From positions 4,216,001 through 4,280,000 of the forward strand of contig NZ_AP025739.1 in assembly GCF_003574315.2 (NCBI RefSeq): 64,000 nucleotides of DNA, given 5' to 3'. How positions within the stretch are numbered: the first letter of the stretch is position 1; each line of letters starts with the position of its first letter. Made by a program: the position numbers and the translations under genes. This document shows positions 1-64,000 of the stretch, piece by piece. The notes beneath the pieces are model-generated. The model was not told the DNA's origin. It worked only from the letters and a program-made list of their open reading frames with translations, and ran no database searches. The DNA is from Capsulimonas corticalis (GTDB lineage: Bacteria; Armatimonadota; Armatimonadia; Armatimonadales; Capsulimonadaceae).

Positions 1-705
1 GCGGCGGCTGGCTCTGTTGTTTTGATGGAGGCATGCGAAAATTTGAGCACGTGGGATTTGTCCACTTTAACAGCAAACCCCATTGGCGAACGCGTCGCGG
101 ATGGCTATGGTTGCTTTACGGTTGCGAGTGACTCTCTGAATGGTCTTTCCATTGAGCGCTCACGAGCGGAGATCTCGGAGACGGGAGCGCCGTCAGAGCC
201 TGAGTCGGAAGCCATGCTTGATGCCCAGAGACGACTGAGTGATAAGCGTCTGCGTGTCTTTCTGGCCTACGAAGCAATTCAAACCGCAGCCAACGCGCGA
301 GGACTTCAGGGATCGAGTGTGATCCAGCGTGTCCGTGGCCCTTTGCGTGCGCCTGCCACATGGCGCAGGACTTATGCGGATTGGACATCAGGCCCAGCCG
401 AGCATCAGTTGAAGCCAATGGCGCGTGAAGGGTTGATGTCAATCAGCATGGAGATTCGTTTTCTCCATCATGGCAAGCTTTATCGTGAGCGTCTGCGCCT
501 CTGGGATGTCCTGCGCCGCGCGGTAGATACGGAATGGACGCCGACGTATGAGTTCGATGAGGCCGAGCGTCAAGCTTGCCAGATCACCTCGGATAACGTG
601 TCAAAGCAAATCTGGACCGAGGCGCGCGCCGCGCTGGCGCCATATTATCTGGACGTCCTCTTCCGGTCCCTTGCCCGCCGCGCCCAGTCCGAGGGAGAAA
701 AGTAG
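1..705 (+). CDS. 3' end of a RAMP-superfamily CRISPR protein (Csx10/Cas5-like?), cut by window edge
   Basis: The reading frame is open from base 1, so the gene begins upstream of the window; an internal TTG/ATG near base 22 is not a convincing start. The first residues read AGSVVLMEA, then IGERVADGYGCF around codons 27-38. An AGSV-type strand followed by a G-E-R-x-x-x-G-Y-G loop is the usual C-terminal glycine-rich signature of RAMP proteins (Cas5, Cas6 and Cas7 folds). Roughly 190 further residues are mostly helical, basic and unrecognised. It lies 3 nt upstream of the Cas7-like gene at 709, so both belong to one operon. Csx10 is suggested by the type III-D-like partners (Csx19, TIGR03986 family) but the diagnostic N-terminus is missing. 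Being a RAMP subunit of a type III effector is fairly safe; the exact family is inference. Confidence 0.6.
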   Translation, partial: AAAGSVVLMEACENLSTWDLSTLTANPIGERVADGYGCFTVASDSLNGLSIERSRAEISETGAPSEPESEAMLDAQRRLSDKRLRVFLAYEAIQTAANARGLQGSSVIQRVRGPLRAPATWRRTYADWTSGPAEHQLKPMAREGLMSISMEIRFLHHGKLYRERLRLWDVLRRAVDTEWTPTYEFDEAERQACQITSDNVSKQIWTEARAALAPYYLDVLFRSLARRAQSEGEK

Positions 706-708
706 TCC

Positions 709-2133
709 ATGGAGAATAGGAGAGCGCTTAGCGCACGCTGGACAATTACAGCGGATCTTGTGCTGATTTCCGCCGCCCAAATTGGCAGCCAGGAATCTGA
801 CTACTGTGATTCAACATTTGCGCGTACTTCCGATGGAACGCCCTTTTTAGCGGGAGCAACGCTCGCGGGGGCACTGCGCAGCGCGCTGTGCGATACACTT
901 TCGGGTTATCGCCAATCGGAGCCGGTAGCGGTGGGTGAGCTTTTCGGCGCGCTTGACCACCATGAGAGTGCTCTGATCCTATTCGACAGCTTTGGATGCA
1001 CGGCTGACGATCCCATTAGCGCCGGGATTGGCTGCATCGCTGAAGCATCGATCCGTGACGGAGTTCGGTTGGATTTGGAAACAGCGACGGCCCTCGATGG
1101 TTTTAAGTACGACCGCGAAATCCTTCTGCCTGGCTGTGTTTTTCCGCTGCGTTTTGATCTTCTTATTGATGCCGCGTCCGATGAAGGCCATCTGCTTTCG
1201 TATTTCATTGCTGTACTGAACAGTCTCGCAAATGGTGAGGTCCATCTCGGCGCACGAAAATCGAGAGGTTTGGGAAAGGTCGCCTGTTTATCATTTCGAG
1301 CGATACGCTACGATCTTGCTCAAATTTCGGGCTGGCGTGAGTATGCGCAAAGCGCATCCCATCTGGCGCCGCTCACTCCTCAAGTTGAGGCGTTCAGCAC
1401 TCCGGTTCAGGCAATCTCCAAAGCATATCAAGCGCTTCCACTTACTGAAATTAATGATAATCGGAGTCGCCTTATGGTGACTCTCAGTGTTGCATTAGCC
1501 AGTCCATTGATTATCAGGAGCCCAGGCATTCATGCCGCGGATCCAGATAACGTCCAGCTGACGGAGCATGGGAAGGCTTTGCTGAGCGGCGCATCGGTGG
1601 CTGGCGCTCTTCGAGCACAGGCCATACGGATCACACAGACACTCAATTTCGGAGCGTCATTAGTTGACGATCTTTTCGGGACATCGCCAGAAAATATGGT
1701 TCGCGATGATATCGGCGCAATGCCCATGGGCAGCCGAATTCGTGTGTCTGAGGCGTATCTTGAGGGAGCAAAGACATACGAGCACACGCGTGATCGTATT
1801 GATCGGTTTACGGGCGGTTCCGTTGATGGCGCTCTCTTTACCGAGAGCCCGGTTGTGGGCGGTTTGGCAACACTCAATATCGAGGTGCGCAACCCAAAGC
1901 GTGCGGATATGGCGCTGATGACTCATTTGTGCCGCGATCTGGTCGAGGGATTGATAACCATTGGTGGGGAAGCTGCGGCGGGGCGCGGCTGCCTGACTGG
2001 CTCCGCTATATTGAGCAAGTCTGGATCAGTAGGTTCGGTGCGAGTAGCTCCAGGTAAGGTCGAGTGCGATGAGCCTGAAGCGCTCTCAGAATGTCTGAAA
2101 GCGCTTTTGAATGAAGAAGACTACAATTTATGA
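709..2133 (+). CDS. Tandem Cas7-Cas7 fusion (Csm3-like RAMP), type III CRISPR effector backbone
   Basis: The protein has 474 residues and two successive RAMP (Cas7-like) domains, about residues 12-205 and 245-445. Each has the 'LAGATLAGALR' / 'LSGASVAGALR' motif (residues 47-57 and 292-302), matching the PGSSLKGxLR motif of Csm3/Cmr4, and a glycine-rich loop near 179 and 419. Domain 1 has D31 and D34 just before this motif, where Csm3 carries its target-RNA-cleaving aspartate. Domain 2 has the DRFTGG motif (about 365-370), also typical of Csm3-like proteins. Cas7 subunits form the crRNA-binding backbone of type III complexes and cut target RNA. ATG start at 709; the stop overlaps the next start by 4 nt (ATGA), so translation is coupled. 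The two-domain fusion recalls the fused Cas7 chains of III-D/III-E evolution; that link is inference. Confidence 0.8.
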   Translation: MENRRALSARWTITADLVLISAAQIGSQESDYCDSTFARTSDGTPFLAGATLAGALRSALCDTLSGYRQSEPVAVGELFGALDHHESALILFDSFGCTADDPISAGIGCIAEASIRDGVRLDLETATALDGFKYDREILLPGCVFPLRFDLLIDAASDEGHLLSYFIAVLNSLANGEVHLGARKSRGLGKVACLSFRAIRYDLAQISGWREYAQSASHLAPLTPQVEAFSTPVQAISKAYQALPLTEINDNRSRLMVTLSVALASPLIIRSPGIHAADPDNVQLTEHGKALLSGASVAGALRAQAIRITQTLNFGASLVDDLFGTSPENMVRDDIGAMPMGSRIRVSEAYLEGAKTYEHTRDRIDRFTGGSVDGALFTESPVVGGLATLNIEVRNPKRADMALMTHLCRDLVEGLITIGGEAAAGRGCLTGSAILSKSGSVGSVRVAPGKVECDEPEALSECLKALLNEEDYNL

Positions 2134-2687
2134 CTACTCCTACCTCTCGTGAGATTTCCGGAGCCAATCTCGTTGCAATCCATGATCCATCGGAGTGTTT
2201 ACGGTGGCTATTAGAAAAAGGCGCTGATGCTCCCATTGGTTTTTCATCTCCCACGGTGTGGGCAGTTGTGCAATGCGGCGATACGCTTGCTTGGGGTCAG
2301 TATGGGCAAGCACAATGGCGGTGGACCTCCGAATTGGATTCTGAAGTACGTGCTCCAGCCATCGCTAATCTCTTTGAGGCCCGCGTCTTCTCGCGAGAGC
2401 GCGAAGCGCTGATCTGGCGAAGAGATGATGGTAAATTTGCTGGACGTACAGTTACTGATGCGACAATTTCGGATGCGCTCCTGGCGCCAATCGATGAAGA
2501 GTGGCTTTTTGAAGGCAAGGTATCGGGTTCTCAGGGAGATCTCTTTGTGTCACGCAAATTATTGGGGGGCAATGTGTCTGTCACGCCTCAAGGGCGCGGC
2601 GTTTGCATTCGCCACTACGTTGAAGCGGATCTAAACACGGGATTACTGCACATCGCTCTGAGCCGATTCCTCGAACTGCTGCGATAG
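2130..2687 (+). CDS. csx19: Csx19-like type III-D CRISPR accessory protein (TIGR03984-like)
   Basis: The 185-residue protein starts inside the stop of the Cas7-Cas7 gene. I assign it to the Csx19/TIGR03984 family from its size, its place beside a TIGR03986-like RAMP, and its characteristic centre: a VWAVVQCGDTLAWGQYG stretch (about residues 43-59), then LFEARVFSREREALIWR (about 81-97). Csx19 is a small protein of type III-D loci with no well-established biochemical role. No catalytic motif, membrane segment or zinc site is visible. The remaining uncertainty is family identity, because the call rests on recognition rather than a profile search. Confidence 0.7.
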   Translation: MTTPTSREISGANLVAIHDPSECLRWLLEKGADAPIGFSSPTVWAVVQCGDTLAWGQYGQAQWRWTSELDSEVRAPAIANLFEARVFSREREALIWRRDDGKFAGRTVTDATISDALLAPIDEEWLFEGKVSGSQGDLFVSRKLLGGNVSVTPQGRGVCIRHYVEADLNTGLLHIALSRFLELLR

Positions 2688-2731
2688 GACTGGGGCAATA
2701 AAATTGAAGGGCTGCTGTAGAGGAGACTGAA

Positions 2732-4939
2732 GTGCCGCCGTCCATTAAGCCTTACGCGATTACTCCATACAATTTCGTGCCGATGCCTGATCGGATCGTG
2801 ACTGGCGATCCGCTTCCCAGATGGAATTCGTACGCCTCTGACCGACATACCGGCTGGCTGGACGTCGAATACACAACGCTTACGCCGACGTATACCCGTG
2901 CGGCGCGCGGCGCAGGTGATCCCGCCGATCCGCCAGATTTTTTTCATCATTTCGATGAGCAACGGACGCCAGTGCTTCCTGGGAGCTCACTGCGCGGGAT
3001 GGTGCGCAGCGTCTTCGAAATCCTCACCTACAGCGCGCTGGATAGTATTAGCGATCGCACCTTATCATACCGATTCTTTGCTTCAGGGCAGAGAGAACTC
3101 AGGGAATATTACAGCGGGGCTGACGCAGCCCTCGGAACATTTGATACCTCGCGGCTATTTGCAGGAGTTTTGGAACAGTCTGGCTTGGATTATCAGATGA
3201 ATGTCGGTAATACTTCAGCGCCGAGTGCGGATAAGGGCTTCGTCGTGGTCTCGGTAAACGATCCTGGCTTGAGGCGATATATCCGGACGTCCTCACAGCC
3301 ACATCAGCCTTATCGACATATGGCGCCTCTGTACGAAACTCAGCAGGTGTGGGTCCGGCTTACTGGGACTGCAACATTATTGCGTGGGCAGCAGGAAATT
3401 GAGTGTCCCTCTGCGGATCTTGCTGCCCCTCATTCTTCTGGCGCAGTTGAGGGAATACTCCTCTTTCACGGGAAAGACATCGCCAGTCGTCGTTGGTATC
3501 AGGTTATCCTCAAGCCCAGCAGCCCGCCGTTAGCGACATATGAACTGCCGCAGTCCGTCTACCGGGACTACAGGGCCTGGGGACAGATGGCGCATGGAAA
3601 GAGGTTTGGAGGACAAGACGCGCCCCGCATGATTACTCTAGGTGCGCCAGCGTTTACTTTGGTGGATCGCAGCAGCAGCAAAGTGACCGCCCTTGGAGCC
3701 AACCTCATGCTCACCCTGCGTTACCGTCGTTCGCTCAAAGATGTGGCCCGCGATGCATATTCGGCTGCGGACGGGCTGGACATGACGCAGACAGTATTTG
3801 GTTATGTTGGGAATGACAATTCAATTCCACCAGTACGAAGCCGCATCGCCTTTGAGGATGCGTTACTTGTGGCTGCTCCAAATGGGATCTGGATGGAGGT
3901 AAGCGCTGTGCGTATACCTGATATCCTTTCGTCGCCAAAGCCTACTTCCATACAAACGTATCTGACTCAGTCTACTTCTGAAGTCGAGCCTCTTCGGCAC
4001 TGGGACAGCCCGAACGTTCGCATCCGTGGCGCTAAGAGATATTGGCAGAGGAGTCCGTCATCTGCCGAGAACAGCCTTCGTACTGCGGGGGATATGGCAA
4101 TCGGCACTCAGCAGACCAAAATAAAACCGATCCGCGCGCAAGTGAAATTCAAAGGACGCGTTCGGTTCACCAACTTAACCAGTGTTGAGCTGGCCGCGCT
4201 TTACGCAAGCATACAGCTTCCTGAGGGACTTGCGCATAAATTCGGCATGGGCAAAAACCTGGGATTGGGCGCTCTGGACGTATCTATTGTGAAGGTTAAT
4301 CTGATCGACACTGAGCGCCGCTATCGCACCTTGGATAATGCGGAGAGCTATCATTCTGAGGAGTATGGCCGCACCAAACTCGTGGATGGCTACACCGAGT
4401 TGATAAAGCGGATCTATCCCAATTCTAAACTGGAGAAGCAGACGTCGCTATGGAACTCCCGGAGACTGAAAGACTTTGCTGGGCTTTGTTCCTGGGAAGT
4501 GCGTCTTGAAGATGATCTGACGCGCCAGGTCGCCATTCAAGATTCCCGGAATGATACAGACGAGGATACATGGAAACATAACGACGATCAGTGGCGCAGG
4601 CGTCTGGTACTGCCATCCGCCTCCGACTTGATCCAAGAGGGGCGTCTGATGAGACAGCCATCGGATGTGATTACGCCTCGTCTTGAGAAAATGATTGCAG
4701 CTAAAACATTTCCGGCCGTGGCTGCGACACAGCAAACAAAATTTGAATACAAAGTTGGTGATTCCGTAACCGGGCGAATTCTGCCAGGGTATATTGTCGA
4801 ATTGCTCGACACGAGCGGATCCTCGACGGGAGTTCGGTTGCGGAACCTTCCGGTTATGATGCATGCGACAGGAGATATACTGCAGTTTAAGGTGGTTGAA
4901 TTGCGCGATGGCAAAATCAGCCGTGTCAAAAAAGCATAA
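2732..4939 (+). CDS. TIGR03986-like CRISPR RAMP protein with OB/S1-like C-terminal tail
   Basis: This 735-residue protein starts at GTG 2732 behind a GGAG ribosome site. Its N-terminus (residues 12-60) and the LPGSSLRGMVRS motif (82-93) match the large RAMP family TIGR03986 found next to Csx19 in type III-D loci. A second glycine-rich RAMP loop, FGMGKNLGLGALDV, lies near residue 505. The last 65 residues (from about 670) read GDSVTGRILPG...GDILQFKVVELRDGKISRVKK, which follows the G-x-V-x-G ... GD-x-V strand pattern of OB/S1 RNA-binding folds; I have not seen this tail described for the family. The likely role is a backbone or capping subunit contacting crRNA or target RNA. A 44-nt gap separates it from csx19; cas6 follows closely. 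Confidence 0.75.
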   Translation: MPPSIKPYAITPYNFVPMPDRIVTGDPLPRWNSYASDRHTGWLDVEYTTLTPTYTRAARGAGDPADPPDFFHHFDEQRTPVLPGSSLRGMVRSVFEILTYSALDSISDRTLSYRFFASGQRELREYYSGADAALGTFDTSRLFAGVLEQSGLDYQMNVGNTSAPSADKGFVVVSVNDPGLRRYIRTSSQPHQPYRHMAPLYETQQVWVRLTGTATLLRGQQEIECPSADLAAPHSSGAVEGILLFHGKDIASRRWYQVILKPSSPPLATYELPQSVYRDYRAWGQMAHGKRFGGQDAPRMITLGAPAFTLVDRSSSKVTALGANLMLTLRYRRSLKDVARDAYSAADGLDMTQTVFGYVGNDNSIPPVRSRIAFEDALLVAAPNGIWMEVSAVRIPDILSSPKPTSIQTYLTQSTSEVEPLRHWDSPNVRIRGAKRYWQRSPSSAENSLRTAGDMAIGTQQTKIKPIRAQVKFKGRVRFTNLTSVELAALYASIQLPEGLAHKFGMGKNLGLGALDVSIVKVNLIDTERRYRTLDNAESYHSEEYGRTKLVDGYTELIKRIYPNSKLEKQTSLWNSRRLKDFAGLCSWEVRLEDDLTRQVAIQDSRNDTDEDTWKHNDDQWRRRLVLPSASDLIQEGRLMRQPSDVITPRLEKMIAAKTFPAVAATQQTKFEYKVGDSVTGRILPGYIVELLDTSGSSTGVRLRNLPVMMHATGDILQFKVVELRDGKISRVKKA

Positions 4940-4980
4940 TTGGTCTCAGTATTGTCATATTTTTCGTGGTGGACCCTGGT

Positions 4981-5751
4981 ATGCCTGTTCGAATGAGATT
5001 TACGCTGATCGGCGACCCTGCGTCGTCACCGTTCGAGCATGCGCGTGGCATTCATGCCCTCGTTCTGGGATGGATTGCTTCCGCTGATCAGGAATCGGCG
5101 AAAGAGCTTCATGACGCAAATCAGCTGAAACCACTGACGATCGGCCCGCTGATACAATTAGGCGCCGGCGGCAAACATATTTTCGATGTGTGTCTGCTCT
5201 CCGAGTGGCTGGAGCCTCTGATCCGGACCGGAGCGCGCAATACCGACCGTGTCATTCTAGGGCGCAGTCAATACCACTTGTCCACCTCCGTGCAAGCGGT
5301 AAGCCGGATTTCCTGGGAAGACTTGCTGGACCGCGCTGAGCCGGTGTCATGCTGGCGAATTCGTTTGCATACGCCGACGGCGCATCATGCAGTGGGAACA
5401 ATCCGTAAATCGATTATTGTGCCCAGCCCCGAATATTATTTTGGCAGCTGGATAGCGCGCTGGAATATGTGCGCGCCATTCTCATTTGATCCCAATTTGC
5501 GCGACCTTATTGCTGAGCGAGTTGCTGTCTCGGATTGCTGCGGCCATACAGAGCGCATAACCTATGGCAGACGGCAAGTGGCTATCGGCTTTGTGGGAAC
5601 AGTCGCTTTCGAATTGCTCCAGCCACAATCTGTGCCGCCGCCGGCTCGTGCGGCCCTTGATGCGCTGGTGCGCTACGCATCGTTCTGCGGCACCGGGGTG
5701 GGATCCCTGCGTGGGATGGGGCAAACAGCAGTTGCAGACACCATAACCTAA
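4981..5751 (+). CDS. cas6: Cas6-type crRNA-processing endoribonuclease
   Basis: Cas6 cuts the CRISPR precursor transcript within each repeat to make crRNAs. The 256-residue length is usual. The C-terminus YASFCGTGVGSLRGMGQT (about residues 228-245) is the glycine-rich loop near the end of Cas6 proteins, where G-x-G-x-x-x-x-G-M-G-Q is the hallmark. The N-terminal MRFTL strand and IHALVLGWI helix also fit a ferredoxin-like first domain. I prefer ATG 4981 because GGTGGA lies about 8 nt upstream; GTG 4966 would add five residues. It is the last gene of the operon and ends 11 nt before the stop of a convergent gene. Histidines at 'THH' and near the N-terminus are candidates for catalysis but cannot be assigned by eye. 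Confidence 0.85.
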   Translation: MPVRMRFTLIGDPASSPFEHARGIHALVLGWIASADQESAKELHDANQLKPLTIGPLIQLGAGGKHIFDVCLLSEWLEPLIRTGARNTDRVILGRSQYHLSTSVQAVSRISWEDLLDRAEPVSCWRIRLHTPTAHHAVGTIRKSIIVPSPEYYFGSWIARWNMCAPFSFDPNLRDLIAERVAVSDCCGHTERITYGRRQVAIGFVGTVAFELLQPQSVPPPARAALDALVRYASFCGTGVGSLRGMGQTAVADTIT

Positions 5752-5762
5752 CCTCTCAGCAT

Positions 5763-6515
5763 TTAAGCCTTCAGGGCGTTGCGCAAAGCCTGCTCTGCAG
5801 CTTGTTCCAGCAGTCGGTCTTCATGGCTGAAAATCTCCTGCTTCTCCTCATCGCTCAGTCCTTCAGATAGCGCTGCTCGAACACGCGGGTCGATCAAAGT
5901 CTTGACTGCTTCGACCACCGCATTAAGCGCCTTGCCTGGATTAATTTCGGTTTCTCCCTCTGCGGATGAGGTTTCGCCAAAGTGAGACACGAGAAAATCG
6001 GTCAGGCGTTCCGTCGCGTGAGGATAGCGGAGCATAGTTCGTAATTCGCTGCGCGCCTGCATCCATGTTTCTGGCTTGTGCTCTTCGTCAAGCCGTTGCC
6101 CTGTCAATTCGCTGAAAATTCCGTCTCGCGGAGCTGCAATTCCACGCAGATCTGCGATATAGTGTGCGGCGCGATCATTCTGGGCGATCACGAACACAGA
6201 AGGAGATTTCAGCAGCTGCTCGACGTGCTCCCGCGCAAATTCTCGCTTATAATTTCCTGGACGGATATCCTTTTCAAGGATCGGACTTTCAGGCCAGCCA
6301 TCCATATCAAATTCAGGATCCTCAGGATCTTGAGGAGTTCGGATTGCGGTATGAAGAGCTTCATCCGCGTCAGGGAATTCAAACACCATTCCGTCGTACT
6401 CCAGTCGGGCGAACGCTAAGCCATTTCCTGAACTCGGATACGTCTCAAAGACTGCTGATCGGGTTTTTTCATGCTGCTCGGGGTGTGGCGAGCTTGGGAC
6501 ATGCTCAAAGTTCAT
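5763..6515 (-). CDS. Unknown acidic helical protein, convergent to cas6
   Basis: I do not recognise this 250-residue protein. It is acidic and largely helical, has no membrane segment and shows no obvious catalytic motif. The C-terminal 60 residues (VVEAVKTLIDP through AEQALRNALKA) look like an amphipathic helical bundle. Residues 80-130 hold a mixed segment with FVIAQNDRAAHYIADLRG. It is transcribed toward cas6 with only 11 nt between the stop codons, and its promoter would lie in the A+T-rich region after 6515. The position beside the CRISPR operon does not prove a shared role. Codon use and length make a real gene likely. Confidence 0.65.
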   Translation of the reverse strand: MNFEHVPSSPHPEQHEKTRSAVFETYPSSGNGLAFARLEYDGMVFEFPDADEALHTAIRTPQDPEDPEFDMDGWPESPILEKDIRPGNYKREFAREHVEQLLKSPSVFVIAQNDRAAHYIADLRGIAAPRDGIFSELTGQRLDEEHKPETWMQARSELRTMLRYPHATERLTDFLVSHFGETSSAEGETEINPGKALNAVVEAVKTLIDPRVRAALSEGLSDEEKQEIFSHEDRLLEQAAEQALRNALKA

Positions 6516-7155
6516 TCATTCTGTGTTAGTTCTTGCTGCGCATATTGTATCTGGACTTGTGCGTGTAATCAACAATGATTTTTCGGCAGGATTACTGCTA
6601 CTTTATGATGAAATGAAAATGTGAAGCAGCGCAATTTACGCGTGTAGAATGGGTTGAGGGCAGCTGAGTTTATTTATCGATAACAGAATGGCGCCACAAC
6701 CATCGTTTATGGATAAAATCCTGCCATATTAGGGAGATGGCTTGAGAGCAAGAACGGTAATGAAACGCGAAAATACACACAGATTAAACAATACTCTATT
6801 CAGGGCTAAGGGCTTACGCCAAAATAACCGCTTCGATTTTTACAGCATTGCCCATCTCAGGGCGTCGTCTAAGTTGAAGCGTTTATTTTTGAATAAGTCC
6901 TAAACGTGGGAGTACGCCGTTCCAGCATTGTAACGGAAAGAGTATGTTCCAAAACTATCTAATAGTATGCTTGTCAGCTTGGTAGAAACGAAATATAAGT
7001 CTTGAGCCGTCGAAAAGTACATAGAAGTCATTCCAAAATGACCTGCTCTAGTAACAATTAATTAAACCAGAAGTCTTAGGGTTCAACGTTTTGGAACACA
7101 CCCGAAGCGTACAGATCGTATTGAGCATCACTCGTTTGCGCCGAAAGGAGTCAGT
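6516..7155. other. Non-coding 640-bp region with an 11-bp inverted repeat
   Basis: No convincing gene was found. The stretch is more A+T rich than its surroundings and probably contains the divergent promoters of the flanking genes. An exact inverted repeat TGTTCCAAAAC (6945-6955) / GTTTTGGAACA (7088-7098) brackets 132 nt. No CRISPR-like direct repeats are visible. A clear ribosome site AAAGGAG lies just before the ATG at 7156. Confidence 0.5.
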
Positions 7156-7533
7156 ATGTCAACATATCTCTTATTTCATTCTGCACCCGAAATGCACGAG
7201 GGGCAGCCGTCAGACCCGATGAACGATGTGTTGGTGGAAATCGACGATGACGTCGATCTCGACGATGAGCGCTCCGTAAGGTCAAAAGCAGGGCTCTCCG
7301 AGGTGATAAACACGACCGTGGTTCGTGCCACCATATCGCTGCAGGAAGCCTTACAGCGAACTATTCAATCCAACGTATACGCACTCCGCAATGCCGTGAA
7401 ATCATTGGAGGAACCCCCGAATGAGATGGAGATTTCCTTTGGCCTCAAGGTCACTGCGGAGGCAAGTAATGTCGCTGTCGGCAAAATCGGCGGCGAGGCC
7501 AACTATACCGTTAAACTGACCTGGAAAGCTTAG
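7156..7533 (+). CDS. Trypsin-co-occurring domain 1 (Trypco1 / CU044_2847-like) protein
   Basis: This 125-residue protein matches the CU044_2847/Trypco1 family by its pattern: an acidic N-terminal strand (NDVLVEIDDDVDLDD), a central helix (EALQRTIQSNVYALRNAVKSL), then 'PNEMEISFGLKVTAEASNVAVGKIGGEANYTVKLTWK', the typical 'FG-x-K-x-x-x-x-x-x-x-I-A..G.A.F.V.L.W' strand pair. In comparative-genomic work on NTP-dependent conflict systems this domain co-occurs with trypsin-like proteases fused to STAND NTPases, which is exactly the downstream neighbour. It is probably a partner or substrate of that protease. The ribosome site AAAGGAG sits 6-7 nt before the ATG. A 322-nt gap separates it from the giant gene. 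Confidence 0.75.
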   Translation: MSTYLLFHSAPEMHEGQPSDPMNDVLVEIDDDVDLDDERSVRSKAGLSEVINTTVVRATISLQEALQRTIQSNVYALRNAVKSLEEPPNEMEISFGLKVTAEASNVAVGKIGGEANYTVKLTWKA

Positions 7534-7855
7534 GCATCATTTAGGTAAGCTAGACTTTATCCATTTGCCGCCACCGTGTTCAGATGGAAGCGCGAAGCGA
7601 TCCTTGATTTTATGCATTTTGGTATTTGAGGACTACATGCGTAAATGTCGTTGATAGTTATTGCTGGACGTCGCCATAGATGGGGTAGCGTGTTTGGAAA
7701 TGGATGAACTCTAGGTAAGCGGCAATTTCTTCGCTGATATCGTTTCACTGGCGAACCTTTCGGGTTATAAGTCTCCCTTATCTCCCCATAACGTTGGGTT
7801 TGGTAGGGAGGGTGGGGACCGAACTGGTGAGGCGGGACTTCGTGATCGAAAGCTC
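7534..7855. other. Non-coding 322-bp spacer between Trypco1 and the STAND gene
   Basis: I see no supported gene in this spacer; short open frames on both strands lack ribosome sites and family resemblance. It may carry a separate promoter for the giant gene, but I cannot point to convincing -35/-10 boxes. Confidence 0.4.
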
Positions 7856-7867
7856 TTGGAGGTGGAA

Positions 7868-10800
7868 TTGAGAGTACTGGACGTTGACAAAACCGTTGAT
7901 CCTACTACTGCAATCATAAAAATCCTCAAACCCAACGGACGCACCGAAGGAACCGGGTTTATTGTGTCTCGCACCGGCCTCATCGCGACGTGCTCCCATG
8001 TGGTAACGAATGTCGGCGCCCGGCCTGGTGACAAGGTTTCGATCCAGCTCAAGGCTACCGGAGAAAAGCGAACAGCTACCGTTCTACCCGAAGCTTGGAC
8101 CGACATAAATCTTCAAGACGTGGCGTACCTACGGCTTGATGGCGCGCTGTCTGATCTTTGCCGCGTCATGCCACTGGGCAGTGACCAGTTTCTGGATGTC
8201 AAAGAGGCGAAGACCTACGGGTATTCGCTTGGTGTCAGCAAAGATGGCATGCCGGGTGACTGTGAACTTGTAGGCCCCAACATCGTAGATGGCTCTCCTG
8301 CACATACACTGCGCAGCAATGAAATTGACCATGGCTTCAGCGGGGCGCCAGTGTGGCATCCCGAGCTGCATTGTGCCATTGGGATGATCTTTAACGTTTT
8401 TGACACCCCATCTCCACGGAAAGACCAACCACCGAAACCCGTGACCAAAGGATTGCTGACCGCTTTCATGCGTCCTGTCTCCCTGCTTCGATCTCTGTAT
8501 CCAGAAGTAATCGATACAACTGAAAATCCATATCGAGGTTTGCAAGCGTATCGCAATACAGATGCCGACGATTATTATGGTCGCAGTGATGCGATCCGGC
8601 GTTTGGTGACACTTCTGTCCGAGCATGATTTCGTATCTGTTATCGGTCTCTCCGGAAGCGGAAAGTCGTCACTCTTGCGAGCCGGTTTAACTAAAGGCCT
8701 CCAGCAATATAACCAGGCGACTCTCGCCGGCCGCATCCGCTGCGAAACGACGCCCGGCGGCTATCCGACCATTGCGTTGCTGACGCAGATCTTGCAGTTC
8801 TCCGAGTGGTCCTGGGAGCGATTTCAAGATGCACTCGGAATTACACGACTTCCTCTGACTGGCGATGAACTTAGCCTCAAAACCAATATGGAGCGTCTGA
8901 TTGAACTGGATGTCGATGGGGTGGCTGCGGCAATCAAGCAATCCCTCGGTGGCCAAAAAGCCCTTCTTACAATCGACCAGTTCGAACAAATCTTTACCGG
9001 GTGTACACACGAGAAGTTTCGAACGAGTTTCATGGACCTGCTTATCGCCTTGCCAAAGTATGGAGTGAAAATTGTGATTGGCGTCCGAGCCGATTACATC
9101 GGTCACGCGTTCGAATATGACCATCTCTCAAAGGCAATACAAGGCAGCCTCATCTTGACCTCCATGGACCGGCAAAATCTGAGCGAGTGTATTGAGCAGC
9201 CCGCCAGACATCGCGAATGTGGCGTTGATCCTCGGCTCGTTCGGCAGCTCATTGACGACGTCTATGGACGTGCAGGTGATCTTCCACTCCTGAGTTTTAC
9301 TCTTGAAAAGCTCTGGGAAACGGATGCGAAGAAGGGCATCCTGACCCTGGAGACGTATAAGAAGTTTGGCCAATCCGTCGTGGTTGACGAAGATATCGGC
9401 GGTGTCCAAGCCGTCTTGATTGGGATGGCGGAACAAGTCTGGGAATTATTGTCTCCAGAAGAACGCATTCAGGCGGAATGGGTCTTTCTGTCCCTCGTTG
9501 CAGAAGAGTCGATACTGGGTGGCCAGGAGAACATTAAGAAAAGCGCCGGACGGAGGGCTCTGCTCGCAGAATATAGTGATGGGACTCGCGCGACCGCCAT
9601 CAAGCTGCATGAGTCGTTTCTCTTAACATTCGGGCACGACACGGTGCGCGACAAGCCGACGATCCAAGTTGCCCATGAGGCACTCTTGTGGACATGGCCG
9701 CGCATGGTTACGCTTATTAACCAATACCGTCCATTTCTCAATTGGTACAATACGGACTTTTCTGTTCGGCTCAATCAATATATTGCGTCTAGGCAGAGCA
9801 AAGATCAGCTGCTGCCGAAAGCGGCACTCCGACAAGCTAGCATCTGGTATAGCCAGCATCCAGAACGGTTTGCCGGTCCTCCGTTAGAATATATCAAACA
9901 AAGCCTCAAAGTGCGTAAGGCGACTATGACTAGAAGGGTTGTCTTCGCGGGGATCGCGATCCTCTGTCTCCTCATAGCCGGCGCAAAATATAATCAGCAA
10001 ACGAGACAGCAACAGGCACGGGAATATATCCAGCAGGGCAAGGATGCCCAAGCCGCACGTGATTACACCACCGCACAGAAATATTATGCCCTTGCTTTGA
10101 AGTCGGTGGACGATCCCACCACGCGTCAAACGCTGCTCGATGTCGCGGCTCAGGCACCACATCTCCGAGTGGTTCAAAACGGCACGTTCAAGTGGCTTGC
10201 GACCGCAGCTTCGGGTAGTCAAACACTCGTGGATATGGGGAAAGGGATAGTGGCCGTTTACGACACCAATACGCTGAAACGCCGTTCCATCTCGTCGTTT
10301 ATCTCCTCCAAGATTGCTAAGGGAGCCTTGTCGAGCGACGGTTCCGTTGCTGCGGTGAGCTGCTCCGATGGCAGCTATTATATCTGGGACATTGCAAAAG
10401 ATCAGGTCAGTCCGTTGCAGATTGCGGGTTCTAATCCCGGCGCGGCGGTCGCGGTCTCTCCGAATGGGCGGAGCGTCGTCGTGTCGGATGAACTTGGTCG
10501 AACGTGGGTCTATGATCGCGTCACAAAGAAAAAACCTGTTCTGCTCCGTCCAAACAGCAGTGATCCATTCTGGTGCATTGCCTTCAGCCCCGACGGTCGT
10601 AAAATCGCGGCCGGAGGCGAAAGTACGGATGTGTACATATGGCAGGTTGCCTCGTGGCAAAAGACGATATATCGGAGCGTCAGCAACGATGTCATCAGTT
10701 CCATAGCGTTCAATGCCGATAGTGATCTGCTCGCAGTCGGCGCTGCCGATACAAATATCCGGCTCATCAATCTAAAAGACGGAAGCCGTCGCGTCCTCTC

Positions 10801-12034
10801 CGGCCATTCGGACGCAATCTTGGATGTCGCTTTCTCGCCGACTGGCAGCGAACTTGTGTCTTGCGGACAAGACAAGACGGTCCGGATCTGGAATGTTGCC
10901 AATAGTGTCGAACTCCAGTTGATCAACATCGGTGATCGCTCCGTCACTTCGGCGACGTTCACGAACTCTGGCAGTGTGTTCTATTGGGAGGCTCCGTCTT
11001 CGGCGGAGCCTGGTCTCAGTACTCTGCGCGTGGTCGATCAGCAAAATCCACGGTTCGGATATACGCTTCGTTATGGCGAAGCCATCAATCAAGTTGTGAT
11101 GAGCCCCGATGGGAACTCAATTGCTATCGCCGGAACACAACGCGATTCGTCCGGGCATCAGCATGCATTTGTGGCGGTAACTAACATGGCAATACACGCC
11201 CAATATCTTATCAGACCGGCGGGTGACAGATCGATCACCGCCGCCGCCTATTCGCCCACCGGGGATACCTTTGCGGCGGCGTGTCTCGATGGCTACGCTC
11301 GGGTCTGGGATACCTCTTCTTGGACCGAGCTAGCGTCGATCAAACATCCCTCTCCGGTCGTTACTGTTTTATACCTCTCCGACACGCAGTTGCTGTCTGG
11401 GGACAGACTGGATGGAAAACAAGCAAGGTTAACTTTGGCTGATCCTCATGGACATTCTTCCATCAATATCCCCTATGATCAAGGTTCCGTCTTCTCCACA
11501 GCATTAGACGTCAAACATAGTTTTCTTGCACTTGGCGGCGGCGACAATCGTGTCCTCGTCCTCTCCGCTCAATCACTTCCCGAGCGCAAAATCGTTTTCG
11601 AAAAAAAGAAGCTGAATACATCCATTTGGGCTGTCGGCTTTGTCGAGTCGTTAGGAAAATTACTCGTCGGAGACGGTTCCGTCATTCGAGTCTATGATCT
11701 CCTCACGAAGCATAGTGACAAAGAGTTGCCAAGCCAATGCGGAGACGTCTACAGCTTTGCCACCATGCCGAACTCGAATCTTGCGGCGGCAGCTGGTTCA
11801 GGCGGCTCCATTGATGTGTGGGATATGACGAAAGAGTGTGTAATTCTGAGCTTTCATGATCACACCGGACCGATTTGGCGTGTGGCATGGGACAGCTCCG
11901 GCCGCTGGCTCGCATCCGCTTCAATGGATGGTTCCGTTCGGGTTCGCGACATGCAAAGCATCCGCGAATTAACTCATATGAACGTCGATCAACTGCTGCA
12001 CGCCTTAGTGGAGGACAATCCCCAGATGCAATGA
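7868..12034 (+). CDS. Trypsin-like protease - nSTAND1 NTPase - WD40 conflict-system protein
   Basis: The start chosen is TTG 7868, because GGAGG lies 5 nt upstream; the frame is open to TTG 7856. Numbered from 7868, residues 1-200 form a small trypsin-like domain with H44 in ATCSHVV, D84 in DVAYLRL and S158 in HGFSGAPVW, so the triad looks complete. ENPYRGLQAY then opens a novel-STAND NTPase with Walker A GLSGSGKSS (about 260-268) and Walker B ALLTIDQFEQ (D370). One membrane helix lies near 690-708, followed by WD40-type repeats to the C-terminus (for example SGHSDAILDVAFSPTGSELVSCGQDKTVRIWN). By analogy with described STAND systems, the propeller senses a signal, the NTPase switches or oligomerises and the protease cleaves a partner such as the upstream Trypco1 protein. 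All domains appear intact. Confidence 0.85.
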   Translation: MRVLDVDKTVDPTTAIIKILKPNGRTEGTGFIVSRTGLIATCSHVVTNVGARPGDKVSIQLKATGEKRTATVLPEAWTDINLQDVAYLRLDGALSDLCRVMPLGSDQFLDVKEAKTYGYSLGVSKDGMPGDCELVGPNIVDGSPAHTLRSNEIDHGFSGAPVWHPELHCAIGMIFNVFDTPSPRKDQPPKPVTKGLLTAFMRPVSLLRSLYPEVIDTTENPYRGLQAYRNTDADDYYGRSDAIRRLVTLLSEHDFVSVIGLSGSGKSSLLRAGLTKGLQQYNQATLAGRIRCETTPGGYPTIALLTQILQFSEWSWERFQDALGITRLPLTGDELSLKTNMERLIELDVDGVAAAIKQSLGGQKALLTIDQFEQIFTGCTHEKFRTSFMDLLIALPKYGVKIVIGVRADYIGHAFEYDHLSKAIQGSLILTSMDRQNLSECIEQPARHRECGVDPRLVRQLIDDVYGRAGDLPLLSFTLEKLWETDAKKGILTLETYKKFGQSVVVDEDIGGVQAVLIGMAEQVWELLSPEERIQAEWVFLSLVAEESILGGQENIKKSAGRRALLAEYSDGTRATAIKLHESFLLTFGHDTVRDKPTIQVAHEALLWTWPRMVTLINQYRPFLNWYNTDFSVRLNQYIASRQSKDQLLPKAALRQASIWYSQHPERFAGPPLEYIKQSLKVRKATMTRRVVFAGIAILCLLIAGAKYNQQTRQQQAREYIQQGKDAQAARDYTTAQKYYALALKSVDDPTTRQTLLDVAAQAPHLRVVQNGTFKWLATAASGSQTLVDMGKGIVAVYDTNTLKRRSISSFISSKIAKGALSSDGSVAAVSCSDGSYYIWDIAKDQVSPLQIAGSNPGAAVAVSPNGRSVVVSDELGRTWVYDRVTKKKPVLLRPNSSDPFWCIAFSPDGRKIAAGGESTDVYIWQVASWQKTIYRSVSNDVISSIAFNADSDLLAVGAADTNIRLINLKDGSRRVLSGHSDAILDVAFSPTGSELVSCGQDKTVRIWNVANSVELQLINIGDRSVTSATFTNSGSVFYWEAPSSAEPGLSTLRVVDQQNPRFGYTLRYGEAINQVVMSPDGNSIAIAGTQRDSSGHQHAFVAVTNMAIHAQYLIRPAGDRSITAAAYSPTGDTFAAACLDGYARVWDTSSWTELASIKHPSPVVTVLYLSDTQLLSGDRLDGKQARLTLADPHGHSSINIPYDQGSVFSTALDVKHSFLALGGGDNRVLVLSAQSLPERKIVFEKKKLNTSIWAVGFVESLGKLLVGDGSVIRVYDLLTKHSDKELPSQCGDVYSFATMPNSNLAAAAGSGGSIDVWDMTKECVILSFHDHTGPIWRVAWDSSGRWLASASMDGSVRVRDMQSIRELTHMNVDQLLHALVEDNPQMQ

Positions 12035-12063
12035 TCTAACAAACGCGATGTGCAAGTTTTCTT

Positions 12064-12302
12064 TCACGCTTGCACCAGATATTCGAATTGCAGCGGGGGC
12101 TGCCGCACGTTGATAATGATCGCCAGCGTGTGCGCCAGCTTCGGCTGGTCAAATGTCACAAATCCCGGGTGCGCACGCAGTTGATGTAAAATCGATCCGT
12201 CAACTGAGCGAAAACGCTATCGATCAAATAGCGCGCATCACTGTAGCGCCATTTCTTGCCCTGAGCCATGTCGGGATCGCGTTTGGCATGGCGAGCTGTC
12301 TG
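12064..12302 (-). pseudogene. C-terminal remnant of a DDE transposase (not the IS3 element)
   Basis: Read on the minus strand this gives ARHAKRDPDMAQGKKWRYSD, then ARYLIDSVFAQLTDRFYIN, then after a one-base frame shift near 12181 LRAHPGFVTFDQPKLAHTLA and IIINVRQPPLQFEYLVQA and a stop at 12064. The 'K.W.Y..ARY.ID..F..L...' pattern and the hydrophobic tail are those of IS4/IS982-type DDE transposase C-termini. It abuts the left end of the IS3-family element at 12329, which may have interrupted or accompanied it. No matching N-terminal part was recognised on the other side of the IS. Confidence 0.5.
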
Positions 12303-12382
12303 GATCAACCCGCCCAAAATTAATATAATGGTCCCATAAATTCGGACAGTAAATCGGGCACAATTAAGGTGGATTCACCACC

Positions 12383-12685
12383 ATGCCCAACACCCGAAAA
12401 CAGTACTCTGCTGCCTTCAAAGCCCAGGTCGTTTTGGAGGCGCTTAAAGAGACCAAGACCGTTGCCCAGCTTGCTTCAGAGCACCAGATTCATCCGAACC
12501 TGCTGACCAAGTGGAAGCAGGAAGCCATCGCGGATTTGGCTCTCGTCTTTGAGCGAAAGAACTCGCAGGCCAAAGCTCAAGAAGCCCAGAAGCAGAAAGT
12601 CGAACAGCTTTACCAGGAGATCGGTCGCCTCACGACGCAGGTAAACTGGCTGAAAAAAAAATCTGGTCTCGAACCTGACGCTTAA
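12383..12685 (+). CDS. IS3-family transposase OrfA (helix-turn-helix, leucine zipper)
   Basis: This 100-residue protein begins MPNTRKQYSAAFKAQVVLEA, the typical HTH_Tnp_1 opening, with the recognition helix around VAQLASEHQIHPNLLTKWKQ (residues 33-52). A coiled coil follows (EAQKQKVEQLYQEIGRLTTQVNWLKKK). OrfA binds the terminal repeats and normally supplies the N-terminus of an OrfAB fusion. The frame ends shortly after a run of nine A residues (12653-12661), the position where IS3 elements usually shift frame. Here the shift needed to enter OrfB is +1/-2, not the usual -1. Confidence 0.9.
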   Translation: MPNTRKQYSAAFKAQVVLEALKETKTVAQLASEHQIHPNLLTKWKQEAIADLALVFERKNSQAKAQEAQKQKVEQLYQEIGRLTTQVNWLKKKSGLEPDA

Positions 12686-12725
12686 CGAGCGCCTGGCCCT
12701 GGTCGAACGCGAAGAACGCCATTCG

Positions 12726-13529
12726 ATGCCGCTGCTCTGGCAGGCCGATCTGCTGTCCGTGGCGCGCAGCAGTTTGTATTATGAGCCACGTCCCGCAAGG
12801 GAGGCGGAGATCGCGATCAAGCATCGCTTGGACGAATGGTACACCCATCGTCCCAGCCTTGGAACACGCAAACTGGTGACGCTTTTGGCGCAGGAAGGCA
12901 TCATCGTCGGACGGCATACGATCCGTCGCTACCGTGTGGAAATGGGCCTCTTTACTCTGTATTCCGCTCCGAACCTGTCGAAGCCCAGTGGCCCTGACCA
13001 CAAGGTCTATCCGTATTTGCTGCGCGGCTTGTGTATTGATCGGCCCAATCAGGTCTGGGGCGTAGATATCACCTATATTCGGCTGCGCGGCGGCTTCCTT
13101 TATCTGGTGGCGTTCCTCGATTGGTTTTCCAGGCTGGTCGTTTCCTGGGAATTATCGGAGACACTGGAAATTCCATTTGTCCTGAGCTGCACCGCCGCGT
13201 CATTAAAGAACGCAGTTCCTGAGATCGTCAATTCGGATCAGGGCAGCCATTTTACAAGCGAGCAGTTCACGAGCCAATTTTTGACGGCGGGAGCGCGCGT
13301 CTCCATGGACGGGCGAGGACGCTATGTGAATAACATTTTCACAGAGCGTCTGTGGCGCAGCGTCAAACAAGAAGAAGTGTATTTGGCCCATTACGAAACG
13401 CCGCGCGAGGCGCGCCAAGGTCTTGCGTCTTATTTGAAGTTCTACAACGAGGTTCGACCACATCAGTCGTTGGGTAATTTGACGCCTGCGATTGTCCATG
13501 CCGAACCGCACCGATTGCTACGAAAATAA
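12726..13529 (+). CDS. IS3-family transposase OrfB (DDE integrase core)
   Basis: An HTH_21-like segment (RSLGTRKLVTLL-type, about residues 40-60) is followed by an rve integrase core. The DDE triad is visible: D in WGVDITYIR, D in VNSDQGSHF and E in FTERLWRSVKQEE. The C-terminus YNEVRPHQSLGNLTPA is characteristic. ATG 12726 gives 267 residues, but the frame is open upstream to about 12660, so the native N-terminus is probably made by frameshifting from OrfA or by internal initiation. The protein looks intact. Confidence 0.9.
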   Translation: MPLLWQADLLSVARSSLYYEPRPAREAEIAIKHRLDEWYTHRPSLGTRKLVTLLAQEGIIVGRHTIRRYRVEMGLFTLYSAPNLSKPSGPDHKVYPYLLRGLCIDRPNQVWGVDITYIRLRGGFLYLVAFLDWFSRLVVSWELSETLEIPFVLSCTAASLKNAVPEIVNSDQGSHFTSEQFTSQFLTAGARVSMDGRGRYVNNIFTERLWRSVKQEEVYLAHYETPREARQGLASYLKFYNEVRPHQSLGNLTPAIVHAEPHRLLRK

Positions 13530-13595
13530 CCAACACAGAAAAGGAGGCAGTCCACCTTAAAAGAGGCCGTCTGACTGTCTTGACAAATGGGACCA

Positions 13596-14279
13596 CCTTA
13601 TTATTTGATGTTCCCAGCGTATTGAGAAATCCGTTAATCAGGATCATAAAAGGCGTGTACGGGGTATAATTCTTGTGTCCGCTCTGACTGCCAATTTTTA
13701 CTCTGTTGAGAGTAAACCGCACAAAAACAGGCGGCGTCAGCCCGCAAAAAGCAGGCGGAACAACTCGGCTATCAGAGTGCAGTTGCTCATTTATACGAGT
13801 GTCTGCTACTCTAAAACTCCTAATCAACCGAAAAAAGACCGAACTTGAAGCAAGCACTGCGTTGAATTTGTCACTCCAGAACTCCAACACAATTAACTGT
13901 CTCACCCACATAAGAATCGACAGCTAATTTATAATTGAGCGATCTGTAATAACTACTCCACAGAAAAGCCTTCAGCGAAAATATTTCGCTGAGAGCCCCG
14001 AATACCATCGATTCATGCAGATCTGTGGCCTAGTATTTCTCGTGTGGCGGCGGATGCAGGAGTTATCGCGAGTCGTTTTCCGATCCTGAAGCTGGATAGT
14101 GTTATTCTGTCATCGAACGGAATGCGCGGCCTGCAAAAACTCTAATGGTTAATATTTAGAACCGGATGCTCAAACGGAGCCGTTTCGCATCAATCGAATC
14201 CACGGATAGCAGATGGCGCCCGGAACTGATCCGGGCGCCACTAACTCCCTAGAACTCATGCGTCCCTGGCGCTCGCGCG
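13596..14279. other. Non-coding 684-bp region
   Basis: No supported gene. A minus-strand open frame crossing 13600-13900 has no recognisable family and runs into the IS end; it may hold decayed remains of the element whose C-terminal remnant lies left of the IS, but I cannot show this. Confidence 0.35.
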
Positions 14280-14912
14280 TCAGAGCCGGCGGGCCGGCCA
14301 GGCTTTGAATGGCAGGACCGGTGGCCCAGGATGGAAGACCACCCGGGTTAGCGCCGATGGGTTCAGGATTGATACTCCGACACCCTCGCGCTGCGCGTGT
14401 AGGCCACCCGCCCCGAACAGAGACTGGAGATAGGGGCCGAAGTCCGCCCGCATCATCAGGCGCGACTCGACCTCCACTTCCCAGAACACGCGATGGCCCG
14501 AGGCGGTCCACAACTCGGTATAGCCGACCTGTGTTATCCCCGGTTTGTCTCCTGCCTCCTGGCGGTTGGCGGTTGCCTGATCGGGGTCGTAGGCGGCCCG
14601 AAACCTCTCCTCCGTGAGTTCCCTGACGGCGGTTGCCCCACCGAGGTAGGGCCAGGAAGGCAACTGCGCGGCGATCAGGTCGACTCTCTCGATGCGGGCC
14701 GTTGCAAAGGCGCTCAGAGCACCATCTCCGCCCAAAACGAAATGGGGGACGGTGAATAGCTTGCTGGGCGTCAAAGAGTCGAGGATCTGCCGGACGAGAG
14801 CGGGATCATCCTGAGCGAAGCGGGCGATGGTTCCGTCGGTCTGAGTGAGCTGGATCTCCAGCAAAGGAGTAGGGGAGAAAGCGAGTTCGGTCGTCAAGGT
14901 AGATTCCTCCAT
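14280..14912 (-). CDS. Unknown protein at the end of the AAA-like STAND locus
   Basis: I do not recognise this 210-residue protein. It has no membrane segment and shows alternating strands and helices: strands in LLEIQLTQTDGTIARFAQDD, a helix in DPALVRQILDSL, and a mixed C-terminal half with VGYTELWTASGHRVFWEVEVESRL. Its G+C-rich coding is like that of the three STAND genes upstream on the same strand. A 326-nt gap separates it from the cyclase-TIR gene, so it may be the last gene of that operon or have its own promoter. A role as substrate, inhibitor or accessory factor is possible but unsupported. Confidence 0.6.
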   Translation of the reverse strand: MEESTLTTELAFSPTPLLEIQLTQTDGTIARFAQDDPALVRQILDSLTPSKLFTVPHFVLGGDGALSAFATARIERVDLIAAQLPSWPYLGGATAVRELTEERFRAAYDPDQATANRQEAGDKPGITQVGYTELWTASGHRVFWEVEVESRLMMRADFGPYLQSLFGAGGLHAQREGVGVSILNPSALTRVVFHPGPPVLPFKAWPARRL

Positions 14913-15238
14913 TCGAGTGTAGGCGCGATAGGCAGAAAGTCATCGCGCGCGTAGGTTGTCGAAAAATTGCATCCCGCCGTCTAAGTCTTAATGATCGAAG
15001 CGTATCAGGACACCTTATTACTGAGTGACGCATCCGCAGATGATGGTCTTCAGGGACAATGACGTACCAGAGGGGCCAAGCCCTGATGCATCCACGGATT
15101 GGCTTGATATTCCTCCTCTCGATATGTCCTTCTTTGAAATGTCCTCGTTTATTCTTCCCACTCTCTGTCTATCTCGATGCTTGTCGATGCCTCGTCCTTC
15201 AACGAATCATCAATGCACTGCCGGTGATGACTTCGGGG
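14913..15238. other. Non-coding 326-bp spacer
   Basis: I see no supported gene here. Open frames on the plus strand are extensions of frames shadowing the cyclase-TIR gene. No clear hairpin terminator was found after the stop at 15239. Confidence 0.35.
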
Positions 15239-17353
15239 TTATAATTGGTGCTGCTGAAGGTACTCACGGTACAGTTCGCATCGAAAGGCGGGGCGGCCTC
15301 CGGGGGGTTGGCGGACGATCCCGGCGGCCAGCAGCCGGTAGAACGCGTCCTGATCTGTCGGCGCCGAGTCCGCCAGCAACGCGCGGATGTACTCGGCGAC
15401 GTGCGGCAGGCTGGAGACCGAGATCAGGAGGCGCTTCAGATGGTCCGAGAAGGGGCCGTCGTCGCGTGTGGCCTGGGACAGCAGGGTCGCGAAGTCCATC
15501 TTGCCGCCTGCCAGCGCATCTAGGGCGCGTCGCGTCAGGAACGGCTGGCCGCCAATCAGCCCGTGCAGGCGCTCCACGTCTCCGTAGCTGCCTAGCGGAC
15601 CGCCATAGCGTCCGTTCAGGTCCACGGTCTGCTGCAAATTGAAGTCCGCCAACTCCATCCGCCGCCCAACGTTGAACGGCGATTGGTTCAGATCCTGGAT
15701 GAATAGATGCGCCTCCGTGGCGTACGCGACCACCACCGTCAGCTTGTCCCAGGGGCCGCCCGGCTCGGTCGAGCGCGAGTTGTGCCAGGAGCGCACTAGG
15801 CCGAAGAAGTCGCTGGCGAACGGGGCGGTGAACAGCTTGTCCACCTCGTCCATGAACCAGACTAGCGGCGCTTCCCCCGCGTCCAGCAAATCGCGCAGGA
15901 AATTCTCCATGTTCAGGTTCGCGCCAAAGATATCGTCCCATTCGGCGGCGAAGTCGTACTTGAACCCCAATTGTCGGGCCAGTGTGGCGGCCAGCAGTCG
16001 GTAGAACGCCTCGTCGGAGGCCATCTGGGCGGCGTTGAACTTCTGAAAGTCGGTTATGGCGACCCGCCGCCCCAACTCTTTGGCGCGCTTGGATCCCTGG
16101 GCGAGCATGGACGTCTTGCCGATCTGGCGCGCGCCCTTGACCAGCAGGATGCTCTCTGTGTCTTCGAGCGCCTGCAAAAACTCGTGGTCGGCGGCGCGGC
16201 GCATGTAGAATGGCGAGTCGGGCGGCACGGCGCCGCCGACCGGCTCCAGCTTGACCTCCGTGGCGCGGGGCTTGAGCGGCTCGGCGATGGCCGACAGCAG
16301 TTCGGTGATCAGGCGCGGGTCGTCCTGCGGCCCCTCCCAGGCGAACTGGGTGAGTGGGCGGATGATCGACCCGATGACTCCGTCTTGGACGTCTTCCTTG
16401 CCGATGCGGACGGGCAGCAAGATAGGCTTGCCGGTTTGCGCTTGCTGGTCGTGGGCGGTCTCGACTTCGAACTCCAGCATCTCGCTCTGCATGGACTTGG
16501 GGGAGACAATGGCGATGACAGCGTCGGCGCGGCGGATTGGCTCCTCGACGGCCAGCGCCCAAGCCTTGCTGATCTTGGACTGGTTGTCCACGAAAACGTC
16601 GTGGCCGACGGCCTTGAGTTGCTCCTCCAATGTCCTGAGGACTTTCTCGTCCGGGTCCTGGTGGGGGCGGTAGAGCAGGGCCACCCGTTGGGGCGTCACC
16701 ACGCGGGCCGGCGCATCTTTCCCGGAATCGGCTCTCGGACTGGACAGTCGCGTGGGGGCCTTGGCCCGTCCCACATCCGCCCCGTGCAAGCTGTAGAGCT
16801 GGACGGTCTGTCCGTGCTTGGCCTCGCCCTCGCCCAGTGCGTGGATCAGGGGCGTCCAGTCGTCAAACTGGCGCAGCCAGAGGGCGTACTGGGCCGACAG
16901 CAGGACGTGCCCCTCGTCGCCGAAGTCCATGACGCGCTGGGCGGTGTTGATGCCCTCGCCGACCACGTTCTGCCTGCCGGCGATGTCCATCTGCGACTGC
17001 ACCAGCCCGCTGTGCAGCCCCATCCGCACCCGCGGCGCGTCGGCCCTGGCTAGGGCGCGGGATACGTCCAGTGCGCACCGAGCTGGCGCGATGACGTCTC
17101 CAAAGAACAGCAGGGCCATGCCGTCGCCAGTGGGCAACGGCTGCACGCTCCCGGCGGCCTTGGAGGCGTCGAAGGCGGGTGAGGCGTTCACGGCGTCGTT
17201 AAGCCGTCCCAGCAGCCGCGCCTGGGCGGACGTGGATTGCTGAGAATAGCCAACGATGTCCAGGAACAGGACGTGGGCGATCTGTGCGGTGCGGGAGGTC
17301 TCTTCCATACTTTGCGTCTTTCCCGGATTTGTTTGTCTTGTCCGAGTATTCAT
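15239..17353 (-). CDS. Class III nucleotide cyclase - TIR - AAA-like (AAA_35-type) NTPase fusion
   Basis: Three domains lie in one 704-residue chain. Residues 25-195 are a class III adenylate/guanylate cyclase: metal aspartates D32 (FLDIVGYS) and D77 (PTGDGMAL), then VGEGINTAQRV with the transition-state pair N136/R140. Residues 223-345 are a TIR domain (RVALLYRPH..., HDVFVDN, ADAVIAIVSPKS), with E296 in LEFEVETA at the place of the NADase glutamate. Residues 380-700 are an AAA-like STAND NTPase: Walker A GARQIGKTS (407-415), Walker B WFMDEVDKL (D502/E503), SPFNVGRR and GGQPFLTRR motifs. The protein could make a cyclic nucleotide and also act as, or recruit, a TIR effector. The start is uncertain: ATG 17353, or ATG 17308 fifteen codons later. 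It follows the AAA-WD40 gene by 70 nt on the same strand. Confidence 0.85.
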   Translation of the reverse strand: MNTRTRQTNPGKTQSMEETSRTAQIAHVLFLDIVGYSQQSTSAQARLLGRLNDAVNASPAFDASKAAGSVQPLPTGDGMALLFFGDVIAPARCALDVSRALARADAPRVRMGLHSGLVQSQMDIAGRQNVVGEGINTAQRVMDFGDEGHVLLSAQYALWLRQFDDWTPLIHALGEGEAKHGQTVQLYSLHGADVGRAKAPTRLSSPRADSGKDAPARVVTPQRVALLYRPHQDPDEKVLRTLEEQLKAVGHDVFVDNQSKISKAWALAVEEPIRRADAVIAIVSPKSMQSEMLEFEVETAHDQQAQTGKPILLPVRIGKEDVQDGVIGSIIRPLTQFAWEGPQDDPRLITELLSAIAEPLKPRATEVKLEPVGGAVPPDSPFYMRRAADHEFLQALEDTESILLVKGARQIGKTSMLAQGSKRAKELGRRVAITDFQKFNAAQMASDEAFYRLLAATLARQLGFKYDFAAEWDDIFGANLNMENFLRDLLDAGEAPLVWFMDEVDKLFTAPFASDFFGLVRSWHNSRSTEPGGPWDKLTVVVAYATEAHLFIQDLNQSPFNVGRRMELADFNLQQTVDLNGRYGGPLGSYGDVERLHGLIGGQPFLTRRALDALAGGKMDFATLLSQATRDDGPFSDHLKRLLISVSSLPHVAEYIRALLADSAPTDQDAFYRLLAAGIVRQPPGGRPAFRCELYREYLQQHQL

Positions 17354-17423
17354 TTCCTTTGTGGCGGTTATGTTCAGTCATGCTCTGGATGTTTTGGGCG
17401 GCTTTCAGTGAGGCGCCGCGCCG

Positions 17424-20400
17424 TCATGGATAGTCCTTGAAGTCCGTCTCGAAGATGTCGGTGAGATCCATGGCGTGATCTGAGGATGACGCCATCGGTT
17501 TGATGTGGGGCACGGTGGCGACGACAATGTGTCTGTCGTCGGATGAGAAGGTAGCGAAGATGAAATCGTCTGATCTAGGCTTAAGCGTGAGCAGCAAGCG
17601 CCCCTGATCGGCATCCCATATCTTGGCTCCGCCATTAACACTCAGGGTAAGAACGCGTTTGCCATCGTGAGAGAAGGCGCCCGACATGATTTGCTTATCT
17701 CCCTTGAATGTAAGCAGCAAGCGCCCTTGATCGGCGTCCCACACCTTGGGGATGTTGTCGGCTCCGAAGGTAAGGATGCGGCTGCCGTCGGGGGAGAATC
17801 TGATGTAATAGATGATTCTTGTGTCTCCGATGTATCTTGTGTCTCCCTCGATCGCGAACCGCTTGCGTCCCGTCTGTGTGTCCCAAACGGTAAAGACGCC
17901 ACCGGCTGTGGTGACGACGCGCATGCCGTCGGGGGAGAAGGGGGCGTGACTTAAAAAAGCGATGTTCCCCTGGATCGTGAGCGTCTCTCGCCCTGTCTGA
18001 GCGTCCCAGATTTTGACAGTTCCATGCCAACTTGTGGTGATGATGCGGTTTCCGTCGGGCGAGAAAGCGGCGAAGCAACCATTCCCTGCCTCTCCCTTAA
18101 GCGTCAACTGCTCGTTTCCCATCCGAGCGTCCCAGACTTTGGTTGCGCCGTTTGTGTTGGCGGTGACAATACGTGTGCTGTCGGGTGAGAAGGCTGAGTA
18201 GCAGATAGTCCCTGAGTGTTCTACGAGCGTGAGTAATTTGCGTCCCGTTATGGCGTCCCAGACACTAGCAGCGTTGCCTAATCCGGCAGTGGTGACGATT
18301 CGCTTGCCGTCCGGAGAAGAGGCGACGGAAGAAATACCGTTCTTGTCTTCATGGAGCGTCAGCAGTACGCTCCCCGTCTGAACGTTCACTACTTTGAGAG
18401 TGGTGCATTTGACAGCTCCATATCCACTGACGACAAAGATACGACGGCCATCGGGAGAGAAGGGAGAGGATGAGGCGCCGCCTGGTTGTCCGTGGATGGT
18501 GAGCGCTTCCCCTGTTGCCTGCGCGTTCCAGATCTTGGCGTCGCCATCCTTGCTGGCGGTAACGACCTGTTTTCCGTCAGGCGAGAAGGCGGCGGAGAGG
18601 ACACTATCTCTATGTCCCTTGATCTTGAATAGTTCGTCTCTTGTCTGAGCGTCCCAGACTTGGGCGGTGTTGTCGTCGTTACCCGTGACGATGCGCCGAC
18701 CGTCGGGCGAGAAGGCTACAGAAGAGATAGCTGTTTGGCCTTCCTTGAGAGTGAGCAGCTTGCTTCCTGTCCGGACATCCCAAACTTTAACATTATTGTT
18801 TTCGAAGGAACCCTCCGAACCTGCAGTGACAATGCGGCTTCCGTCGGGCGAGAAGGCTGCGGATTTGAGCGTGGCGCTGCCTGCCTTGATCGTGAGCGTC
18901 TCTCGCCCTGTCTTGACATCCCAGATCTCGAAGGTGACGTCATTACCAATATAGAGGCCATCCGTATCGATGGTTTGGTCATCACTGGCGGTGAGAATGC
19001 GGCTTTGGTCGGGGGATAAGGCGGCGAAAGCGAAGCCACTCTTACCTCCCTTGATCGTAAATATCCCTTGTCCTGTCTGAGCATCCCAGATCTTGGCGCC
19101 ATCCTTACTGGCGGTGAGAACGTGGGTTCCGTCCGAGGAGAAGGCGGCGGAAGTGAAGCCGTTCTTACCACCCTTGATCGTGAGCATTCCGCGCCCTGTC
19201 TTCGCGTTCCAGATCTTGGCGTCGCTATGATTACTAGCGGTGAGAATGCGGCTTCCGTCGGAAGAGAAGGCAGCGGATGTGAAGCCGTTCGTTTCTCCTT
19301 TGATCGTGAGGATCTCTCTACCTGTCTGAGCGTCCCAGATTTTGGCGGTCTTGTCGTTGCTGGCGGTGAGGATACGATTTCCATCAGGAGAGTAGACGAC
19401 AGTGTTGACAGGCGCCGTGTGTCCCTTGAGCGTCATCAGGTCGAGATGGCAGAGATGATTCCAGTAGCCCCACTCGAAACCCCGGTCGTGGAAGTACCGT
19501 GTCTCCTTGAGCGCATCTACGATCCGTCCAACGTTGTTGTTATCCCATGCCTGCGGAATCAGGGACATGTCCGCCGCGTATAGGCTCCATTCAGCTGCCG
19601 ACTGGGCCGCCTTCCATTTGGCGGCGTTGGCATTGGCGAGACGGGCATTGGCATTGGCGCGTTGGGCGTTCCGTATGGCGGAGGCAGTCAGCAGAACCAT
19701 GACAAGCAGTACGCTGGCGGCGACGCCCCCAGCCCGCAATAGGCCTCGCCGGTAGGCCTCGCGCTGGCGCCTCATCTCCGCCCCCGGCGTATGCTCGACG
19801 ATCCACTCCCGGCTGAACACGTGCTCGTAGATCCGGTTGCGCACGCGCAGCACTCCGCTCTCGGTCCGCGCCACGCCGCTGAGCTTGAGCACGGCGCAGA
19901 GCGGGTCCGCCTCGTCGTCGGGGATGCGGCGGCCCCGACGCATCTGACTATACAAATTCAGCAGCCCGGCGAGATCCAATTCCGACTTGAGCAGTCGGTT
20001 GCGTACAAATGCCAGGTTGTCGTCGGCTTCCGACGCCGTGCGCGTCAGGAATAGATCCGAGCAGAGTTTATCCACGTCGCCTGGTCTCTGCGCCTTGGCT
20101 TCCTGAACAGCGCGGCACAGCCGCTGCGTCAGGTATGGGTGTCCGCCCGTCCAGTACAGCACCCGCGAGAGCAGGGCTGGGCCATTCTTACCGAGCCCGG
20201 CAGCCAAAGGGGCGGCCTCTTCCAGGGTGAAGTCTCTGACCTCAATGCGCCTGCCGATGTTGAAAGGACTGGTGCGGGTATCCTGGATCAGATCGGCGGG
20301 CGTGGCCGTCCCCAGCAGGCAGACGGTGAGCCGATCCAGCGTCGCATCTGTGGCCCGTCCCACATAGCACTGACGGATGCCGGCAAAGAATTCGTCGGCG

Positions 20401-20894
20401 CTGAAGGGGAGGCCGCGTGTGACATCGATCTCGTCCACGAAGACCGTCAAGGGAGATTCTGACGCGGTCAGGGCGACGGTCTGGATAGCCCCGAAGAAAC
20501 GCTGCATCGGCCCGAGGTCGGTGTTCGCTTTCCAAAAGGCGAGCATCTCGGCGCGCAGGCCCAACTCTCTCCCAGCTTCCGAGAGCAAGGCGGTGTACCA
20601 CTGCTCAGCGGAGAGGTTCCTGCCGCCGAACTTGGTGAGGTCCAAAAAGCAGGTTCGCCAACCCTTCTCGCGCAATCGAGCCATGGTTCGAACGCAGAGG
20701 CTGGACTTGCCCATTTGGCGGGAGTTGAGGACATAGCAGTAGTCGCCTGACGTTAGGCCGTCCAGTAGATCATGATCGGCCCGGCGCTCGACGTACGAGG
20801 CCGCGCCCGCGCCCAGCGTGCCGCCGGTGACGTAAAAGGCGTTTGTCCCGGCAGCCCCAGTAGAAGGCGCTGCAGGTGTGGTGATGGGCGTCAT
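17424..20894 (-). CDS. AAA-like STAND NTPase - membrane helix - WD40 protein
   Basis: The 1156-residue protein has an AAA_35-type NTPase at residues 15-340: Walker A NSRQMGKSS (K63), Walker B VFVDEID (D154/E155), SPFNIGRRIEV and TGGHPYLTQRL. A helical winged segment ends with a VFSREWIVEH motif, followed by a membrane helix at about 385-405, a short linker, the DRGFEWGYWNHLCH motif known from planctomycete-type kinase-WD40 proteins, and about 14 WD40 repeats ending in variants of KIWDAQTGRE-TLTIKG. The repeats resemble one another closely at DNA level, suggesting recent expansion. The NTPase should be cytosolic; the side of the propeller depends on topology. It is likely co-transcribed with the upstream paralogue (116 nt gap) and the cyclase-TIR gene downstream (70 nt). 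The function is presumably ligand-gated NTPase switching. Confidence 0.85.
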   Translation of the reverse strand: MTPITTPAAPSTGAAGTNAFYVTGGTLGAGAASYVERRADHDLLDGLTSGDYCYVLNSRQMGKSSLCVRTMARLREKGWRTCFLDLTKFGGRNLSAEQWYTALLSEAGRELGLRAEMLAFWKANTDLGPMQRFFGAIQTVALTASESPLTVFVDEIDVTRGLPFSADEFFAGIRQCYVGRATDATLDRLTVCLLGTATPADLIQDTRTSPFNIGRRIEVRDFTLEEAAPLAAGLGKNGPALLSRVLYWTGGHPYLTQRLCRAVQEAKAQRPGDVDKLCSDLFLTRTASEADDNLAFVRNRLLKSELDLAGLLNLYSQMRRGRRIPDDEADPLCAVLKLSGVARTESGVLRVRNRIYEHVFSREWIVEHTPGAEMRRQREAYRRGLLRAGGVAASVLLVMVLLTASAIRNAQRANANARLANANAAKWKAAQSAAEWSLYAADMSLIPQAWDNNNVGRIVDALKETRYFHDRGFEWGYWNHLCHLDLMTLKGHTAPVNTVVYSPDGNRILTASNDKTAKIWDAQTGREILTIKGETNGFTSAAFSSDGSRILTASNHSDAKIWNAKTGRGMLTIKGGKNGFTSAAFSSDGTHVLTASKDGAKIWDAQTGQGIFTIKGGKSGFAFAALSPDQSRILTASDDQTIDTDGLYIGNDVTFEIWDVKTGRETLTIKAGSATLKSAAFSPDGSRIVTAGSEGSFENNNVKVWDVRTGSKLLTLKEGQTAISSVAFSPDGRRIVTGNDDNTAQVWDAQTRDELFKIKGHRDSVLSAAFSPDGKQVVTASKDGDAKIWNAQATGEALTIHGQPGGASSSPFSPDGRRIFVVSGYGAVKCTTLKVVNVQTGSVLLTLHEDKNGISSVASSPDGKRIVTTAGLGNAASVWDAITGRKLLTLVEHSGTICYSAFSPDSTRIVTANTNGATKVWDARMGNEQLTLKGEAGNGCFAAFSPDGNRIITTSWHGTVKIWDAQTGRETLTIQGNIAFLSHAPFSPDGMRVVTTAGGVFTVWDTQTGRKRFAIEGDTRYIGDTRIIYYIRFSPDGSRILTFGADNIPKVWDADQGRLLLTFKGDKQIMSGAFSHDGKRVLTLSVNGGAKIWDADQGRLLLTLKPRSDDFIFATFSSDDRHIVVATVPHIKPMASSSDHAMDLTDIFETDFKDYP

Positions 20895-20947
20895 TGGGTG
20901 CGGCCTTTCACGGGTCGTACTCGGAATGGGCTGGTGTCATTATAACA
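19733..20947 (-). repeat. Copy A of a near-identical 1.2-kb duplicated STAND module
   Basis: This stretch covers the 5' leader and the NTPase to membrane-helix coding part of the 17424-20894 gene. It matches 24451-25680 over its full length, with blocks of 80 bases and more without a difference (for example around 20570-20690 versus 25308-25430). Confidence 0.8.
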
Positions 20948-21010
20948 AAAAAGATGCGGGGCTGACAAGGAACTTTACGCAGGCGATCTGCGAGGGGCTG
21001 AAGGCCTCGT

Positions 21011-24000
21011 TCATGGATGAACAGGTTCCTCCGATGGACGGGGTGTGCGATGAGGCTTACCCGCCAGGCGAGGTCTGCCTGGCGCAGCACGAATCCCGCC
21101 TGGCGCCGCATGACCGCTGACGCCGAAGATTCCCAGGATGGCGACATCGTTGCCGGAGGCTTCCTGGTCCTTGTTGATGAAACTGATGCGCACAAGCGTG
21201 CGTTGCGCGTCGGCGGGCGAGAGCGTGATGGGAATGTCGAACAGGTTCGGGTCGTCCGGCTGGCAGTTTTCAAATCGTCCATCCGGTAGTGCGCCGGATG
21301 GCGCCGTAAATGTTGAGCCTTGACGGAAAACGCGGCCGAAGCCGCCCAGCGCGACATTCGGGCGCTGATTATCAAAGTTGTCTGGAGCGATGAATGCCCC
21401 GGTGCTCGAATGCCCATCGGCAAAGTCGAGTCGATAGGCGCCCGACCATGCTCCGTTGAAACCGGCGACCAGAAACGCCAGATGGTTGAACCGGGCCGGG
21501 CGGACGAGGGCAAGGTCGCCTTGGGAGTGCTCGGCGCGCAACAGAAGTACGTTGTTACCGGATGCGGGCTGGAGCGCGAAGGAGATCAGCGGGTCGTCGC
21601 GGCTGGCGAATCGGGTTCCGGCGGGCAGTCCGACCTTAGGAAAGCGGGGATTGAAGCCGGGAGCGTAGAAGTCCGTCAGGTCGTCGACCGTGGCCGTGGT
21701 GGTCTTCTTGAGGCTGTCGGCTATGTCGTTGGACTGGCCTGGCTCCTTCTCGGCGATGACATCGTGGTTGTAGCCGGTGAGCGTCAGCGGAGACATTCGC
21801 CCCATTCGCTGTTGGGCTTTCACGTCGCGCGTCGCGGGCGGTTGTTGGGCTCTCACTGCCGGCATCGCTAATCGTTGCGCCTGCGCCGCTAATCGTTGTG
21901 CTTGTCGTGCCTGGTAATCGATGTACTCGTGCTTCTCTTCTTGCATCCGGGCGTCGATCGCGGGCAGGGCAGGGGCTGCCCACAGACGCAGGGTCGCGTC
22001 ACGCCCCGCTGTCGCGAGACAGTCGCCGATCGGCGAGAAGACAGCCCGATCAACGACGTCCATATGCGCCGTTATGGTGCGGATCTCCTGATTGCCAGCC
22101 ACATCCCAGAGCTTCACGGTATGATCATGGCTGGCGGATGCCAGCAGGCGGCCATCCGGCGAAAAGTTCAGATCCCCAACGGCATCGGTGTGTCCGGTCA
22201 GGCGGCGCTGCAAAATCCCAGTTTTTGGGTCGTACAGGCCGATCAGTCCCGAAAATCCGCCTGCGGCTAAAAGCCGTCCGTCCGGCGAGTAAGCCAGCGA
22301 AATAACCACTGGTGATTCATCAGAGACGTCCGGCCCCGCGAACGTGCGATACGGGCGCCCCCACTCACCGACGCGCCACTCCCAAACTCGATTGTTATCT
22401 CCGCCCGTCACGGCCAGCATCCGGTTATCCGGCGAGAAGCGTAAGATTCCGTCGAAGGTTGACGATCCGGGTAGGCTCGCGAGAAGGCCGCCGGTTCGCA
22501 GATTCCAGACGGCGCACATGGGCTGTATCGTCTCGCTGTCGGTCCTCCGCGCAATCAAGCTGGCGGCCAGAAGATTACCGTCGTGAGAAATATCGATGCC
22601 CAGGATACTGTCGTTGTCGCCCCAATTGGACGTAGGCATTTTCCATGTTCGCACTAGACGGTGCGTGACCGGGTTCCAGAATTGCATCCGCTGGGGACCG
22701 GGTCCGTTGGTTCCCACGGCCAGGGTGTGGCTATCGGGCGTGAAAGCCAAACTGCTCGCGTACTCATAAGGACCGCCGAGGCGGCACTCGACTTGTGAGG
22801 TGCGCATGTTCCACAGGACGACCTCGCCCGTCTGACCGGTGGTCGCCAGCCAATGCCCGTCCAGTGAGAAAGCGCATGGCGCAGGCGAGACCGGGAACGG
22901 CATCACGCACGACTCGGAGGCCAATGCAGCGTTCCACACGGTCGTTGTCCCATATTCGCTGCCCGCCGCCAGAGCCTTCCCATCCGCGCGCCAGTTGATA
23001 AATGTCACCGCCATGGAGCGACTCAGCAAAGAGCGTCTGAGTGTTCCCTCCGGGACATTCCACAGCCGCAGGGAGCCGTCCCGCCCTCCTGCCGCCAGTA
23101 TTTTGCTGTCTGGCGAGAAGGTGAGGTGGTAGACATTGGAACGTTGCCCCTCGCCAGTAAAGCGAGGGGCGACCTGCCGGAGGTCCATGTCCCGGACGGA
23201 GATATTCCCCGCATTATCGCCGCACGCAAACCACTTCCCATCCGGCGAGCAGGCGATCGTACTTATCGTACCGCTAAGCGGCGACGAGACTTCAGACGCC
23301 TTGAAACCTTCAGCTGCGCTGCGAAAGAGCGTGACGTGCCCCGGCTGCGGGAAGTTGGCGAGCAGGAGCGTGTTGCCGTCTGGGGCGAGCGCCGCAGGGC
23401 ATCCTGCGGCATTCGGTCCTGGGGAGCCGATGGTGCTGATTGCGTGTGGCTCATGCACCACTTTGCCGGTAGTTGTGTCCCAGATCTGGGCAACATTGGC
23501 CTGGCTGACGACAGCGAGGTAATGGCCAGTCGGGTCGAAAGCCCATGTGCGCAGTGGAGGGGCATTCTGCATTAGCACACAGCGGACTCGCAGCGTCGCC
23601 GGATCCAGGAGGGCCAAACGCCCAGCGTGGTCGCGAACCAACTGCGAACGGCCATCTGGGGAAAGCATGCGATAATCAACAGGAGACAAACCTTGCAACG
23701 ACTTCGTTGAGACGACATGATGTGTTGTGACGTCCCATCGTGTCAGTTTTGCGGCAGCGTTATCTATGGTCAGGAGCGTGCCGTCCGTCGTAAATGCTCC
23801 ATCGAGAGGCACCGTGTCCGGGCCGATGAGAGTCACGCAGTCGCGGTGCATCAGCCCCCACTGAAAGCGCCAGGAGAAGTCGCGCTGGTCTTTGCTGTCG
23901 GTGTTGGATGGCGAGCCGGGGACATGCGCATCGAGTAGCGCCGCCGCCGCGTTGGGGTTGCCATCCGCCCAGGATTGGGCCGCCAACTGCATATCCGACA

Positions 24001-25612
24001 CATAGCGTAAGTGTTCCGACGCCAAGCGGGCTTGCTTTTCACTGCGTCCGGAGGCCTGGGCGGCCTGCTTCTGTCGGTTCGCGTCGGACGCCTTGTCCTT
24101 GGCGTTCTGCGTCGCCGCCTTGGCAATGATCGTCTGATGCATAGCGATTTTGGTCTCATGCGCAGCGATTTTGGCCTGCTGATCCGCCTGATGCGCCTTC
24201 TGGTCGGCCTCCTGGCGGGCGCTGTGTTCTTTCCGTGCCTCCGTGTACGCCGTCTTATTCGCTTCATTTGTCTGGGTGAGTGCGTCTTGGAGTCTGAGGT
24301 TCGTGGTCTCCTGTTGCTCCAGCAACACCACCACTTTCGCCTGTTCTCGATGTGCGGCGTGTGTTGCCGCCCTCTCTCGATGAGCGCTCACGACGGCGGA
24401 GGCGGCCAGCAGACTGACCAGCAACACTACGGCGGCGGCGACCGCCCCCGCCCGCAATAGGCCTCGCCGGTAGGCCTCGCGCTGGCGCCGCAACTCCGCC
24501 CCCGGCATGTGCTCGACGATCCATTCCCGGCTGAAGACGTGCTCGTAGATCCGATTGCCGACTCTGAGTTGACCTTCTTGGGTCCGCGCCACGCCGCTGA
24601 GTTTCAGCACCGCGCTGAGCGGGTCCGCCTCGTCGTCGGGGATGCGGCGGCCCCGACGCATCTGCCCGTACAGATCCAAGAGCCCGGCGAGATCCACTTC
24701 CGATTTGAGCAGGCGGTTGCGCACGAACGCCAAGTTGTCGTCTGCCTCCGCCGCCGTGCGCGTCAGGAACAGATCCGAGCAGAGCTTGTCTATACTGGCG
24801 GATGTTGAGGCATTGCCTTCTTGAATGGCGCGGCACAGTCGTTGCGTCAGATACGGGTGTCCGCCCGTCCAGTACAGCACTCGCGAGAGCAGGGCTGGGC
24901 CGTTCTCGCCCAGACCCCGCGCGAGTGGGATGGCTTCTTTGGGCGTGAAGTCTTTGACCTCAATGCGCCTGCCGATGTTGAAGGGGCTGGTGCGGGTGTC
25001 CTGGATCAGATCGGCGGGTGTGGCCGTCCCCAGGAGACAGATGGTCAGGCGGTTCAGGGCCGGATCCGTCGCGCGGCCGACGTAGCATTGCCGGATACCC
25101 GCGAAGAACTCGTCGGCGCTGAAGGGGAGGCCGCGTGTGACGTCGATCTCGTCCACGAAGACCGTCAAGGGAGATTCTGACGCAGGCAGGGCTACCTGCT
25201 GGATAGCCCCAAAGAAGCGCTGCATCGGCCCGAGGTTGGCATTCGCTTTCCAAAAGGCGAGCATCTCGGCGCGCAGGCCCAACTCTCTCCCAGCTTCCGA
25301 GAGCAAGGCGGTGTACCACTGCTCAGCGGAGAGGTTCCTGCCGCCGAACTTGGTGAGGTCCAAAAAGCAGGTTCGCCAACCCTTCTCGCGCAATCGAGCC
25401 ATGGTGCGGACGCAGAGGCTGGACTTGCCCATTTGGCGGGAGTTGAGGACGTAGCAGTAGTCGCCGGACGTCAGGCCGTCCAGTAAATCATGGTCGGCCC
25501 GGCGCTCGACGTACGAGGCCGCGCCCGCGCCCAGGGTGCCGCCGGTGACGTAAAAGGCGTCTGTCCCGGCAACCCCAGAGACAGGCGCTTCGGGTATGGT
25601 GATGGGCGTCAT
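21011..25612 (-). CDS. AAA-like STAND NTPase - coiled coil - WD40 - C-terminal beta domain
   Basis: The start chosen is ATG 25612, matching the paralogue's MTPIT start and preceded by GGAAAGG; the frame is open upstream to 25873 without resemblance. Of 1533 residues, the first 400 are almost identical to the paralogue (same Walker A NSRQMGKSS and Walker B VFVDEID). A membrane helix lies near 390-410 (AVVLLVSLLAASAVV). Unlike its sister it then has a long alanine/glutamine/lysine-rich coiled coil (about 410-535), the FSWRFQWGLMHRD motif and divergent WD40 repeats (about 570-1240). Around 1290-1510 lies a beta-rich domain (LTGYNHDVIAEKE..., NNVLLLRAE, YRLDFADGHSSTGAF, GIFGVSG) like lectin-type extracellular modules of planctomycetes. 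The paralogues therefore share a switch but carry different sensors. First gene of the probable operon. Confidence 0.85.
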   Translation of the reverse strand: MTPITIPEAPVSGVAGTDAFYVTGGTLGAGAASYVERRADHDLLDGLTSGDYCYVLNSRQMGKSSLCVRTMARLREKGWRTCFLDLTKFGGRNLSAEQWYTALLSEAGRELGLRAEMLAFWKANANLGPMQRFFGAIQQVALPASESPLTVFVDEIDVTRGLPFSADEFFAGIRQCYVGRATDPALNRLTICLLGTATPADLIQDTRTSPFNIGRRIEVKDFTPKEAIPLARGLGENGPALLSRVLYWTGGHPYLTQRLCRAIQEGNASTSASIDKLCSDLFLTRTAAEADDNLAFVRNRLLKSEVDLAGLLDLYGQMRRGRRIPDDEADPLSAVLKLSGVARTQEGQLRVGNRIYEHVFSREWIVEHMPGAELRRQREAYRRGLLRAGAVAAAVVLLVSLLAASAVVSAHRERAATHAAHREQAKVVVLLEQQETTNLRLQDALTQTNEANKTAYTEARKEHSARQEADQKAHQADQQAKIAAHETKIAMHQTIIAKAATQNAKDKASDANRQKQAAQASGRSEKQARLASEHLRYVSDMQLAAQSWADGNPNAAAALLDAHVPGSPSNTDSKDQRDFSWRFQWGLMHRDCVTLIGPDTVPLDGAFTTDGTLLTIDNAAAKLTRWDVTTHHVVSTKSLQGLSPVDYRMLSPDGRSQLVRDHAGRLALLDPATLRVRCVLMQNAPPLRTWAFDPTGHYLAVVSQANVAQIWDTTTGKVVHEPHAISTIGSPGPNAAGCPAALAPDGNTLLLANFPQPGHVTLFRSAAEGFKASEVSSPLSGTISTIACSPDGKWFACGDNAGNISVRDMDLRQVAPRFTGEGQRSNVYHLTFSPDSKILAAGGRDGSLRLWNVPEGTLRRSLLSRSMAVTFINWRADGKALAAGSEYGTTTVWNAALASESCVMPFPVSPAPCAFSLDGHWLATTGQTGEVVLWNMRTSQVECRLGGPYEYASSLAFTPDSHTLAVGTNGPGPQRMQFWNPVTHRLVRTWKMPTSNWGDNDSILGIDISHDGNLLAASLIARRTDSETIQPMCAVWNLRTGGLLASLPGSSTFDGILRFSPDNRMLAVTGGDNNRVWEWRVGEWGRPYRTFAGPDVSDESPVVISLAYSPDGRLLAAGGFSGLIGLYDPKTGILQRRLTGHTDAVGDLNFSPDGRLLASASHDHTVKLWDVAGNQEIRTITAHMDVVDRAVFSPIGDCLATAGRDATLRLWAAPALPAIDARMQEEKHEYIDYQARQAQRLAAQAQRLAMPAVRAQQPPATRDVKAQQRMGRMSPLTLTGYNHDVIAEKEPGQSNDIADSLKKTTTATVDDLTDFYAPGFNPRFPKVGLPAGTRFASRDDPLISFALQPASGNNVLLLRAEHSQGDLALVRPARFNHLAFLVAGFNGAWSGAYRLDFADGHSSTGAFIAPDNFDNQRPNVALGGFGRVFRQGSTFTAPSGALPDGRFENCQPDDPNLFDIPITLSPADAQRTLVRISFINKDQEASGNDVAILGIFGVSGHAAPGGIRAAPGRPRLAGKPHRTPRPSEEPVHP

Positions 25613-25680
25613 TGGGTGCGGCCTTTCCGGGTCGTACTCAGAGTGTGCTGATGCCATTACAATAATGGCGTTATTATAAC
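24451..25680 (-). repeat. Copy B of the near-identical 1.2-kb duplicated STAND module
   Basis: This is the counterpart of 19733-20947. The match extends past the start codon into the leader (CATTGGGTGCGGCCTTTC followed by GGGTCGTACTC, then TTATTATAACA/TTATAAC), so the promoter region was duplicated too. It ends abruptly downstream of the membrane helix, where the coiled coil replaces the short linker of copy A. Confidence 0.8.
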
Positions 25681-25883
25681 ACTGACGGGAGCGCTTTACA
25701 AGGGATTTCGTCTCAGATCGGACGTACATTACTGGGAGTAATTGACGAACTCCTGGACCAGGGAGCGTGTGATTTGTATAAGGCGGTATGTCGCTTCCAT
25801 GGTCTTTTGTCTTTTCTGTGGTAGCGATGTTGATCGCGGTTTCACTGGCCCGAAGCAGCTCCCCGCGAGGCATTCTATCGCCA

Positions 25884-25970
25884 CGGGCAAATAGTCCGTT
25901 TCCCAGACCTTGGCGTTCCCGTTACCGGCGGTAACGACACGATTGTATTCTGACTAGAACGCGGGAGGAA
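25884..25970 (-). pseudogene. Decayed WD40 repeat, relic of a further paralogue
   Basis: The minus strand reads AF, a TAG stop (25954-25956), then SEYNRVVTAGNGNAKVWETD. This is the pattern AFSPDGNRVVTAGNGNAKVWD of the 17424-20894 propeller with a nonsense change. No other recognisable blades remain. It lies upstream of the intact paralogue and shows that the array of STAND-WD40 genes was once longer. Confidence 0.55.
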
Positions 25971-26195
25971 AATACCGCTTCTTTGCCAGAGAAGTGAAAG
26001 ACGGGGCGATTGATGTGGCACCTATGGGATATGAGATTTCGGAGAGTGCGCTCACAGGGTTGCCGATATTGAGGAAAAAGGTCGGGTAGGGGACGAAGTA
26101 TACTTTGGTGTGTGCATCTCAGGATGCACCAGGATAAAATACACTATGCCGTCAATTCGAATTCAGGTGTATTCGAATTGACGGTTTAACCTGTC

Positions 26196-26633
26196 TCAAC
26201 TTGACGATGTAGACTGCTCACCATCGTCTCCACTTACCACTCGATTCTCGGAGACTACTTCTCTGCGAAGAAGCACGGTCTGCGTATCATGAAACTCGGT
26301 GCGGTGTTGTGCGATGTGGATTTCTTCCTTGAGTTTCAGCCGCTTTTCCACCACCAAGACCTCTTCCATCACTGGTATGATCATCACATCACCCTCATGG
26401 CGTATCGGCGGCGCGGCGTCCACAAATCGGTCAATGAGGACGTGACGGACCTCAACCTCGGTGCGCAGAAATGGGATGTCGACAACTTCCTCGCGCTCGG
26501 TCACCGTCTTGGCGATGCGTACCTTGCCCGTCTCTACAATACGCTTTCTCACATCCACCGTTTCTTCGACGATGGGTACGACGATTCGATTCTCGTCGTT
26601 GACAAGCGTATCCCTGAGATCGTCTTCTGACAT
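26196..26633 (-). CDS. DUF2382 (YsnF/AvaK-like) stress protein
   Basis: The 145-residue protein carries one DUF2382 domain: IVVPIVEETVDVRKRIVETG near residues 17-36, then the second half IIPVMEEVLVVEKRLKLKEEIHIAQHRTE (about 78-106). The domain is defined by repeated 'IPV.EE.L.V.KR.V..G.VRI...' strands. DUF2382 proteins are common in desiccation- and stress-tolerant bacteria; their biochemical role is not established. ATG 26633 has AGGAG 7 nt upstream. It is last in the stress cluster, 121 nt after the next gene, with a hairpin between. Confidence 0.8.
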   Translation of the reverse strand: MSEDDLRDTLVNDENRIVVPIVEETVDVRKRIVETGKVRIAKTVTEREEVVDIPFLRTEVEVRHVLIDRFVDAAPPIRHEGDVMIIPVMEEVLVVEKRLKLKEEIHIAQHRTEFHDTQTVLLRREVVSENRVVSGDDGEQSTSSS

Positions 26634-26671
26634 AAAATTCTCCTGTTTGTTACCGCCAATAAAACTTAATA

Positions 26672-26710
26672 CGCCCAGGGGCTGATCGCTGCCGATCCTC
26701 CACCTGGGCG
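26672..26710 (-). terminator. Hairpin between two DUF2382 genes
   Basis: An 8-bp stem CGCCCAGG (26672-26679) / CCTGGGCG (26703-26710) lies after the stop of the 26755-27537 gene. On the minus strand it is followed by TATTAAGTTTTATT, a modest U tract. It may attenuate or end transcription before the last DUF2382 gene. Confidence 0.45.
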
Positions 26711-26754
26711 CATGATTGTGAACGGAAACTCCCGTTCTGGCATTCGTCTAAAGC

Positions 26755-27537
26755 TTAACGCCTCAGATCGCGCTCGGCTTCCAGTTCCTCAACCTCGACA
26801 TCCGTGCGCCGCACGGTGTCATGGATGGTCTCCACGCGATCCGTGGCGGTCTTGCCAATCACGACTTCCTCCACAACGCGCGCGGTCTTCGCAACTACGG
26901 GAACTTCATCCGTTTCCGTGAGCTCGATGACGCCATCCTGGAAGGCGTTATCCGCGCTGGAAACCGCGCGGTCCACGGGACGACGATCTACGACGACATG
27001 CTCTTCATGAAGCGTGACGTTTTCCTGCACGGGCGTCTCGATAACTTCTGTGTGGACGCGAGCGCCGCCCGACTGCACCTGTCGCTTGCCGACTTCAAGT
27101 TCTTCCTCAATCACGGGAATAACTGTCTTGCCATCGGCGTCCACGACATCCGTCCGCGCCAGGGTATCTGTGGGAGTGGCGGCAGCCGCCGAATAATCCT
27201 CCACACGAGCAGCCGCAACGGGAGTGGGTACGGTGTTTGCCGCCGATGGCGTGCTGTAAGTATCCACTGGACGGATAGTATTCGCCACGGGGGCATCCGA
27301 ACCAGCGACTGTGCGGGCGTAGTCGTGATCGTGTTTGTCCACCACATCTACCGCCGCCGCAGAAGCCGCGCCGCCCGCAATGGCTCCGATGAGTGCGCCC
27401 ACGGGGCCGCCCGCCAGGCCGCCTACAATGGCTCCGCCGACCGCGCCAAGCACGCCGCCTTCGGTCACATCGTGCTTCGTTGCAGGCTCTTTTCCGTGTT
27501 CATCGAGAACTTCATCTTTATAATCGTTCGTGGCCAT
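26755..27537 (-). CDS. DUF2382 protein with N-terminal glycine-zipper segment
   Basis: ATG 27537 is chosen because AAAGGA precedes it and MATNDYKDEV is a natural opening; an upstream ATG at 27654 would overlap the previous gene. Residues 28-70 form a glycine-zipper hairpin (GAVGGAIVGGLAGGPVGALI, then GAIAGGAASAAA), probably membrane-inserting. A proline/threonine/alanine-rich linker follows. The C-terminal DUF2382 domain (about 135-255) contains TVIPVIEEELEVGKRQVQSG and VPVVAKTARVVEEVVIGK, ending with charged repeats. It is co-oriented and 56 nt downstream of the preceding DUF2382 gene, so the two are probably co-transcribed. Confidence 0.85.
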   Translation of the reverse strand: MATNDYKDEVLDEHGKEPATKHDVTEGGVLGAVGGAIVGGLAGGPVGALIGAIAGGAASAAAVDVVDKHDHDYARTVAGSDAPVANTIRPVDTYSTPSAANTVPTPVAAARVEDYSAAAATPTDTLARTDVVDADGKTVIPVIEEELEVGKRQVQSGGARVHTEVIETPVQENVTLHEEHVVVDRRPVDRAVSSADNAFQDGVIELTETDEVPVVAKTARVVEEVVIGKTATDRVETIHDTVRRTDVEVEELEAERDLRR

Positions 27538-27592
27538 AGTTTTCCTTTTATCTTTCGAATGATTGGCTGTAATCGCTGATGACGTGTTAAGA

Positions 27593-28402
27593 TTAGCGCG
27601 AGACCTTCTGTGTCTCATTGACTTCCAGATCGTCGCCGTCAATTTCTTCGACATTCACATCCGTGCGGCGCACGGTGTCATGCACGGTCTCGACGCGATC
27701 CGTGGCAGTTTTACCGACAACGACTTCTTCGACCACGCGCGCTGATTTAGCGACAACAGGGACTTCCTTCGTCTCAGTGACTTCGAGGGTCTTTTCGGCA
27801 AACGCCGCGTCAGCATCGGTGATGGGGCGATCCACGGCGTGGCGGTCTACAGTCACGGTTTCTTCGTGCAGGCTGATCTGCTCATCCACGGGGCGCTCAG
27901 TGATATGCTGATAAATGCGCACACCGCCACGCTGTACCTGTCGCTTACCGACCTGCAGTTCTTCCTCGATCACGGGAATGACGGTGTTATCGTCCGCCGC
28001 GTTAAGACCAGTCGCAGTGAGGTTCGCTGAGGGCGCGTATTCGGTTCCCGTTTTTTGATAGAAATCGGCGACGTTTGTTTCGATGTCGAGCGCGCCGTTG
28101 GCGTTAAGGATATCGGCGGCTTTTTGGGTCCTGTCGTCGGTGGTTGTTACCGTCACAAACGTTTGACCGTCGCGAAGTCCGTTGGAGTAATACGCCGCAT
28201 CGTGCTTTGGAGCAATCAAATGAAGTTTGCCCAGAACCTTGTCCCAGCCACTTTCCTGAGCGGTAGTCGCCGCGCCAGAGGCATTCACGCGGTATGTTTC
28301 GACAACGATGTCGTTGGAGGAGAAGCCCGTCTGCTCTAGCGCCTGCGCTGCCTGATTCGCGGCGGCAATCGTATCGTATAGTCCTAAAACTTCCGTAGAC
28401 AT
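27593..28402 (-). CDS. General stress protein 17M-like N-terminus fused to DUF2382
   Basis: ATG 28402 is chosen: GGAAGGG lies 9 nt upstream, and MSTEVLGLYDTIAAANQAAQ matches the start of general stress protein 17M/YflT-like domains. Upstream in-frame ATGs at 28420 and 28465 lack this support. Residues 1-95 hold that alpha/beta domain (with DAAYYSNGLRDGQTFVTV), and residues 145-260 the DUF2382 domain (TVIPVIEEELQVGKRQVQRG, VPVVAKSARVVEEVVVGK). B. subtilis YflT is a SigB-controlled protein, which fits the SigB-type promoter 130 nt upstream. A companion of the same design is encoded at 29488-30303. Confidence 0.85.
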   Translation of the reverse strand: MSTEVLGLYDTIAAANQAAQALEQTGFSSNDIVVETYRVNASGAATTAQESGWDKVLGKLHLIAPKHDAAYYSNGLRDGQTFVTVTTTDDRTQKAADILNANGALDIETNVADFYQKTGTEYAPSANLTATGLNAADDNTVIPVIEEELQVGKRQVQRGGVRIYQHITERPVDEQISLHEETVTVDRHAVDRPITDADAAFAEKTLEVTETKEVPVVAKSARVVEEVVVGKTATDRVETVHDTVRRTDVNVEEIDGDDLEVNETQKVSR

Positions 28403-28523
28403 TATCTTAATCCCTTCCATGTTCTTTTGCTGATTTTGGTTGTCCATAGGGTGGGTTTTTGTCAAAAACTACGATGGCTTTTGACAAAGTTTCTCTTGGC
28501 GAGAAGCTCGCTCCCTAGCAACA

Positions 28524-28602
28524 TTCACGGTTTACCCTGTGCTTATGCAATGCAAACACTTGCAATTGAAAAATTTCAGCTCGTACTCTGAACGAGCTGA
28601 AA
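28524..28602 (-). promoter_or_regulatory. SigB-type promoter with upstream hairpin (copy 1)
   Basis: On the minus strand: hairpin TTTCAGCTCG / CGAGCTGAAA (28574-28602, 9-nt loop), then 16 nt, then GTTTGC (28552-28557), 14 nt, GGGTAA (28532-28537), then ACCGTGA. GTTT-N13-15-GGGTA is the consensus of SigB/SigF-type general stress promoters. The hairpin is followed by TTTTTC and may also terminate the upstream 28667-29401 gene. The same arrangement recurs at 31121-31191 with identical spacing. Confidence 0.7.
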
Positions 28603-28666
28603 ATCGGTTAAGCGGAAGTGAGAATTAAATTCACCGTCTCGACGATGAACGTAGTGTATCGCCACA

Positions 28667-29401
28667 TTACTTTTGTTGTGCGACGGTGGCGTGCAGATAT
28701 GCCTTCTGGAACTGAACCGCAGTGTAGTCGGCTCCGCCCACGCCGTAGGTCTGGTTGATCGCTTCCTGCGTCGGCATCGCTTCCACGACGCCGATCAAGG
28801 ATACGGGATGACCGCTTGCCACGGTCACCTTCGTGTTTTCATTTGCTCCCGCATCCATGCCTTTATCCAAAAGCACCAGGGCTTGTTGCTGCGGTGTAGG
28901 GCCGACGAAGAATGCCCGATCACTAATGACCTTCTGCACCATCACATTCGTCAGCTTGGCGCGGCGGCCAATGAAGGTCGCGGGATCGGTAGCATTGGCA
29001 AACAGAACAACATCACTGAGTGGGACGCCAGGTACGCTTGCCTGAGCTGGCTTGGCCGTGGCAATGTCGGTTCCACTATGGACTTTGATATTTTTGCCCG
29101 CGACATTAGCATCAGATGTCGTAGCTACTACTGCGTTGCCTGTCGCGGTTACACGATCCGTAATTGCAGGAGCGGGATTCGTCACTGCTGCAGGCGCAAC
29201 AACAGGCGCTGAAGTGGAAATTGGCGCGGTTTGCGCCTCAGTCGCATCATGCTTACGGTTTAGGAGCGCGAAGAGCAGACCCAAGAGCAGTGCGGCTAGT
29301 AAAAGCCAGGGCCAAATAGGAGACCCTTTGCGTTCGCGATAGATTTGTGCGCCGCCCGTCGCTCCCTGGCGACTGGCATCAGCGTTGTCTTTGTCTACCA
29401 T
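28667..29401 (-). CDS. Membrane-anchored unknown protein with OB-like C-terminal domain
   Basis: The 244-residue protein has a short cytosolic N-terminus, one membrane helix (residues 29-47, PWLLLAALLLGLLFALL), an alanine/threonine/proline-rich linker (50-130) and a C-terminal beta-rich domain: ATFIGRRAKLTNVMVQKVIS, AFFVGPTPQQQALVLL, VSLIGVVEAM. The strand order resembles the OB-like fold of small periplasmic ligand- or nucleic-acid-binding domains, but I cannot name a family. It lies in the DUF2382 cluster, 86 nt after the previous gene and upstream of a hairpin, so it is likely part of the stress regulon. Confidence 0.7.
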   Translation of the reverse strand: MVDKDNADASRQGATGGAQIYRERKGSPIWPWLLLAALLLGLLFALLNRKHDATEAQTAPISTSAPVVAPAAVTNPAPAITDRVTATGNAVVATTSDANVAGKNIKVHSGTDIATAKPAQASVPGVPLSDVVLFANATDPATFIGRRAKLTNVMVQKVISDRAFFVGPTPQQQALVLLDKGMDAGANENTKVTVASGHPVSLIGVVEAMPTQEAINQTYGVGGADYTAVQFQKAYLHATVAQQK

Positions 29402-29487
29402 TTAAAGAAAATTCCTTTGTTAAGCGTGTTTCTAGATCAGAAATAGTTTTGGCGTCGATTAGTGCCGCGAGCGCCGTGACTATCGGG

Positions 29488-30303
29488 TTAGATGCGGTCG
29501 CGGGTCGTCGCGCCGTTGGTAAGGTCTTCGACCTCGACCTCGGTGCGCCGCACCGTGTCATGAACCGTTTCGATGCGATCCGTCGCTGTTTTGCCGACGA
29601 TCACTTCCTCCACCACACGCGCCTCTTTGGAAACCACGGGCACTTCTTTTATCGACGTGACCTCCAGCGTCTCCGCCTGGAATGCGGTATCGGCGGATGT
29701 TACAGGACGATCCACGGGATTTCGCTGGACCGAGACATGCTCCTCATGAAGAGTTACCTGTTCGTTGACAGGGCGCTCTTCCACGCGTTGAAAGACACGG
29801 ACGCCGCCGCGCTGGATTTGTCGCTTGCCAACCGCCAGTTCTTCTTCTATGACTGGGATGACGGTTTCATCCTGGGAGCTTGCTCCAGTCTTTGGGGCGA
29901 CAACTCGTTCTGCTGATGCTCCCAGGAGACTGGCCGCGCCGATCCCCGCTGCCCCGACTTCTGCGGCGGGCAGAACGCTGCTGCGCTGGGCGAAGGCGTC
30001 ATGGATGTCGAGCGCGCCATGCTGGTTCATGATCTCCTGCGCCAGCGTTGCACGGTCGTCGTCCACGCGAGCAATCTCCAGAGTGTCGCCAGAACGAACT
30101 CCCTCTGCGAATAAGCGGGCGTCATCTTTGGGAACGCTCTCTTCTTCGAGTTCATTGATGAGGGCGTCGAAATCTGCGCCTGCATCATTGCTGGGAGTCT
30201 TTAGGTCGATTGTGCTGCGGCTAAAGCCGTTGTTGACCAAATCATTCAGGGCCGCTTCCGCATCGGAACGTTGTTCAAAAAGTCCCACGACTGTACTTGC
30301 CAT
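29488..30303 (-). CDS. General stress protein 17M-like N-terminus fused to DUF2382
   Basis: The 271-residue protein begins MASTVVGLFEQRSDAEAALN, the stress protein 17M/YflT-like opening. It continues with an acidic region (residues 35-70), a short alpha/beta unit (VRSGDTLEIARVDDDRATLA) and the C-terminal DUF2382 domain (about 145-260; TVIPVIEEELAVGKRQIQRG, VPVVSKEARVVEEVIVGK). GAGGAG lies just before the ATG. It follows the MscS-like gene by 24 nt and probably shares its SigB-type promoter. Confidence 0.85.
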   Translation of the reverse strand: MASTVVGLFEQRSDAEAALNDLVNNGFSRSTIDLKTPSNDAGADFDALINELEEESVPKDDARLFAEGVRSGDTLEIARVDDDRATLAQEIMNQHGALDIHDAFAQRSSVLPAAEVGAAGIGAASLLGASAERVVAPKTGASSQDETVIPVIEEELAVGKRQIQRGGVRVFQRVEERPVNEQVTLHEEHVSVQRNPVDRPVTSADTAFQAETLEVTSIKEVPVVSKEARVVEEVIVGKTATDRIETVHDTVRRTEVEVEDLTNGATTRDRI

Positions 30304-30327
30304 GTTTGTTCTCCTCTTGACAATGGA

Positions 30328-31053
30328 TTAAATCTTCGCGTTGCTATTAACGGGCGCCGCCTTCGCCACCGTCTTTTGAGCTTGACCTACCCACTGCTCT
30401 GTCAAGCGAGCCGCCGTATCGCGACCACCGAGACCGAACGCTAGGCCGAGCGCCAGAGAAATTGCGGCGACGAGTCCGATATAGAGAGTGTTGACGACGA
30501 CTGGAGCAACGCCGAGCTCATTCACAGCAGCAATAATCGCAAAAGCCATAACTGTGAAAGACGCCAATTTTCCCAGAAGGCGAGGATCGTTCATTCCTGC
30601 TTCGGAAGCGGAAGCGCGCACGATTCCTGAAAGAAGATTTCCAAGGAACGCCCCGACGCCCAGCAACAGCAGAGCCACGAAAATATTAGGGATATAAGCC
30701 AGAATGCGATTGATGAGGACCGTTACCTGAGTAAGCCCGCATTGCTCGGCGGCCATCTCGATAAAGACCAATCGCACTACCCACTTGACGACTTCGCCCA
30801 AGACATTGCTTGCCTTCATTCGCGTTCCAGAGCGGCTGAGAAATTCGTTAACTTTTGCGTGATCTGCCAGCGTGTCGATATGAACAGCACGCGCAAATTT
30901 CGTAATCACAGTGGCCAGCAGTCCTGCAACAATCCAACCGATCACCATCAGCAGCAGCGCTCCCAGAACGGTAGGAATTCCCGCCATTATGCGATCCAGA
31001 CCTGCGGTAAGCCCATGCCATAACGATCCCGACCAATCAGTAACTGTATTCAA
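30328..31053 (-). CDS. MscS-like membrane protein (conserved TM helix family)
   Basis: The 241-residue protein begins at TTG 31053 with GGAGA 8 nt upstream. Hydrophobic helices occur near residues 24-50 (IPTVLGALLLMVIGWIVAGL), 85-105, 115-140 (IPNIFVALLLLGVGAFLGNL), 160-180 and 185-215 (ALGLAFGLGGRDTAA). The final GLAFGLGGRDTA motif is the TM3-like pore-lining signature of CmpX/MscS-related proteins that lack the cytosolic vestibule. It probably helps with membrane tension or osmotic stress. First gene of the stress unit, directly downstream of the second SigB-type promoter. Confidence 0.85.
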   Translation of the reverse strand: MNTVTDWSGSLWHGLTAGLDRIMAGIPTVLGALLLMVIGWIVAGLLATVITKFARAVHIDTLADHAKVNEFLSRSGTRMKASNVLGEVVKWVVRLVFIEMAAEQCGLTQVTVLINRILAYIPNIFVALLLLGVGAFLGNLLSGIVRASASEAGMNDPRLLGKLASFTVMAFAIIAAVNELGVAPVVVNTLYIGLVAAISLALGLAFGLGGRDTAARLTEQWVGQAQKTVAKAAPVNSNAKI

Positions 31054-31120
31054 TTGTGTAGTCTCCAGACGTTTGTTGTGAGAAGTATGATAACAGCTTC
31101 ATACTGGTAGCCCTCACGGT

Positions 31121-31191
31121 GTACCCCGCAGTTATGACAGGCAAACACCGTCAGCCTTCGGATTTCAGCTCGCACTCTCAGCGAGCTAAAA
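31121..31191 (-). promoter_or_regulatory. SigB-type promoter with upstream hairpin (copy 2)
   Basis: On the minus strand: imperfect hairpin with AGCTCG/CGAGCT core (31163-31191, ACTCT-containing loop), then 16 nt, GTTTGC (31141-31146), 14 nt, GGGTAC (31121-31126), then ACCGTGA. Layout and spacing are the same as copy 1. The neighbour on the other side (31317) is transcribed away, so here the hairpin does not serve as a terminator for a minus-strand gene and is more likely part of the control element. Confidence 0.7.
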
Positions 31192-31316
31192 ATAAACTTT
31201 TTTGGAGAGAAATGAAGTGAGTATAGACTGATATTCTCCACTCCTCGTATCATGGGTTATAATTATGAAAACTGGGGAATATCCAAACAAACGCAAGGCC
31301 AATCTCGATCACTCAT

Positions 31317-32633
31317 ATGCAAGATCAACTGAAAATTCTCATTGTCGATGACGCTGAATCAGATCGCCGCCTCGTGAAGCGATCCATCGAGCGTTTTTAT
31401 CACCACGCATACGTCCAAGAAGCAAAAACTTGCACTGAAGCCACCGAAGCTATGGCTTCTCATGACTTCGACTGTATCTTTCTTGACGCTTGGTTACCTG
31501 ATGGCGATGCGCTTCCTTGTCTCAAGGACATGCGTCGGCTAGGCAACACCACGCCGATCATTATTCTGTCAGGGCTCGGTGATGAGGAAGTAGCGCTGGA
31601 AGCAATACAAGCGGGAGCCACGGAATATCTGTCAAAGAGTGAACTGACCCCACAATTGCTGAAGCATCGCCTACGCAGCGTTCTGCGCGCTCATCAATCT
31701 CAAGCCCAGATACGACATGCACACGCTGCCCTCCAACTTCGCGATAGAGCAATTGCCGCCGCCAGCAATGGAATCGTTATTTGCGCCTCTCAGGAGCCAG
31801 ATTGTCCGATCATTTATAGCAATCCTGCATTCAGTGTCATGACGGGGTATTCCTCGAAGGAAGTGATGGGACGCAATTGCCGATTCCTACAAGGCGCAGA
31901 TACAGACCAAAATTGTATTCAGCAGATCAGGGATAGCCTGCGAGAAGAACGCGAATGCCAAGTCATCTTTAAGAATTATAAGAAAGACGGCAAGGCTTTC
32001 TGGAACGAACTGACGATCTCGCCCGTGCGAGACTCCAAGGGCATCCTGACGCATTATATTGGAATTCAAACGGACATTACTCTACGTCGTGAGGCGGAAG
32101 AAGCCCTTCGGATCAATATGGCGCGCCAACAAACAGTGTTGCGGGACATGTTTTCCAGCGTGACCCATGGCAAACTGACACTCTGCGGATCGGTAAGCGA
32201 TCTCCCCGATCCCTATACACGGTTTGCTGAGCCTGTCTCGTTATCGCAGACCAGTGGCATTCGAGAACTGCGCACTTATGCTATGGATGCCTGTCTCGCG
32301 GGAGGCATGGAGGAAGAAAGGCGATATGACCTTGAGACTGCTGTCGGCGAAGCCGCGATGAACGCCATCGTCCATGCCGATAGTGGGGTAGGGCATGTGT
32401 TCGTGCATGAGCGAGGGACAGTTCAGGTCAAGGTCGAGGATGAAGGGAGCGGCATCGCGGTAGAAGACCTACCCAACGCCACATTGCAACGAGGTTTTAG
32501 TTCCGCAGGAACGATGGGGCACGGCTTTAAGATGATTTTGCAGACCGTGGACCGCGTTCACCTTTTAACGGGAGCTACGGGAACGACAGTTGTGATGGAA
32601 CAAGATCGTATGGCTCCTATCCTCAAGTGGTGA
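31317..32633 (+). CDS. Response regulator - LOV photoreceptor - RsbW-like HATPase
   Basis: Residues 6-125 form a receiver domain with acidic pocket D11/D12, phosphoacceptor D57 (FLDAWLPDGD) and K107. Residues 145-265 form a LOV-type PAS: MGRNCRFLQG carries the flavin-adduct cysteine C188, and NYKKDGKAFWNEL is the usual LOV continuation. Residues 280-430 form a HATPase_c of the RsbW/anti-sigma class, with N-box EAAMNAIVHA, G1 VEDEGSGI and G2 GTMGHGFKMI. The design suggests blue light and phosphorylation jointly control an anti-sigma or anti-anti-sigma kinase. It starts a plus-strand unit divergent from the stress cluster. The ATG is at the end of TCATATGCAAG, without a strong ribosome site. 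Confidence 0.85.
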   Translation: MQDQLKILIVDDAESDRRLVKRSIERFYHHAYVQEAKTCTEATEAMASHDFDCIFLDAWLPDGDALPCLKDMRRLGNTTPIIILSGLGDEEVALEAIQAGATEYLSKSELTPQLLKHRLRSVLRAHQSQAQIRHAHAALQLRDRAIAAASNGIVICASQEPDCPIIYSNPAFSVMTGYSSKEVMGRNCRFLQGADTDQNCIQQIRDSLREERECQVIFKNYKKDGKAFWNELTISPVRDSKGILTHYIGIQTDITLRREAEEALRINMARQQTVLRDMFSSVTHGKLTLCGSVSDLPDPYTRFAEPVSLSQTSGIRELRTYAMDACLAGGMEEERRYDLETAVGEAAMNAIVHADSGVGHVFVHERGTVQVKVEDEGSGIAVEDLPNATLQRGFSSAGTMGHGFKMILQTVDRVHLLTGATGTTVVMEQDRMAPILKW

Positions 32634-32673
32634 ATTGAAGACATGAGCGCTCTTTTCCAATATCCCTAATTTG

Positions 32674-32976
32674 GGCGGTCATCGTGTCTGCCATGCTGGT
32701 TTGGAGGCGACATTGGACGTCATTTGTCATTACCATGAATGTTAAACGGTAGTGGGTATTCCATGGGCCTGCGCGGAGAGAAAATACCGTTGATCGCGCG
32801 CATTATGGCGGTAGCGAATGCTTATTCCGCCATCACAATAGACCGTCCGTATCGCACTGGGTGGCGACCGAACATGCCCTTTCTACCCTCTCCACAGGGA
32901 TAGGAGAGCAATAGGATAAAATGTGCGTGGACGCCTTTTTGGAGGCGAAGCAGGACTTTCTCGTTTAGCAGCTTAG
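32674..32976 (+). pseudogene. Decayed 3' end of a GGDEF-HD-GYP gene
   Basis: This stretch matches the last 300 bases of the intact 56340-58775 gene nearly colinearly: GGCGGTCATCGTGTCTGC versus GGCGGCTATCGTGTCCGC, a shared GCGCGCATTATGGCGGT, and a shared CTCGTTTAGCAGCTT-like end. It has lost bases (one near ATGAATGTTA-AACGG) that destroy the frame of the HHE...GYP region, and nothing of the rest of the gene remains. It lies between two signalling genes and is probably a relic of a duplicated HD-GYP gene. Confidence 0.75.
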
Positions 32977-32988
32977 AGTCTCGTTAAG

Positions 32989-33089
32989 CTACAACCACTC
33001 AGGCATGGGAGCTTCGCGCTCCTGTTCAAGCACGACAGTTGTCCCACTCGCGCCTGTCAGTAAATGCATACGGTCACAGGTCTCCAGCA
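32989..33089 (-). pseudogene. Out-of-frame C-terminal tail of the 33090-34421 HATPase
   Basis: Read one frame over, this gives MMLETCDRMHLLTGASG, TTVVLEQEREAPMPEWL and a TAG stop (32989-32991). It is nearly the same as the ends of the paralogues (MMLETSDRVYLLTGSNG and VVLEQEREAPIPAWL). Confidence 0.8.
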
Positions 33090-34421
33090 TCATTTAATTC
33101 CATGTCCAAGGGTACCCTGAGTGCTGTATCCACGAGCGAGCGTCGCTTTGGGCAAACTCATGGCTGCAATTCCGCTGCCGCGATCTTCCACTCTCACCTG
33201 CACTACGCCGTTTTCGTTCAGTCGGACGGATGCCTGGCCGCCGCCAGCATGAACGATGGCGTTCATGCCCGCTTCACTGACCGCAGTTACCAGGTCATCT
33301 TGTCGTTGTTGGATATATCCCGCATGATGCGTCGCTTGTCGCACTAGGTGTCGTAGTTCCCGTAAGCCTTCGGTGAGAGTGAGGAGCAGAGAGCCGACGA
33401 CGCGCCCAGTTGAAACTGGCAAGCTCGCTTCGTCGAACGCCAAGTTGAGCTTGCTGCCCGTGACGCTTGCAAGAACATCGCGCAGGATAGCTCGCTCCCG
33501 CATTGCGGCGTGCGCCGCTTCGACAGCTCCCCGTGTTAGAGAAACGCTCGTTTCCACAAGGGAAATTTCCTGCGCTGTCCATTTGCGAGACTCAGTCGCC
33601 ATCGCGACAACGAGCGCTGTTGTTCGGCCTTCTTGCTGTATCGGCGCCCGCAGAACGGAACGTAGACCAAGCTTTTGTGCGACGGCGCTGTCAGGCATTA
33701 GGAATGTATCCTCGATCACGTTGGTTTGTCCCGCCAGATAGTCGGGGTTTCGATGTGGGCTGTAATCAGAAAATTTGTGCTCGCCTGCAATTGATGCAAT
33801 ACCATCGCGTCGCCACTCAGGACTGACGATGCTGATATCACTACTGAGATCGTAGGTCGCGAAATAGCATCGATCCACTTTCAGACTCTGGCCCAAAGCC
33901 GCCACCGTTGTTTCCATGATTAATCTCGGATCGCTGGCGCTGCGCACGATCCGACCTATATCGCTGGTCAGAACAAGAGAATTATAGGCGGAAATAATTT
34001 GAGTCTGCGCTTCATGCAAGGCGGAATCATCGCTGACAAACACCATGATGCCCTTGACATTTCCTACGGCGTCTTTTTCTGGGATGAGAGTCGTGCGAAC
34101 AAATCGGCGTCCATTGACGGCGTAAGGCATGGAAGCCTCGTAAGTCACAGTATTTCCTGCAAATGCCGCCTCAACATGATGGTTGATTGCTCGATTGGTT
34201 TCATCCCCAATAATTTCTTGGAGTTTTCTGCCGCGAATGGCAGATGGATGCATCCCAAACCAGTCATTGTATGCTTGGTTGTTAAATTGATATCGTTCAT
34301 CCGTATCTAAGTATGCGATCAGAAGCGGAGCGTTATCTGCGATAAGGCTCAGTCGCTCCCCGAAAATGTCGCCGTCATTGGCGCTTTGAGGAGATGCGTC
34401 TTGCCCGTTGAGGCTGTCCAT
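33090..34421 (-). CDS. PAS - GAF - RsbW-like HATPase, C-terminus lost by frameshift
   Basis: The 443-residue protein has a PAS domain (about 20-135; LIAYLDTDERYQFNNQAYND), a GAF domain (about 150-310) and an RsbW-type HATPase (about 330-443) with N-box EAGMNAIVHA and G1 VEDRGSGI. Two close paralogues at 37378 and 51502 run on for about 34 residues after LGHGIK; here a stop follows at once. The lost tail is still legible one frame away (32989-33089), so one base has been deleted in the ATTAAATGATG stretch. The ATP-lid motif GTLGHGIK is kept but the last strand is missing, so activity is doubtful unless this is a sequencing error. Confidence 0.8.
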   Translation of the reverse strand: MDSLNGQDASPQSANDGDIFGERLSLIADNAPLLIAYLDTDERYQFNNQAYNDWFGMHPSAIRGRKLQEIIGDETNRAINHHVEAAFAGNTVTYEASMPYAVNGRRFVRTTLIPEKDAVGNVKGIMVFVSDDSALHEAQTQIISAYNSLVLTSDIGRIVRSASDPRLIMETTVAALGQSLKVDRCYFATYDLSSDISIVSPEWRRDGIASIAGEHKFSDYSPHRNPDYLAGQTNVIEDTFLMPDSAVAQKLGLRSVLRAPIQQEGRTTALVVAMATESRKWTAQEISLVETSVSLTRGAVEAAHAAMRERAILRDVLASVTGSKLNLAFDEASLPVSTGRVVGSLLLTLTEGLRELRHLVRQATHHAGYIQQRQDDLVTAVSEAGMNAIVHAGGGQASVRLNENGVVQVRVEDRGSGIAAMSLPKATLARGYSTQGTLGHGIK

Positions 34422-34583
34422 AGTGTTTCCGTATTGACGATAATTATGATAATATATTTATACCAACAAAGTGAGGAGCGCCAAGCAGATTTTCCTGCTC
34501 AGCTTCACGGCGTACTGTGCCAGATTTGTCAAGCACTGTGGTATCGAAAACTCATTCGATTAGAAGTTTTGATCCATTAGGGC

Positions 34584-35069
34584 ATGGAGAAATTCCAAAC
34601 AATGCAATCGGAAAATATGGGAGAGAAACACGCCTATTCTAGGCACTGCGCCGATATCCAAAATCAGGTGGCTGAGCAGCAATTGATTGACGACGAAATT
34701 AGGTCCAGCGCCGACAAGATTTGGGTACTTGCTATCCAACAAGACCGTGCACTATCCGAGGTCTACGTCCCGCGCTTCGACGACGATTTGCTGTCAGGAG
34801 AAAACTTACCCCAGCGAGTAGAAGACAGTCGCGAAATTGCTGAAATGCGGTACTGGGCTACTGACGTTACATGGCAAACCTTAGAGAATGATCGAATAGC
34901 TATTGAAGCGCTCCTTATAAAGATTAAAGTGATAAGAAGTGAGACAGAAATGTTGCATCATATGATCAGTGAAGGCAGAAAGATTTTGTCGGAACTTCGC
35001 GAGGATATTCTTGCCATTAAAACTCTTCAAGGTGAGAGCTGCAAGATACTGAGCGAAGGCGATGCTTGA
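34584..35069 (+). CDS. Unknown helical protein
   Basis: I do not recognise this 161-residue protein. It is charged and strongly helical; residues 95-155 (EIAEMRYWATDVTWQTLEND through EMLHHMISEGRKILSELRED) look like a coiled coil. No signal peptide, membrane helix or catalytic motif is visible. It lies between a HATPase gene and a single-PAS gene, both on the other strand, so it needs its own promoter. Coding quality is moderate and the gene is not repeated in the second copy of this module. Confidence 0.5.
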   Translation: MEKFQTMQSENMGEKHAYSRHCADIQNQVAEQQLIDDEIRSSADKIWVLAIQQDRALSEVYVPRFDDDLLSGENLPQRVEDSREIAEMRYWATDVTWQTLENDRIAIEALLIKIKVIRSETEMLHHMISEGRKILSELREDILAIKTLQGESCKILSEGDA

Positions 35070-35090
35070 GAAATTTGGCGTTACAAAGCA

Positions 35091-35552
35091 TCAAGCGGCC
35101 TCATTATACGCCGTTGCATCTTCGATGGAGAGTAAAATCATAGTGCTGTCGTGCCGCTTGATTTGTCGCGCATAGAAAACAAGCGTCTTCAGGTCAACCC
35201 CTAAGAATTTGCTGGAAACTTTTACAATGGCGTAGTGATGTCCCTGAACTATTACATCATGTAGGAGCGTGTGTATCTCTGGAATATTCCATTGGCCTTG
35301 ATGAACGTCATATAAGGAGTCTGCGATAATAGATACTTCCGTTGAACCACACTCCGAACTATATGCTTGATTGAATGCGCAAATATTTGCGCTCTCATCC
35401 AGCACAAGAAGCGGGTGAAGAATATCATCCAGAGTGGTTTTTGAAAATATAAGCGCAACTTGATCGCTTGTCTGCTTACTGACTGAATGTAGTGGTGCTA
35501 GAAGCATCTTAGTCCGAACGTCCACGCTGGTGATCTCCATATCGGTTCGCAA
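35091..35552 (-). CDS. Stand-alone PAS domain protein
   Basis: The 153-residue protein is essentially one PAS domain (about residues 30-150). It has HPLLVLDESANICAFNQAYS, then a GQWNIPEIHTLLHDVI segment and a final LLSIEDATA strand. The QWNIPEL...LL signature is known from PAS domains that follow CheR in CheB-CheR-PAS fusion proteins and also appears in the first PAS of the phosphatases at 35743 and 42282. No output domain is present, so it may act as a sensory adaptor for a neighbouring regulator. A later ATG (MEITSV) is a possible start. Confidence 0.75.
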   Translation of the reverse strand: MRTDMEITSVDVRTKMLLAPLHSVSKQTSDQVALIFSKTTLDDILHPLLVLDESANICAFNQAYSSECGSTEVSIIADSLYDVHQGQWNIPEIHTLLHDVIVQGHHYAIVKVSSKFLGVDLKTLVFYARQIKRHDSTMILLSIEDATAYNEAA

Positions 35553-35742
35553 TGCTTCAATGCAGCGAACCGATTTGATCGGTGCATCGACTTGTCAGTA
35601 AACAAGATACCCCGAATTTTAGCTTTTGAAAAATTGTATGACAAGATATGCCGTATGATAATGCTTGCTTGGTGGCGTGATTTATAATGTCGATTGATGG
35701 GTACAGCTATTATCACCTTGTCATATAGTTTCTGAGGTTTCC

Positions 35743-37299
35743 ATGCCGCGCGCCAATTTGCTTCTTCAAGAAGCAATGACTTACATTCTCAATATCGGCG
35801 ACAGCATTAGAGACCCCTTGCTAGTTTTGGATACCAAACTTCGAGTCGTGTCCGCGAATCGAGCTTTTTATAAAACTTTTCGATCAACAGCGAATGAAAC
35901 TGAGAACCAGCAACTCTCTGATTTGGGAAACGGTCAGTGGAATATTCCTGAACTTATCGCTCTCCTCACAAAAATTCTCCCCAACAAGAAGCCCCTCGAC
36001 GACTTCGAGATATCCCACAACTTTCCAAAGATCGGGCGTCGTGATATGCTCGTTAATGCACGGAAACTGTTTGGCGCAGGAAATCGTAATGCTCTGATCA
36101 TTCTGGTCATAGAAGATATCACTGAACGGAAGCAAGCGCAGCAAGCAGTCGCTGTCTCAGAAACGCGTTATCGACGACTTTTTGAAGCGGCTCGCGATGG
36201 AATTTTGCTTCTCGACAGTGAGCATGGAAAGATCACGGAAGCCAATCCATTCATGACCGAGCTTCTTGGTTATTCTCATGAGGAACTCATAGGCAAGGAA
36301 TTATGGGAGATCGGTCTGCTCAAAGATGAAGAGGCCAGTCGCGATGCTTTTCGCCAATTGAAGGAACAAGGCTATATCCGATACGAAGACTTGCCGCTCG
36401 CAAGTGAGGGAGACAAGAAACGCGAAGTCGAATTCGTCAGCAATATTTACCAGGAAGGCAATACTCAGGTCATTCAATGCAATATCCGTGATGTGACGGA
36501 GCGTAAACTGTTGGAGGCCAAAGTTGCTGTAGAACACAAGCGGGACAAGAAAATCGCGACCGTCCTACAGCGTACAATGCTGTTTCAGCCGAATGAGGAT
36601 GCCTTTTCTGGATTGTCAGTTCAGACCGTATATTCTACTGCTTCGAACGAAGCGCTCGTTGGCGGCGACTTTTGGGACACATTTGCTTTTGACCATGGGC
36701 ATGTTGCCTTGGTCTGTGGCGATGTGATGGGACACGGCCTTTCATCCGCCGTGTTTACCACGGAACTCAAGCATACCCTACGAGCATACATACGTGAGCA
36801 TGTGCAGCCATCACGCATTCTGCAGCAGATGAACGATTATCTTTCTGAGAGCAACCGTCTTTTTTTAAAAGGAATCAACACGGAGGGTGGTGATATGCCC
36901 GTGTGTCTGTCGCTTGCGATTATTGACCGACAAACGGGTATGGGAACTGTTTCAGTGGCGGCAATGGAAGGACCGTTGTTGATCCGCACAAATGGCGTCA
37001 CGGAAGTTTTGAAAGCGTCAGGGATGCCGCTTGGTATTAATATGGAGCCGAAGAGCCGATATCACCAGGTTGACTTCCAGCTTGCGGTTGGGGATACGCT
37101 CGTGATGGCCACGGATGGCGTCACGGAAGCGCGGCATGGCAAGGAGTTTCTTGGAGACGATGGACTGGCGAAGCTGGCGGTGAAGCACCGCCACGGAACG
37201 CTGAAAGACATGGGCGAGGCAATCTTGACTGGCGCCGTAGATTTTGCTCACGGTGATTTACGCGATGATGCCTGCCTGGTGCTGGTTCGCAAGAAGTAA
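35743..37299 (+). CDS. PAS - PAS - SpoIIE/PP2C phosphatase (RsbU-like)
   Basis: The 518-residue protein has PAS 1 (10-130, with GNGQWNIPELIALL), PAS 2 (140-265, RRLFEAARDGILLLDSEHGK...NIRDVTERK), a short helical linker and a SpoIIE-type PP2C phosphatase (285-518). Metal-binding motifs are present: VGGDFWDTF, VCGDVMGHGLSS, TDGVTEARHG and the final RDDACLV. Such phosphatases remove phosphate from STAS anti-anti-sigma proteins when their sensor is triggered. GAGG lies before the ATG. It is about 75% alike to the protein at 42282 across its whole length by eye. The phosphatase looks complete and active. Confidence 0.9.
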   Translation: MPRANLLLQEAMTYILNIGDSIRDPLLVLDTKLRVVSANRAFYKTFRSTANETENQQLSDLGNGQWNIPELIALLTKILPNKKPLDDFEISHNFPKIGRRDMLVNARKLFGAGNRNALIILVIEDITERKQAQQAVAVSETRYRRLFEAARDGILLLDSEHGKITEANPFMTELLGYSHEELIGKELWEIGLLKDEEASRDAFRQLKEQGYIRYEDLPLASEGDKKREVEFVSNIYQEGNTQVIQCNIRDVTERKLLEAKVAVEHKRDKKIATVLQRTMLFQPNEDAFSGLSVQTVYSTASNEALVGGDFWDTFAFDHGHVALVCGDVMGHGLSSAVFTTELKHTLRAYIREHVQPSRILQQMNDYLSESNRLFLKGINTEGGDMPVCLSLAIIDRQTGMGTVSVAAMEGPLLIRTNGVTEVLKASGMPLGINMEPKSRYHQVDFQLAVGDTLVMATDGVTEARHGKEFLGDDGLAKLAVKHRHGTLKDMGEAILTGAVDFAHGDLRDDACLVLVRKK

Positions 37300-37377
37300 T
37301 GGCTCTTGTGTATCTCCAACGTGTGCTAACAACAATTTCGCATTGAATTTTCATGTTCGATATGATGAGATTGCTTG

Positions 37378-38811
37378 CTACAACCATGCAGGTATTGGAG
37401 CCTCGCGCTCCTGTTCCAAAACAACAGTAGTTCCGTTTGAACCTGTCAGGAGATAAACGCGGTCACTGGTCTCCAACATCATCTTAATCCCGTGACCAAG
37501 CGTACCCTGAGTGCTGTATCCACGGGCGAGCGCTGCTCTGGGCAAATCCATCGTCGCAATGCCCTTTCCGTGATCTTCGATCCAAATTTGCACCATGCCC
37601 TTCTCAGTCAACTGCACCCAAGCGTCCCCACCACCTGCATGAACGATAGCGTTCATTCCCGCTTCGCTCGCTGCTGTGATTAAATCGTTTTGACGCTCGT
37701 CGGAGTGACCTGCGTGCAGAGCCGCCTGCCGCGCAAGATGGCGCAGACTGCGCAACCCTTCCGTGGGCGTCAACGACAAACTAGTATCGACTCTCTGGCC
37801 CACGGGAGTTGGCAACTCAGTACGGTCGAACACGAGATTGAGCTTGCCCCCCGTCACGCTCGCAAGAACATCACGAAGGATTGCCCGTTCCCGCTGGCGT
37901 GCATGCGCGGCCTCGACCGCTCCGCGTGTTTGAGAAGCTGTGGTTTCCACAAGAGCAACTTCCTGCTCCGTCCAAATGCGCGCCTCAGTCGCCATCGCCA
38001 CCACAAGGGCTGTCGTTTGGCCCTCTTGCTGGATTGGAGCACGCACAACGGCTCGTAGCCCCAGTGTTCTGGCGACAGCGCTATCAGGAAACAGGAAAGC
38101 GTCCTCAATCACGTTCGTCTCACCTGCAAGATAGTTTGTGTCGCGGTTAGGACTGTAGTCCGATGTCCGATGCTCGCCCGAGATGGAAGGGACACCTTCG
38201 CGTCTCCATTCAGGACCGACGATACTGTGGTCGCGCTGGAGATCGTAGGTGACGTAATAGCAGCGATCCGCATCCAAAGTCTCGCCGAGAGCTGCTATTG
38301 TCATTTCCTTGATCGCATTGGGATCGGCGGCGCTTCGAACCGCGTGACCAATATTGCTGACCAGCACGAACCGATTGTATGCGGCGATCATATGATCTTG
38401 AGCTTCACATAGCGCGGTATCATCCATGACGAAGAGCATCACGCCACGAACGGAGCCAGAAGTGTCTTTGTCAGGAATGAGCGTGGTGCGAACGAAACGG
38501 CCTCCTGCACTGCCATAATTCATCGGAATATTGTCGTTGATGACTTCCCCAGACAGCGCGGCTTGCAAGTGATGCTTAACAGCTTGGTAAGCGACTTCTC
38601 CAATGACTTCCTTGATTTTCTTTCCGTGAATGTCCGCAGTGTCCACGCCAAACCAGTCCGTGTATGTGTGATTGTTGAAGAGGTATCGCCCGTCCATATC
38701 GACATAACCGATCAGCAAGGGCGCGTTATCCGCGAGGCGGCGCAGTCGGTCGTTGGCAATGCCGTCATCGGCATTTTGAGATGGTTGGTCTTGCGCGTCT
38801 TTGCCTTGCAT
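37378..38811 (-). CDS. PAS - GAF - RsbW-like HATPase
   Basis: The 477-residue protein is an intact sister of the frameshifted 33090 gene: PAS (20-135; LIGYVDMDGRYLFNNHTYTD), GAF (150-310, with FRS-type DADRCYYVTYDLQRD), then HATPase_c_2 (330-470) with N-box EAGMNAIVHAGGG, G1 IEDHGKGI and G2 GTLGHGIKMML. It should be a serine kinase that phosphorylates a STAS protein or binds a sigma factor. There is no histidine phosphoacceptor domain. It is convergent with the phosphatase at 35743 (78 nt between stops), a layout suited to opposing functions under separate control. Confidence 0.9.
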   Translation of the reverse strand: MQGKDAQDQPSQNADDGIANDRLRRLADNAPLLIGYVDMDGRYLFNNHTYTDWFGVDTADIHGKKIKEVIGEVAYQAVKHHLQAALSGEVINDNIPMNYGSAGGRFVRTTLIPDKDTSGSVRGVMLFVMDDTALCEAQDHMIAAYNRFVLVSNIGHAVRSAADPNAIKEMTIAALGETLDADRCYYVTYDLQRDHSIVGPEWRREGVPSISGEHRTSDYSPNRDTNYLAGETNVIEDAFLFPDSAVARTLGLRAVVRAPIQQEGQTTALVVAMATEARIWTEQEVALVETTASQTRGAVEAAHARQRERAILRDVLASVTGGKLNLVFDRTELPTPVGQRVDTSLSLTPTEGLRSLRHLARQAALHAGHSDERQNDLITAASEAGMNAIVHAGGGDAWVQLTEKGMVQIWIEDHGKGIATMDLPRAALARGYSTQGTLGHGIKMMLETSDRVYLLTGSNGTTVVLEQEREAPIPAWL

Positions 38812-39121
38812 CGTGCGTCCTTACTAATGTGTCGTACTGGTATTTATACCATGGAATCGACGGGCCCGAAATAATTTCATCGCTGCTGACAAGCGTTTGT
38901 GGGCAGCTTGCTCCAATACAAATGAGCGCTACCAGGTTGTCTTGTCAATATTGAGTTATTAATGTCGAGATATTGCGGCGCGTCGATTCCGATGGCCAGG
39001 CATTTGATAAGGAGATTATTTGGGCGGTAAATGACGATTTGTGCAATGATTGGAGAATAAATTATCGTTGTGGGCGACGGCTTATGTTCGTGAACGCCTG
39101 CTTATGTCCGTGGGGCACTGT
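38812..39121. other. Non-coding 310-bp spacer
   Basis: No gene is supported. Near 39078-39135 three imperfect copies of CTTATGTYCGTG occur about 20 bp apart, just beyond the stop of the following minus-strand PAS gene. No strong promoter or terminator is recognisable. Confidence 0.35.
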
Positions 39122-39652
39122 TTATGTGTGAACGTCGCCGCGTTCCTCACGAGGCCCTACGTCTTCAATGGAGAGCAGAACCATCAAGCGTCCATTGCGG
39201 ATAAGCTTTCGAGCGTAGAACACGAAAATCTTTGCGCCCAGCTCAGCATATTGGTCGGAAATTTCGGCGATGGAGTAGGGGATGTCTTCCTTGGTCGCCG
39301 CCTGGAGAAGTGCTCGCAGTCGAGGTATATTCCAAATGTGTTCGTGGATGTCATAGATAGACTTTTTGAGTATGGACGCTTGGGTCGCTCCCAGCATAGC
39401 ACTGTAAGCGCAGTTGCAGGCGCAGATATGCGCCTCCTCATCCAGTACCAAAAGCGGGTGGTCGATGGTGTCCAGAATTCGATATAGAAATCGACTCGCG
39501 CTGTGTTGCTTGCCCCCTTCTAAGGGACTGTTTCTCGCACGGGACGATACGGTATCCAGAACATCTTCCACGATGTACGCGCCCTTCTGTAAGTTTACCA
39601 GTACAGCGACCATCGCTGTTTTAGGGGAGTATTCGTTCCCACGGGTTGGCAT
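39122..39652 (-). CDS. Stand-alone PAS domain protein
   Basis: The 176-residue protein has an unassigned 45-residue N-terminus and a PAS domain (about 50-170): HPLLVLDEEAHICACNCAYS, HIWNIPRLRALLQAATKED, and AKIFVFYARKLIRNGRLMVLLSIEDV. It is the counterpart of the 35091 protein and sits at the same place in the second module, between the HATPase gene and the phosphatase genes. No effector domain is present. Confidence 0.75.
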   Translation of the reverse strand: MPTRGNEYSPKTAMVAVLVNLQKGAYIVEDVLDTVSSRARNSPLEGGKQHSASRFLYRILDTIDHPLLVLDEEAHICACNCAYSAMLGATQASILKKSIYDIHEHIWNIPRLRALLQAATKEDIPYSIAEISDQYAELGAKIFVFYARKLIRNGRLMVLLSIEDVGPREERGDVHT

Positions 39653-40396
39653 GAAATACGGTCCACATATCGATTCTTATGTCTGGACTCATAATGCTGT
39701 TTCTGGTATTATAGCTGTAATCGCTATCATGTAAACTTAAGAAGCTCGTGTCAACGCAAGAAATATACCGCCAAGGAACATTCGTAAAGTTGTTACTGGA
39801 CGATTCGCCTGGATGGTAAAGATTGACCAACAGGCGGAGGTCGCGAATGAACGGCAGTTCCGAACCTGATCCCACTCCCCGCATCAATATCCTCTCCCCC
39901 CCAGATAACGGCGCCCATAGGTTTGCTTTACCGCCGAGGATATGCCACAACGGTCGCATTTGCATCTGGGTATTGGGCTGTATATTCAAGGGAATACAAT
40001 GGAAGACATACGCAGCGCCGTGGCGTGACATGGGAGTGCTACTTCACGGATCGATACATCGCGAAGCGCTTGGCGTCAGTAAGGAAGAGTTGCTCGCCGC
40101 CTGGAAGCAATCGTTCTGAGAGAGGAAAGGACTGTCGTGTTGCCCGCATCAATCGTCGCTCGGTACGGAAGAATTTCATGATGGCGTTATGGAACGAAAT
40201 TATAATCAAGCGATAGCGAACATGCTTCCATCGCATTGTTAACGACAAATCGTTACTCAACGGAATGTTGTTGTCTCACCAATTTAGCTGATGTTAAATT
40301 TGTTTCTAAATGGGGTAATATGCCAGCAGGTTAGGTAAGTCTTCTCTTGGCCTTGCTTCCTCTCACACGATATTCCCAATTTGGAAAGGGGTGTCT
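39653..40396. other. 740-bp region without a supported gene
   Basis: Several overlapping open frames lie at 39823-40216 on the plus strand, but none has a good ribosome site or a recognisable family. The segment EALGVSKEELLAAWKQSF at 40062-40118 looks coding and may be the end of a decayed gene. Another part is A+T rich with no clear promoter. Confidence 0.35.
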
Positions 40397-40807
40397 ATGA
40401 CGCGCAAAATTAACTGCCATGAGAGCCTAATAGTCAACATATTATGTCATGGCACGGAAGCTGCTCTGTCTCTTGAAGACCGCAAATCCGCCCAGTATGA
40501 GACGTTGTCGGCAGCAATCGAGGCTCCCAATATCGTATCCCACGTTCCAGTGTATGGGGCGAAAGAAGATGTGCCTTGGCTGACCTGCAGTTACGGCGCA
40601 CCCGCCGATTCTTCCGCTTATACTGTCGTTGCGTTACTCGCGAACTTGAACGTGGGCCTAAGAAACGTGGGGCTAAGAGTGGAATGTCGCAATCAGATCG
40701 ACAAGCCCGCCAAACGACACTTCTGTTTCCTATGCGGAGGATACTACTGCGCGTCTCACGCCGACCCAATCACCCATGGCTGTACCGCCATCGTCGATCA
40801 CGCCTGA
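40397..40807 (+). CDS. Small protein with AN1-like zinc finger at its C-terminus
   Basis: The start is ATG 40397, with GGAAAGGGG 5-7 nt upstream. The 136-residue protein has an unassigned N-terminal two thirds. Its last 35 residues read C-x11-C-x2-C-x4-C-x2-H-x5-H-x-C (CRNQIDKPAKRHFCFLCGG and then YYCASHADPITHGC), which is the spacing of the AN1-type zinc finger minus its first cysteine. AN1 fingers are best known from eukaryotes (ZFAND proteins) and some archaea and bacteria. Seven of eight ligands are visible, enough for two zinc sites only if another ligand substitutes. The function is unknown; the neighbours are signalling genes. Confidence 0.65.
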   Translation: MTRKINCHESLIVNILCHGTEAALSLEDRKSAQYETLSAAIEAPNIVSHVPVYGAKEDVPWLTCSYGAPADSSAYTVVALLANLNVGLRNVGLRVECRNQIDKPAKRHFCFLCGGYYCASHADPITHGCTAIVDHA

Positions 40808-40890
40808 AATCTTGGCATACAATGTCGTGAATTGGCAATTTTGTTTTAGTGTGTTTATTATGACTAATCGCTATAATCATTATTTAAGAA

Positions 40891-42174
40891 TTGCTCTGTG
40901 AAGTGCTGGCGTTGCGCCGAGATTTACGACACAACGTGAAAGGCAAGTGTTCCCCCGTGACAAATGACCCTTACGCCACAACCTTTCGCGGACAAACCAG
41001 TTCCAGCAAATCAATCCCGTTGCCTGCCGAGGATCGCCTACGCTTGATCGAAGCGAATGTGCGTGACTGTGCGATCATCATCATGGACATCAATGGCGCG
41101 ATTGTGAATTGGAACTTAGGCGCCGAGTGCATTATGGGATGGTCGGAGGAGGAAGTTTTGGGCCTTTACGCCGAAATCTATTTCACGACCGAAGATAGAC
41201 TTCAACGTGTCTGCGCTCGTGGTTTGGCTCGGGCCGCACTGAAAGCGGAGTGTGAGGATAACCGCTGGCACGTCCGAAAGGATGGTTCACGGTTTTGGGG
41301 AAGTGGAACCATTCACTCCCTCCGCGAGCGCGACGGAAGGCTGCGTGGATTCGTCGAGATCATGCATGACACTTCGGAGCACAAGCGGGCGGAGACGGAG
41401 CTTGCGGCAGCGCTGGGAAGAGAACGGCGCAACGCCGAGATACTTCAGCGGTCGATCTTGCTGGGCAACCCTCGTCGAATCCATGCGGGGCTGGAGCTGA
41501 CTGCTCAGTATGAGCCAGCCTCAGCCGATCTGCTGGTGGGAGGCGACTTCTTCGATATGTTCCCGCTCTCCGATGGGCGTGTTGCCATTGTGCTGGGAGA
41601 TGTGGTGGGCAAGGGTCTCGAAGCGGCGGTGCATACGACCCAGATCAAGTTCGCGCTGCGGGCCTTTATGAGAGAACATGCAAAGCCCGAAGTCGCCGTG
41701 AAGTGCCTGAATGAGTTTCTGTGTGAATCCGAGCGCCTGGATGCGGAGCGCGGCGCGTCGGAAGATCGTTTGACCCGTTTCGCGGTTCTCTCTACAGCAG
41801 TGATCGATCCCGTTACGGGGGAAACAAGCTTCGCGGGTGGGGGGGCTGAGCCGCCCATTATCTTGACGAGAAGTGGGAAATCGCAGCAGATCGATCTTGG
41901 CGGTATGCCACTCGGAGTTATCCCCGAGACGGATTACGAAGCGACGAAAGTGCATCTCAGCGGTGGAGATTTGATCGTGCTGGCGACGGATGGCCTCACG
42001 GAATCCAGGCGGGGAAACAATTTCCTTGGCAGCGATGGTCTGACGCGGCTTGCTCAGGATGCGCTGTCGCTTGGCGCGGTGGATCACATCGCCCAGGCCG
42101 TTTTGGAAGGCGCGCGTGCATACGGCGGCGCGTTCCGTGATGATGTTTGTTTGCTGATTGCACGATTGTCTTAG
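40891..42174 (+). CDS. PAS - SpoIIE/PP2C phosphatase (RsbU-like)
   Basis: The 427-residue frame has one PAS (about 48-170; AIIIMDINGAIVNWNLGAEC, GSRFWGSGTIHSLRERDGRL) and a PP2C phosphatase (about 195-427) with VGGDFFDMF, VLGDVVGKGLEAA, TDGLTESRRG and FRDDVCLL. These are the metal sites of SpoIIE/RsbU enzymes, so activity is expected on a STAS partner. It differs from the two PAS-PAS phosphatases in having one sensor and a distinct core. The start is uncertain: TTG 40891 gives the longest form, and GTG 40956 is an alternative just before VTNDPYATT. The next phosphatase gene follows after about 107 nt on the same strand. Confidence 0.85.
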   Translation: MLCEVLALRRDLRHNVKGKCSPVTNDPYATTFRGQTSSSKSIPLPAEDRLRLIEANVRDCAIIIMDINGAIVNWNLGAECIMGWSEEEVLGLYAEIYFTTEDRLQRVCARGLARAALKAECEDNRWHVRKDGSRFWGSGTIHSLRERDGRLRGFVEIMHDTSEHKRAETELAAALGRERRNAEILQRSILLGNPRRIHAGLELTAQYEPASADLLVGGDFFDMFPLSDGRVAIVLGDVVGKGLEAAVHTTQIKFALRAFMREHAKPEVAVKCLNEFLCESERLDAERGASEDRLTRFAVLSTAVIDPVTGETSFAGGGAEPPIILTRSGKSQQIDLGGMPLGVIPETDYEATKVHLSGGDLIVLATDGLTESRRGNNFLGSDGLTRLAQDALSLGAVDHIAQAVLEGARAYGGAFRDDVCLLIARLS

Positions 42175-42281
42175 CAATCATTCTCTTTCCTCTCTAGGTC
42201 GATATTCACTCGGATTTGTATGGCTACTGCCTATTTTTTCATATACTATCCTGATCCTGTTCGTTGGTTTTCGAGGTAGCC

Positions 42282-43838
42282 ATGAAACGCGCCGATTTAC
42301 TCCGTCAGGACGCCGTCGCTTACATCCACAATATGGGCGACACGATTCGCAATGCTTTGTTAGTCCTCGATACGGACCTTCGAGTTTTGGCTGCGAATGC
42401 TCTTTTCTATGATACTTTCCGCATAGAAGCAAATGAGATCAAGGATCAACTCTTTGCCGAACTGAGCAATGGTCAGTGGGATATTCCAGAACTCCTCGCT
42501 CTTCTCGCCGACGTTGCTCCGAAAATGCTCACATTTGATGATTTTGAAGTTACTCGTGATTTTCTACAAATCGGGAATCGAGTGATGCGCATCAATGCGC
42601 GCGAACTCATTGGGCGTGACAGCCATGCGGCGCTTATCGTCCTGTCCATTGATGATGTTACCGATCAGAAGCGCGCAACACAGTCGCTAATTGTCTCGGA
42701 ATTGCGATATCGTCGGTTGTTCGAAACAGCTCGCGACGGCATCCTGATTCTTAGCAGTAAGCATGGAAAGATCACGGATGCGAATCCATATATGACTGAG
42801 CTTCTGGGGTACTCCCAAGGTGAACTTTTAGGCAAGGAGCTTTGGGAAATTGGCCTTATGAAAGATGAATGGGCCAGTCGCGATGCTTTTCAGCTCTTAA
42901 AGGAAAAAGGCTATATTCGCTACGAGGACTTGCCGCTCGAAAGCGAAGGGGCTAACAAGCGAGAAGTGGAGTTTGTCAGCAACCTGTATCAGGAAGGCGA
43001 TAATATTGTCATTCAATGCAATATCCGCGATATCACCGAGCGAAAGCAACTGGAAGCCAAGCTCGCCGCAGCACATCGTAGGGACAAGAAAATCGCCACG
43101 GACTTGCAGCGCACGATCCTCTTCCAGCCAAATGAAGACGCCTTCCCTGGTTTGACTGTTCATACTGTGTATTCCACAGCCTCCGACGAAGCACTCGTGG
43201 GAGGAGATTTTTGGGACACATTTGCCTTTGACAACGGACATGTGGCGCTGGTCTGCGGTGACGTGATGGGCCATGGGCTTTCATCCGCCGTCTTTACCAC
43301 GGAACTCAAGCATATACTCAGGGCCTACACGCGAGAGCATGAGCAGCCATCGCGCATTTTACAGCAGATGAATGCATATGTCTCCCAGAGCAATCGATTG
43401 TTTTTGGAAGGCGTAAATACGGAAGGTGGAGATATGCCCGTATGTTTGTCGCTGGCGATCATTGATCAACGAACGGGGGTGGGAGCCGTTTCGGTGGCGG
43501 CGATGGAATGGCCGCTTTTGATCCGCACTAACGGCGAGGCTGAGGTTTTGAAGGCGTCGGGGACGCCGCTCGGAATTAATATGGGGCCGAAGAGTCATTT
43601 CGATCAGGTTGATTTCCAACTCGGGGTTGGAGATACGCTGTTGATGAGCACGGATGGGATCACGGAAGCGCGGCATGGCAAGGAGTTTCTTGGAGACGAT
43701 GGCTTGACGGAGCTGGCGGTCAAGCATCGCGGGGCAGCGCTGAAATCCATGGGACAGAAAATCCTGAACGGCGCCATCGATTTTGCTCACGGTGAATTGC
43801 GGGATGACGCCTGCTTAGTGCTCGTGCGCAAAACGTGA
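42282..43838 (+). CDS. PAS - PAS - SpoIIE/PP2C phosphatase (RsbU-like)
   Basis: ATG 42282 is chosen because MKRADLLRQDAVAYIHN aligns with the sister's MPRANLLLQEAMTYILN and GAGG lies 7 nt upstream; the frame is open to 42264. The 518 residues are arranged as in the 35743 protein: PAS (SNGQWDIPELLALL), PAS (RRLFETARDGILILSSKHGK), then PP2C with VGGDFWDTF, VCGDVMGHGLSS, TDGITEARHG and RDDACLV. The pair is a recent duplication. Differences concentrate in the first PAS, suggesting different signals feeding the same phosphatase output. Confidence 0.9.
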   Translation: MKRADLLRQDAVAYIHNMGDTIRNALLVLDTDLRVLAANALFYDTFRIEANEIKDQLFAELSNGQWDIPELLALLADVAPKMLTFDDFEVTRDFLQIGNRVMRINARELIGRDSHAALIVLSIDDVTDQKRATQSLIVSELRYRRLFETARDGILILSSKHGKITDANPYMTELLGYSQGELLGKELWEIGLMKDEWASRDAFQLLKEKGYIRYEDLPLESEGANKREVEFVSNLYQEGDNIVIQCNIRDITERKQLEAKLAAAHRRDKKIATDLQRTILFQPNEDAFPGLTVHTVYSTASDEALVGGDFWDTFAFDNGHVALVCGDVMGHGLSSAVFTTELKHILRAYTREHEQPSRILQQMNAYVSQSNRLFLEGVNTEGGDMPVCLSLAIIDQRTGVGAVSVAAMEWPLLIRTNGEAEVLKASGTPLGINMGPKSHFDQVDFQLGVGDTLLMSTDGITEARHGKEFLGDDGLTELAVKHRGAALKSMGQKILNGAIDFAHGELRDDACLVLVRKT

Positions 43839-43901
43839 TTGCTCTTGTTCGGTGTGCATTTTCCTGTTCGTCTGAATTGAAGCTGGGCGTCATCGCGCAG
43901 A

Positions 43902-44567
43902 TCACTCCGGCTCGACGCTGGCAATCGTCCGTGCGCAAATCGACGCCAGTTTGGGAGCAATGAGCGAAAGCGGCAGGACATAATCGACATCACCCGTGCG
44001 TGCTGCGGCACGGGGCATGCTCGGGAACTCACTGCTTTCTTCATTCTGAGCAATCGTGGTTCCCCCTCGAGATTTGATAGCCCGTATGCCTTCTGCTCCG
44101 TCTCCATCGCCTCCTGTGAGCACTACTCCAATGACACAATCCCCAAGACTAATGGCTAGACTGTGAAATAGTACGTCCAAGGATGGACGTACGAAGTGCA
44201 CCTTTGGTGAGTTTGAAAAGGATACTGCTCCGTAAGGTGATATTAGGATATGCTTGCCTGGCGGTGCGACATAAACCGTGCCCCCTGCAAGCTGGTCATT
44301 GTCTTCTGCTTCCTTCACAAACAGAGAAGTCATGTGGTTCAGAATTTCTGCCAGTAAACTTTTGTGATTGGGACTTGCGTGCTGAAGAATAATGATGGCA
44401 GCGGGAAAGTCAGGCGGCAAGGCGGATAAGATGTTCTTGATTGCCTGTAATCCGCCTGCGGATGCTCCGATGGCGACGACTTGCAACGGAGTTGAGCCGT
44501 TATATCTTTGTCCAACAATCACTTTGCTACATCCATATTCAATTATCGCTTTGCTATTGAGGGTCAT
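43902..44567 (-). CDS. cheB: CheB-type methylesterase domain without receiver
   Basis: The 221-residue protein is a CheB catalytic domain. The triad is visible: S36 in AIGASAGGLQA, H63 in ILQHASPNH and D156 in VLTGGDGDGAEG. CheB removes methyl groups from, and deamidates, chemoreceptor glutamines/glutamates. The usual N-terminal receiver is replaced by about 25 short residues. No CheR, MCP or CheA is in view. PAS proteins nearby share a signature with CheB-CheR-PAS fusion proteins, so this may belong to a signalling pathway rather than chemotaxis. It is convergent with the phosphatase at 42282. Confidence 0.9.
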   Translation of the reverse strand: MTLNSKAIIEYGCSKVIVGQRYNGSTPLQVVAIGASAGGLQAIKNILSALPPDFPAAIIILQHASPNHKSLLAEILNHMTSLFVKEAEDNDQLAGGTVYVAPPGKHILISPYGAVSFSNSPKVHFVRPSLDVLFHSLAISLGDCVIGVVLTGGDGDGAEGIRAIKSRGGTTIAQNEESSEFPSMPRAAARTGDVDYVLPLSLIAPKLASICARTIASVEPE

Positions 44568-44645
44568 AGAGTAATCTTTCCCACAATCAATACGGTTTCA
44601 TGTATGCCGATATGCCGAAATCATCCTGCGCCGATAATGCGGCAA

Positions 44646-46697
44646 TCATTGGGTAGTCGAGCCTACGTCTCCGTTACGTTGAGCACGAATGAACGCGAAG
44701 ACACACCGAGCGTCCCACTGCGATCCTGCTCCTTCGCTCAAAATCGCGATTGCTTTTTGTGGAGCCATACCTTTGCGATATGGACGATCCGTAGTCATCG
44801 CACTGAAAGCGTCCGCAACCGCCATGATACGCGCGATCAAGGGGATGTTTACACCGACCAAACCACTGGGATAGCCTGCGCCGTCCCAGCGCTCGTGGTG
44901 ATGGCGAACCGCATCCATGGTCGCTGAGAGCTCGGGAACTGCGCCCACGATCGCCACGCCCATCATGGGATGCTGCTTGATTGCCGCGAACTCTTCTTCC
45001 GTTAAGCGCCCAGGCTTGCGAAGAACAGCATCGGGGACGCCGATCTTGCCGACATCATGAAGAAGTGCGGCAATAGCAATGGTGTGCAATTCGTCCTCCG
45101 CCAAACCAAACTCACGAGCAATCATCAGGCTGTAAGTCATGACATCCTCAGAATGCTTGCAAGTGTAGCGGTCTTTGTTGTCCACTGCGGTCACAAGCGC
45201 ATCCACCATGGAAAACCCTTGAACCGTTCCCAGGATCAATTGTCGCAACTGATCGGCTTGTGAGTCCGTATCGCCGCCCGTTTTCGCTCGGCGAAGCCTT
45301 TCGTCGGCCAACCGAAGAGCTTCATGTCGGTCCTGATTGATATCGTTAATCAGCGCCATCCCAATGGAAAGGGTCAAGGGGATCGCGATTTCCTGCATGC
45401 ATACTTGATAAGTCATTCCAGCAAGGTGGGAACGTAGTCGCTCTGCTAAACTTTGCGCTTCGGGCTCGTGGGCGCTGGAAAACAGAACCGCAAATTCGTC
45501 CCCGCCGAAGCGAGCCGCGATGTGCTCTGGCCCGCAAAATTCCAGCAATCTCTGGGCGATTTTTCGTAACACTTCGTCGCCCACGGCGTGCCCGTAGGCC
45601 GTATTGAAGAACTTGAAATTGTCCAAGTCGAGGATCGCGACAGTTAACGTCGCGCCTTTGCTTGGCAGGTTTTCGATTTTGTTCTGAAACATACGGTGGA
45701 AGGCGCGATGATTCCAGAGTTCTGTCAGTGGATCGTGATCCGCTTGCTCCAGTGCTCTCATCAGGGCTGCTTCGCGCTCAGCTTCTTGGTTTTTGCGTTC
45801 CGTGATGTCTTGTGCGACACCGAATAAACCTCGTATCCCGTCGATCTCCAGGTCATCCACGCTGATGTGGTTTTCCAGCCAGCGGATATTGCCGTTGGGG
45901 CAAACCACACGGAACTCCACATGGGTTGTCTGCCGAGTGGCTAAGGCTTCGTTCCCTGCGCTGAGCAGACGTTCCAAATCATCGGGATGAACAGCCGCAA
46001 AGAATGCTTCCGAGCTCAGAGGAGCATCTGGAGGCAAGCCGAGCAGCGCCTTCATCTGATCCGACGGAGCCTGCGTATGACCTACGGACTCATGATAGCT
46101 CCAGGTGCCGAATTGTCCGCACATGAGGGCAAGCCCTAGGCGACGCTCATTGGCGCGCAACGCTTCTTCCACCGCTTTATGTCGGGTCACGTCGGTTTGC
46201 ACCGCTACAAAATTCGTCAGCGTCCCCGCCTCGTCGCGTACGGGGGCAATCGTCAGCTCGTTCCAGAACGTGGAGCCGTCTTTTCGGTAGTTAAGTAGCG
46301 TCGTTTGAATAGAGCGCTCTTCCTGGATCGCCTGCCTCAGCTTACCCACCTCAACGAGATCGGTTTTGGGCCCCTGAAGAAACCGACAATTGAAGCCGAT
46401 GACTTCCTCGCTCGAATACCCCGTGAGTTCAAGGAATGCGGCGTTGGCGTAAACTATGGGATGGTCCGGCAGGTTCGGGTCGGTCAGCACAAAGGCGTTT
46501 TGTAGCACCGCCGTAGCTCGAAGGCGCGCTCGCATCTGGTCGTTCGGGCGCGTACCTTCGAATTGATCACGTGGCAAGCGCGCGCAGTCTTTATTAAGGA
46601 AGTTAAGACGCTCTGGAAAGAGCTGGTCTTCTGTTTTAAGAGGGCCGAGATGCGACCCCTCTTTTGGCTCCGAGAAACGAGATGTCTGTTGGCTCAA
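44646..46697 (-). CDS. LOV - PAS - GGDEF - HD-GYP protein (light-responsive c-di-GMP turnover)
   Basis: The 683-residue protein has a LOV domain (62-172): VIGFNCRFLQG with adduct cysteine C104, and NYRKDGSTFWNEL. A PAS_3-type domain follows (185-300). The GGDEF domain (315-475) has an intact RFGGDEF motif (398-402); I see no RxxD inhibitory site before it. The HD-GYP domain (495-683) has LLHDVGKIG (H547/D548) and HHERWDGAGYP. GGDEF makes c-di-GMP and HD-GYP breaks it down, so the protein could do both under blue-light control. It is co-oriented with and upstream of the CheB gene by 78 nt. Confidence 0.9.
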   Translation of the reverse strand: MSQQTSRFSEPKEGSHLGPLKTEDQLFPERLNFLNKDCARLPRDQFEGTRPNDQMRARLRATAVLQNAFVLTDPNLPDHPIVYANAAFLELTGYSSEEVIGFNCRFLQGPKTDLVEVGKLRQAIQEERSIQTTLLNYRKDGSTFWNELTIAPVRDEAGTLTNFVAVQTDVTRHKAVEEALRANERRLGLALMCGQFGTWSYHESVGHTQAPSDQMKALLGLPPDAPLSSEAFFAAVHPDDLERLLSAGNEALATRQTTHVEFRVVCPNGNIRWLENHISVDDLEIDGIRGLFGVAQDITERKNQEAEREAALMRALEQADHDPLTELWNHRAFHRMFQNKIENLPSKGATLTVAILDLDNFKFFNTAYGHAVGDEVLRKIAQRLLEFCGPEHIAARFGGDEFAVLFSSAHEPEAQSLAERLRSHLAGMTYQVCMQEIAIPLTLSIGMALINDINQDRHEALRLADERLRRAKTGGDTDSQADQLRQLILGTVQGFSMVDALVTAVDNKDRYTCKHSEDVMTYSLMIAREFGLAEDELHTIAIAALLHDVGKIGVPDAVLRKPGRLTEEEFAAIKQHPMMGVAIVGAVPELSATMDAVRHHHERWDGAGYPSGLVGVNIPLIARIMAVADAFSAMTTDRPYRKGMAPQKAIAILSEGAGSQWDARCVFAFIRAQRNGDVGSTTQ

Positions 46698-46920
46698 GAG
46701 ACTAAGCTTTCCTATAGACGATAGATATTACGTTATCGGCTGGCGTAGCCTTTTATTATATCGGCATGTTGCTCAGTGATTATTAGGGCGCTATGCGGAG
46801 GCTCTGATATCTCTGGATCGTCGGGGTGTCGCCAGCTGACCAATGGAGCGAGATCATCTAAGCGAGGGCAAGCAGGGTTATTGTCTAGTGAGGCTCAGCC
46901 CCTCTTAATTCCTGAAGCGC

Positions 46921-49900
46921 TCAAGCGGCTGGGCGCAGACACTCAAGATGTTGGCTTAAGGCTGCGAATAGATCTTCAGATTTGAATGGCTTTGTCAGGA
47001 AACCATCCATCCCCGCCTCGAAACATTCGATCCGGTCCTCCGCCATGGCCCCCGCTGTTAGCGCGATGATCGGCATTTGCACTATAGACGCCTTAGCCTT
47101 CTCGCGCCTGCGGATTTCACGTGTTGTTTCCCATCCATCGAGTTCCGGCATCTGACAATCCATCAGAACAATGTCGTAAGAAGTTTGGCTGAGCATGTTA
47201 AGCGCCTCCAGCCCGTTGGCGGCAGTGTCCACCCGATGTCCTCGCTTCTCCAGCAGTCGCCTCGCGACTTTCTGGTTGACGGGATTGTCTTCCGCGAGCA
47301 AAATGCAGATGCTGCGCGGCGCGAACTCGTCGATGCTCGCGTGATCGCCATTTGCGATCACGCGAGCATCAGATGGTAACTCCGGGCTCCTGTGCTGATC
47401 ATGCCGGATGGCGGTTGACTTGCGGCAGCTAACTTTCTTTTGGCGCGAAAGCCGAGCGGTAAACCAGAACGTGCTTCCTTTCCCGGGTGCGCTCTGCACG
47501 CCGATTTCGCCGCCCATGATCTCAGACAGTTGCTTGCAGATGACGAGACCAAGGCCCGACCCTCCAAAACGGCGCGTGGTGGAAGAGTCGGCTTGAGAGA
47601 ACGACTGGAATAGGCGTTGGCCCGCCTCGACGCCGATACCTATCCCGGTGTCGGCAACGCTGAAATGGACCAGCACATCTTCATCGCTGAGGCTTGCGAG
47701 CCGCACGCGCACGGTGACGCCTCCATGTTCCGTGAACTTGACTGCGTTGCTGATGAGATTGCTGAGTATCTGGCGCAGACGACCTGGGTCGCCTACCAGA
47801 TCAATCTGTGCTTCTGGATCGATCGCGTATTTGATGGCGATTCCTTTTGTTCGTGCGCCGCCGGCCATCAGGTTGATGACTTCCTCGACGGTCTGCCCTA
47901 AGTCTACCGGTATACGTTCAAACTCCAGTTTTCCCGCTTCGATCTTCGAAAAGTCAAGGATGTCATTGAGAAGCGTCAATAGCGAGCGGCCGGATGACTG
48001 GACGGTTTCCGCATAGTCGCGCTGCTCGTCCGTAAGATCGGTTTCGAGCAGAAGCTCCGTCATGCCGAGGACGCCGTTCATGGGGGTTCTGATCTCATGG
48101 CTCATGCTGGCCAGAAACGACGACTTTGCTCTCGTCGCTGACTGAGCCTCGTCACGAGCTCGGGACAATTCCTCGTTCTGTCGCTCCAAGTCAAGGGTCG
48201 CTTGTTCCAGAGCCTCTTTTTGGTACTGCAGCACACAAGCGAAATCCTTTATCTCCTGCTCCGCCCGCTTGCGCTCGGTGACATCGTAGCACACGCCAAT
48301 CATCCCCGTGAGACTGCCGTGGATATCGCGTATGGGCTGTAACTCAGTGTGGAGAGATAGATCGTAAACATTGGCGTCGTAAGATACGGCTTCTCCTGCA
48401 AGCGCTCTTTGTGCGTATTCCTCGAGCTGGCTGTCGCCATCCATAAAATCGAACACGGATCGTCCGATCACTTCGCCTGGCTTGAGACCCAGCGCCGACA
48501 AACCCATTCCTTCGGATAACACTACCCTTCCATTCACGTCGGCGGCGTAGAGGATCACCGGGGCGCTTTGCAGCAATGCGCGGAGTGAGGCCTCCCGTTT
48601 GACAAGCTGGTCGGAGTTAAGCTTCAACTGGGACTCCATCTCTTTGATCTTGTTGATGTCCTGAACATTCCCCAAGATGCGCGATGGTCTGCCATCTGGA
48701 TGACGTTCAAAAACGACTTCGCGGTTACATACCCAGCGCCATGTTCCGCTGACGTGGAGAACACGGTACTCGAACTCCAGCACTTCGCTGTCGGAAAGTC
48801 CTGCGAAATCTTCAAAGTGATCCAGCAGACGGGGAAGATCCTCGGGGTGGATGATCGACGGCAGCAAGGCAGCTCCCATTTCTCTTACTTGCTCGGCGGA
48901 GTAGCCGAGGAACTCCGCGACGTCGCGGTTAGAGTAGATGTTCGTGTGCGTATCGAGGTCAAACACGAAGATCACATTTGCGGAGTTGTCGGCGATGCTC
49001 TCGGCGAACCGCTGGCTTTCCCGCAGCTTCGCTTCCATCATTCGGCGTTCTGTGATATCTCGTACTGCGGTTACCCGCGCGTGACGCCCGTTAAGCTCAA
49101 TGGAGTGGCCCCGAAGCTCCGCGTCAAACTCCGAGCCGTCGGACCGCAGTAGCACCGCTTCGTACGGGTGTTCATAGTTCGTGGCCATTTTATCTGCGAC
49201 AAGAGCGTATGATTGTGGCGCAATAAAGGGGGCTGCTTTCATGCCGAGAACATTATCAGGCCCATCGTATCCGAACATTTTGGCGAATGCAGGACTAGCC
49301 TCCACGAGGAGCCCATCCTGCCAAACGGACACGCCTTCAAACGCCGCGTCCGTGAGGCGCCGGAGACGTGCTTCGCTTTCGGCGAGAGCGCGCTCGGTCG
49401 TCATATCTGATGAGGCGCCTCCGTGATCGCCGTTGCGGCTAAGCGCCTCAAAATATCGCGTCGTTTGCATTGCGAGACGCCGAAGCGCATCTGCCTGATC
49501 GGGGCTGAAATCGAGCCTTAGCTTGGTGTCCATTACCGCGAGAATCCCGATGCAATCGCCTGACGCCGTCACAAGCGCGACGCCAGCATAGAACCGAATC
49601 GGGCTGGCGACAAGCGAGTGGCGTTGTCCTGACGGAAGGTCGCGGCGTAAGTCCTCGATCACAAATAGGTCGTGATGACGCGCCGTCTCAACGAATAATG
49701 TCTTTGCGTCGCCAACTTTCTCGCTGAGCACCCCTGAGCAATCCGTGAGCCAATGCCCATCCGGCACTGAAAAAGACACCACCGCGATGGGCATTTGGCA
49801 CGTGTAACGCGCCAAATGCGTGATGTCGTCCGTGAATGGCTTCGCGCTATCGATGTGGCTCAATGGTATGCGCAAGCTATTTACTCTTCCGTTCTCATTT

Positions 49901-49932
49901 AACGCCATAACAGGAACCGTATTCCATTCCAC
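46921..49932 (-). CDS. Hybrid histidine kinase: GAF - PAS x3 - HisKA - HATPase - REC
   Basis: The 1003-residue protein has an N-terminal GAF (30-170; [19 protein letters not shown]), three PAS domains (about 190-295, 305-425 and 440-560, each ending in TERK-type or QDINK linkers), a coiled coil, then HisKA with phosphoacceptor histidine in [12 protein letters not shown] (about 611). The HATPase (665-790) has [17 protein letters not shown] and GKGSTFWF. The C-terminal receiver (about 875-1000) carries [25 protein letters not shown] and TKPF. All catalytic boxes are intact. It probably autophosphorylates in response to redox or small-molecule cues and passes phosphate to its own receiver. No output regulator is next to it; an IS3-family element lies upstream. 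Confidence 0.9.
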
Positions 49933-50177
49933 ACAAAGATTGCTGGTGAAATTATCGGCATCTAACGCACGAAATTGTAGTTGCGGATAGTGGCCTTCAA
50001 GACATGCGTGGATTTAAGCTCAAGACGGACTGGAAGATAGCGGGGAAGTCTTCGGCTCATGCCGCCGGCAGAGACTCCAAATAGAAGAGGGATTGCCCTT
50101 ACGTGGCAGATTGAGAACGCTGAAGATTATTGTACTTCAAGCGTCTTTGGACTTGCCCGGGTTTTGTAGACACTTCG

Positions 50178-51068
50178 TTAAGCGGCTCTTGCGAGCTGTT
50201 GCTGTTGCTCAAAATGGCGCTGTTCAAATTGAGCGGGGCTGATATAACCAAGCGTCGAATGTCGACGCTTGCGGTTATACCAGACTTCAATATACTCGAA
50301 CACCGATGCTTTTGCCTCGGCGCGAGTGCGAAACACTTGTTCCGGAAGCAACTCCATCTTTAACGTCGAAAAGAAGCTCTCCGCCACGGCATTGTCCCAG
50401 CAGTTGCCTTTACGGCTCATGCTGGCAACCATGCCGTGGCGCCGGAGCTTGTCCTGATAAATGAGACTGGCATACTGACCGCCCCGATCGCTGTGATAAA
50501 GCAGGCCTTCTGGCGGACAACAACGTTGGATCGCCATCTCCAAAGCGTCACAAACTAACCCCGCTTCCATCGTTGCCTGCATTGACCAGCCAACGACGCG
50601 GCGACTGAACAAGTCCAGAACGACAGCCAGATACAGCCAGCCTTCCCGTGTCCAGAGATACGTGATATCGCCGACCCACCGCTGATGAGGAGCGGAAACC
50701 GTGAACTGGCGATCCAGCACGTTCGACGCCACCGGCAACGCGTGATCCGATTGGGTCGTTACTTGGAAGCGCCGTCTTTTCTTCCCCACGATCTGATGGC
50801 TATGCATCAAGCGCGCCACACGATGACGACCACAAGCGACGCCTTGATCCCGCAGTTCGAGATAAATGCGTGGACTGCCATAGGTGTCGCGGCTTTGTCC
50901 GTGCTCCTTTTGGATCTGCACCACCAACGCCTGCTCCTGGGCCTGTTCTTCGAGGCGACGAGCGCTGCGTTTCTGAGAACGCCAGGCGTAGTAGCTACCG
51001 GATTTGAGCTCCATGGCCCGGCAGAGCATTTGTACCGAGAATTGTCCCGCATGATCTTGAATAAACAT
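50178..51068 (-). CDS. IS3-family transposase OrfB
   Basis: The 296-residue integrase-type transposase has an HTH_21-like N-terminus (YGSPRIYLELRDQG) and an rve core with D in WVGDITYLW, D in YHSDRGGQY and E in AVAESFFSTLKMEL. The C-terminus YNRKRRHSTLGYISPAQFE is typical of the IS3/IS51-type branch. The canonical start would be GTG (VRYRFIQDHAGQF) overlapping the OrfA stop as GTGA, but a 16-bp tandem duplication (51050-51081) puts that GTG out of frame and leaves ATG 51068 (MFIQDHAGQF) as first in-frame start. The coding region is otherwise intact. Confidence 0.9.
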   Translation of the reverse strand: MFIQDHAGQFSVQMLCRAMELKSGSYYAWRSQKRSARRLEEQAQEQALVVQIQKEHGQSRDTYGSPRIYLELRDQGVACGRHRVARLMHSHQIVGKKRRRFQVTTQSDHALPVASNVLDRQFTVSAPHQRWVGDITYLWTREGWLYLAVVLDLFSRRVVGWSMQATMEAGLVCDALEMAIQRCCPPEGLLYHSDRGGQYASLIYQDKLRRHGMVASMSRKGNCWDNAVAESFFSTLKMELLPEQVFRTRAEAKASVFEYIEVWYNRKRRHSTLGYISPAQFEQRHFEQQQQLARAA

Positions 51069-51081
51069 GATCTTGAATAAA
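51050..51081. repeat. Perfect 16-bp tandem duplication at the OrfA/OrfB junction
   Basis: CATGATCTTGAATAAA occurs twice in a row (51050-51065 and 51066-51081). Removing one copy restores the normal OrfB opening VRYRFIQDHAGQF directly after OrfA. Confidence 0.9.
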
Positions 51082-51089
51082 CCGGTATC

Positions 51090-51407
51090 TCACTGCGGGC
51101 GGCTCGTGAAGATACCGACCGCTTTTTGTTGCCACAAGGGTGCGCCAGCCCGACTGGCATTTAAGATCTCGTTCTCCTCTTTGAGGCGAGCATAATCTCG
51201 CTTGAGTTGTGCGAGCTCGGGATCAGAGGGATTGCCTTTGCCGGGGAAGGGATTTTCCGGCTGGCTCTGGAGGCTCTTCTTCCATTTAGCGATCAGACTT
51301 TCGGCAATTCCTAAATCACGCGCGACGGCGCTGAGATTGCCCTTCTCCTCGGCGAGGCGGATCGCCTCGCGTTTGAACTCTTCAGTGTAAGATTTACGGT
51401 TCGTCAT
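51090..51407 (-). CDS. IS3-family transposase OrfA with short in-frame insertion
   Basis: ATG 51407 is chosen (GAGGAG just upstream; MTNRKSYTEEFKREAIRLAE is the standard HTH_Tnp_1 start). The helix-turn-helix lies around residues 20-45. The coiled coil ends EENEILN, then about 12 residues (ASRAGAPLWQQ) precede AVGIFTSRPQ. Relatives normally read ENEILKKAVGIF without interruption. The extra DNA contains the palindrome GCCAGTCGGGCTGGC. OrfA may be impaired. Confidence 0.85.
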   Translation of the reverse strand: MTNRKSYTEEFKREAIRLAEEKGNLSAVARDLGIAESLIAKWKKSLQSQPENPFPGKGNPSDPELAQLKRDYARLKEENEILNASRAGAPLWQQKAVGIFTSRPQ

Positions 51408-51501
51408 AAAACTCCTCGCACCATCAAGCATTCGTTAAGATGGCTTCCTAATATTAAGATTAGGCTTTTCGAGGTGTCTATCCTACCCGGGCAAGTCCAC
51501 T

Positions 51502-52938
51502 TTACCCCGTGAGATCGTTTAGCCACGACGGGGAGGGTGGGGTGGCGTCTTGCTCAAGGACAACAATCGTTCCACGGGAGCCAGTAAGAAGGTGCATACG
51601 GTCACAGGTGTCGAGCATCATTTTGATCCCGTGCCCGAGTGTGCCTTGAGTGCTATAGCCGCGAGCTAGGGCCGCCCTCGGCAAGTCCGCCGTCGCGATT
51701 CCTTTTCCCTGATCTTCGATCCATATCTGAGTCATCCCACTCTCTGTCAGTCGAACGCGAGCTACTCCTTCGCCTGCGTGAACGATGGCGTTCATGCCTG
51801 CTTCGCTCGCTACGGTCAACAAATCGTTTTGCCGCTCGTCGGAATATCCTGCGTGATACGCCGCCTGTCGTACAAGATGCCGCAAATCGCGAAGGCCATC
51901 CGTCGGTGTCAGCTTCAGCTTCCTTCCTAAGTCTTTCCCTTGTTCCGCAGGCAATTCGGAGCGATCGAAGACCAGATTAAACTTCCCGCCCGTCACGGCT
52001 GCTAGCACTTCACGGAGTGTATTTCTCTCCCGCTGGCGCGCAAGCGCCACTTCCATCGCTCCTCGCGTCTGCGAAACGATCGTCTCAACCAGCGTAATTT
52101 CCTGCTCGGTCCACCGTCGCGGCTCAGTCGCCATGGCCACCACCAGGGCCGTGGTTCGGCCATCCTGCTGAATCGGCGCCCGCACCGCCGCCCGGACGCC
52201 AAGCTTCCTAGCGACAGCGCTATCGGCAAGCAAAAACGCGTCCTCAATGATGTCAGTTTGACCTGCGAGATAGTCCGCTCTACGATTGGGTCCGTAGTCG
52301 GACATGCGGTGGACGCCCGCAATTGAAGAGATCCCTTCGCGGCTCCACTCAGGGCCAACGACGCTGTGATCGCTGTGTTGATCGTAGGTAACGTAGTAAC
52401 ACCGATCTGCCCCCATCGCTTGCCCCAACGCCGCCGTTGTGGTTGTCATGATCTCTTGCGGATCGGCGGAGCTTCGGACAGTTCGTCCGATACTGCTTGT
52501 GAGCAGGAGTCGTTCGTACGCCGATGTGATTTGCGTCTGTGCATCGTAGAGCGTTGTGTCGTCGCTCACGAAGAGCATGAATCCGAGCACGACTCCTGAG
52601 ACACCTTTTTCAGGCACCAGTGTGGTGCGTACGAAGCGGCGACCTGCCCTGGCGTACTGCATCGGCATGTCATAAGTCACGATGTTCCCGGCGAGGGCGG
52701 ATTCTAAATGGTGGCGGATCGCGTGGTATGCCTCATCCCCAATGACTTCCTTGACTTCCTTGCCGCGAAGATCGAGCGCATGAACGCCGAACCACTTACT
52801 GTATGTGTCATTGTTGAACTGATAGCGGCCGTCCGCCCCGACGTACGCTACCAGGAGCGGAGTATTGTTTGCGATGAGGAGCAAGCGCTCCCTGGAGATT
52901 TCGCCGCCGGAGGGGTCGTGGTAGTTAATCTCGTCCAT
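51502..52938 (-). CDS. PAS - GAF - RsbW-like HATPase
   Basis: The 478-residue protein is the third member of the PAS-GAF-HATPase family here and the second with an intact C-terminus. PAS (LVAYVGADGRYQFNNDTYSK), GAF (GADRCYYVTYDQHSDHSVVG...), and HATPase with N-box EAGMNAIVHAGEG, G1 IEDQGKGI and G2 GTLGHGIKMML are all present. The likely role is a serine kinase/anti-sigma-type partner of a STAS protein. The stop TAA (51504-51502) overlaps the target duplication of the adjacent IS, so the coding region is undisturbed. It is co-oriented with and 95 nt downstream of the large phosphatase at 53034, so kinase and phosphatase may share a transcript. Confidence 0.9.
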   Translation of the reverse strand: MDEINYHDPSGGEISRERLLLIANNTPLLVAYVGADGRYQFNNDTYSKWFGVHALDLRGKEVKEVIGDEAYHAIRHHLESALAGNIVTYDMPMQYARAGRRFVRTTLVPEKGVSGVVLGFMLFVSDDTTLYDAQTQITSAYERLLLTSSIGRTVRSSADPQEIMTTTTAALGQAMGADRCYYVTYDQHSDHSVVGPEWSREGISSIAGVHRMSDYGPNRRADYLAGQTDIIEDAFLLADSAVARKLGVRAAVRAPIQQDGRTTALVVAMATEPRRWTEQEITLVETIVSQTRGAMEVALARQRERNTLREVLAAVTGGKFNLVFDRSELPAEQGKDLGRKLKLTPTDGLRDLRHLVRQAAYHAGYSDERQNDLLTVASEAGMNAIVHAGEGVARVRLTESGMTQIWIEDQGKGIATADLPRAALARGYSTQGTLGHGIKMMLDTCDRMHLLTGSRGTIVVLEQDATPPSPSWLNDLTG

Positions 52939-53033
52939 CTTGCCTGCTTACTACTTTCCCAGAGAACTAACGGACCGCATGTTATGGGTACATGCGGTGT
53001 GCGTCAATCCAGCGCAACTACAGGGTAAAGAAA

Positions 53034-55967
53034 TTATCCTCGATGGCGCGCCAGCAATACGGCGACATCATCGCGAAACACACCTTTGGCGAAAGCACTC
53101 GCTTCGGCGACTAACCGTTCCGCCAGAGACTGAGCGCTCGCATCGAGCGGCAACGCCAACAGCATGCGTATCAATCCATCGGTTCCCAGTAGGTCGCGCC
53201 GGCTTGGTCCCGCTTCCGAAAGGCCGTCTGTGTACAGAATCAGCGCGTCATGTGGGCGCAGGCTCGCAAGGCGCTCCTCGTACTTCGCGTTGTCCGCGAC
53301 CCCAAGCGGTGGTCCCGTCGTCGCTAGCGCTTCTACCGAGCCGCTTGCCCGCTTGATCAGGGCTGGCTCGTGTCCGCAGGAACAGTAGGAGATTTCGCCG
53401 GCGCTGGCGTCATACACCCCGATCCACGCGGTGACAAAGCCGGGCAGCAAGTCATGAGTGGTCACGATCGAGTTAAGAGCCGCCGCAGCCTGAGCGGGAG
53501 CGCGATATAAGTAGAGGACTGTACGCAGGCTGTTTCGAATAAGCGCAATCTGCTGAGCGGCGGCGAGGCCTTTCCCTGACACGTCCCCGATGACTATGCC
53601 GTAAAGATTCTTGTCCAGTGGAAACACGTCCATGAAGTCACCGCCGACGGACGCCTCGTCGAGCGCGGGCCGCGTGACAGACCCGACGTCTAACTTCGCG
53701 ATCTCTTTAGGCAATTGCGGCTGCAGCGCGTTCTGGAGTTGCTCGGCAATGTTGTGCTCGCGTCGCTGTACACGCACCGCTTCTAGGGCAGTCTGCGTTT
53801 GTGTCGCTACCGACTCAATCAACGACACCTCGTCGGGCGTCCAGTCACGTGGTCCGCCGGACATTGCCACGGCAAGCGCGGTCATCGACGACCCTGACGC
53901 CAGCGGCACCCGCACCAGCGCCTGGATTCCTAGCTTCAGCAGGGCGGGATCCCCGGCAGTGTCGGCCAGCACCTGCGTCTGGCCTGTTTGATACTTAAGA
54001 TCGCGGTTAATGGTGTAATGCGACATCACATAATCGCCTTCGATAGACGGCAATCCCTCGCGCCTCCAGTCGGGGCGTAACACCGCCGTATCCGCGTTGC
54101 GATTGTAGCTGGCGTAGTAGCATCGATCCGCTCCTAACGCTTCTCCTAGCTGGCGCACTGCTGTCTCTAGTACCGTCTTGGGGTCGTTTGACCCGCGCAG
54201 GCTGTGGCCGATACGATTGAGCACGGCCTCTCGCTCAGCGCGTATTCTCCGCTCTTCGATCTCCTTTGCGAGCGCCCGGTCCTGCCGGAGCACCTCGACG
54301 GTAAGCCACGTCCGTTCCACTAGGGTCTGGAGCAGGGCTACTTCGTCCGCCTCCCACCGTCTGGGGGTTACAGAATGGATGGCGATAACGGACACAAGGC
54401 GGTCAGAATGTAGCACCGGGACGGCGATGAATGCGCGGCAGGCAACGGCCTCATACGCGCTCACATACTCCGTAGGGACCTGAGCTTCGTCATGATGAAC
54501 GTCTTCAACGACCACCGTGCGTCCTGCTCGGTAGGCTGCGACAAGGTATGGACCGAACGCGGAGATTGGGAACGTTCCCTTCATGCTCGCCACCGTGTCG
54601 TCGGCGCAGTAGTCACTGGGGATTGTGCAGGTGTCGGCGTCAATGTCGATGTCGGCGAAGACGCACCGCGCAACGCCAAGAAACTGTCCCACCGCCCGTA
54701 AGGCGTCCACGATTACCGCATCCGGATCAGTCGTTCTGCGCGCCCGTTCCGCAAGCTCGGCGAGGAAGCGCTCGCGTCGCCCTCGCTCTGCCCGATCAGT
54801 GATGTCCAGGACGACGCCAGGAAGGGAGGCGGCAATTCCGTCTCCGTCCCTCTCCACTCTGCCGCGCGCAGCAAGCCAGCGGTGCGATCCGCTCGGCATG
54901 ACTACTCGGTACTCCGTCTCGTAGGTATCGCCTTGGGTAATGGCGTCTTTGATCGCCTCAGCGACTCGCGGTCGGTCCTCGGGATGAATGGCCTGAAGAT
55001 AGACGTCTATTCCACCGTTCGCTGCTTCCTCGGGACTGACGGAGAAGAGGCTCGCAAGACAAGCGTCGGCAATCACGAGATCTTTTATTATATCCCATGT
55101 CCATGTCGCGATACCTCCTGCCGAAAGCGTAGCTTTGAGGCGCGCCTGGGCGTCCTGAAGGCGCTTTTCGTTCTCACGAAGCGCCTCTTCGGAGGCGCGC
55201 AGACTGTCCTGCGCCATTTTGCGTTCGTTAACGTTCTGGAAGAACACAGATAGTCCTTCGGGCGAGGGGAAGGCGCGCACATCCATCCAGGAATCCAGCG
55301 GCTCGTAATAATCTTCCAGCGAGAGTGGGACGCCTTCCGCGATCGCGCGATGGTAGAACTGGTAAAAGGATCCGCCAACAGCCTCGGGAAACACCTCCCA
55401 GATATTTCGTCCAATGAGTTCGTCTCGTGTGCGAAACAGGAGGCGCGCGGCTTGTGCGTTCACGTAGGTAAAGCGCCACTCTCGGTCTATGGCGTAGAAT
55501 CCGTCAGTGACGCTCTCCAGGATACCGCTAGTCCGATCATGTGCTGCCTGCAACTCTTCTTCCGTCCGACGTAGGCTGGCCTCGGCTTTTTGTTCCTCCC
55601 TCTTGCGCGCGCCTACATCCTGAAAGAATACTGAAAGTCCCCGAGGTGATGGATACGCGCGTACGTCGAACCACGTATCGAGGGGCGGGAAATACTCCTC
55701 GATAGAGACGGCTGTCTGCTCCGCCATAGCCTTGCGGTACTGACGGTCGAACCCTGACCCTACCGCCTCGGGAAACTCGTCCCAGACGCATTTACCCAGC
55801 AATTCCATACGCGTACGCATAACCAGCTTCTCAGCCTGTGAATTCACATAGGTAAAGCGCCACTCGTGGTCGAGGGCATAAAAGGCATCGCTGATCCTCT
55901 CCAGAATGTCCTTTACGTCGGTAGTATCGGTTGTTGGGTTAGCGCGGTGGGCATCCGGTTCTGGCAT
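53034..55967 (-). CDS. PAS x3 - GAF x2 - SpoIIE/PP2C phosphatase
   Basis: The 977-residue protein has two tandem near-repeat PAS domains (about 20-130 and 145-255; both with EWRFTYVNSQAEKL/EWRFTYVNAQAARL and IWEVFPEAVG-type lines), a PAS_3 (285-395), a first GAF (405-560), a second GAF (590-745, GADRCYYASYNRNAD) and a SpoIIE phosphatase (775-975; VGGDFMDVF, VIGDVSGKGLAAA, YTDGLSEAGP and FRDDVAVLL). The second GAF resembles that of the RsbW-like kinases, hinting at a shared ligand. Metal sites are intact. It is probably the first gene of a two-gene phosphatase-kinase unit with 51502. Confidence 0.9.
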   Translation of the reverse strand: MPEPDAHRANPTTDTTDVKDILERISDAFYALDHEWRFTYVNSQAEKLVMRTRMELLGKCVWDEFPEAVGSGFDRQYRKAMAEQTAVSIEEYFPPLDTWFDVRAYPSPRGLSVFFQDVGARKREEQKAEASLRRTEEELQAAHDRTSGILESVTDGFYAIDREWRFTYVNAQAARLLFRTRDELIGRNIWEVFPEAVGGSFYQFYHRAIAEGVPLSLEDYYEPLDSWMDVRAFPSPEGLSVFFQNVNERKMAQDSLRASEEALRENEKRLQDAQARLKATLSAGGIATWTWDIIKDLVIADACLASLFSVSPEEAANGGIDVYLQAIHPEDRPRVAEAIKDAITQGDTYETEYRVVMPSGSHRWLAARGRVERDGDGIAASLPGVVLDITDRAERGRRERFLAELAERARRTTDPDAVIVDALRAVGQFLGVARCVFADIDIDADTCTIPSDYCADDTVASMKGTFPISAFGPYLVAAYRAGRTVVVEDVHHDEAQVPTEYVSAYEAVACRAFIAVPVLHSDRLVSVIAIHSVTPRRWEADEVALLQTLVERTWLTVEVLRQDRALAKEIEERRIRAEREAVLNRIGHSLRGSNDPKTVLETAVRQLGEALGADRCYYASYNRNADTAVLRPDWRREGLPSIEGDYVMSHYTINRDLKYQTGQTQVLADTAGDPALLKLGIQALVRVPLASGSSMTALAVAMSGGPRDWTPDEVSLIESVATQTQTALEAVRVQRREHNIAEQLQNALQPQLPKEIAKLDVGSVTRPALDEASVGGDFMDVFPLDKNLYGIVIGDVSGKGLAAAQQIALIRNSLRTVLYLYRAPAQAAAALNSIVTTHDLLPGFVTAWIGVYDASAGEISYCSCGHEPALIKRASGSVEALATTGPPLGVADNAKYEERLASLRPHDALILYTDGLSEAGPSRRDLLGTDGLIRMLLALPLDASAQSLAERLVAEASAFAKGVFRDDVAVLLARHRG

Positions 55968-56339
55968 GTCATTTATTATACTCTAGTGCTTCTCTAGTTC
56001 GCACGCATCCGGCGCGCGCAAGCTACCTGAATGACCTTAGTCTCGTTTGATCCCTCGGGACTGCCTAGGTCATATGGTGTTTTCTCATCATATTGTCGTA
56101 CATGACGCCCAGATGGCGCTTATTGCTGATTTCACGAGAGCACGGTCTGCGAAGCGTCACGGAGCCGGGATGGATTGCAGATAGCGTGTGCTTCGGTCAT
56201 GGGGCCGTATTAATAATCTTCGTTTTTGTTGAGAGTCCTGAGAATTCTTAATTGTTCTGCCGATAATTTCCATCAGTGCTCGCGCTAATTCTGCTGTGCG
56301 TTTTGAGGAATGTCGCTTGGATAGGAACAGGATCAGATC
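55968..56339. other. 372-bp divergent promoter region
   Basis: The space lies between two divergently transcribed signalling genes. No gene is supported. It should hold both promoters; I could not identify convincing boxes and found no SigB-type GTTT-N14-GGGTA element here. Confidence 0.4.
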
Positions 56340-58775
56340 ATGAATGCGCCGCTGCCCCGTGACGAACAAAGGAGACTCACGCTTCTAGGCGAGGCGCGCA
56401 TTCTCGATACTCCGCCCGAAGACGCCTTCGACGACATTACAAAGCTCGCCGCGCAAATCTGCGATGTCCCCATAGCCGCCATCAGCCTCATTGATGAAGA
56501 GCGTCAGTGGTTCAAATCCGTTATCGGCTTGAACGTGACCGAGACGGCCAGAGATCAAGCCTTCTGTGCGCATGCCATTCTCCAGCCTGACCTACTTATT
56601 GTCCATGATGCTTTAGAGGATACAAGATTCGCCGATAACGCACTGGTCATCGCTGAACCCGGGATCCGCTTTTACGCGGGCGCGCCGCTACTCACGTCCG
56701 ATGGGATTGCCCTTGGCTCGTTATGTGTCATTGATCGCGTTGCGCGAAAACTAAGCGATGAGCAGAAAGCTATACTGCAAATGCTGGCGAGGCAAGTTGC
56801 AGGGCGTATCGAATTACAGCGGCAAATTGTAACGCAGGGGCAGTTAATCGCCGAACGATCCTTAGCACAGTCAGCTCTGATGCAGCGTGAGGAGGAACTC
56901 ACAGCCATCATCGAACATGCCGTGGAGGGCATCTATCTCTTTGATCCATCCACGCGGCGGGTAATCAAATCCAATGCCGCGCTTAGGACGATGCTTGGCT
57001 ACACAGAAGAGCAGTTGATGCAGTTGACGCTGTACGATATCGTTGGCCATGTTCGGTCCAGTATCGATCGCACGGTGGAGGCATTGTGGCAAGGTAAGGA
57101 GGTTGCGCTCGGCGAACGGCAGTATCTACGCAAGGATGGCTCAGTGATTATTGTCGAAGTGAGTGGACGGGTTATCACTTACCAGGATCAACTTGCGGTG
57201 TGCGTAGTCGTGCATAACCTCACGCCGCAACGAGCCTCAGAAGACGCCCGAAGAGCTGCGGAAGCGAGCTACCAGGGGTTGTTCGAGAACGCGGCAGAGG
57301 GAATTTTCCAAACGACGCCGCAAGGACGCTATCTGAGAGCGAACTCTGCTTTGGCTCGAATTTACGGCTATGAATCTTCGGGGCAAATGATCGTCGAAGT
57401 CTCAGATGTCTCGACTCAGCTTTATATTGACGAAGGCCGGCGCGCGGAATTCACACGTCTAATGGCCTCTAACGGCGGAGTAACAAACTTCGAATCGCAG
57501 ATCAGACGCAGAGATGGGAGCGTCATATGGATTTCGGAAAGCGCTCGTTCCGTGTTTAGCGAAACGGGTACGCTGATCTGTTATGAAGGGTTTGTACAAG
57601 ACATTACTGACCGTAAAGATTGGGAAATGCAGCGCGAGACTGATCTCATTGAAGCCCGGTTTCGCGCTGATCACGATTCGCTCACGGAGCTATGGAATCA
57701 TCGCGCCTTCCACAGACAGGCGGAGCAGCATATAGCTGAGGCCGCTCGTTGCGGCGAATCACTAGCCCTGATCATGATCGATATTGACAACTTTGAGTTC
57801 TTTAACGGTGTCTACGGCCATGTCACGGGCGACGAAGTTCTACGCATGGTCGCTAATAGATTGCAAACTGTGTGTGGCGTACGCGATGTCGCTGCTCGTT
57901 TCGGCGGCGACGAGTTTGCTCTGCTGTTGGCTGATGTCGGCTTCAGCTCCAAGGGTGAACTGGAAAGGGAATTGACGGCGAAGCTGCACGGCCTGACATT
58001 TTGTCCTGAGTCCCATGGCGCGCCCCTTCCAATCACATGCTCTTTAGGAGCCGTCGTCTATCCTGCTGAAGGGAGCCACCGATTGGAACTGCTGCATATT
58101 GCGGATGAGCGGCTTCGCAGAGCAAAAACCGGTGGTGCGCAAGATACGGACGCCGACCACATGCGTGAATATCTGCACCACGCCATCGCTGGTTTTTCCA
58201 TGCTGGATGCTTTGGTCAACGCCGTCGACAACAAGGACCGCTACACCCGCCGTCACTCGGAAGATGTGATGGACCACTGTCTGGTGATTGCTCGTGAACT
58301 TGGAATGGGAGAAGAATTTCAGCATACCCTCGCTGTCGCCGCATTGCTCCATGATGTCGGTAAGATTGGCGTTCCTGACGCCGTCCTGCGCAAGCCTGGA
58401 AATCTCACGGATGCGGAATACGCCGCTGTCAAGCAACACCCAGAGATGGGGGCGGCTATCGTGTCCGCCGTCCCGGGGCTGGAAGCAACGTTAAACGCCA
58501 TTCGTTATCATCATGAATGTTACAACGGCAGAGGATACCCTATGGGGCTCCGCGGAGAGGAAATCCCACTAATTGCGCGCATTATGGCGGTGGCGGATGC
58601 CTATTCCGCCATGACGATGGATCGGCCTTATCGAAAGGGAATGGCCAACGAGCGAGCCCTATCTATCCTCTCCGAAGGGATAGGAGAACAATGGGATAAG
58701 GAGTGTGTGCACGCCTTCTTGCGAGCGAAGCAAGATGCGACCATGGAAGCGAAGTATATTCGTTTAGCAGCTTGA
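56340..58775 (+). CDS. GAF - PAS x2 - GGDEF - HD-GYP protein (c-di-GMP turnover)
   Basis: The 811-residue protein starts with a GAF domain of the common 'R...L.....LDTPPE..FD.I..LAA..C' type (residues 10-165). Two PAS domains follow (about 190-300 and 310-430). The GGDEF domain (440-600) has ARFGGDEFALLL intact. The HD-GYP domain (620-805) has RRHSEDVM, LLHDVGKIGVPD and HHECYNGRGYP (a GRGYP variant of the signature). It can probably make and break down c-di-GMP. The last 300 bases have a decayed copy at 32674-32976, and the GGDEF-HD-GYP part is closely related to the protein at 44646. Confidence 0.9.
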   Translation: MNAPLPRDEQRRLTLLGEARILDTPPEDAFDDITKLAAQICDVPIAAISLIDEERQWFKSVIGLNVTETARDQAFCAHAILQPDLLIVHDALEDTRFADNALVIAEPGIRFYAGAPLLTSDGIALGSLCVIDRVARKLSDEQKAILQMLARQVAGRIELQRQIVTQGQLIAERSLAQSALMQREEELTAIIEHAVEGIYLFDPSTRRVIKSNAALRTMLGYTEEQLMQLTLYDIVGHVRSSIDRTVEALWQGKEVALGERQYLRKDGSVIIVEVSGRVITYQDQLAVCVVVHNLTPQRASEDARRAAEASYQGLFENAAEGIFQTTPQGRYLRANSALARIYGYESSGQMIVEVSDVSTQLYIDEGRRAEFTRLMASNGGVTNFESQIRRRDGSVIWISESARSVFSETGTLICYEGFVQDITDRKDWEMQRETDLIEARFRADHDSLTELWNHRAFHRQAEQHIAEAARCGESLALIMIDIDNFEFFNGVYGHVTGDEVLRMVANRLQTVCGVRDVAARFGGDEFALLLADVGFSSKGELERELTAKLHGLTFCPESHGAPLPITCSLGAVVYPAEGSHRLELLHIADERLRRAKTGGAQDTDADHMREYLHHAIAGFSMLDALVNAVDNKDRYTRRHSEDVMDHCLVIARELGMGEEFQHTLAVAALLHDVGKIGVPDAVLRKPGNLTDAEYAAVKQHPEMGAAIVSAVPGLEATLNAIRYHHECYNGRGYPMGLRGEEIPLIARIMAVADAYSAMTMDRPYRKGMANERALSILSEGIGEQWDKECVHAFLRAKQDATMEAKYIRLAA

Positions 58776-59360
58776 AACTTGGTCTTGTTGTATCATAACT
58801 ACGGAGAAATAACGATATCGCGCTTTTGCTACCAAGCCTCATCCCTGTAAAATGTATCCCTGCAAAAGTAGTCGCTTCGTGCTGCCTGCCTAGACCGATC
58901 AGTTCTAAACTCCATCTGTCCAGCTCCTAAGCTAGTGACTGTACAAACGATCTCCTCTGAAGGGACTTGGGAGGTAAACGTTATCAGGAATGTATCCACA
59001 GACTCATCTTGCACGCTCTCGGCGGCAATCGTGGGCTTGAAACAGGGAATTTATTCGATCTTCTCTTGCTGGGCAGACATCACTTTCATGATCTGTTATC
59101 CCGGGTATGTTATTCAATCTCAACATCCGAAGCACATCACTGGAGGCGTGCTCGGACAAGTAGCGGCGAGAGCGTACAGCGGGCCAAGCTAGGTTGCCTC
59201 TGCGAACCAGATCAGATCGAGCGGCTTGTATACGCGCTCAATGGTTGCTCCGAGTTATGCTTCGACGATTGTGTCCACTTGCTTTTCTTCGTATAACCGC
59301 TAATCGGGGCCATTGTGCGCCAGGATGCAGATAAGGTTTTTCATTCGGCGAGTGCCTCCT
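58776..59360. other. 585-bp region with at most a decayed small gene
   Basis: A minus-strand frame from GTG 59014 to 58829 gives 61 coding-like residues (ITFTSQVPSEEIVCTVTSLG). In the same frame, after a stop upstream, ATG 59089 starts MKVMSAQQEKIE. This looks like a small gene interrupted by a TAA, or a short real gene starting at 59014. No family is recognised. The rest shows nothing. Confidence 0.35.
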
Positions 59361-59666
59361 TCATTCTATCCGTCCCATGCCCTCGACTTCGAACGCAAGT
59401 TGCTGGATATCGTCCCTAACGAGCGTACGATGGATGCGGCAGTAGATCGGACCAATTTCATCTACTTCGTCTGGATAAACCAGTTCAAGCGGCTCAAGAT
59501 CATCGGCTTCGGCCGCTCGCTCGTAGGCATCAATAATACGTAGCAAAGCATCCGGAACGCCACCGCGGACAAGGATGGGGCGACTATCCTGATCTACAAT
59601 CGTGTAAAACTCATAATCCCCGGATTCGTACTGGTTGGTCGTCGGGTTGATATGGCTTCGAAACAA
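59361..59666 (-). CDS. Unknown small acidic protein, probably with a broken 5' end
   Basis: The 101-residue frame from TTG 59666 is coding-like (NQYESGDYEFYTIVDQDSRP, then ILVRGGVPDALLRIIDAYER and ELVYPDEVDEIGPIYCRI). It has no family that I recognise. The frame continues upstream with sensible residues (EARHQIAIRKIIGRTQYVPT) to a stop, while ATG 59791 opens a different frame, MLVFEVKTESGREARHKVVK. The two segments share EARH and the DNA GAGGCTAG twice, 23 bp apart. The original protein probably began at 59791 and a small duplication moved it out of frame. Confidence 0.55.
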   Translation of the reverse strand: MFRSHINPTTNQYESGDYEFYTIVDQDSRPILVRGGVPDALLRIIDAYERAAEADDLEPLELVYPDEVDEIGPIYCRIHRTLVRDDIQQLAFEVEGMGRIE

Positions 59667-60063
59667 ATAAAAAGTTGGGACATACTGGGTTCTTCCAATA
59701 ATCTTTCTAATCGCTATTTGATGCCTAGCCTCTTCACAACTTTGTGTCTAGCCTCGCGGCCGCTCTCTGTCTTAACCTCAAAAACCAACATCGAATTCTA
59801 TTACCCGAGGGAGCTGGGAAGATACAATCGCCAGGATGTATAATGGCCAAGGAAGTACACCCTAAGGGGCCGTTTAAGATCGACCGGTTTATATCCGTAC
59901 TCGACAGGTGTTCTATAGTGCGATTTCTTGAGTGCGCTGCTTACTTTTCCTCTGCGGAGCCCTAAATTGCGATTAACATTTCTAGGAGCCGCATCCACAG
60001 TTGCTTATAGAATATGATGGTCGAACGAAGTAATCTTAGGCTTGTCTGTCCAACGAAACAAGT
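59667..60063. other. Roughly 400-bp region without an intact gene
   Basis: It contains the probable displaced 5' end of the 59361 gene (ATG 59791, minus strand, 25 codons). A minus-strand frame at 59801-59998 (KKSHYRTPVEYGYKPVDLKR) is weakly coding-like but has no support beyond that. Confidence 0.35.
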
Positions 60064-60306
60064 CTAGACTTGACGCTTAGAGTACCACTTGCGCATTTCA
60101 TCGTCGGCGGCCCCAAGGCGGCCAGCTGCTCTCAGGATCTCAATTCTAGTCTTCAAATCCTGCAAACTTCCATCTTCTGGAGCAACCTCCAACGCATTGA
60201 GAAATGTCTGTTCAACCATGCGCATAAATGCATCCGGCGTCTCTGTCTTCATGCGTTGTGTGGAATAGATACCTGTCCTAGCCATTGATAATCCGATAAC
60301 CTCCAT
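60064..60306 (-). CDS. Unknown small helical protein
   Basis: The 80-residue protein is helical and charged: TPDAFMRMVEQTFLNALEVA, then DLKTRIEILRAAGRLGAADD. No family is recognised. An in-frame ATG at 60285 (MARTGIYSTQRM) is an equally good start. Its composition fits a small regulatory or immunity-type protein, but there is no evidence for either. It is followed after about 400 nt on the same strand by the frameshifted 59361 gene. Confidence 0.5.
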   Translation of the reverse strand: MEVIGLSMARTGIYSTQRMKTETPDAFMRMVEQTFLNALEVAPEDGSLQDLKTRIEILRAAGRLGAADDEMRKWYSKRQV

Positions 60307-60457
60307 TACTGAAATTGTACTATATATTTCAATCGAATGTCACATGATGTTACGAGCACAACTGGGATATTCAGGGCCTGCCTGGTCCAAGATGCTCCCG
60401 TGCGTCTGTTAAATGTTTTTTGAGAGCTTCAATTTTGATCTTTATCCCACTATGACC

Positions 60458-60787
60458 TTAGAGAGGGTCAACAAGCCCGCGCAAAACCTCGGCCTCAAAT
60501 GCGTAGCCTAAAACCTGCATTTCATCGAGATCAGGAACGATCGATCGAGCCTGCTTGGCGTTCTGGCGAACACGCAAGGCGAACTCCTGTACGCCTTGCT
60601 GCTTAATCCTTTTCGCGCCTGCGCAGATCTCTTCCTCGCCGATACGCAGGAACAGGGTTGCCCATAGCGTGAGGTTATTAGCGGCGAGCAGATGGTCCGC
60701 ATCCAGATATTCGCCGTGCTCATCTAGCCACTTTTCAATAGCCAACCGCGTGGCGCAAAGCTGGGCGTCGGGATCAGATTCGCTCAT
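60458..60787 (-). CDS. Unknown small helical protein
   Basis: ATG 60787 is chosen: GGAG sits 8 nt upstream and MSESDPDAQLCATRLAIEKW is a natural opening; the longer form from 60850 has no ribosome site. The 109 residues form probable helices throughout (EKWLDEHGEYLDADHLLAAN, LTLWATLFLRIGEEEICAGA and DLDEMQVLGYAFEAEVLRGL). No membrane segment or metal site is visible. Not recognised; probably a real gene on coding quality. Confidence 0.55.
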   Translation of the reverse strand: MSESDPDAQLCATRLAIEKWLDEHGEYLDADHLLAANNLTLWATLFLRIGEEEICAGAKRIKQQGVQEFALRVRQNAKQARSIVPDLDEMQVLGYAFEAEVLRGLVDPL

Positions 60788-60908
60788 GATAAGTACTCCA
60801 TAAGTTCTCCTAATGCGAATTGTTATTCCTGCTGAACCATCATCGTTCAATAGAGTGTTCCCAGTATTCAGTCCCGTACATCTAGATCAGCCTCGGCGTT
60901 AGTCTACA

Positions 60909-61275
60909 TCAAGCCAGTCCGACAAACTTCTTGCCGAGCTTTATGTCGAGCATCATACGTTCCTCGCCCGGGCTGATAGTCGCGCTTGTTACGTTATCGA
61001 GGGTTTATGTCCAGCCGTCCATCTTTCGCCAGTGAAATTTCATGTGCGGTCCTATCCTTCGCCGCTTCGACTCTCCAAGTGTAGTCGCGGCGTCGACAGC
61101 GCGCTTCTTTGCTGTTGGCTGCGTCAGTAGCTTCGGAGACCACAGATCAACCTTCCTAAACTTTGGCGGTGGCTTCCTGAGCATGAATGGCGGCCTCTTC
61201 AAAGTTCACAGAAGCGGTTTGTGTATATGTTTCGGAGTCCTACGCGGGAATCTTGGCTTCTTTGGCAAAGGTACT
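60909..61275 (-). pseudogene. Decayed gene of unknown family
   Basis: One minus-strand frame reads coding-like protein broken by several stops: STFAKEAKIPA, stop, DSETYTQTASVNFEEAAIHA and QEATAKV, stop, EG, stop, SVVSEATDAANSKEA. Further down LDNVTSATISPGEERMMLDI and KLGKKFVGLA precede a stop at 60909. The alanine/glutamate-rich helical part recalls helical repeat or phasin-like proteins, but no family can be named. Confidence 0.4.
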
Positions 61276-61879
61276 TAGCATGTCGATGCGAGCATTCAAA
61301 ATACAGATCTGAAGTCTATCTATCATAAATTTCGTAATATGAATAATGGGAATGTGTTTTAGTGATTTCCACAGCTACGCTTGCTTCCTGAACTTCGTCC
61401 TACCCATTCTACAGCAAATTTGCAACTATGCGCAAAAAAATCAGATCGATCACCGCCAAAAAGGGATATGCGGATCTGACACATCCTCTTCATCCGTTGA
61501 CCTATCACTATCGCGTCCCGACAGCGACGGCCTTGGCATGGGGTGCTAGAGGATGCCGCTTCAGGTGGGGCAACGGAGGCCTTTGCTGCTCCCGCCGCCT
61601 GAGCCGTCTCATTAGCCGCGCAGGCGTTCCGCTGAATATTATCTCCATTCACCATGGCGGTGGACAGCCCGTATCGCCTCCGTTCTGCGGTGGCGTCCAT
61701 CACGTTTCACTAATGCTGGTTGACGATGACCCGCTGTTTGCATATTACGTGTTCTCAGGTATAGAAGTACCTAGGGCAGGGTATCGTAGCAAGTAGAAAG
61801 ACTTACTCATCATGAGCATAATGTGATCATGGAAGATAATAGACGTCGTCCGCCTCGAATTCAGCAGCAGGGGTAAAAA
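61276..61879. other. 600-bp region without a supported gene
   Basis: Open frames exist on both strands (61359-61703 minus; 61428-61796 plus) but neither has a ribosome site or a plausible family. The plus frame ends with MLVDDDPLFAYYV, which faintly resembles the start of a receiver domain and is too short to use. Confidence 0.35.
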
Positions 61880-62230
61880 ATGAAAGTCAAACGAATCGTT
61901 GCCAACATCGCCGTATCGGATACGAAGGCGGCAAAACGCTTCTACGGAGACGTACTCGGTCTCGACATCTTGATGGGTAACGGCTGGATTACAACATATG
62001 GCTCACAGGACGAGATGAGCATTCAGGTGAGCATCGCCAGCCAAGGCGGCAACAGTACGCCAGTACCTGATCTGTCGATTGAAGTCGACGATCTTGACGC
62101 GGCGCTACGTCGCATCAAACACGAAGGGTATTCAATCGAATATGGGCCGGTGGATGAGACCTGGGGTGTACGGCGATTCTTTGTGCGTGATCCGTTTGGC
62201 AAGCTGATCAACATCCTTGCTCATATTTAA
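61880..62230 (+). CDS. VOC (glyoxalase/bleomycin resistance) family protein
   Basis: The 116-residue protein has the paired beta-alpha-beta-beta-beta modules of the vicinal oxygen chelate fold: IVANIAVSDTKAAKRFYGDV followed by LGLDILMG, then VPDLSIEVDDLDAALRRIKH and FFVRDPFGKLINILAH. The 'A..FY..VLGL' and 'DP.G..I.I' motifs are typical. The substrate cannot be read from sequence; family members include lactoylglutathione lyases, dioxygenases and antibiotic-binding proteins. It stands alone. Confidence 0.9.
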   Translation: MKVKRIVANIAVSDTKAAKRFYGDVLGLDILMGNGWITTYGSQDEMSIQVSIASQGGNSTPVPDLSIEVDDLDAALRRIKHEGYSIEYGPVDETWGVRRFFVRDPFGKLINILAHI

Positions 62231-62466
62231 CAGAGGGATGCCTAGCCCCAGTTTAAGATTTAGGTCCATGATCTATACGAACGCTGTCGGCGGCCCGACT
62301 CATAGATGGTGGCGCAGGCTTGCCGTCTGCAAGAAGTTGCACTCATAAGATGTTGTACGAGAGCGGTCGGCCAAAGGCCCGCCAGCGGGAACGCGCTCGT
62401 TAGGAGCTCCTGGTAAAAACCTTCAATAAACAATCGACTTTGTTAACATGCTGATTATGCACATGA

Positions 62467-62985
62467 TCAATTCTTCACGTCACGCTCGATCCACTGTTTC
62501 CGCCATAATTGATATAGCTCCGGGCCGCTTAGCTGAAAGCCTAGCTTGTTAAGAATGCGTGACCAGCCGGGATGTATTCGCCCCCCATCGACTTCAATGC
62601 GATCGATTTTCATGTCCTCAAACATATATGTTACCGCGCGCTCAGTTGCTTCCCATGCATAGCCGTTTCTCCAGTACTTGCTGGCGATTTTACAGGACAG
62701 CGCGCCAATATTCGCGTTAGCTCCGAAAGTTATCGATCCGATGACGGAGTTATTTTCGCGTAGCGCGATCGCAAGAGGCGTAACTTCCGTGACCGCAACT
62801 TTAGAGCGATTTGCGAGCCAGCGAATGTTTGCGCGAGTCTGCTCGGCGGATTTCGGGGGGATATTCAAATATCTCATGACGTGGACATCCGACCAGTACC
62901 CATGGAATCCCGGCCAATCCTTTTCTTCGAAATGCCGTAGGATCAGTCGGTTAGTCGTGAGGCTCCAAGAGTTAACATCGTTCAT
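62467..62985 (-). CDS. GNAT N-acetyltransferase (RimJ/RimL-type)
   Basis: The 172-residue protein starts with LTTNRLILRHFEEKDWPGFH, the RimJ/RimL-type opening. It continues with IALRENNSVIGSITF, ASKYWRNGYAWEATERAVTY (acetyl-CoA pyrophosphate loop region, weaker than the usual Q/R-x-x-G-x-G/A) and VDGGRIHPGWSRILNKLGFQ near the C-terminus. It transfers an acetyl group from acetyl-CoA to an amine, possibly a protein N-terminus or a small molecule. The gene is single; the stop faces the VOC gene. Confidence 0.85.
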   Translation of the reverse strand: MNDVNSWSLTTNRLILRHFEEKDWPGFHGYWSDVHVMRYLNIPPKSAEQTRANIRWLANRSKVAVTEVTPLAIALRENNSVIGSITFGANANIGALSCKIASKYWRNGYAWEATERAVTYMFEDMKIDRIEVDGGRIHPGWSRILNKLGFQLSGPELYQLWRKQWIERDVKN

Positions 62986-63106
62986 GGGTACTACTCCCTA
63001 AGCACCTGAGTTTGCAAGCGCCTCGCTGTTAATTGCTCTGGGCGCCTTCCCACGCCGTTTACGACGGACCGAGCCTCGTGCCAGTAAAACATATCGCTAC
63101 AAAAGT

Positions 63107-63150
63107 AGCTATTTCTTCGGACCTGATCCATCAGGTCCGAAGAAATAGCT
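63107..63150 (-). terminator. Perfect 20-bp hairpin downstream of the STAS gene
   Basis: The arms at 63107-63126 and 63131-63150 are exact complements with a 4-nt loop TCCA. On the minus strand it follows the STAS stop by about 30 nt and is followed by ACTTTTG. Its length exceeds what a simple terminator needs. Confidence 0.65.
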
Positions 63151-63180
63151 TTCGTGTGCTGCATCGTCTCCTACCCAACA

Positions 63181-63594
63181 TCATTGACTAAAATCATAAA
63201 CTAGCGCTGTCTTGGATATAGCCTCTGTATTTGTGGCGAAAACCTCGAAGATTCGTGTAAGGCTGGTAAGCTCAAGGATACGCAGGACACTCGGCGTGGG
63301 ACTGACCAAAATGAGGTTCCCGTTCATCTCCTGCATCCGCTTCAAGCTGCTGACCAGCACTCCCAGCGAACTGCTATCTAGGTATTTGACCAGGGAAAGG
63401 TTAATGATCAGGTTCTTGACGCCAGCGCCGAGAAGACGATCGATCTCCACTTTCAGGTCGGGAGAGGTAGTAAGGTCGAGGTCGCCGTCGATCTCGAAGA
63501 TTCGGGTGAATCTATTGGGAGCGAGCGTATTAATAGTCAAAATAACGGAACTCTTTCTCTTTACAACTTGTCTATTTTGCGGCGATGTCCCCAT
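63181..63594 (-). CDS. STAS-domain anti-anti-sigma factor (RsbV/SpoIIAA-like)
   Basis: The 137-residue protein is a single STAS domain: RIFEIDGDLDLTTSPDLKVE, NLIINLSLVKYLDSSSLGVL and GNLILVSPTPSVLRILELTS. In SpoIIAA/RsbV the first serine after the aspartate of D-S-S-G-L is phosphorylated by the RsbW-type kinase; here that is S74 in LDSSSLG. It is the substrate expected for the several RsbW-like kinases and SpoIIE phosphatases in this window and so completes the partner switch. It starts 3 nt after the stop of the upstream membrane/zinc-ribbon gene, so the two are co-transcribed, and ends before a strong hairpin. Confidence 0.9.
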   Translation of the reverse strand: MGTSPQNRQVVKRKSSVILTINTLAPNRFTRIFEIDGDLDLTTSPDLKVEIDRLLGAGVKNLIINLSLVKYLDSSSLGVLVSSLKRMQEMNGNLILVSPTPSVLRILELTSLTRIFEVFATNTEAISKTALVYDFSQ

Positions 63595-63597
63595 CCT

Positions 63598-64000
63598 CTA
63601 TTTTGGGGCGATGCATCCATCCTCAAACACCAGATCCGCGAGGCATCTTGGGCACTCCACATCCTTTGGGTTTTTGGTAGCGTTAATATAGATCATTCTC
63701 TGACATATCGGACAGTTTCCGTGGTGCAGGCCGGAGAGTTTGACTTTCTCGCTATTGAGCATCTCAGCGCTCACAGAGCCTGAGAAGGCCAGTACAATTT
63801 CGCCAATGATGTATAGGCTCAGCGCCGCCGCGACGACGAGCAGCCAGACACCTACTGCCTTTATCGGTGGTGCTAGGAACAGGCATATGAGACCTATGAT
63901 GGCCAGCACTAGCAGAGCGCCCTGAGCGCCCTGCGCTTCGAAGCTGCCAAGGCTAGCGCCTTTGCGCAGCGCACGCCGCGCTAGAAGCTCGATTTCAGCG
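63598..64000 (-). CDS. Membrane protein with C-terminal zinc ribbon, cut by right window edge
   Basis: The frame is open to base 64000 (AEIELLARRALRKGASLGSF...), so the start may lie outside; GTG 63909 is an internal candidate giving 103 residues. Two hydrophobic helices (LAIIGLICLFLA and VWLLVVAAALSLYIIGEIVL) are followed by a zinc ribbon, CPIC...CPRC, with 21 residues between the pairs. The stop lies 3 nt before the STAS gene, suggesting coupled expression. A membrane sensor or anchor for the STAS protein is possible; no family was recognised. Confidence 0.65.
   Translation of the reverse strand, partial: AEIELLARRALRKGASLGSFEAQGAQGALLVLAIIGLICLFLAPPIKAVGVWLLVVAAALSLYIIGEIVLAFSGSVSAEMLNSEKVKLSGLHHGNCPICQRMIYINATKNPKDVECPRCLADLVFEDGCIAPK

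Follow-up and report, generated by a model that had tools for sequence, protein, structure and literature searches.

Why should a hairpin stand at a fixed distance upstream of a SigB-type promoter, and do so twice within one stretch of DNA? The question is raised by a region of 64,000 nucleotides from Capsulimonas corticalis (the window), located at 4,216,001-4,280,000 of a single 7.65-Mb contig, for which two hairpin and SigB-type promoter elements with equal spacing had been predicted. Both elements, here called c1 and c2, are present as described and lie on the minus strand (Table 1), and the extent originally given for the pair, 28524-31191, is correct to within two bases. Each consists of a T run, an 11-pair stem with a 7-nt loop, 16 nt, GTTTGC, 14 nt, GGGTA, one base and ACCGTGA. 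Folded as RNA, the hairpins reach -16.1 kcal/mol in c1 (z -5.1) and -16.3 kcal/mol in c2 (z -4.6). The first gene of the operon behind c1 likely starts with the ATG at 28401, according to the ORF-based call. The upstream neighbour of c1 is the c2 operon, on the same strand, and c1 has no divergent gene.

Table 1. Positions of the two elements, their parts and the neighbouring genes in the window
Feature	Position	Strand	Description
c1, whole element	28525-28604	minus	
c1, palindrome	28574..28602	minus	TTTCAGCTCGT-TCAGAGT-ACGAGCTGAAA; 11 bp, 7-nt loop, then TTTTT
c1, SigB-type promoter	28533..28557	minus	GTTTGC-N14-GGGTA; 16 nt 3' of the stem
c1, operon	26196..28465	minus	three DUF2382 (PF09557) genes; ORF-based gene calls
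c2, whole element	31114-31193	minus	
c2, palindrome	31163..31191	minus	TTTTAGCTCGC-TGAGAGT-GCGAGCTGAAA; 11 pairs, one of them G-T; no T-tract after the stem
c2, SigB-type promoter	31122..31146	minus	GTTTGC-N14-GGGTA
c2, operon	28667..31053	minus	mechanosensitive-channel-TM protein (PF05552), DUF2382 protein, membrane-anchored protein without Pfam match
Divergent gene facing c2	31317..32633	plus	response regulator - PAS - RsbW-like HATPase_c_2

The core promoter and its probable sigma factor

As the test for SigB-type boxes we took the published Bacillus subtilis consensus, GTTTAA-N15(+/-2)-GGGTAT (PMC9847131). In c1 and c2 we found GTTT at -35 and GGGTA (test form GGGTA/GGGWAW) at -10, spaced by N14, within the range of N14 +/- about 2 that the test allows between the hexamers. 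The two sites share with the B. subtilis promoters both boxes, a spacing in the published range, general-stress-type genes downstream and an rsbV-rsbW-sigB operon in the genome, but differ from them in the palindrome of 25-29 bp that C. corticalis adds at a fixed upstream distance. The SigB-homologue promoter SCO3557p of Streptomyces coelicolor, given as GTTTGC-N14-GGGTAC, is identical to c2 in boxes and spacing; a term search of the paper found no mention of an inverted repeat upstream of such promoters, whereas c2 has one (PMC8346170).

The genome supplies the matching factors. An operon encoding a STAS protein, an RsbW-like HATPase_c_2 protein and a sigma factor (rsbV-rsbW-sigB) lies at 6.86 Mb, 2.6 Mb from the window elements, and two sigma factors of the SigB/F/G type in C. 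corticalis, this one and another at 5.04 Mb, score above the curated TIGR02980 cut-off. Each of the seven family genomes has at least one such factor. The RsbU-, RsbV- and RsbW-like proteins predicted for the window are indeed encoded there, as three SpoIIE phosphatases, one STAS protein (detected by Pfam) and four HATPase_c_2 proteins, respectively. Either these proteins or the rsbV-rsbW pair beside sigB may control the promoters. With matching boxes, a sigB operon that includes the RsbV/RsbW switch and a second SigB-type factor in the genome, the assignment of the GTTT/GGGTA boxes as a SigB-type promoter is strongly supported.

The boxes alone do not stand out by number. In the window, two GTTT-N13..16-GGGTA sites were found against 0.69 expected, which is not significant, and in the C. 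corticalis genome GTTT-N15/16-GGGTA as such is not enriched (74 sites versus 105 in the reversed control). Genome-wide, sites with N16 outnumber those with N15 (52 versus 22, p about 0.0003); nothing but this imbalance and the location of sites in front of genes argues for a SigB-type regulon. Several N16 sites precede plausible stress genes, encoding a glycine-zipper protein that resembles those of the c1 operon, a YgaP-TM/polyketide-cyclase protein and an NlpC/P60 protein, and another precedes a TerC-like protein, as judged by eye. The sequence GTTTATATGGATAATAAGCTGGGTAT (locus 4163-4187, plus strand) is found 29 nt in front of a gene for an M20 peptidase, 4 kb upstream of the rsbV-rsbW-sigB operon.

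The hairpin is separable from this core. In a related genome (G006) the channel gene has an orthologue with 81% identity, which has GTTT-N16-GGGTAT in front of it but no hairpin. SigB can therefore do without the hairpin, and the core promoter stands by itself with the hairpin as an addition. At 30 other N15/N16 promoter loci examined in the C. corticalis genome the palindrome was not found, a few of them having unrelated inverted repeats; this, together with the G006 orthologue, bears out the view that the hairpin lies outside known SigB promoters. The literature that we searched likewise yielded no upstream palindrome in a published SigB consensus, and no study of SigB control in Armatimonadota. 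What appears to be new is thus a conserved upstream palindrome added to an otherwise ordinary SigB-type promoter.

The SigB-type promoter is kept before orthologous genes in G006 and in a genome of a different genus of the same family (G004, see below), and there are hints that SigB-type control of DUF2382 operons may be older than the palindrome. In the sister family (G011, G014, G017, G018), DUF2382 operons have GTTT-N16-GGGAA sites nearby and no hairpin. In the named relatives scanned, no such promoter was accompanied by an AGCTC palindrome.

Further copies and conserved parts

The original prediction survives its own refutation test, a lack of further copies: two more were found, one in C. 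corticalis (c3) and one in G004. With loosened gaps, exactly three sites were found in the 7.65-Mb C. corticalis genome, namely c1, c2 and c3, the last at 3,151,817-3,151,896 on the minus strand, 1.1 Mb from the window copies. The palindrome AGCTCG-N9-CGAGCT (12 arm bases, 9-nt loop) also occurs at only three places in these 7.65 Mb, each time with the promoter at equal distance. Among 291 genomes of the phylum Armatimonadota, CGAGCTGA-N14..22-GTTT-N16-GGGTA matched c1, c2, c3 and a single G004 site, and the reversed-pattern control gave three scattered matches elsewhere. Although the pattern permitted a gap of 14-22 nt, in all four elements 18 nt lie between CGAGCTGA and GTTT, and the length from CGAGCTGA to GGGTA is 51 nt, so that palindrome and core promoter are always equally far apart. 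When the four were used to build a covariance model, it detected them at E 1e-15 or better and found no further member in seven family genomes, where the next new site had E 0.17.

A comparison of c1 with the G004 element separates conserved from free positions. Identities are 4/4 in the T run, 14/14 in the arms, 4/4 in GTTT and 5/5 in GGGTA, versus 2/18 in the 18-nt spacer, 3/16 in the N16 between the boxes and 2/8 in the 8 nt after GGGTA; c1 and c2 give a similar picture (arms 13/14, spacer 7/18). Since the intervening sequence has been randomised between c1 and G004, arms and boxes are evidently held by selection. The alignment shows functional constraint on palindrome and promoter at the level of sequence, and the palindrome is, by the same comparison, under selection and not a relic. 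ACCGTGA, which had been counted as part of the element, is present in all three C. corticalis copies and missing at G004, so it is the least constrained part, outside the conserved core.

The likeness of the elements might also reflect shared descent only, an ancestral promoter having been copied with its genes and the hairpin being functionless. A DUF2382-containing operon lies downstream of all four elements, the downstream genes being related, and the c3 operon, a second DUF2382 operon, is a 90% copy of window positions 25981-28603 (2.6 kb), the duplicated segment stopping at the outer edge of the hairpin; c1 and c3 are recent duplicates. The comparison with G004 largely refutes such a reading, as its spacers are random relative to c1 with arms and boxes intact, and a functionless hairpin would be expected to decay as the spacers did. 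We therefore regard descent alone as very unlikely.

The half-sites are spaced as AGCTC-N11-GAGCT in c1, c2 and c3 and as N12 in G004, 1 bp more. At the c3 locus (5863-5897) the arms run as in c1 and c2, but the loop between them is turned round: the c3 loop agrees with the others at 1/9 positions as it stands, and at 6/9 and 7/9 once reversed. An inversion between the arms, as after recombination or template switching, explains this state, which speaks against a contact in the loop that depends on orientation. By eye, another inverted repeat, TTTGTC...GACAAA, was noticed in the post-promoter leaders of c1 (window 28405-28505, minus strand), c3 and G004 (locus 5390-5490, minus strand).

Possible functions of the palindrome

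Measured from the inferred start, the palindrome is centred at about -64, with 51 bp between its centre and the -10 box. The hairpin would then lie outside the transcript, as the start is assumed at the usual distance after GGGTA. Class I activator sites of the CRP type are centred near -61.5, a similar position relative to the inferred start; their sequence is unrelated, and the sigma factor here is of the SigB type. Because of its fixed distance, conserved arm sequence and class I activator position, the palindrome is best read as an operator. We see an even chance that the elements are composite stress promoters, in which a SigB-type core is combined with a palindrome to which a dimeric regulator would bind; of all readings, operator function is the likeliest, about as probable as everything else taken together. 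In this mechanism the GTTT-N16-GGGTA core would be read by a SigB-type sigma factor and the palindrome bound, as double-stranded DNA, by a dimeric regulator, which the fixed distance and helical phase would allow to contact the holoenzyme. The regulator would most likely be an activator, less likely a repressor, and the DUF2382 and mechanosensitive-channel stress operons would come under a second signal on top of the general stress signal.

In the usual description, SigB control is a switch with one input that works via partner switching. If the operator reading holds, a subset of SigB-type stress operons would also need a second, DNA-bound input, and the palindrome would offer a concrete operator sequence, a handle for finding the regulator in Armatimonadota. 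In addition, DUF2382 proteins, widespread yet hardly studied (our literature search on them gave nothing useful), would be linked to SigB-type regulation at the family level.

Several features speak against an operator. Most operators can make do with arms shorter than the 10-11 bp seen here, the orthologous G006 promoter lacks the palindrome, and only four copies are known, the recent duplicates c1 and c3 among them. The half-site gap wider by one base in G004 would weaken the operator reading, being unusual for a rigid dimer site, as would the G-T pairs in c2 and c3, with which the RNA stem of the minus strand is preserved while the DNA palindrome becomes imperfect; these pairs suit a minus-strand RNA hairpin as well as DNA.

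Alternatively, the hairpin may be an intrinsic terminator or insulator, halting upstream transcripts before the stress promoter, with the fixed distance a result of compact packing. At c1 the case is textbook on the minus strand: 11 pairs and TTTTT follow the stop codon of the preceding same-strand c2 operon by 65 nt, and the c1 hairpin can double as intrinsic terminator of that operon, a point absent from the original prediction. The RNA hairpin is, moreover, stable in c1, c2 and c3. A GC stem with a T-tract after a same-strand gene was, however, found at c1 and at none of c2, c3 and G004. The original prediction that c2 cannot terminate a minus-strand gene is confirmed, its upstream neighbour being divergent, and c3 and G004 likewise lie between divergent genes. 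Because these three have divergent upstream neighbours and their stems lack a following run of five T, termination is not the common function. In G004, moreover, another GC hairpin, this one with T8, lies immediately upstream, and termination demands neither an exact spacing of 18 nt nor an arm sequence conserved between genera. As a general explanation, termination is thus unlikely, if the strongest of the single alternatives.

The inverted repeat could instead act as DNA structure, a cruciform or strand-specific hairpin, responding to supercoiling or blocking or loading polymerase at the SigB promoter without a sequence-specific protein. Near-perfect arms of 10-11 bp, the inverted c3 loop between preserved arms and the tolerance of loop length (7 nt in C. 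corticalis, 12 nt in G004) would agree with this. In contrast, the two genera agree at 14/14 positions of the arms (CAGCTC/GAGCTG), beyond what pairing requires, and the G004 stem is short (8 pairs) and on the minus strand weakly better than shuffles (z -1.5). We consider structure by itself improbable, a little more so than termination. Slightly less doubtful, though still a reading to which we give a low probability, is a new stress-promoter class of Armatimonadota. Its SigB-type promoter would have, as an obligate upstream module, a long inverted repeat whose arms are conserved and whose loop can invert, and through which a separate regulator or DNA structure would gate a small DUF2382 sub-regulon.

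Another assignment would make the palindrome chiefly an operator or repressor site of the divergent signalling gene, with an incidental link to the SigB promoter. Both c2 and c3 do lie between a stress operon and a sensor gene (response regulator-PAS-HATPase at c2, GAF-GGDEF-HD at c3). However, c1 has no divergent gene, the kind of gene differs (the G004 element, which precedes an operon of two DUF2382 genes, faces a glycosyltransferase-like one), and the fixed distance runs to the stress promoter, which leaves little probability for such a role.

A diverged HrcA/CIRCE heat-shock operator would have a like layout, with long arms around a 9-nt spacer and stress genes, and TTAGC occurs in the c2 and c3 arms. 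The arm sequence differs, canonical sites with 0 and 1 mismatch exist elsewhere in the genome, and we hold this origin to be extremely improbable. CIRCE lies at or after the promoter, whereas the palindromes here are at -64. As a motif, CIRCE (TTAGCACTC-N9-GAGTGCTAA) was rejected, no palindrome being within 3 mismatches of it. The canonical sites are at 4454452-4454478 and 3966122-3966148 of the C. corticalis contig, and an ordinary HrcA system is therefore likely present.

The related locus at 3.15 Mb

The surroundings of c3 (3280-12001 of the extracted locus) contain paralogous pieces of the window in another order, corresponding to window positions 25981-28603 (90%), 56330-58775 (79%), 35098-36393 (95%) and, reversed, 13600-12324 (90%). 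By this resemblance, the 3.15-Mb locus and the window appear to be a duplicated signalling and stress region. Within the signalling region of the window, an IS3-type transposase (rve, HTH_21) is encoded at 50178-51068 on the minus strand.
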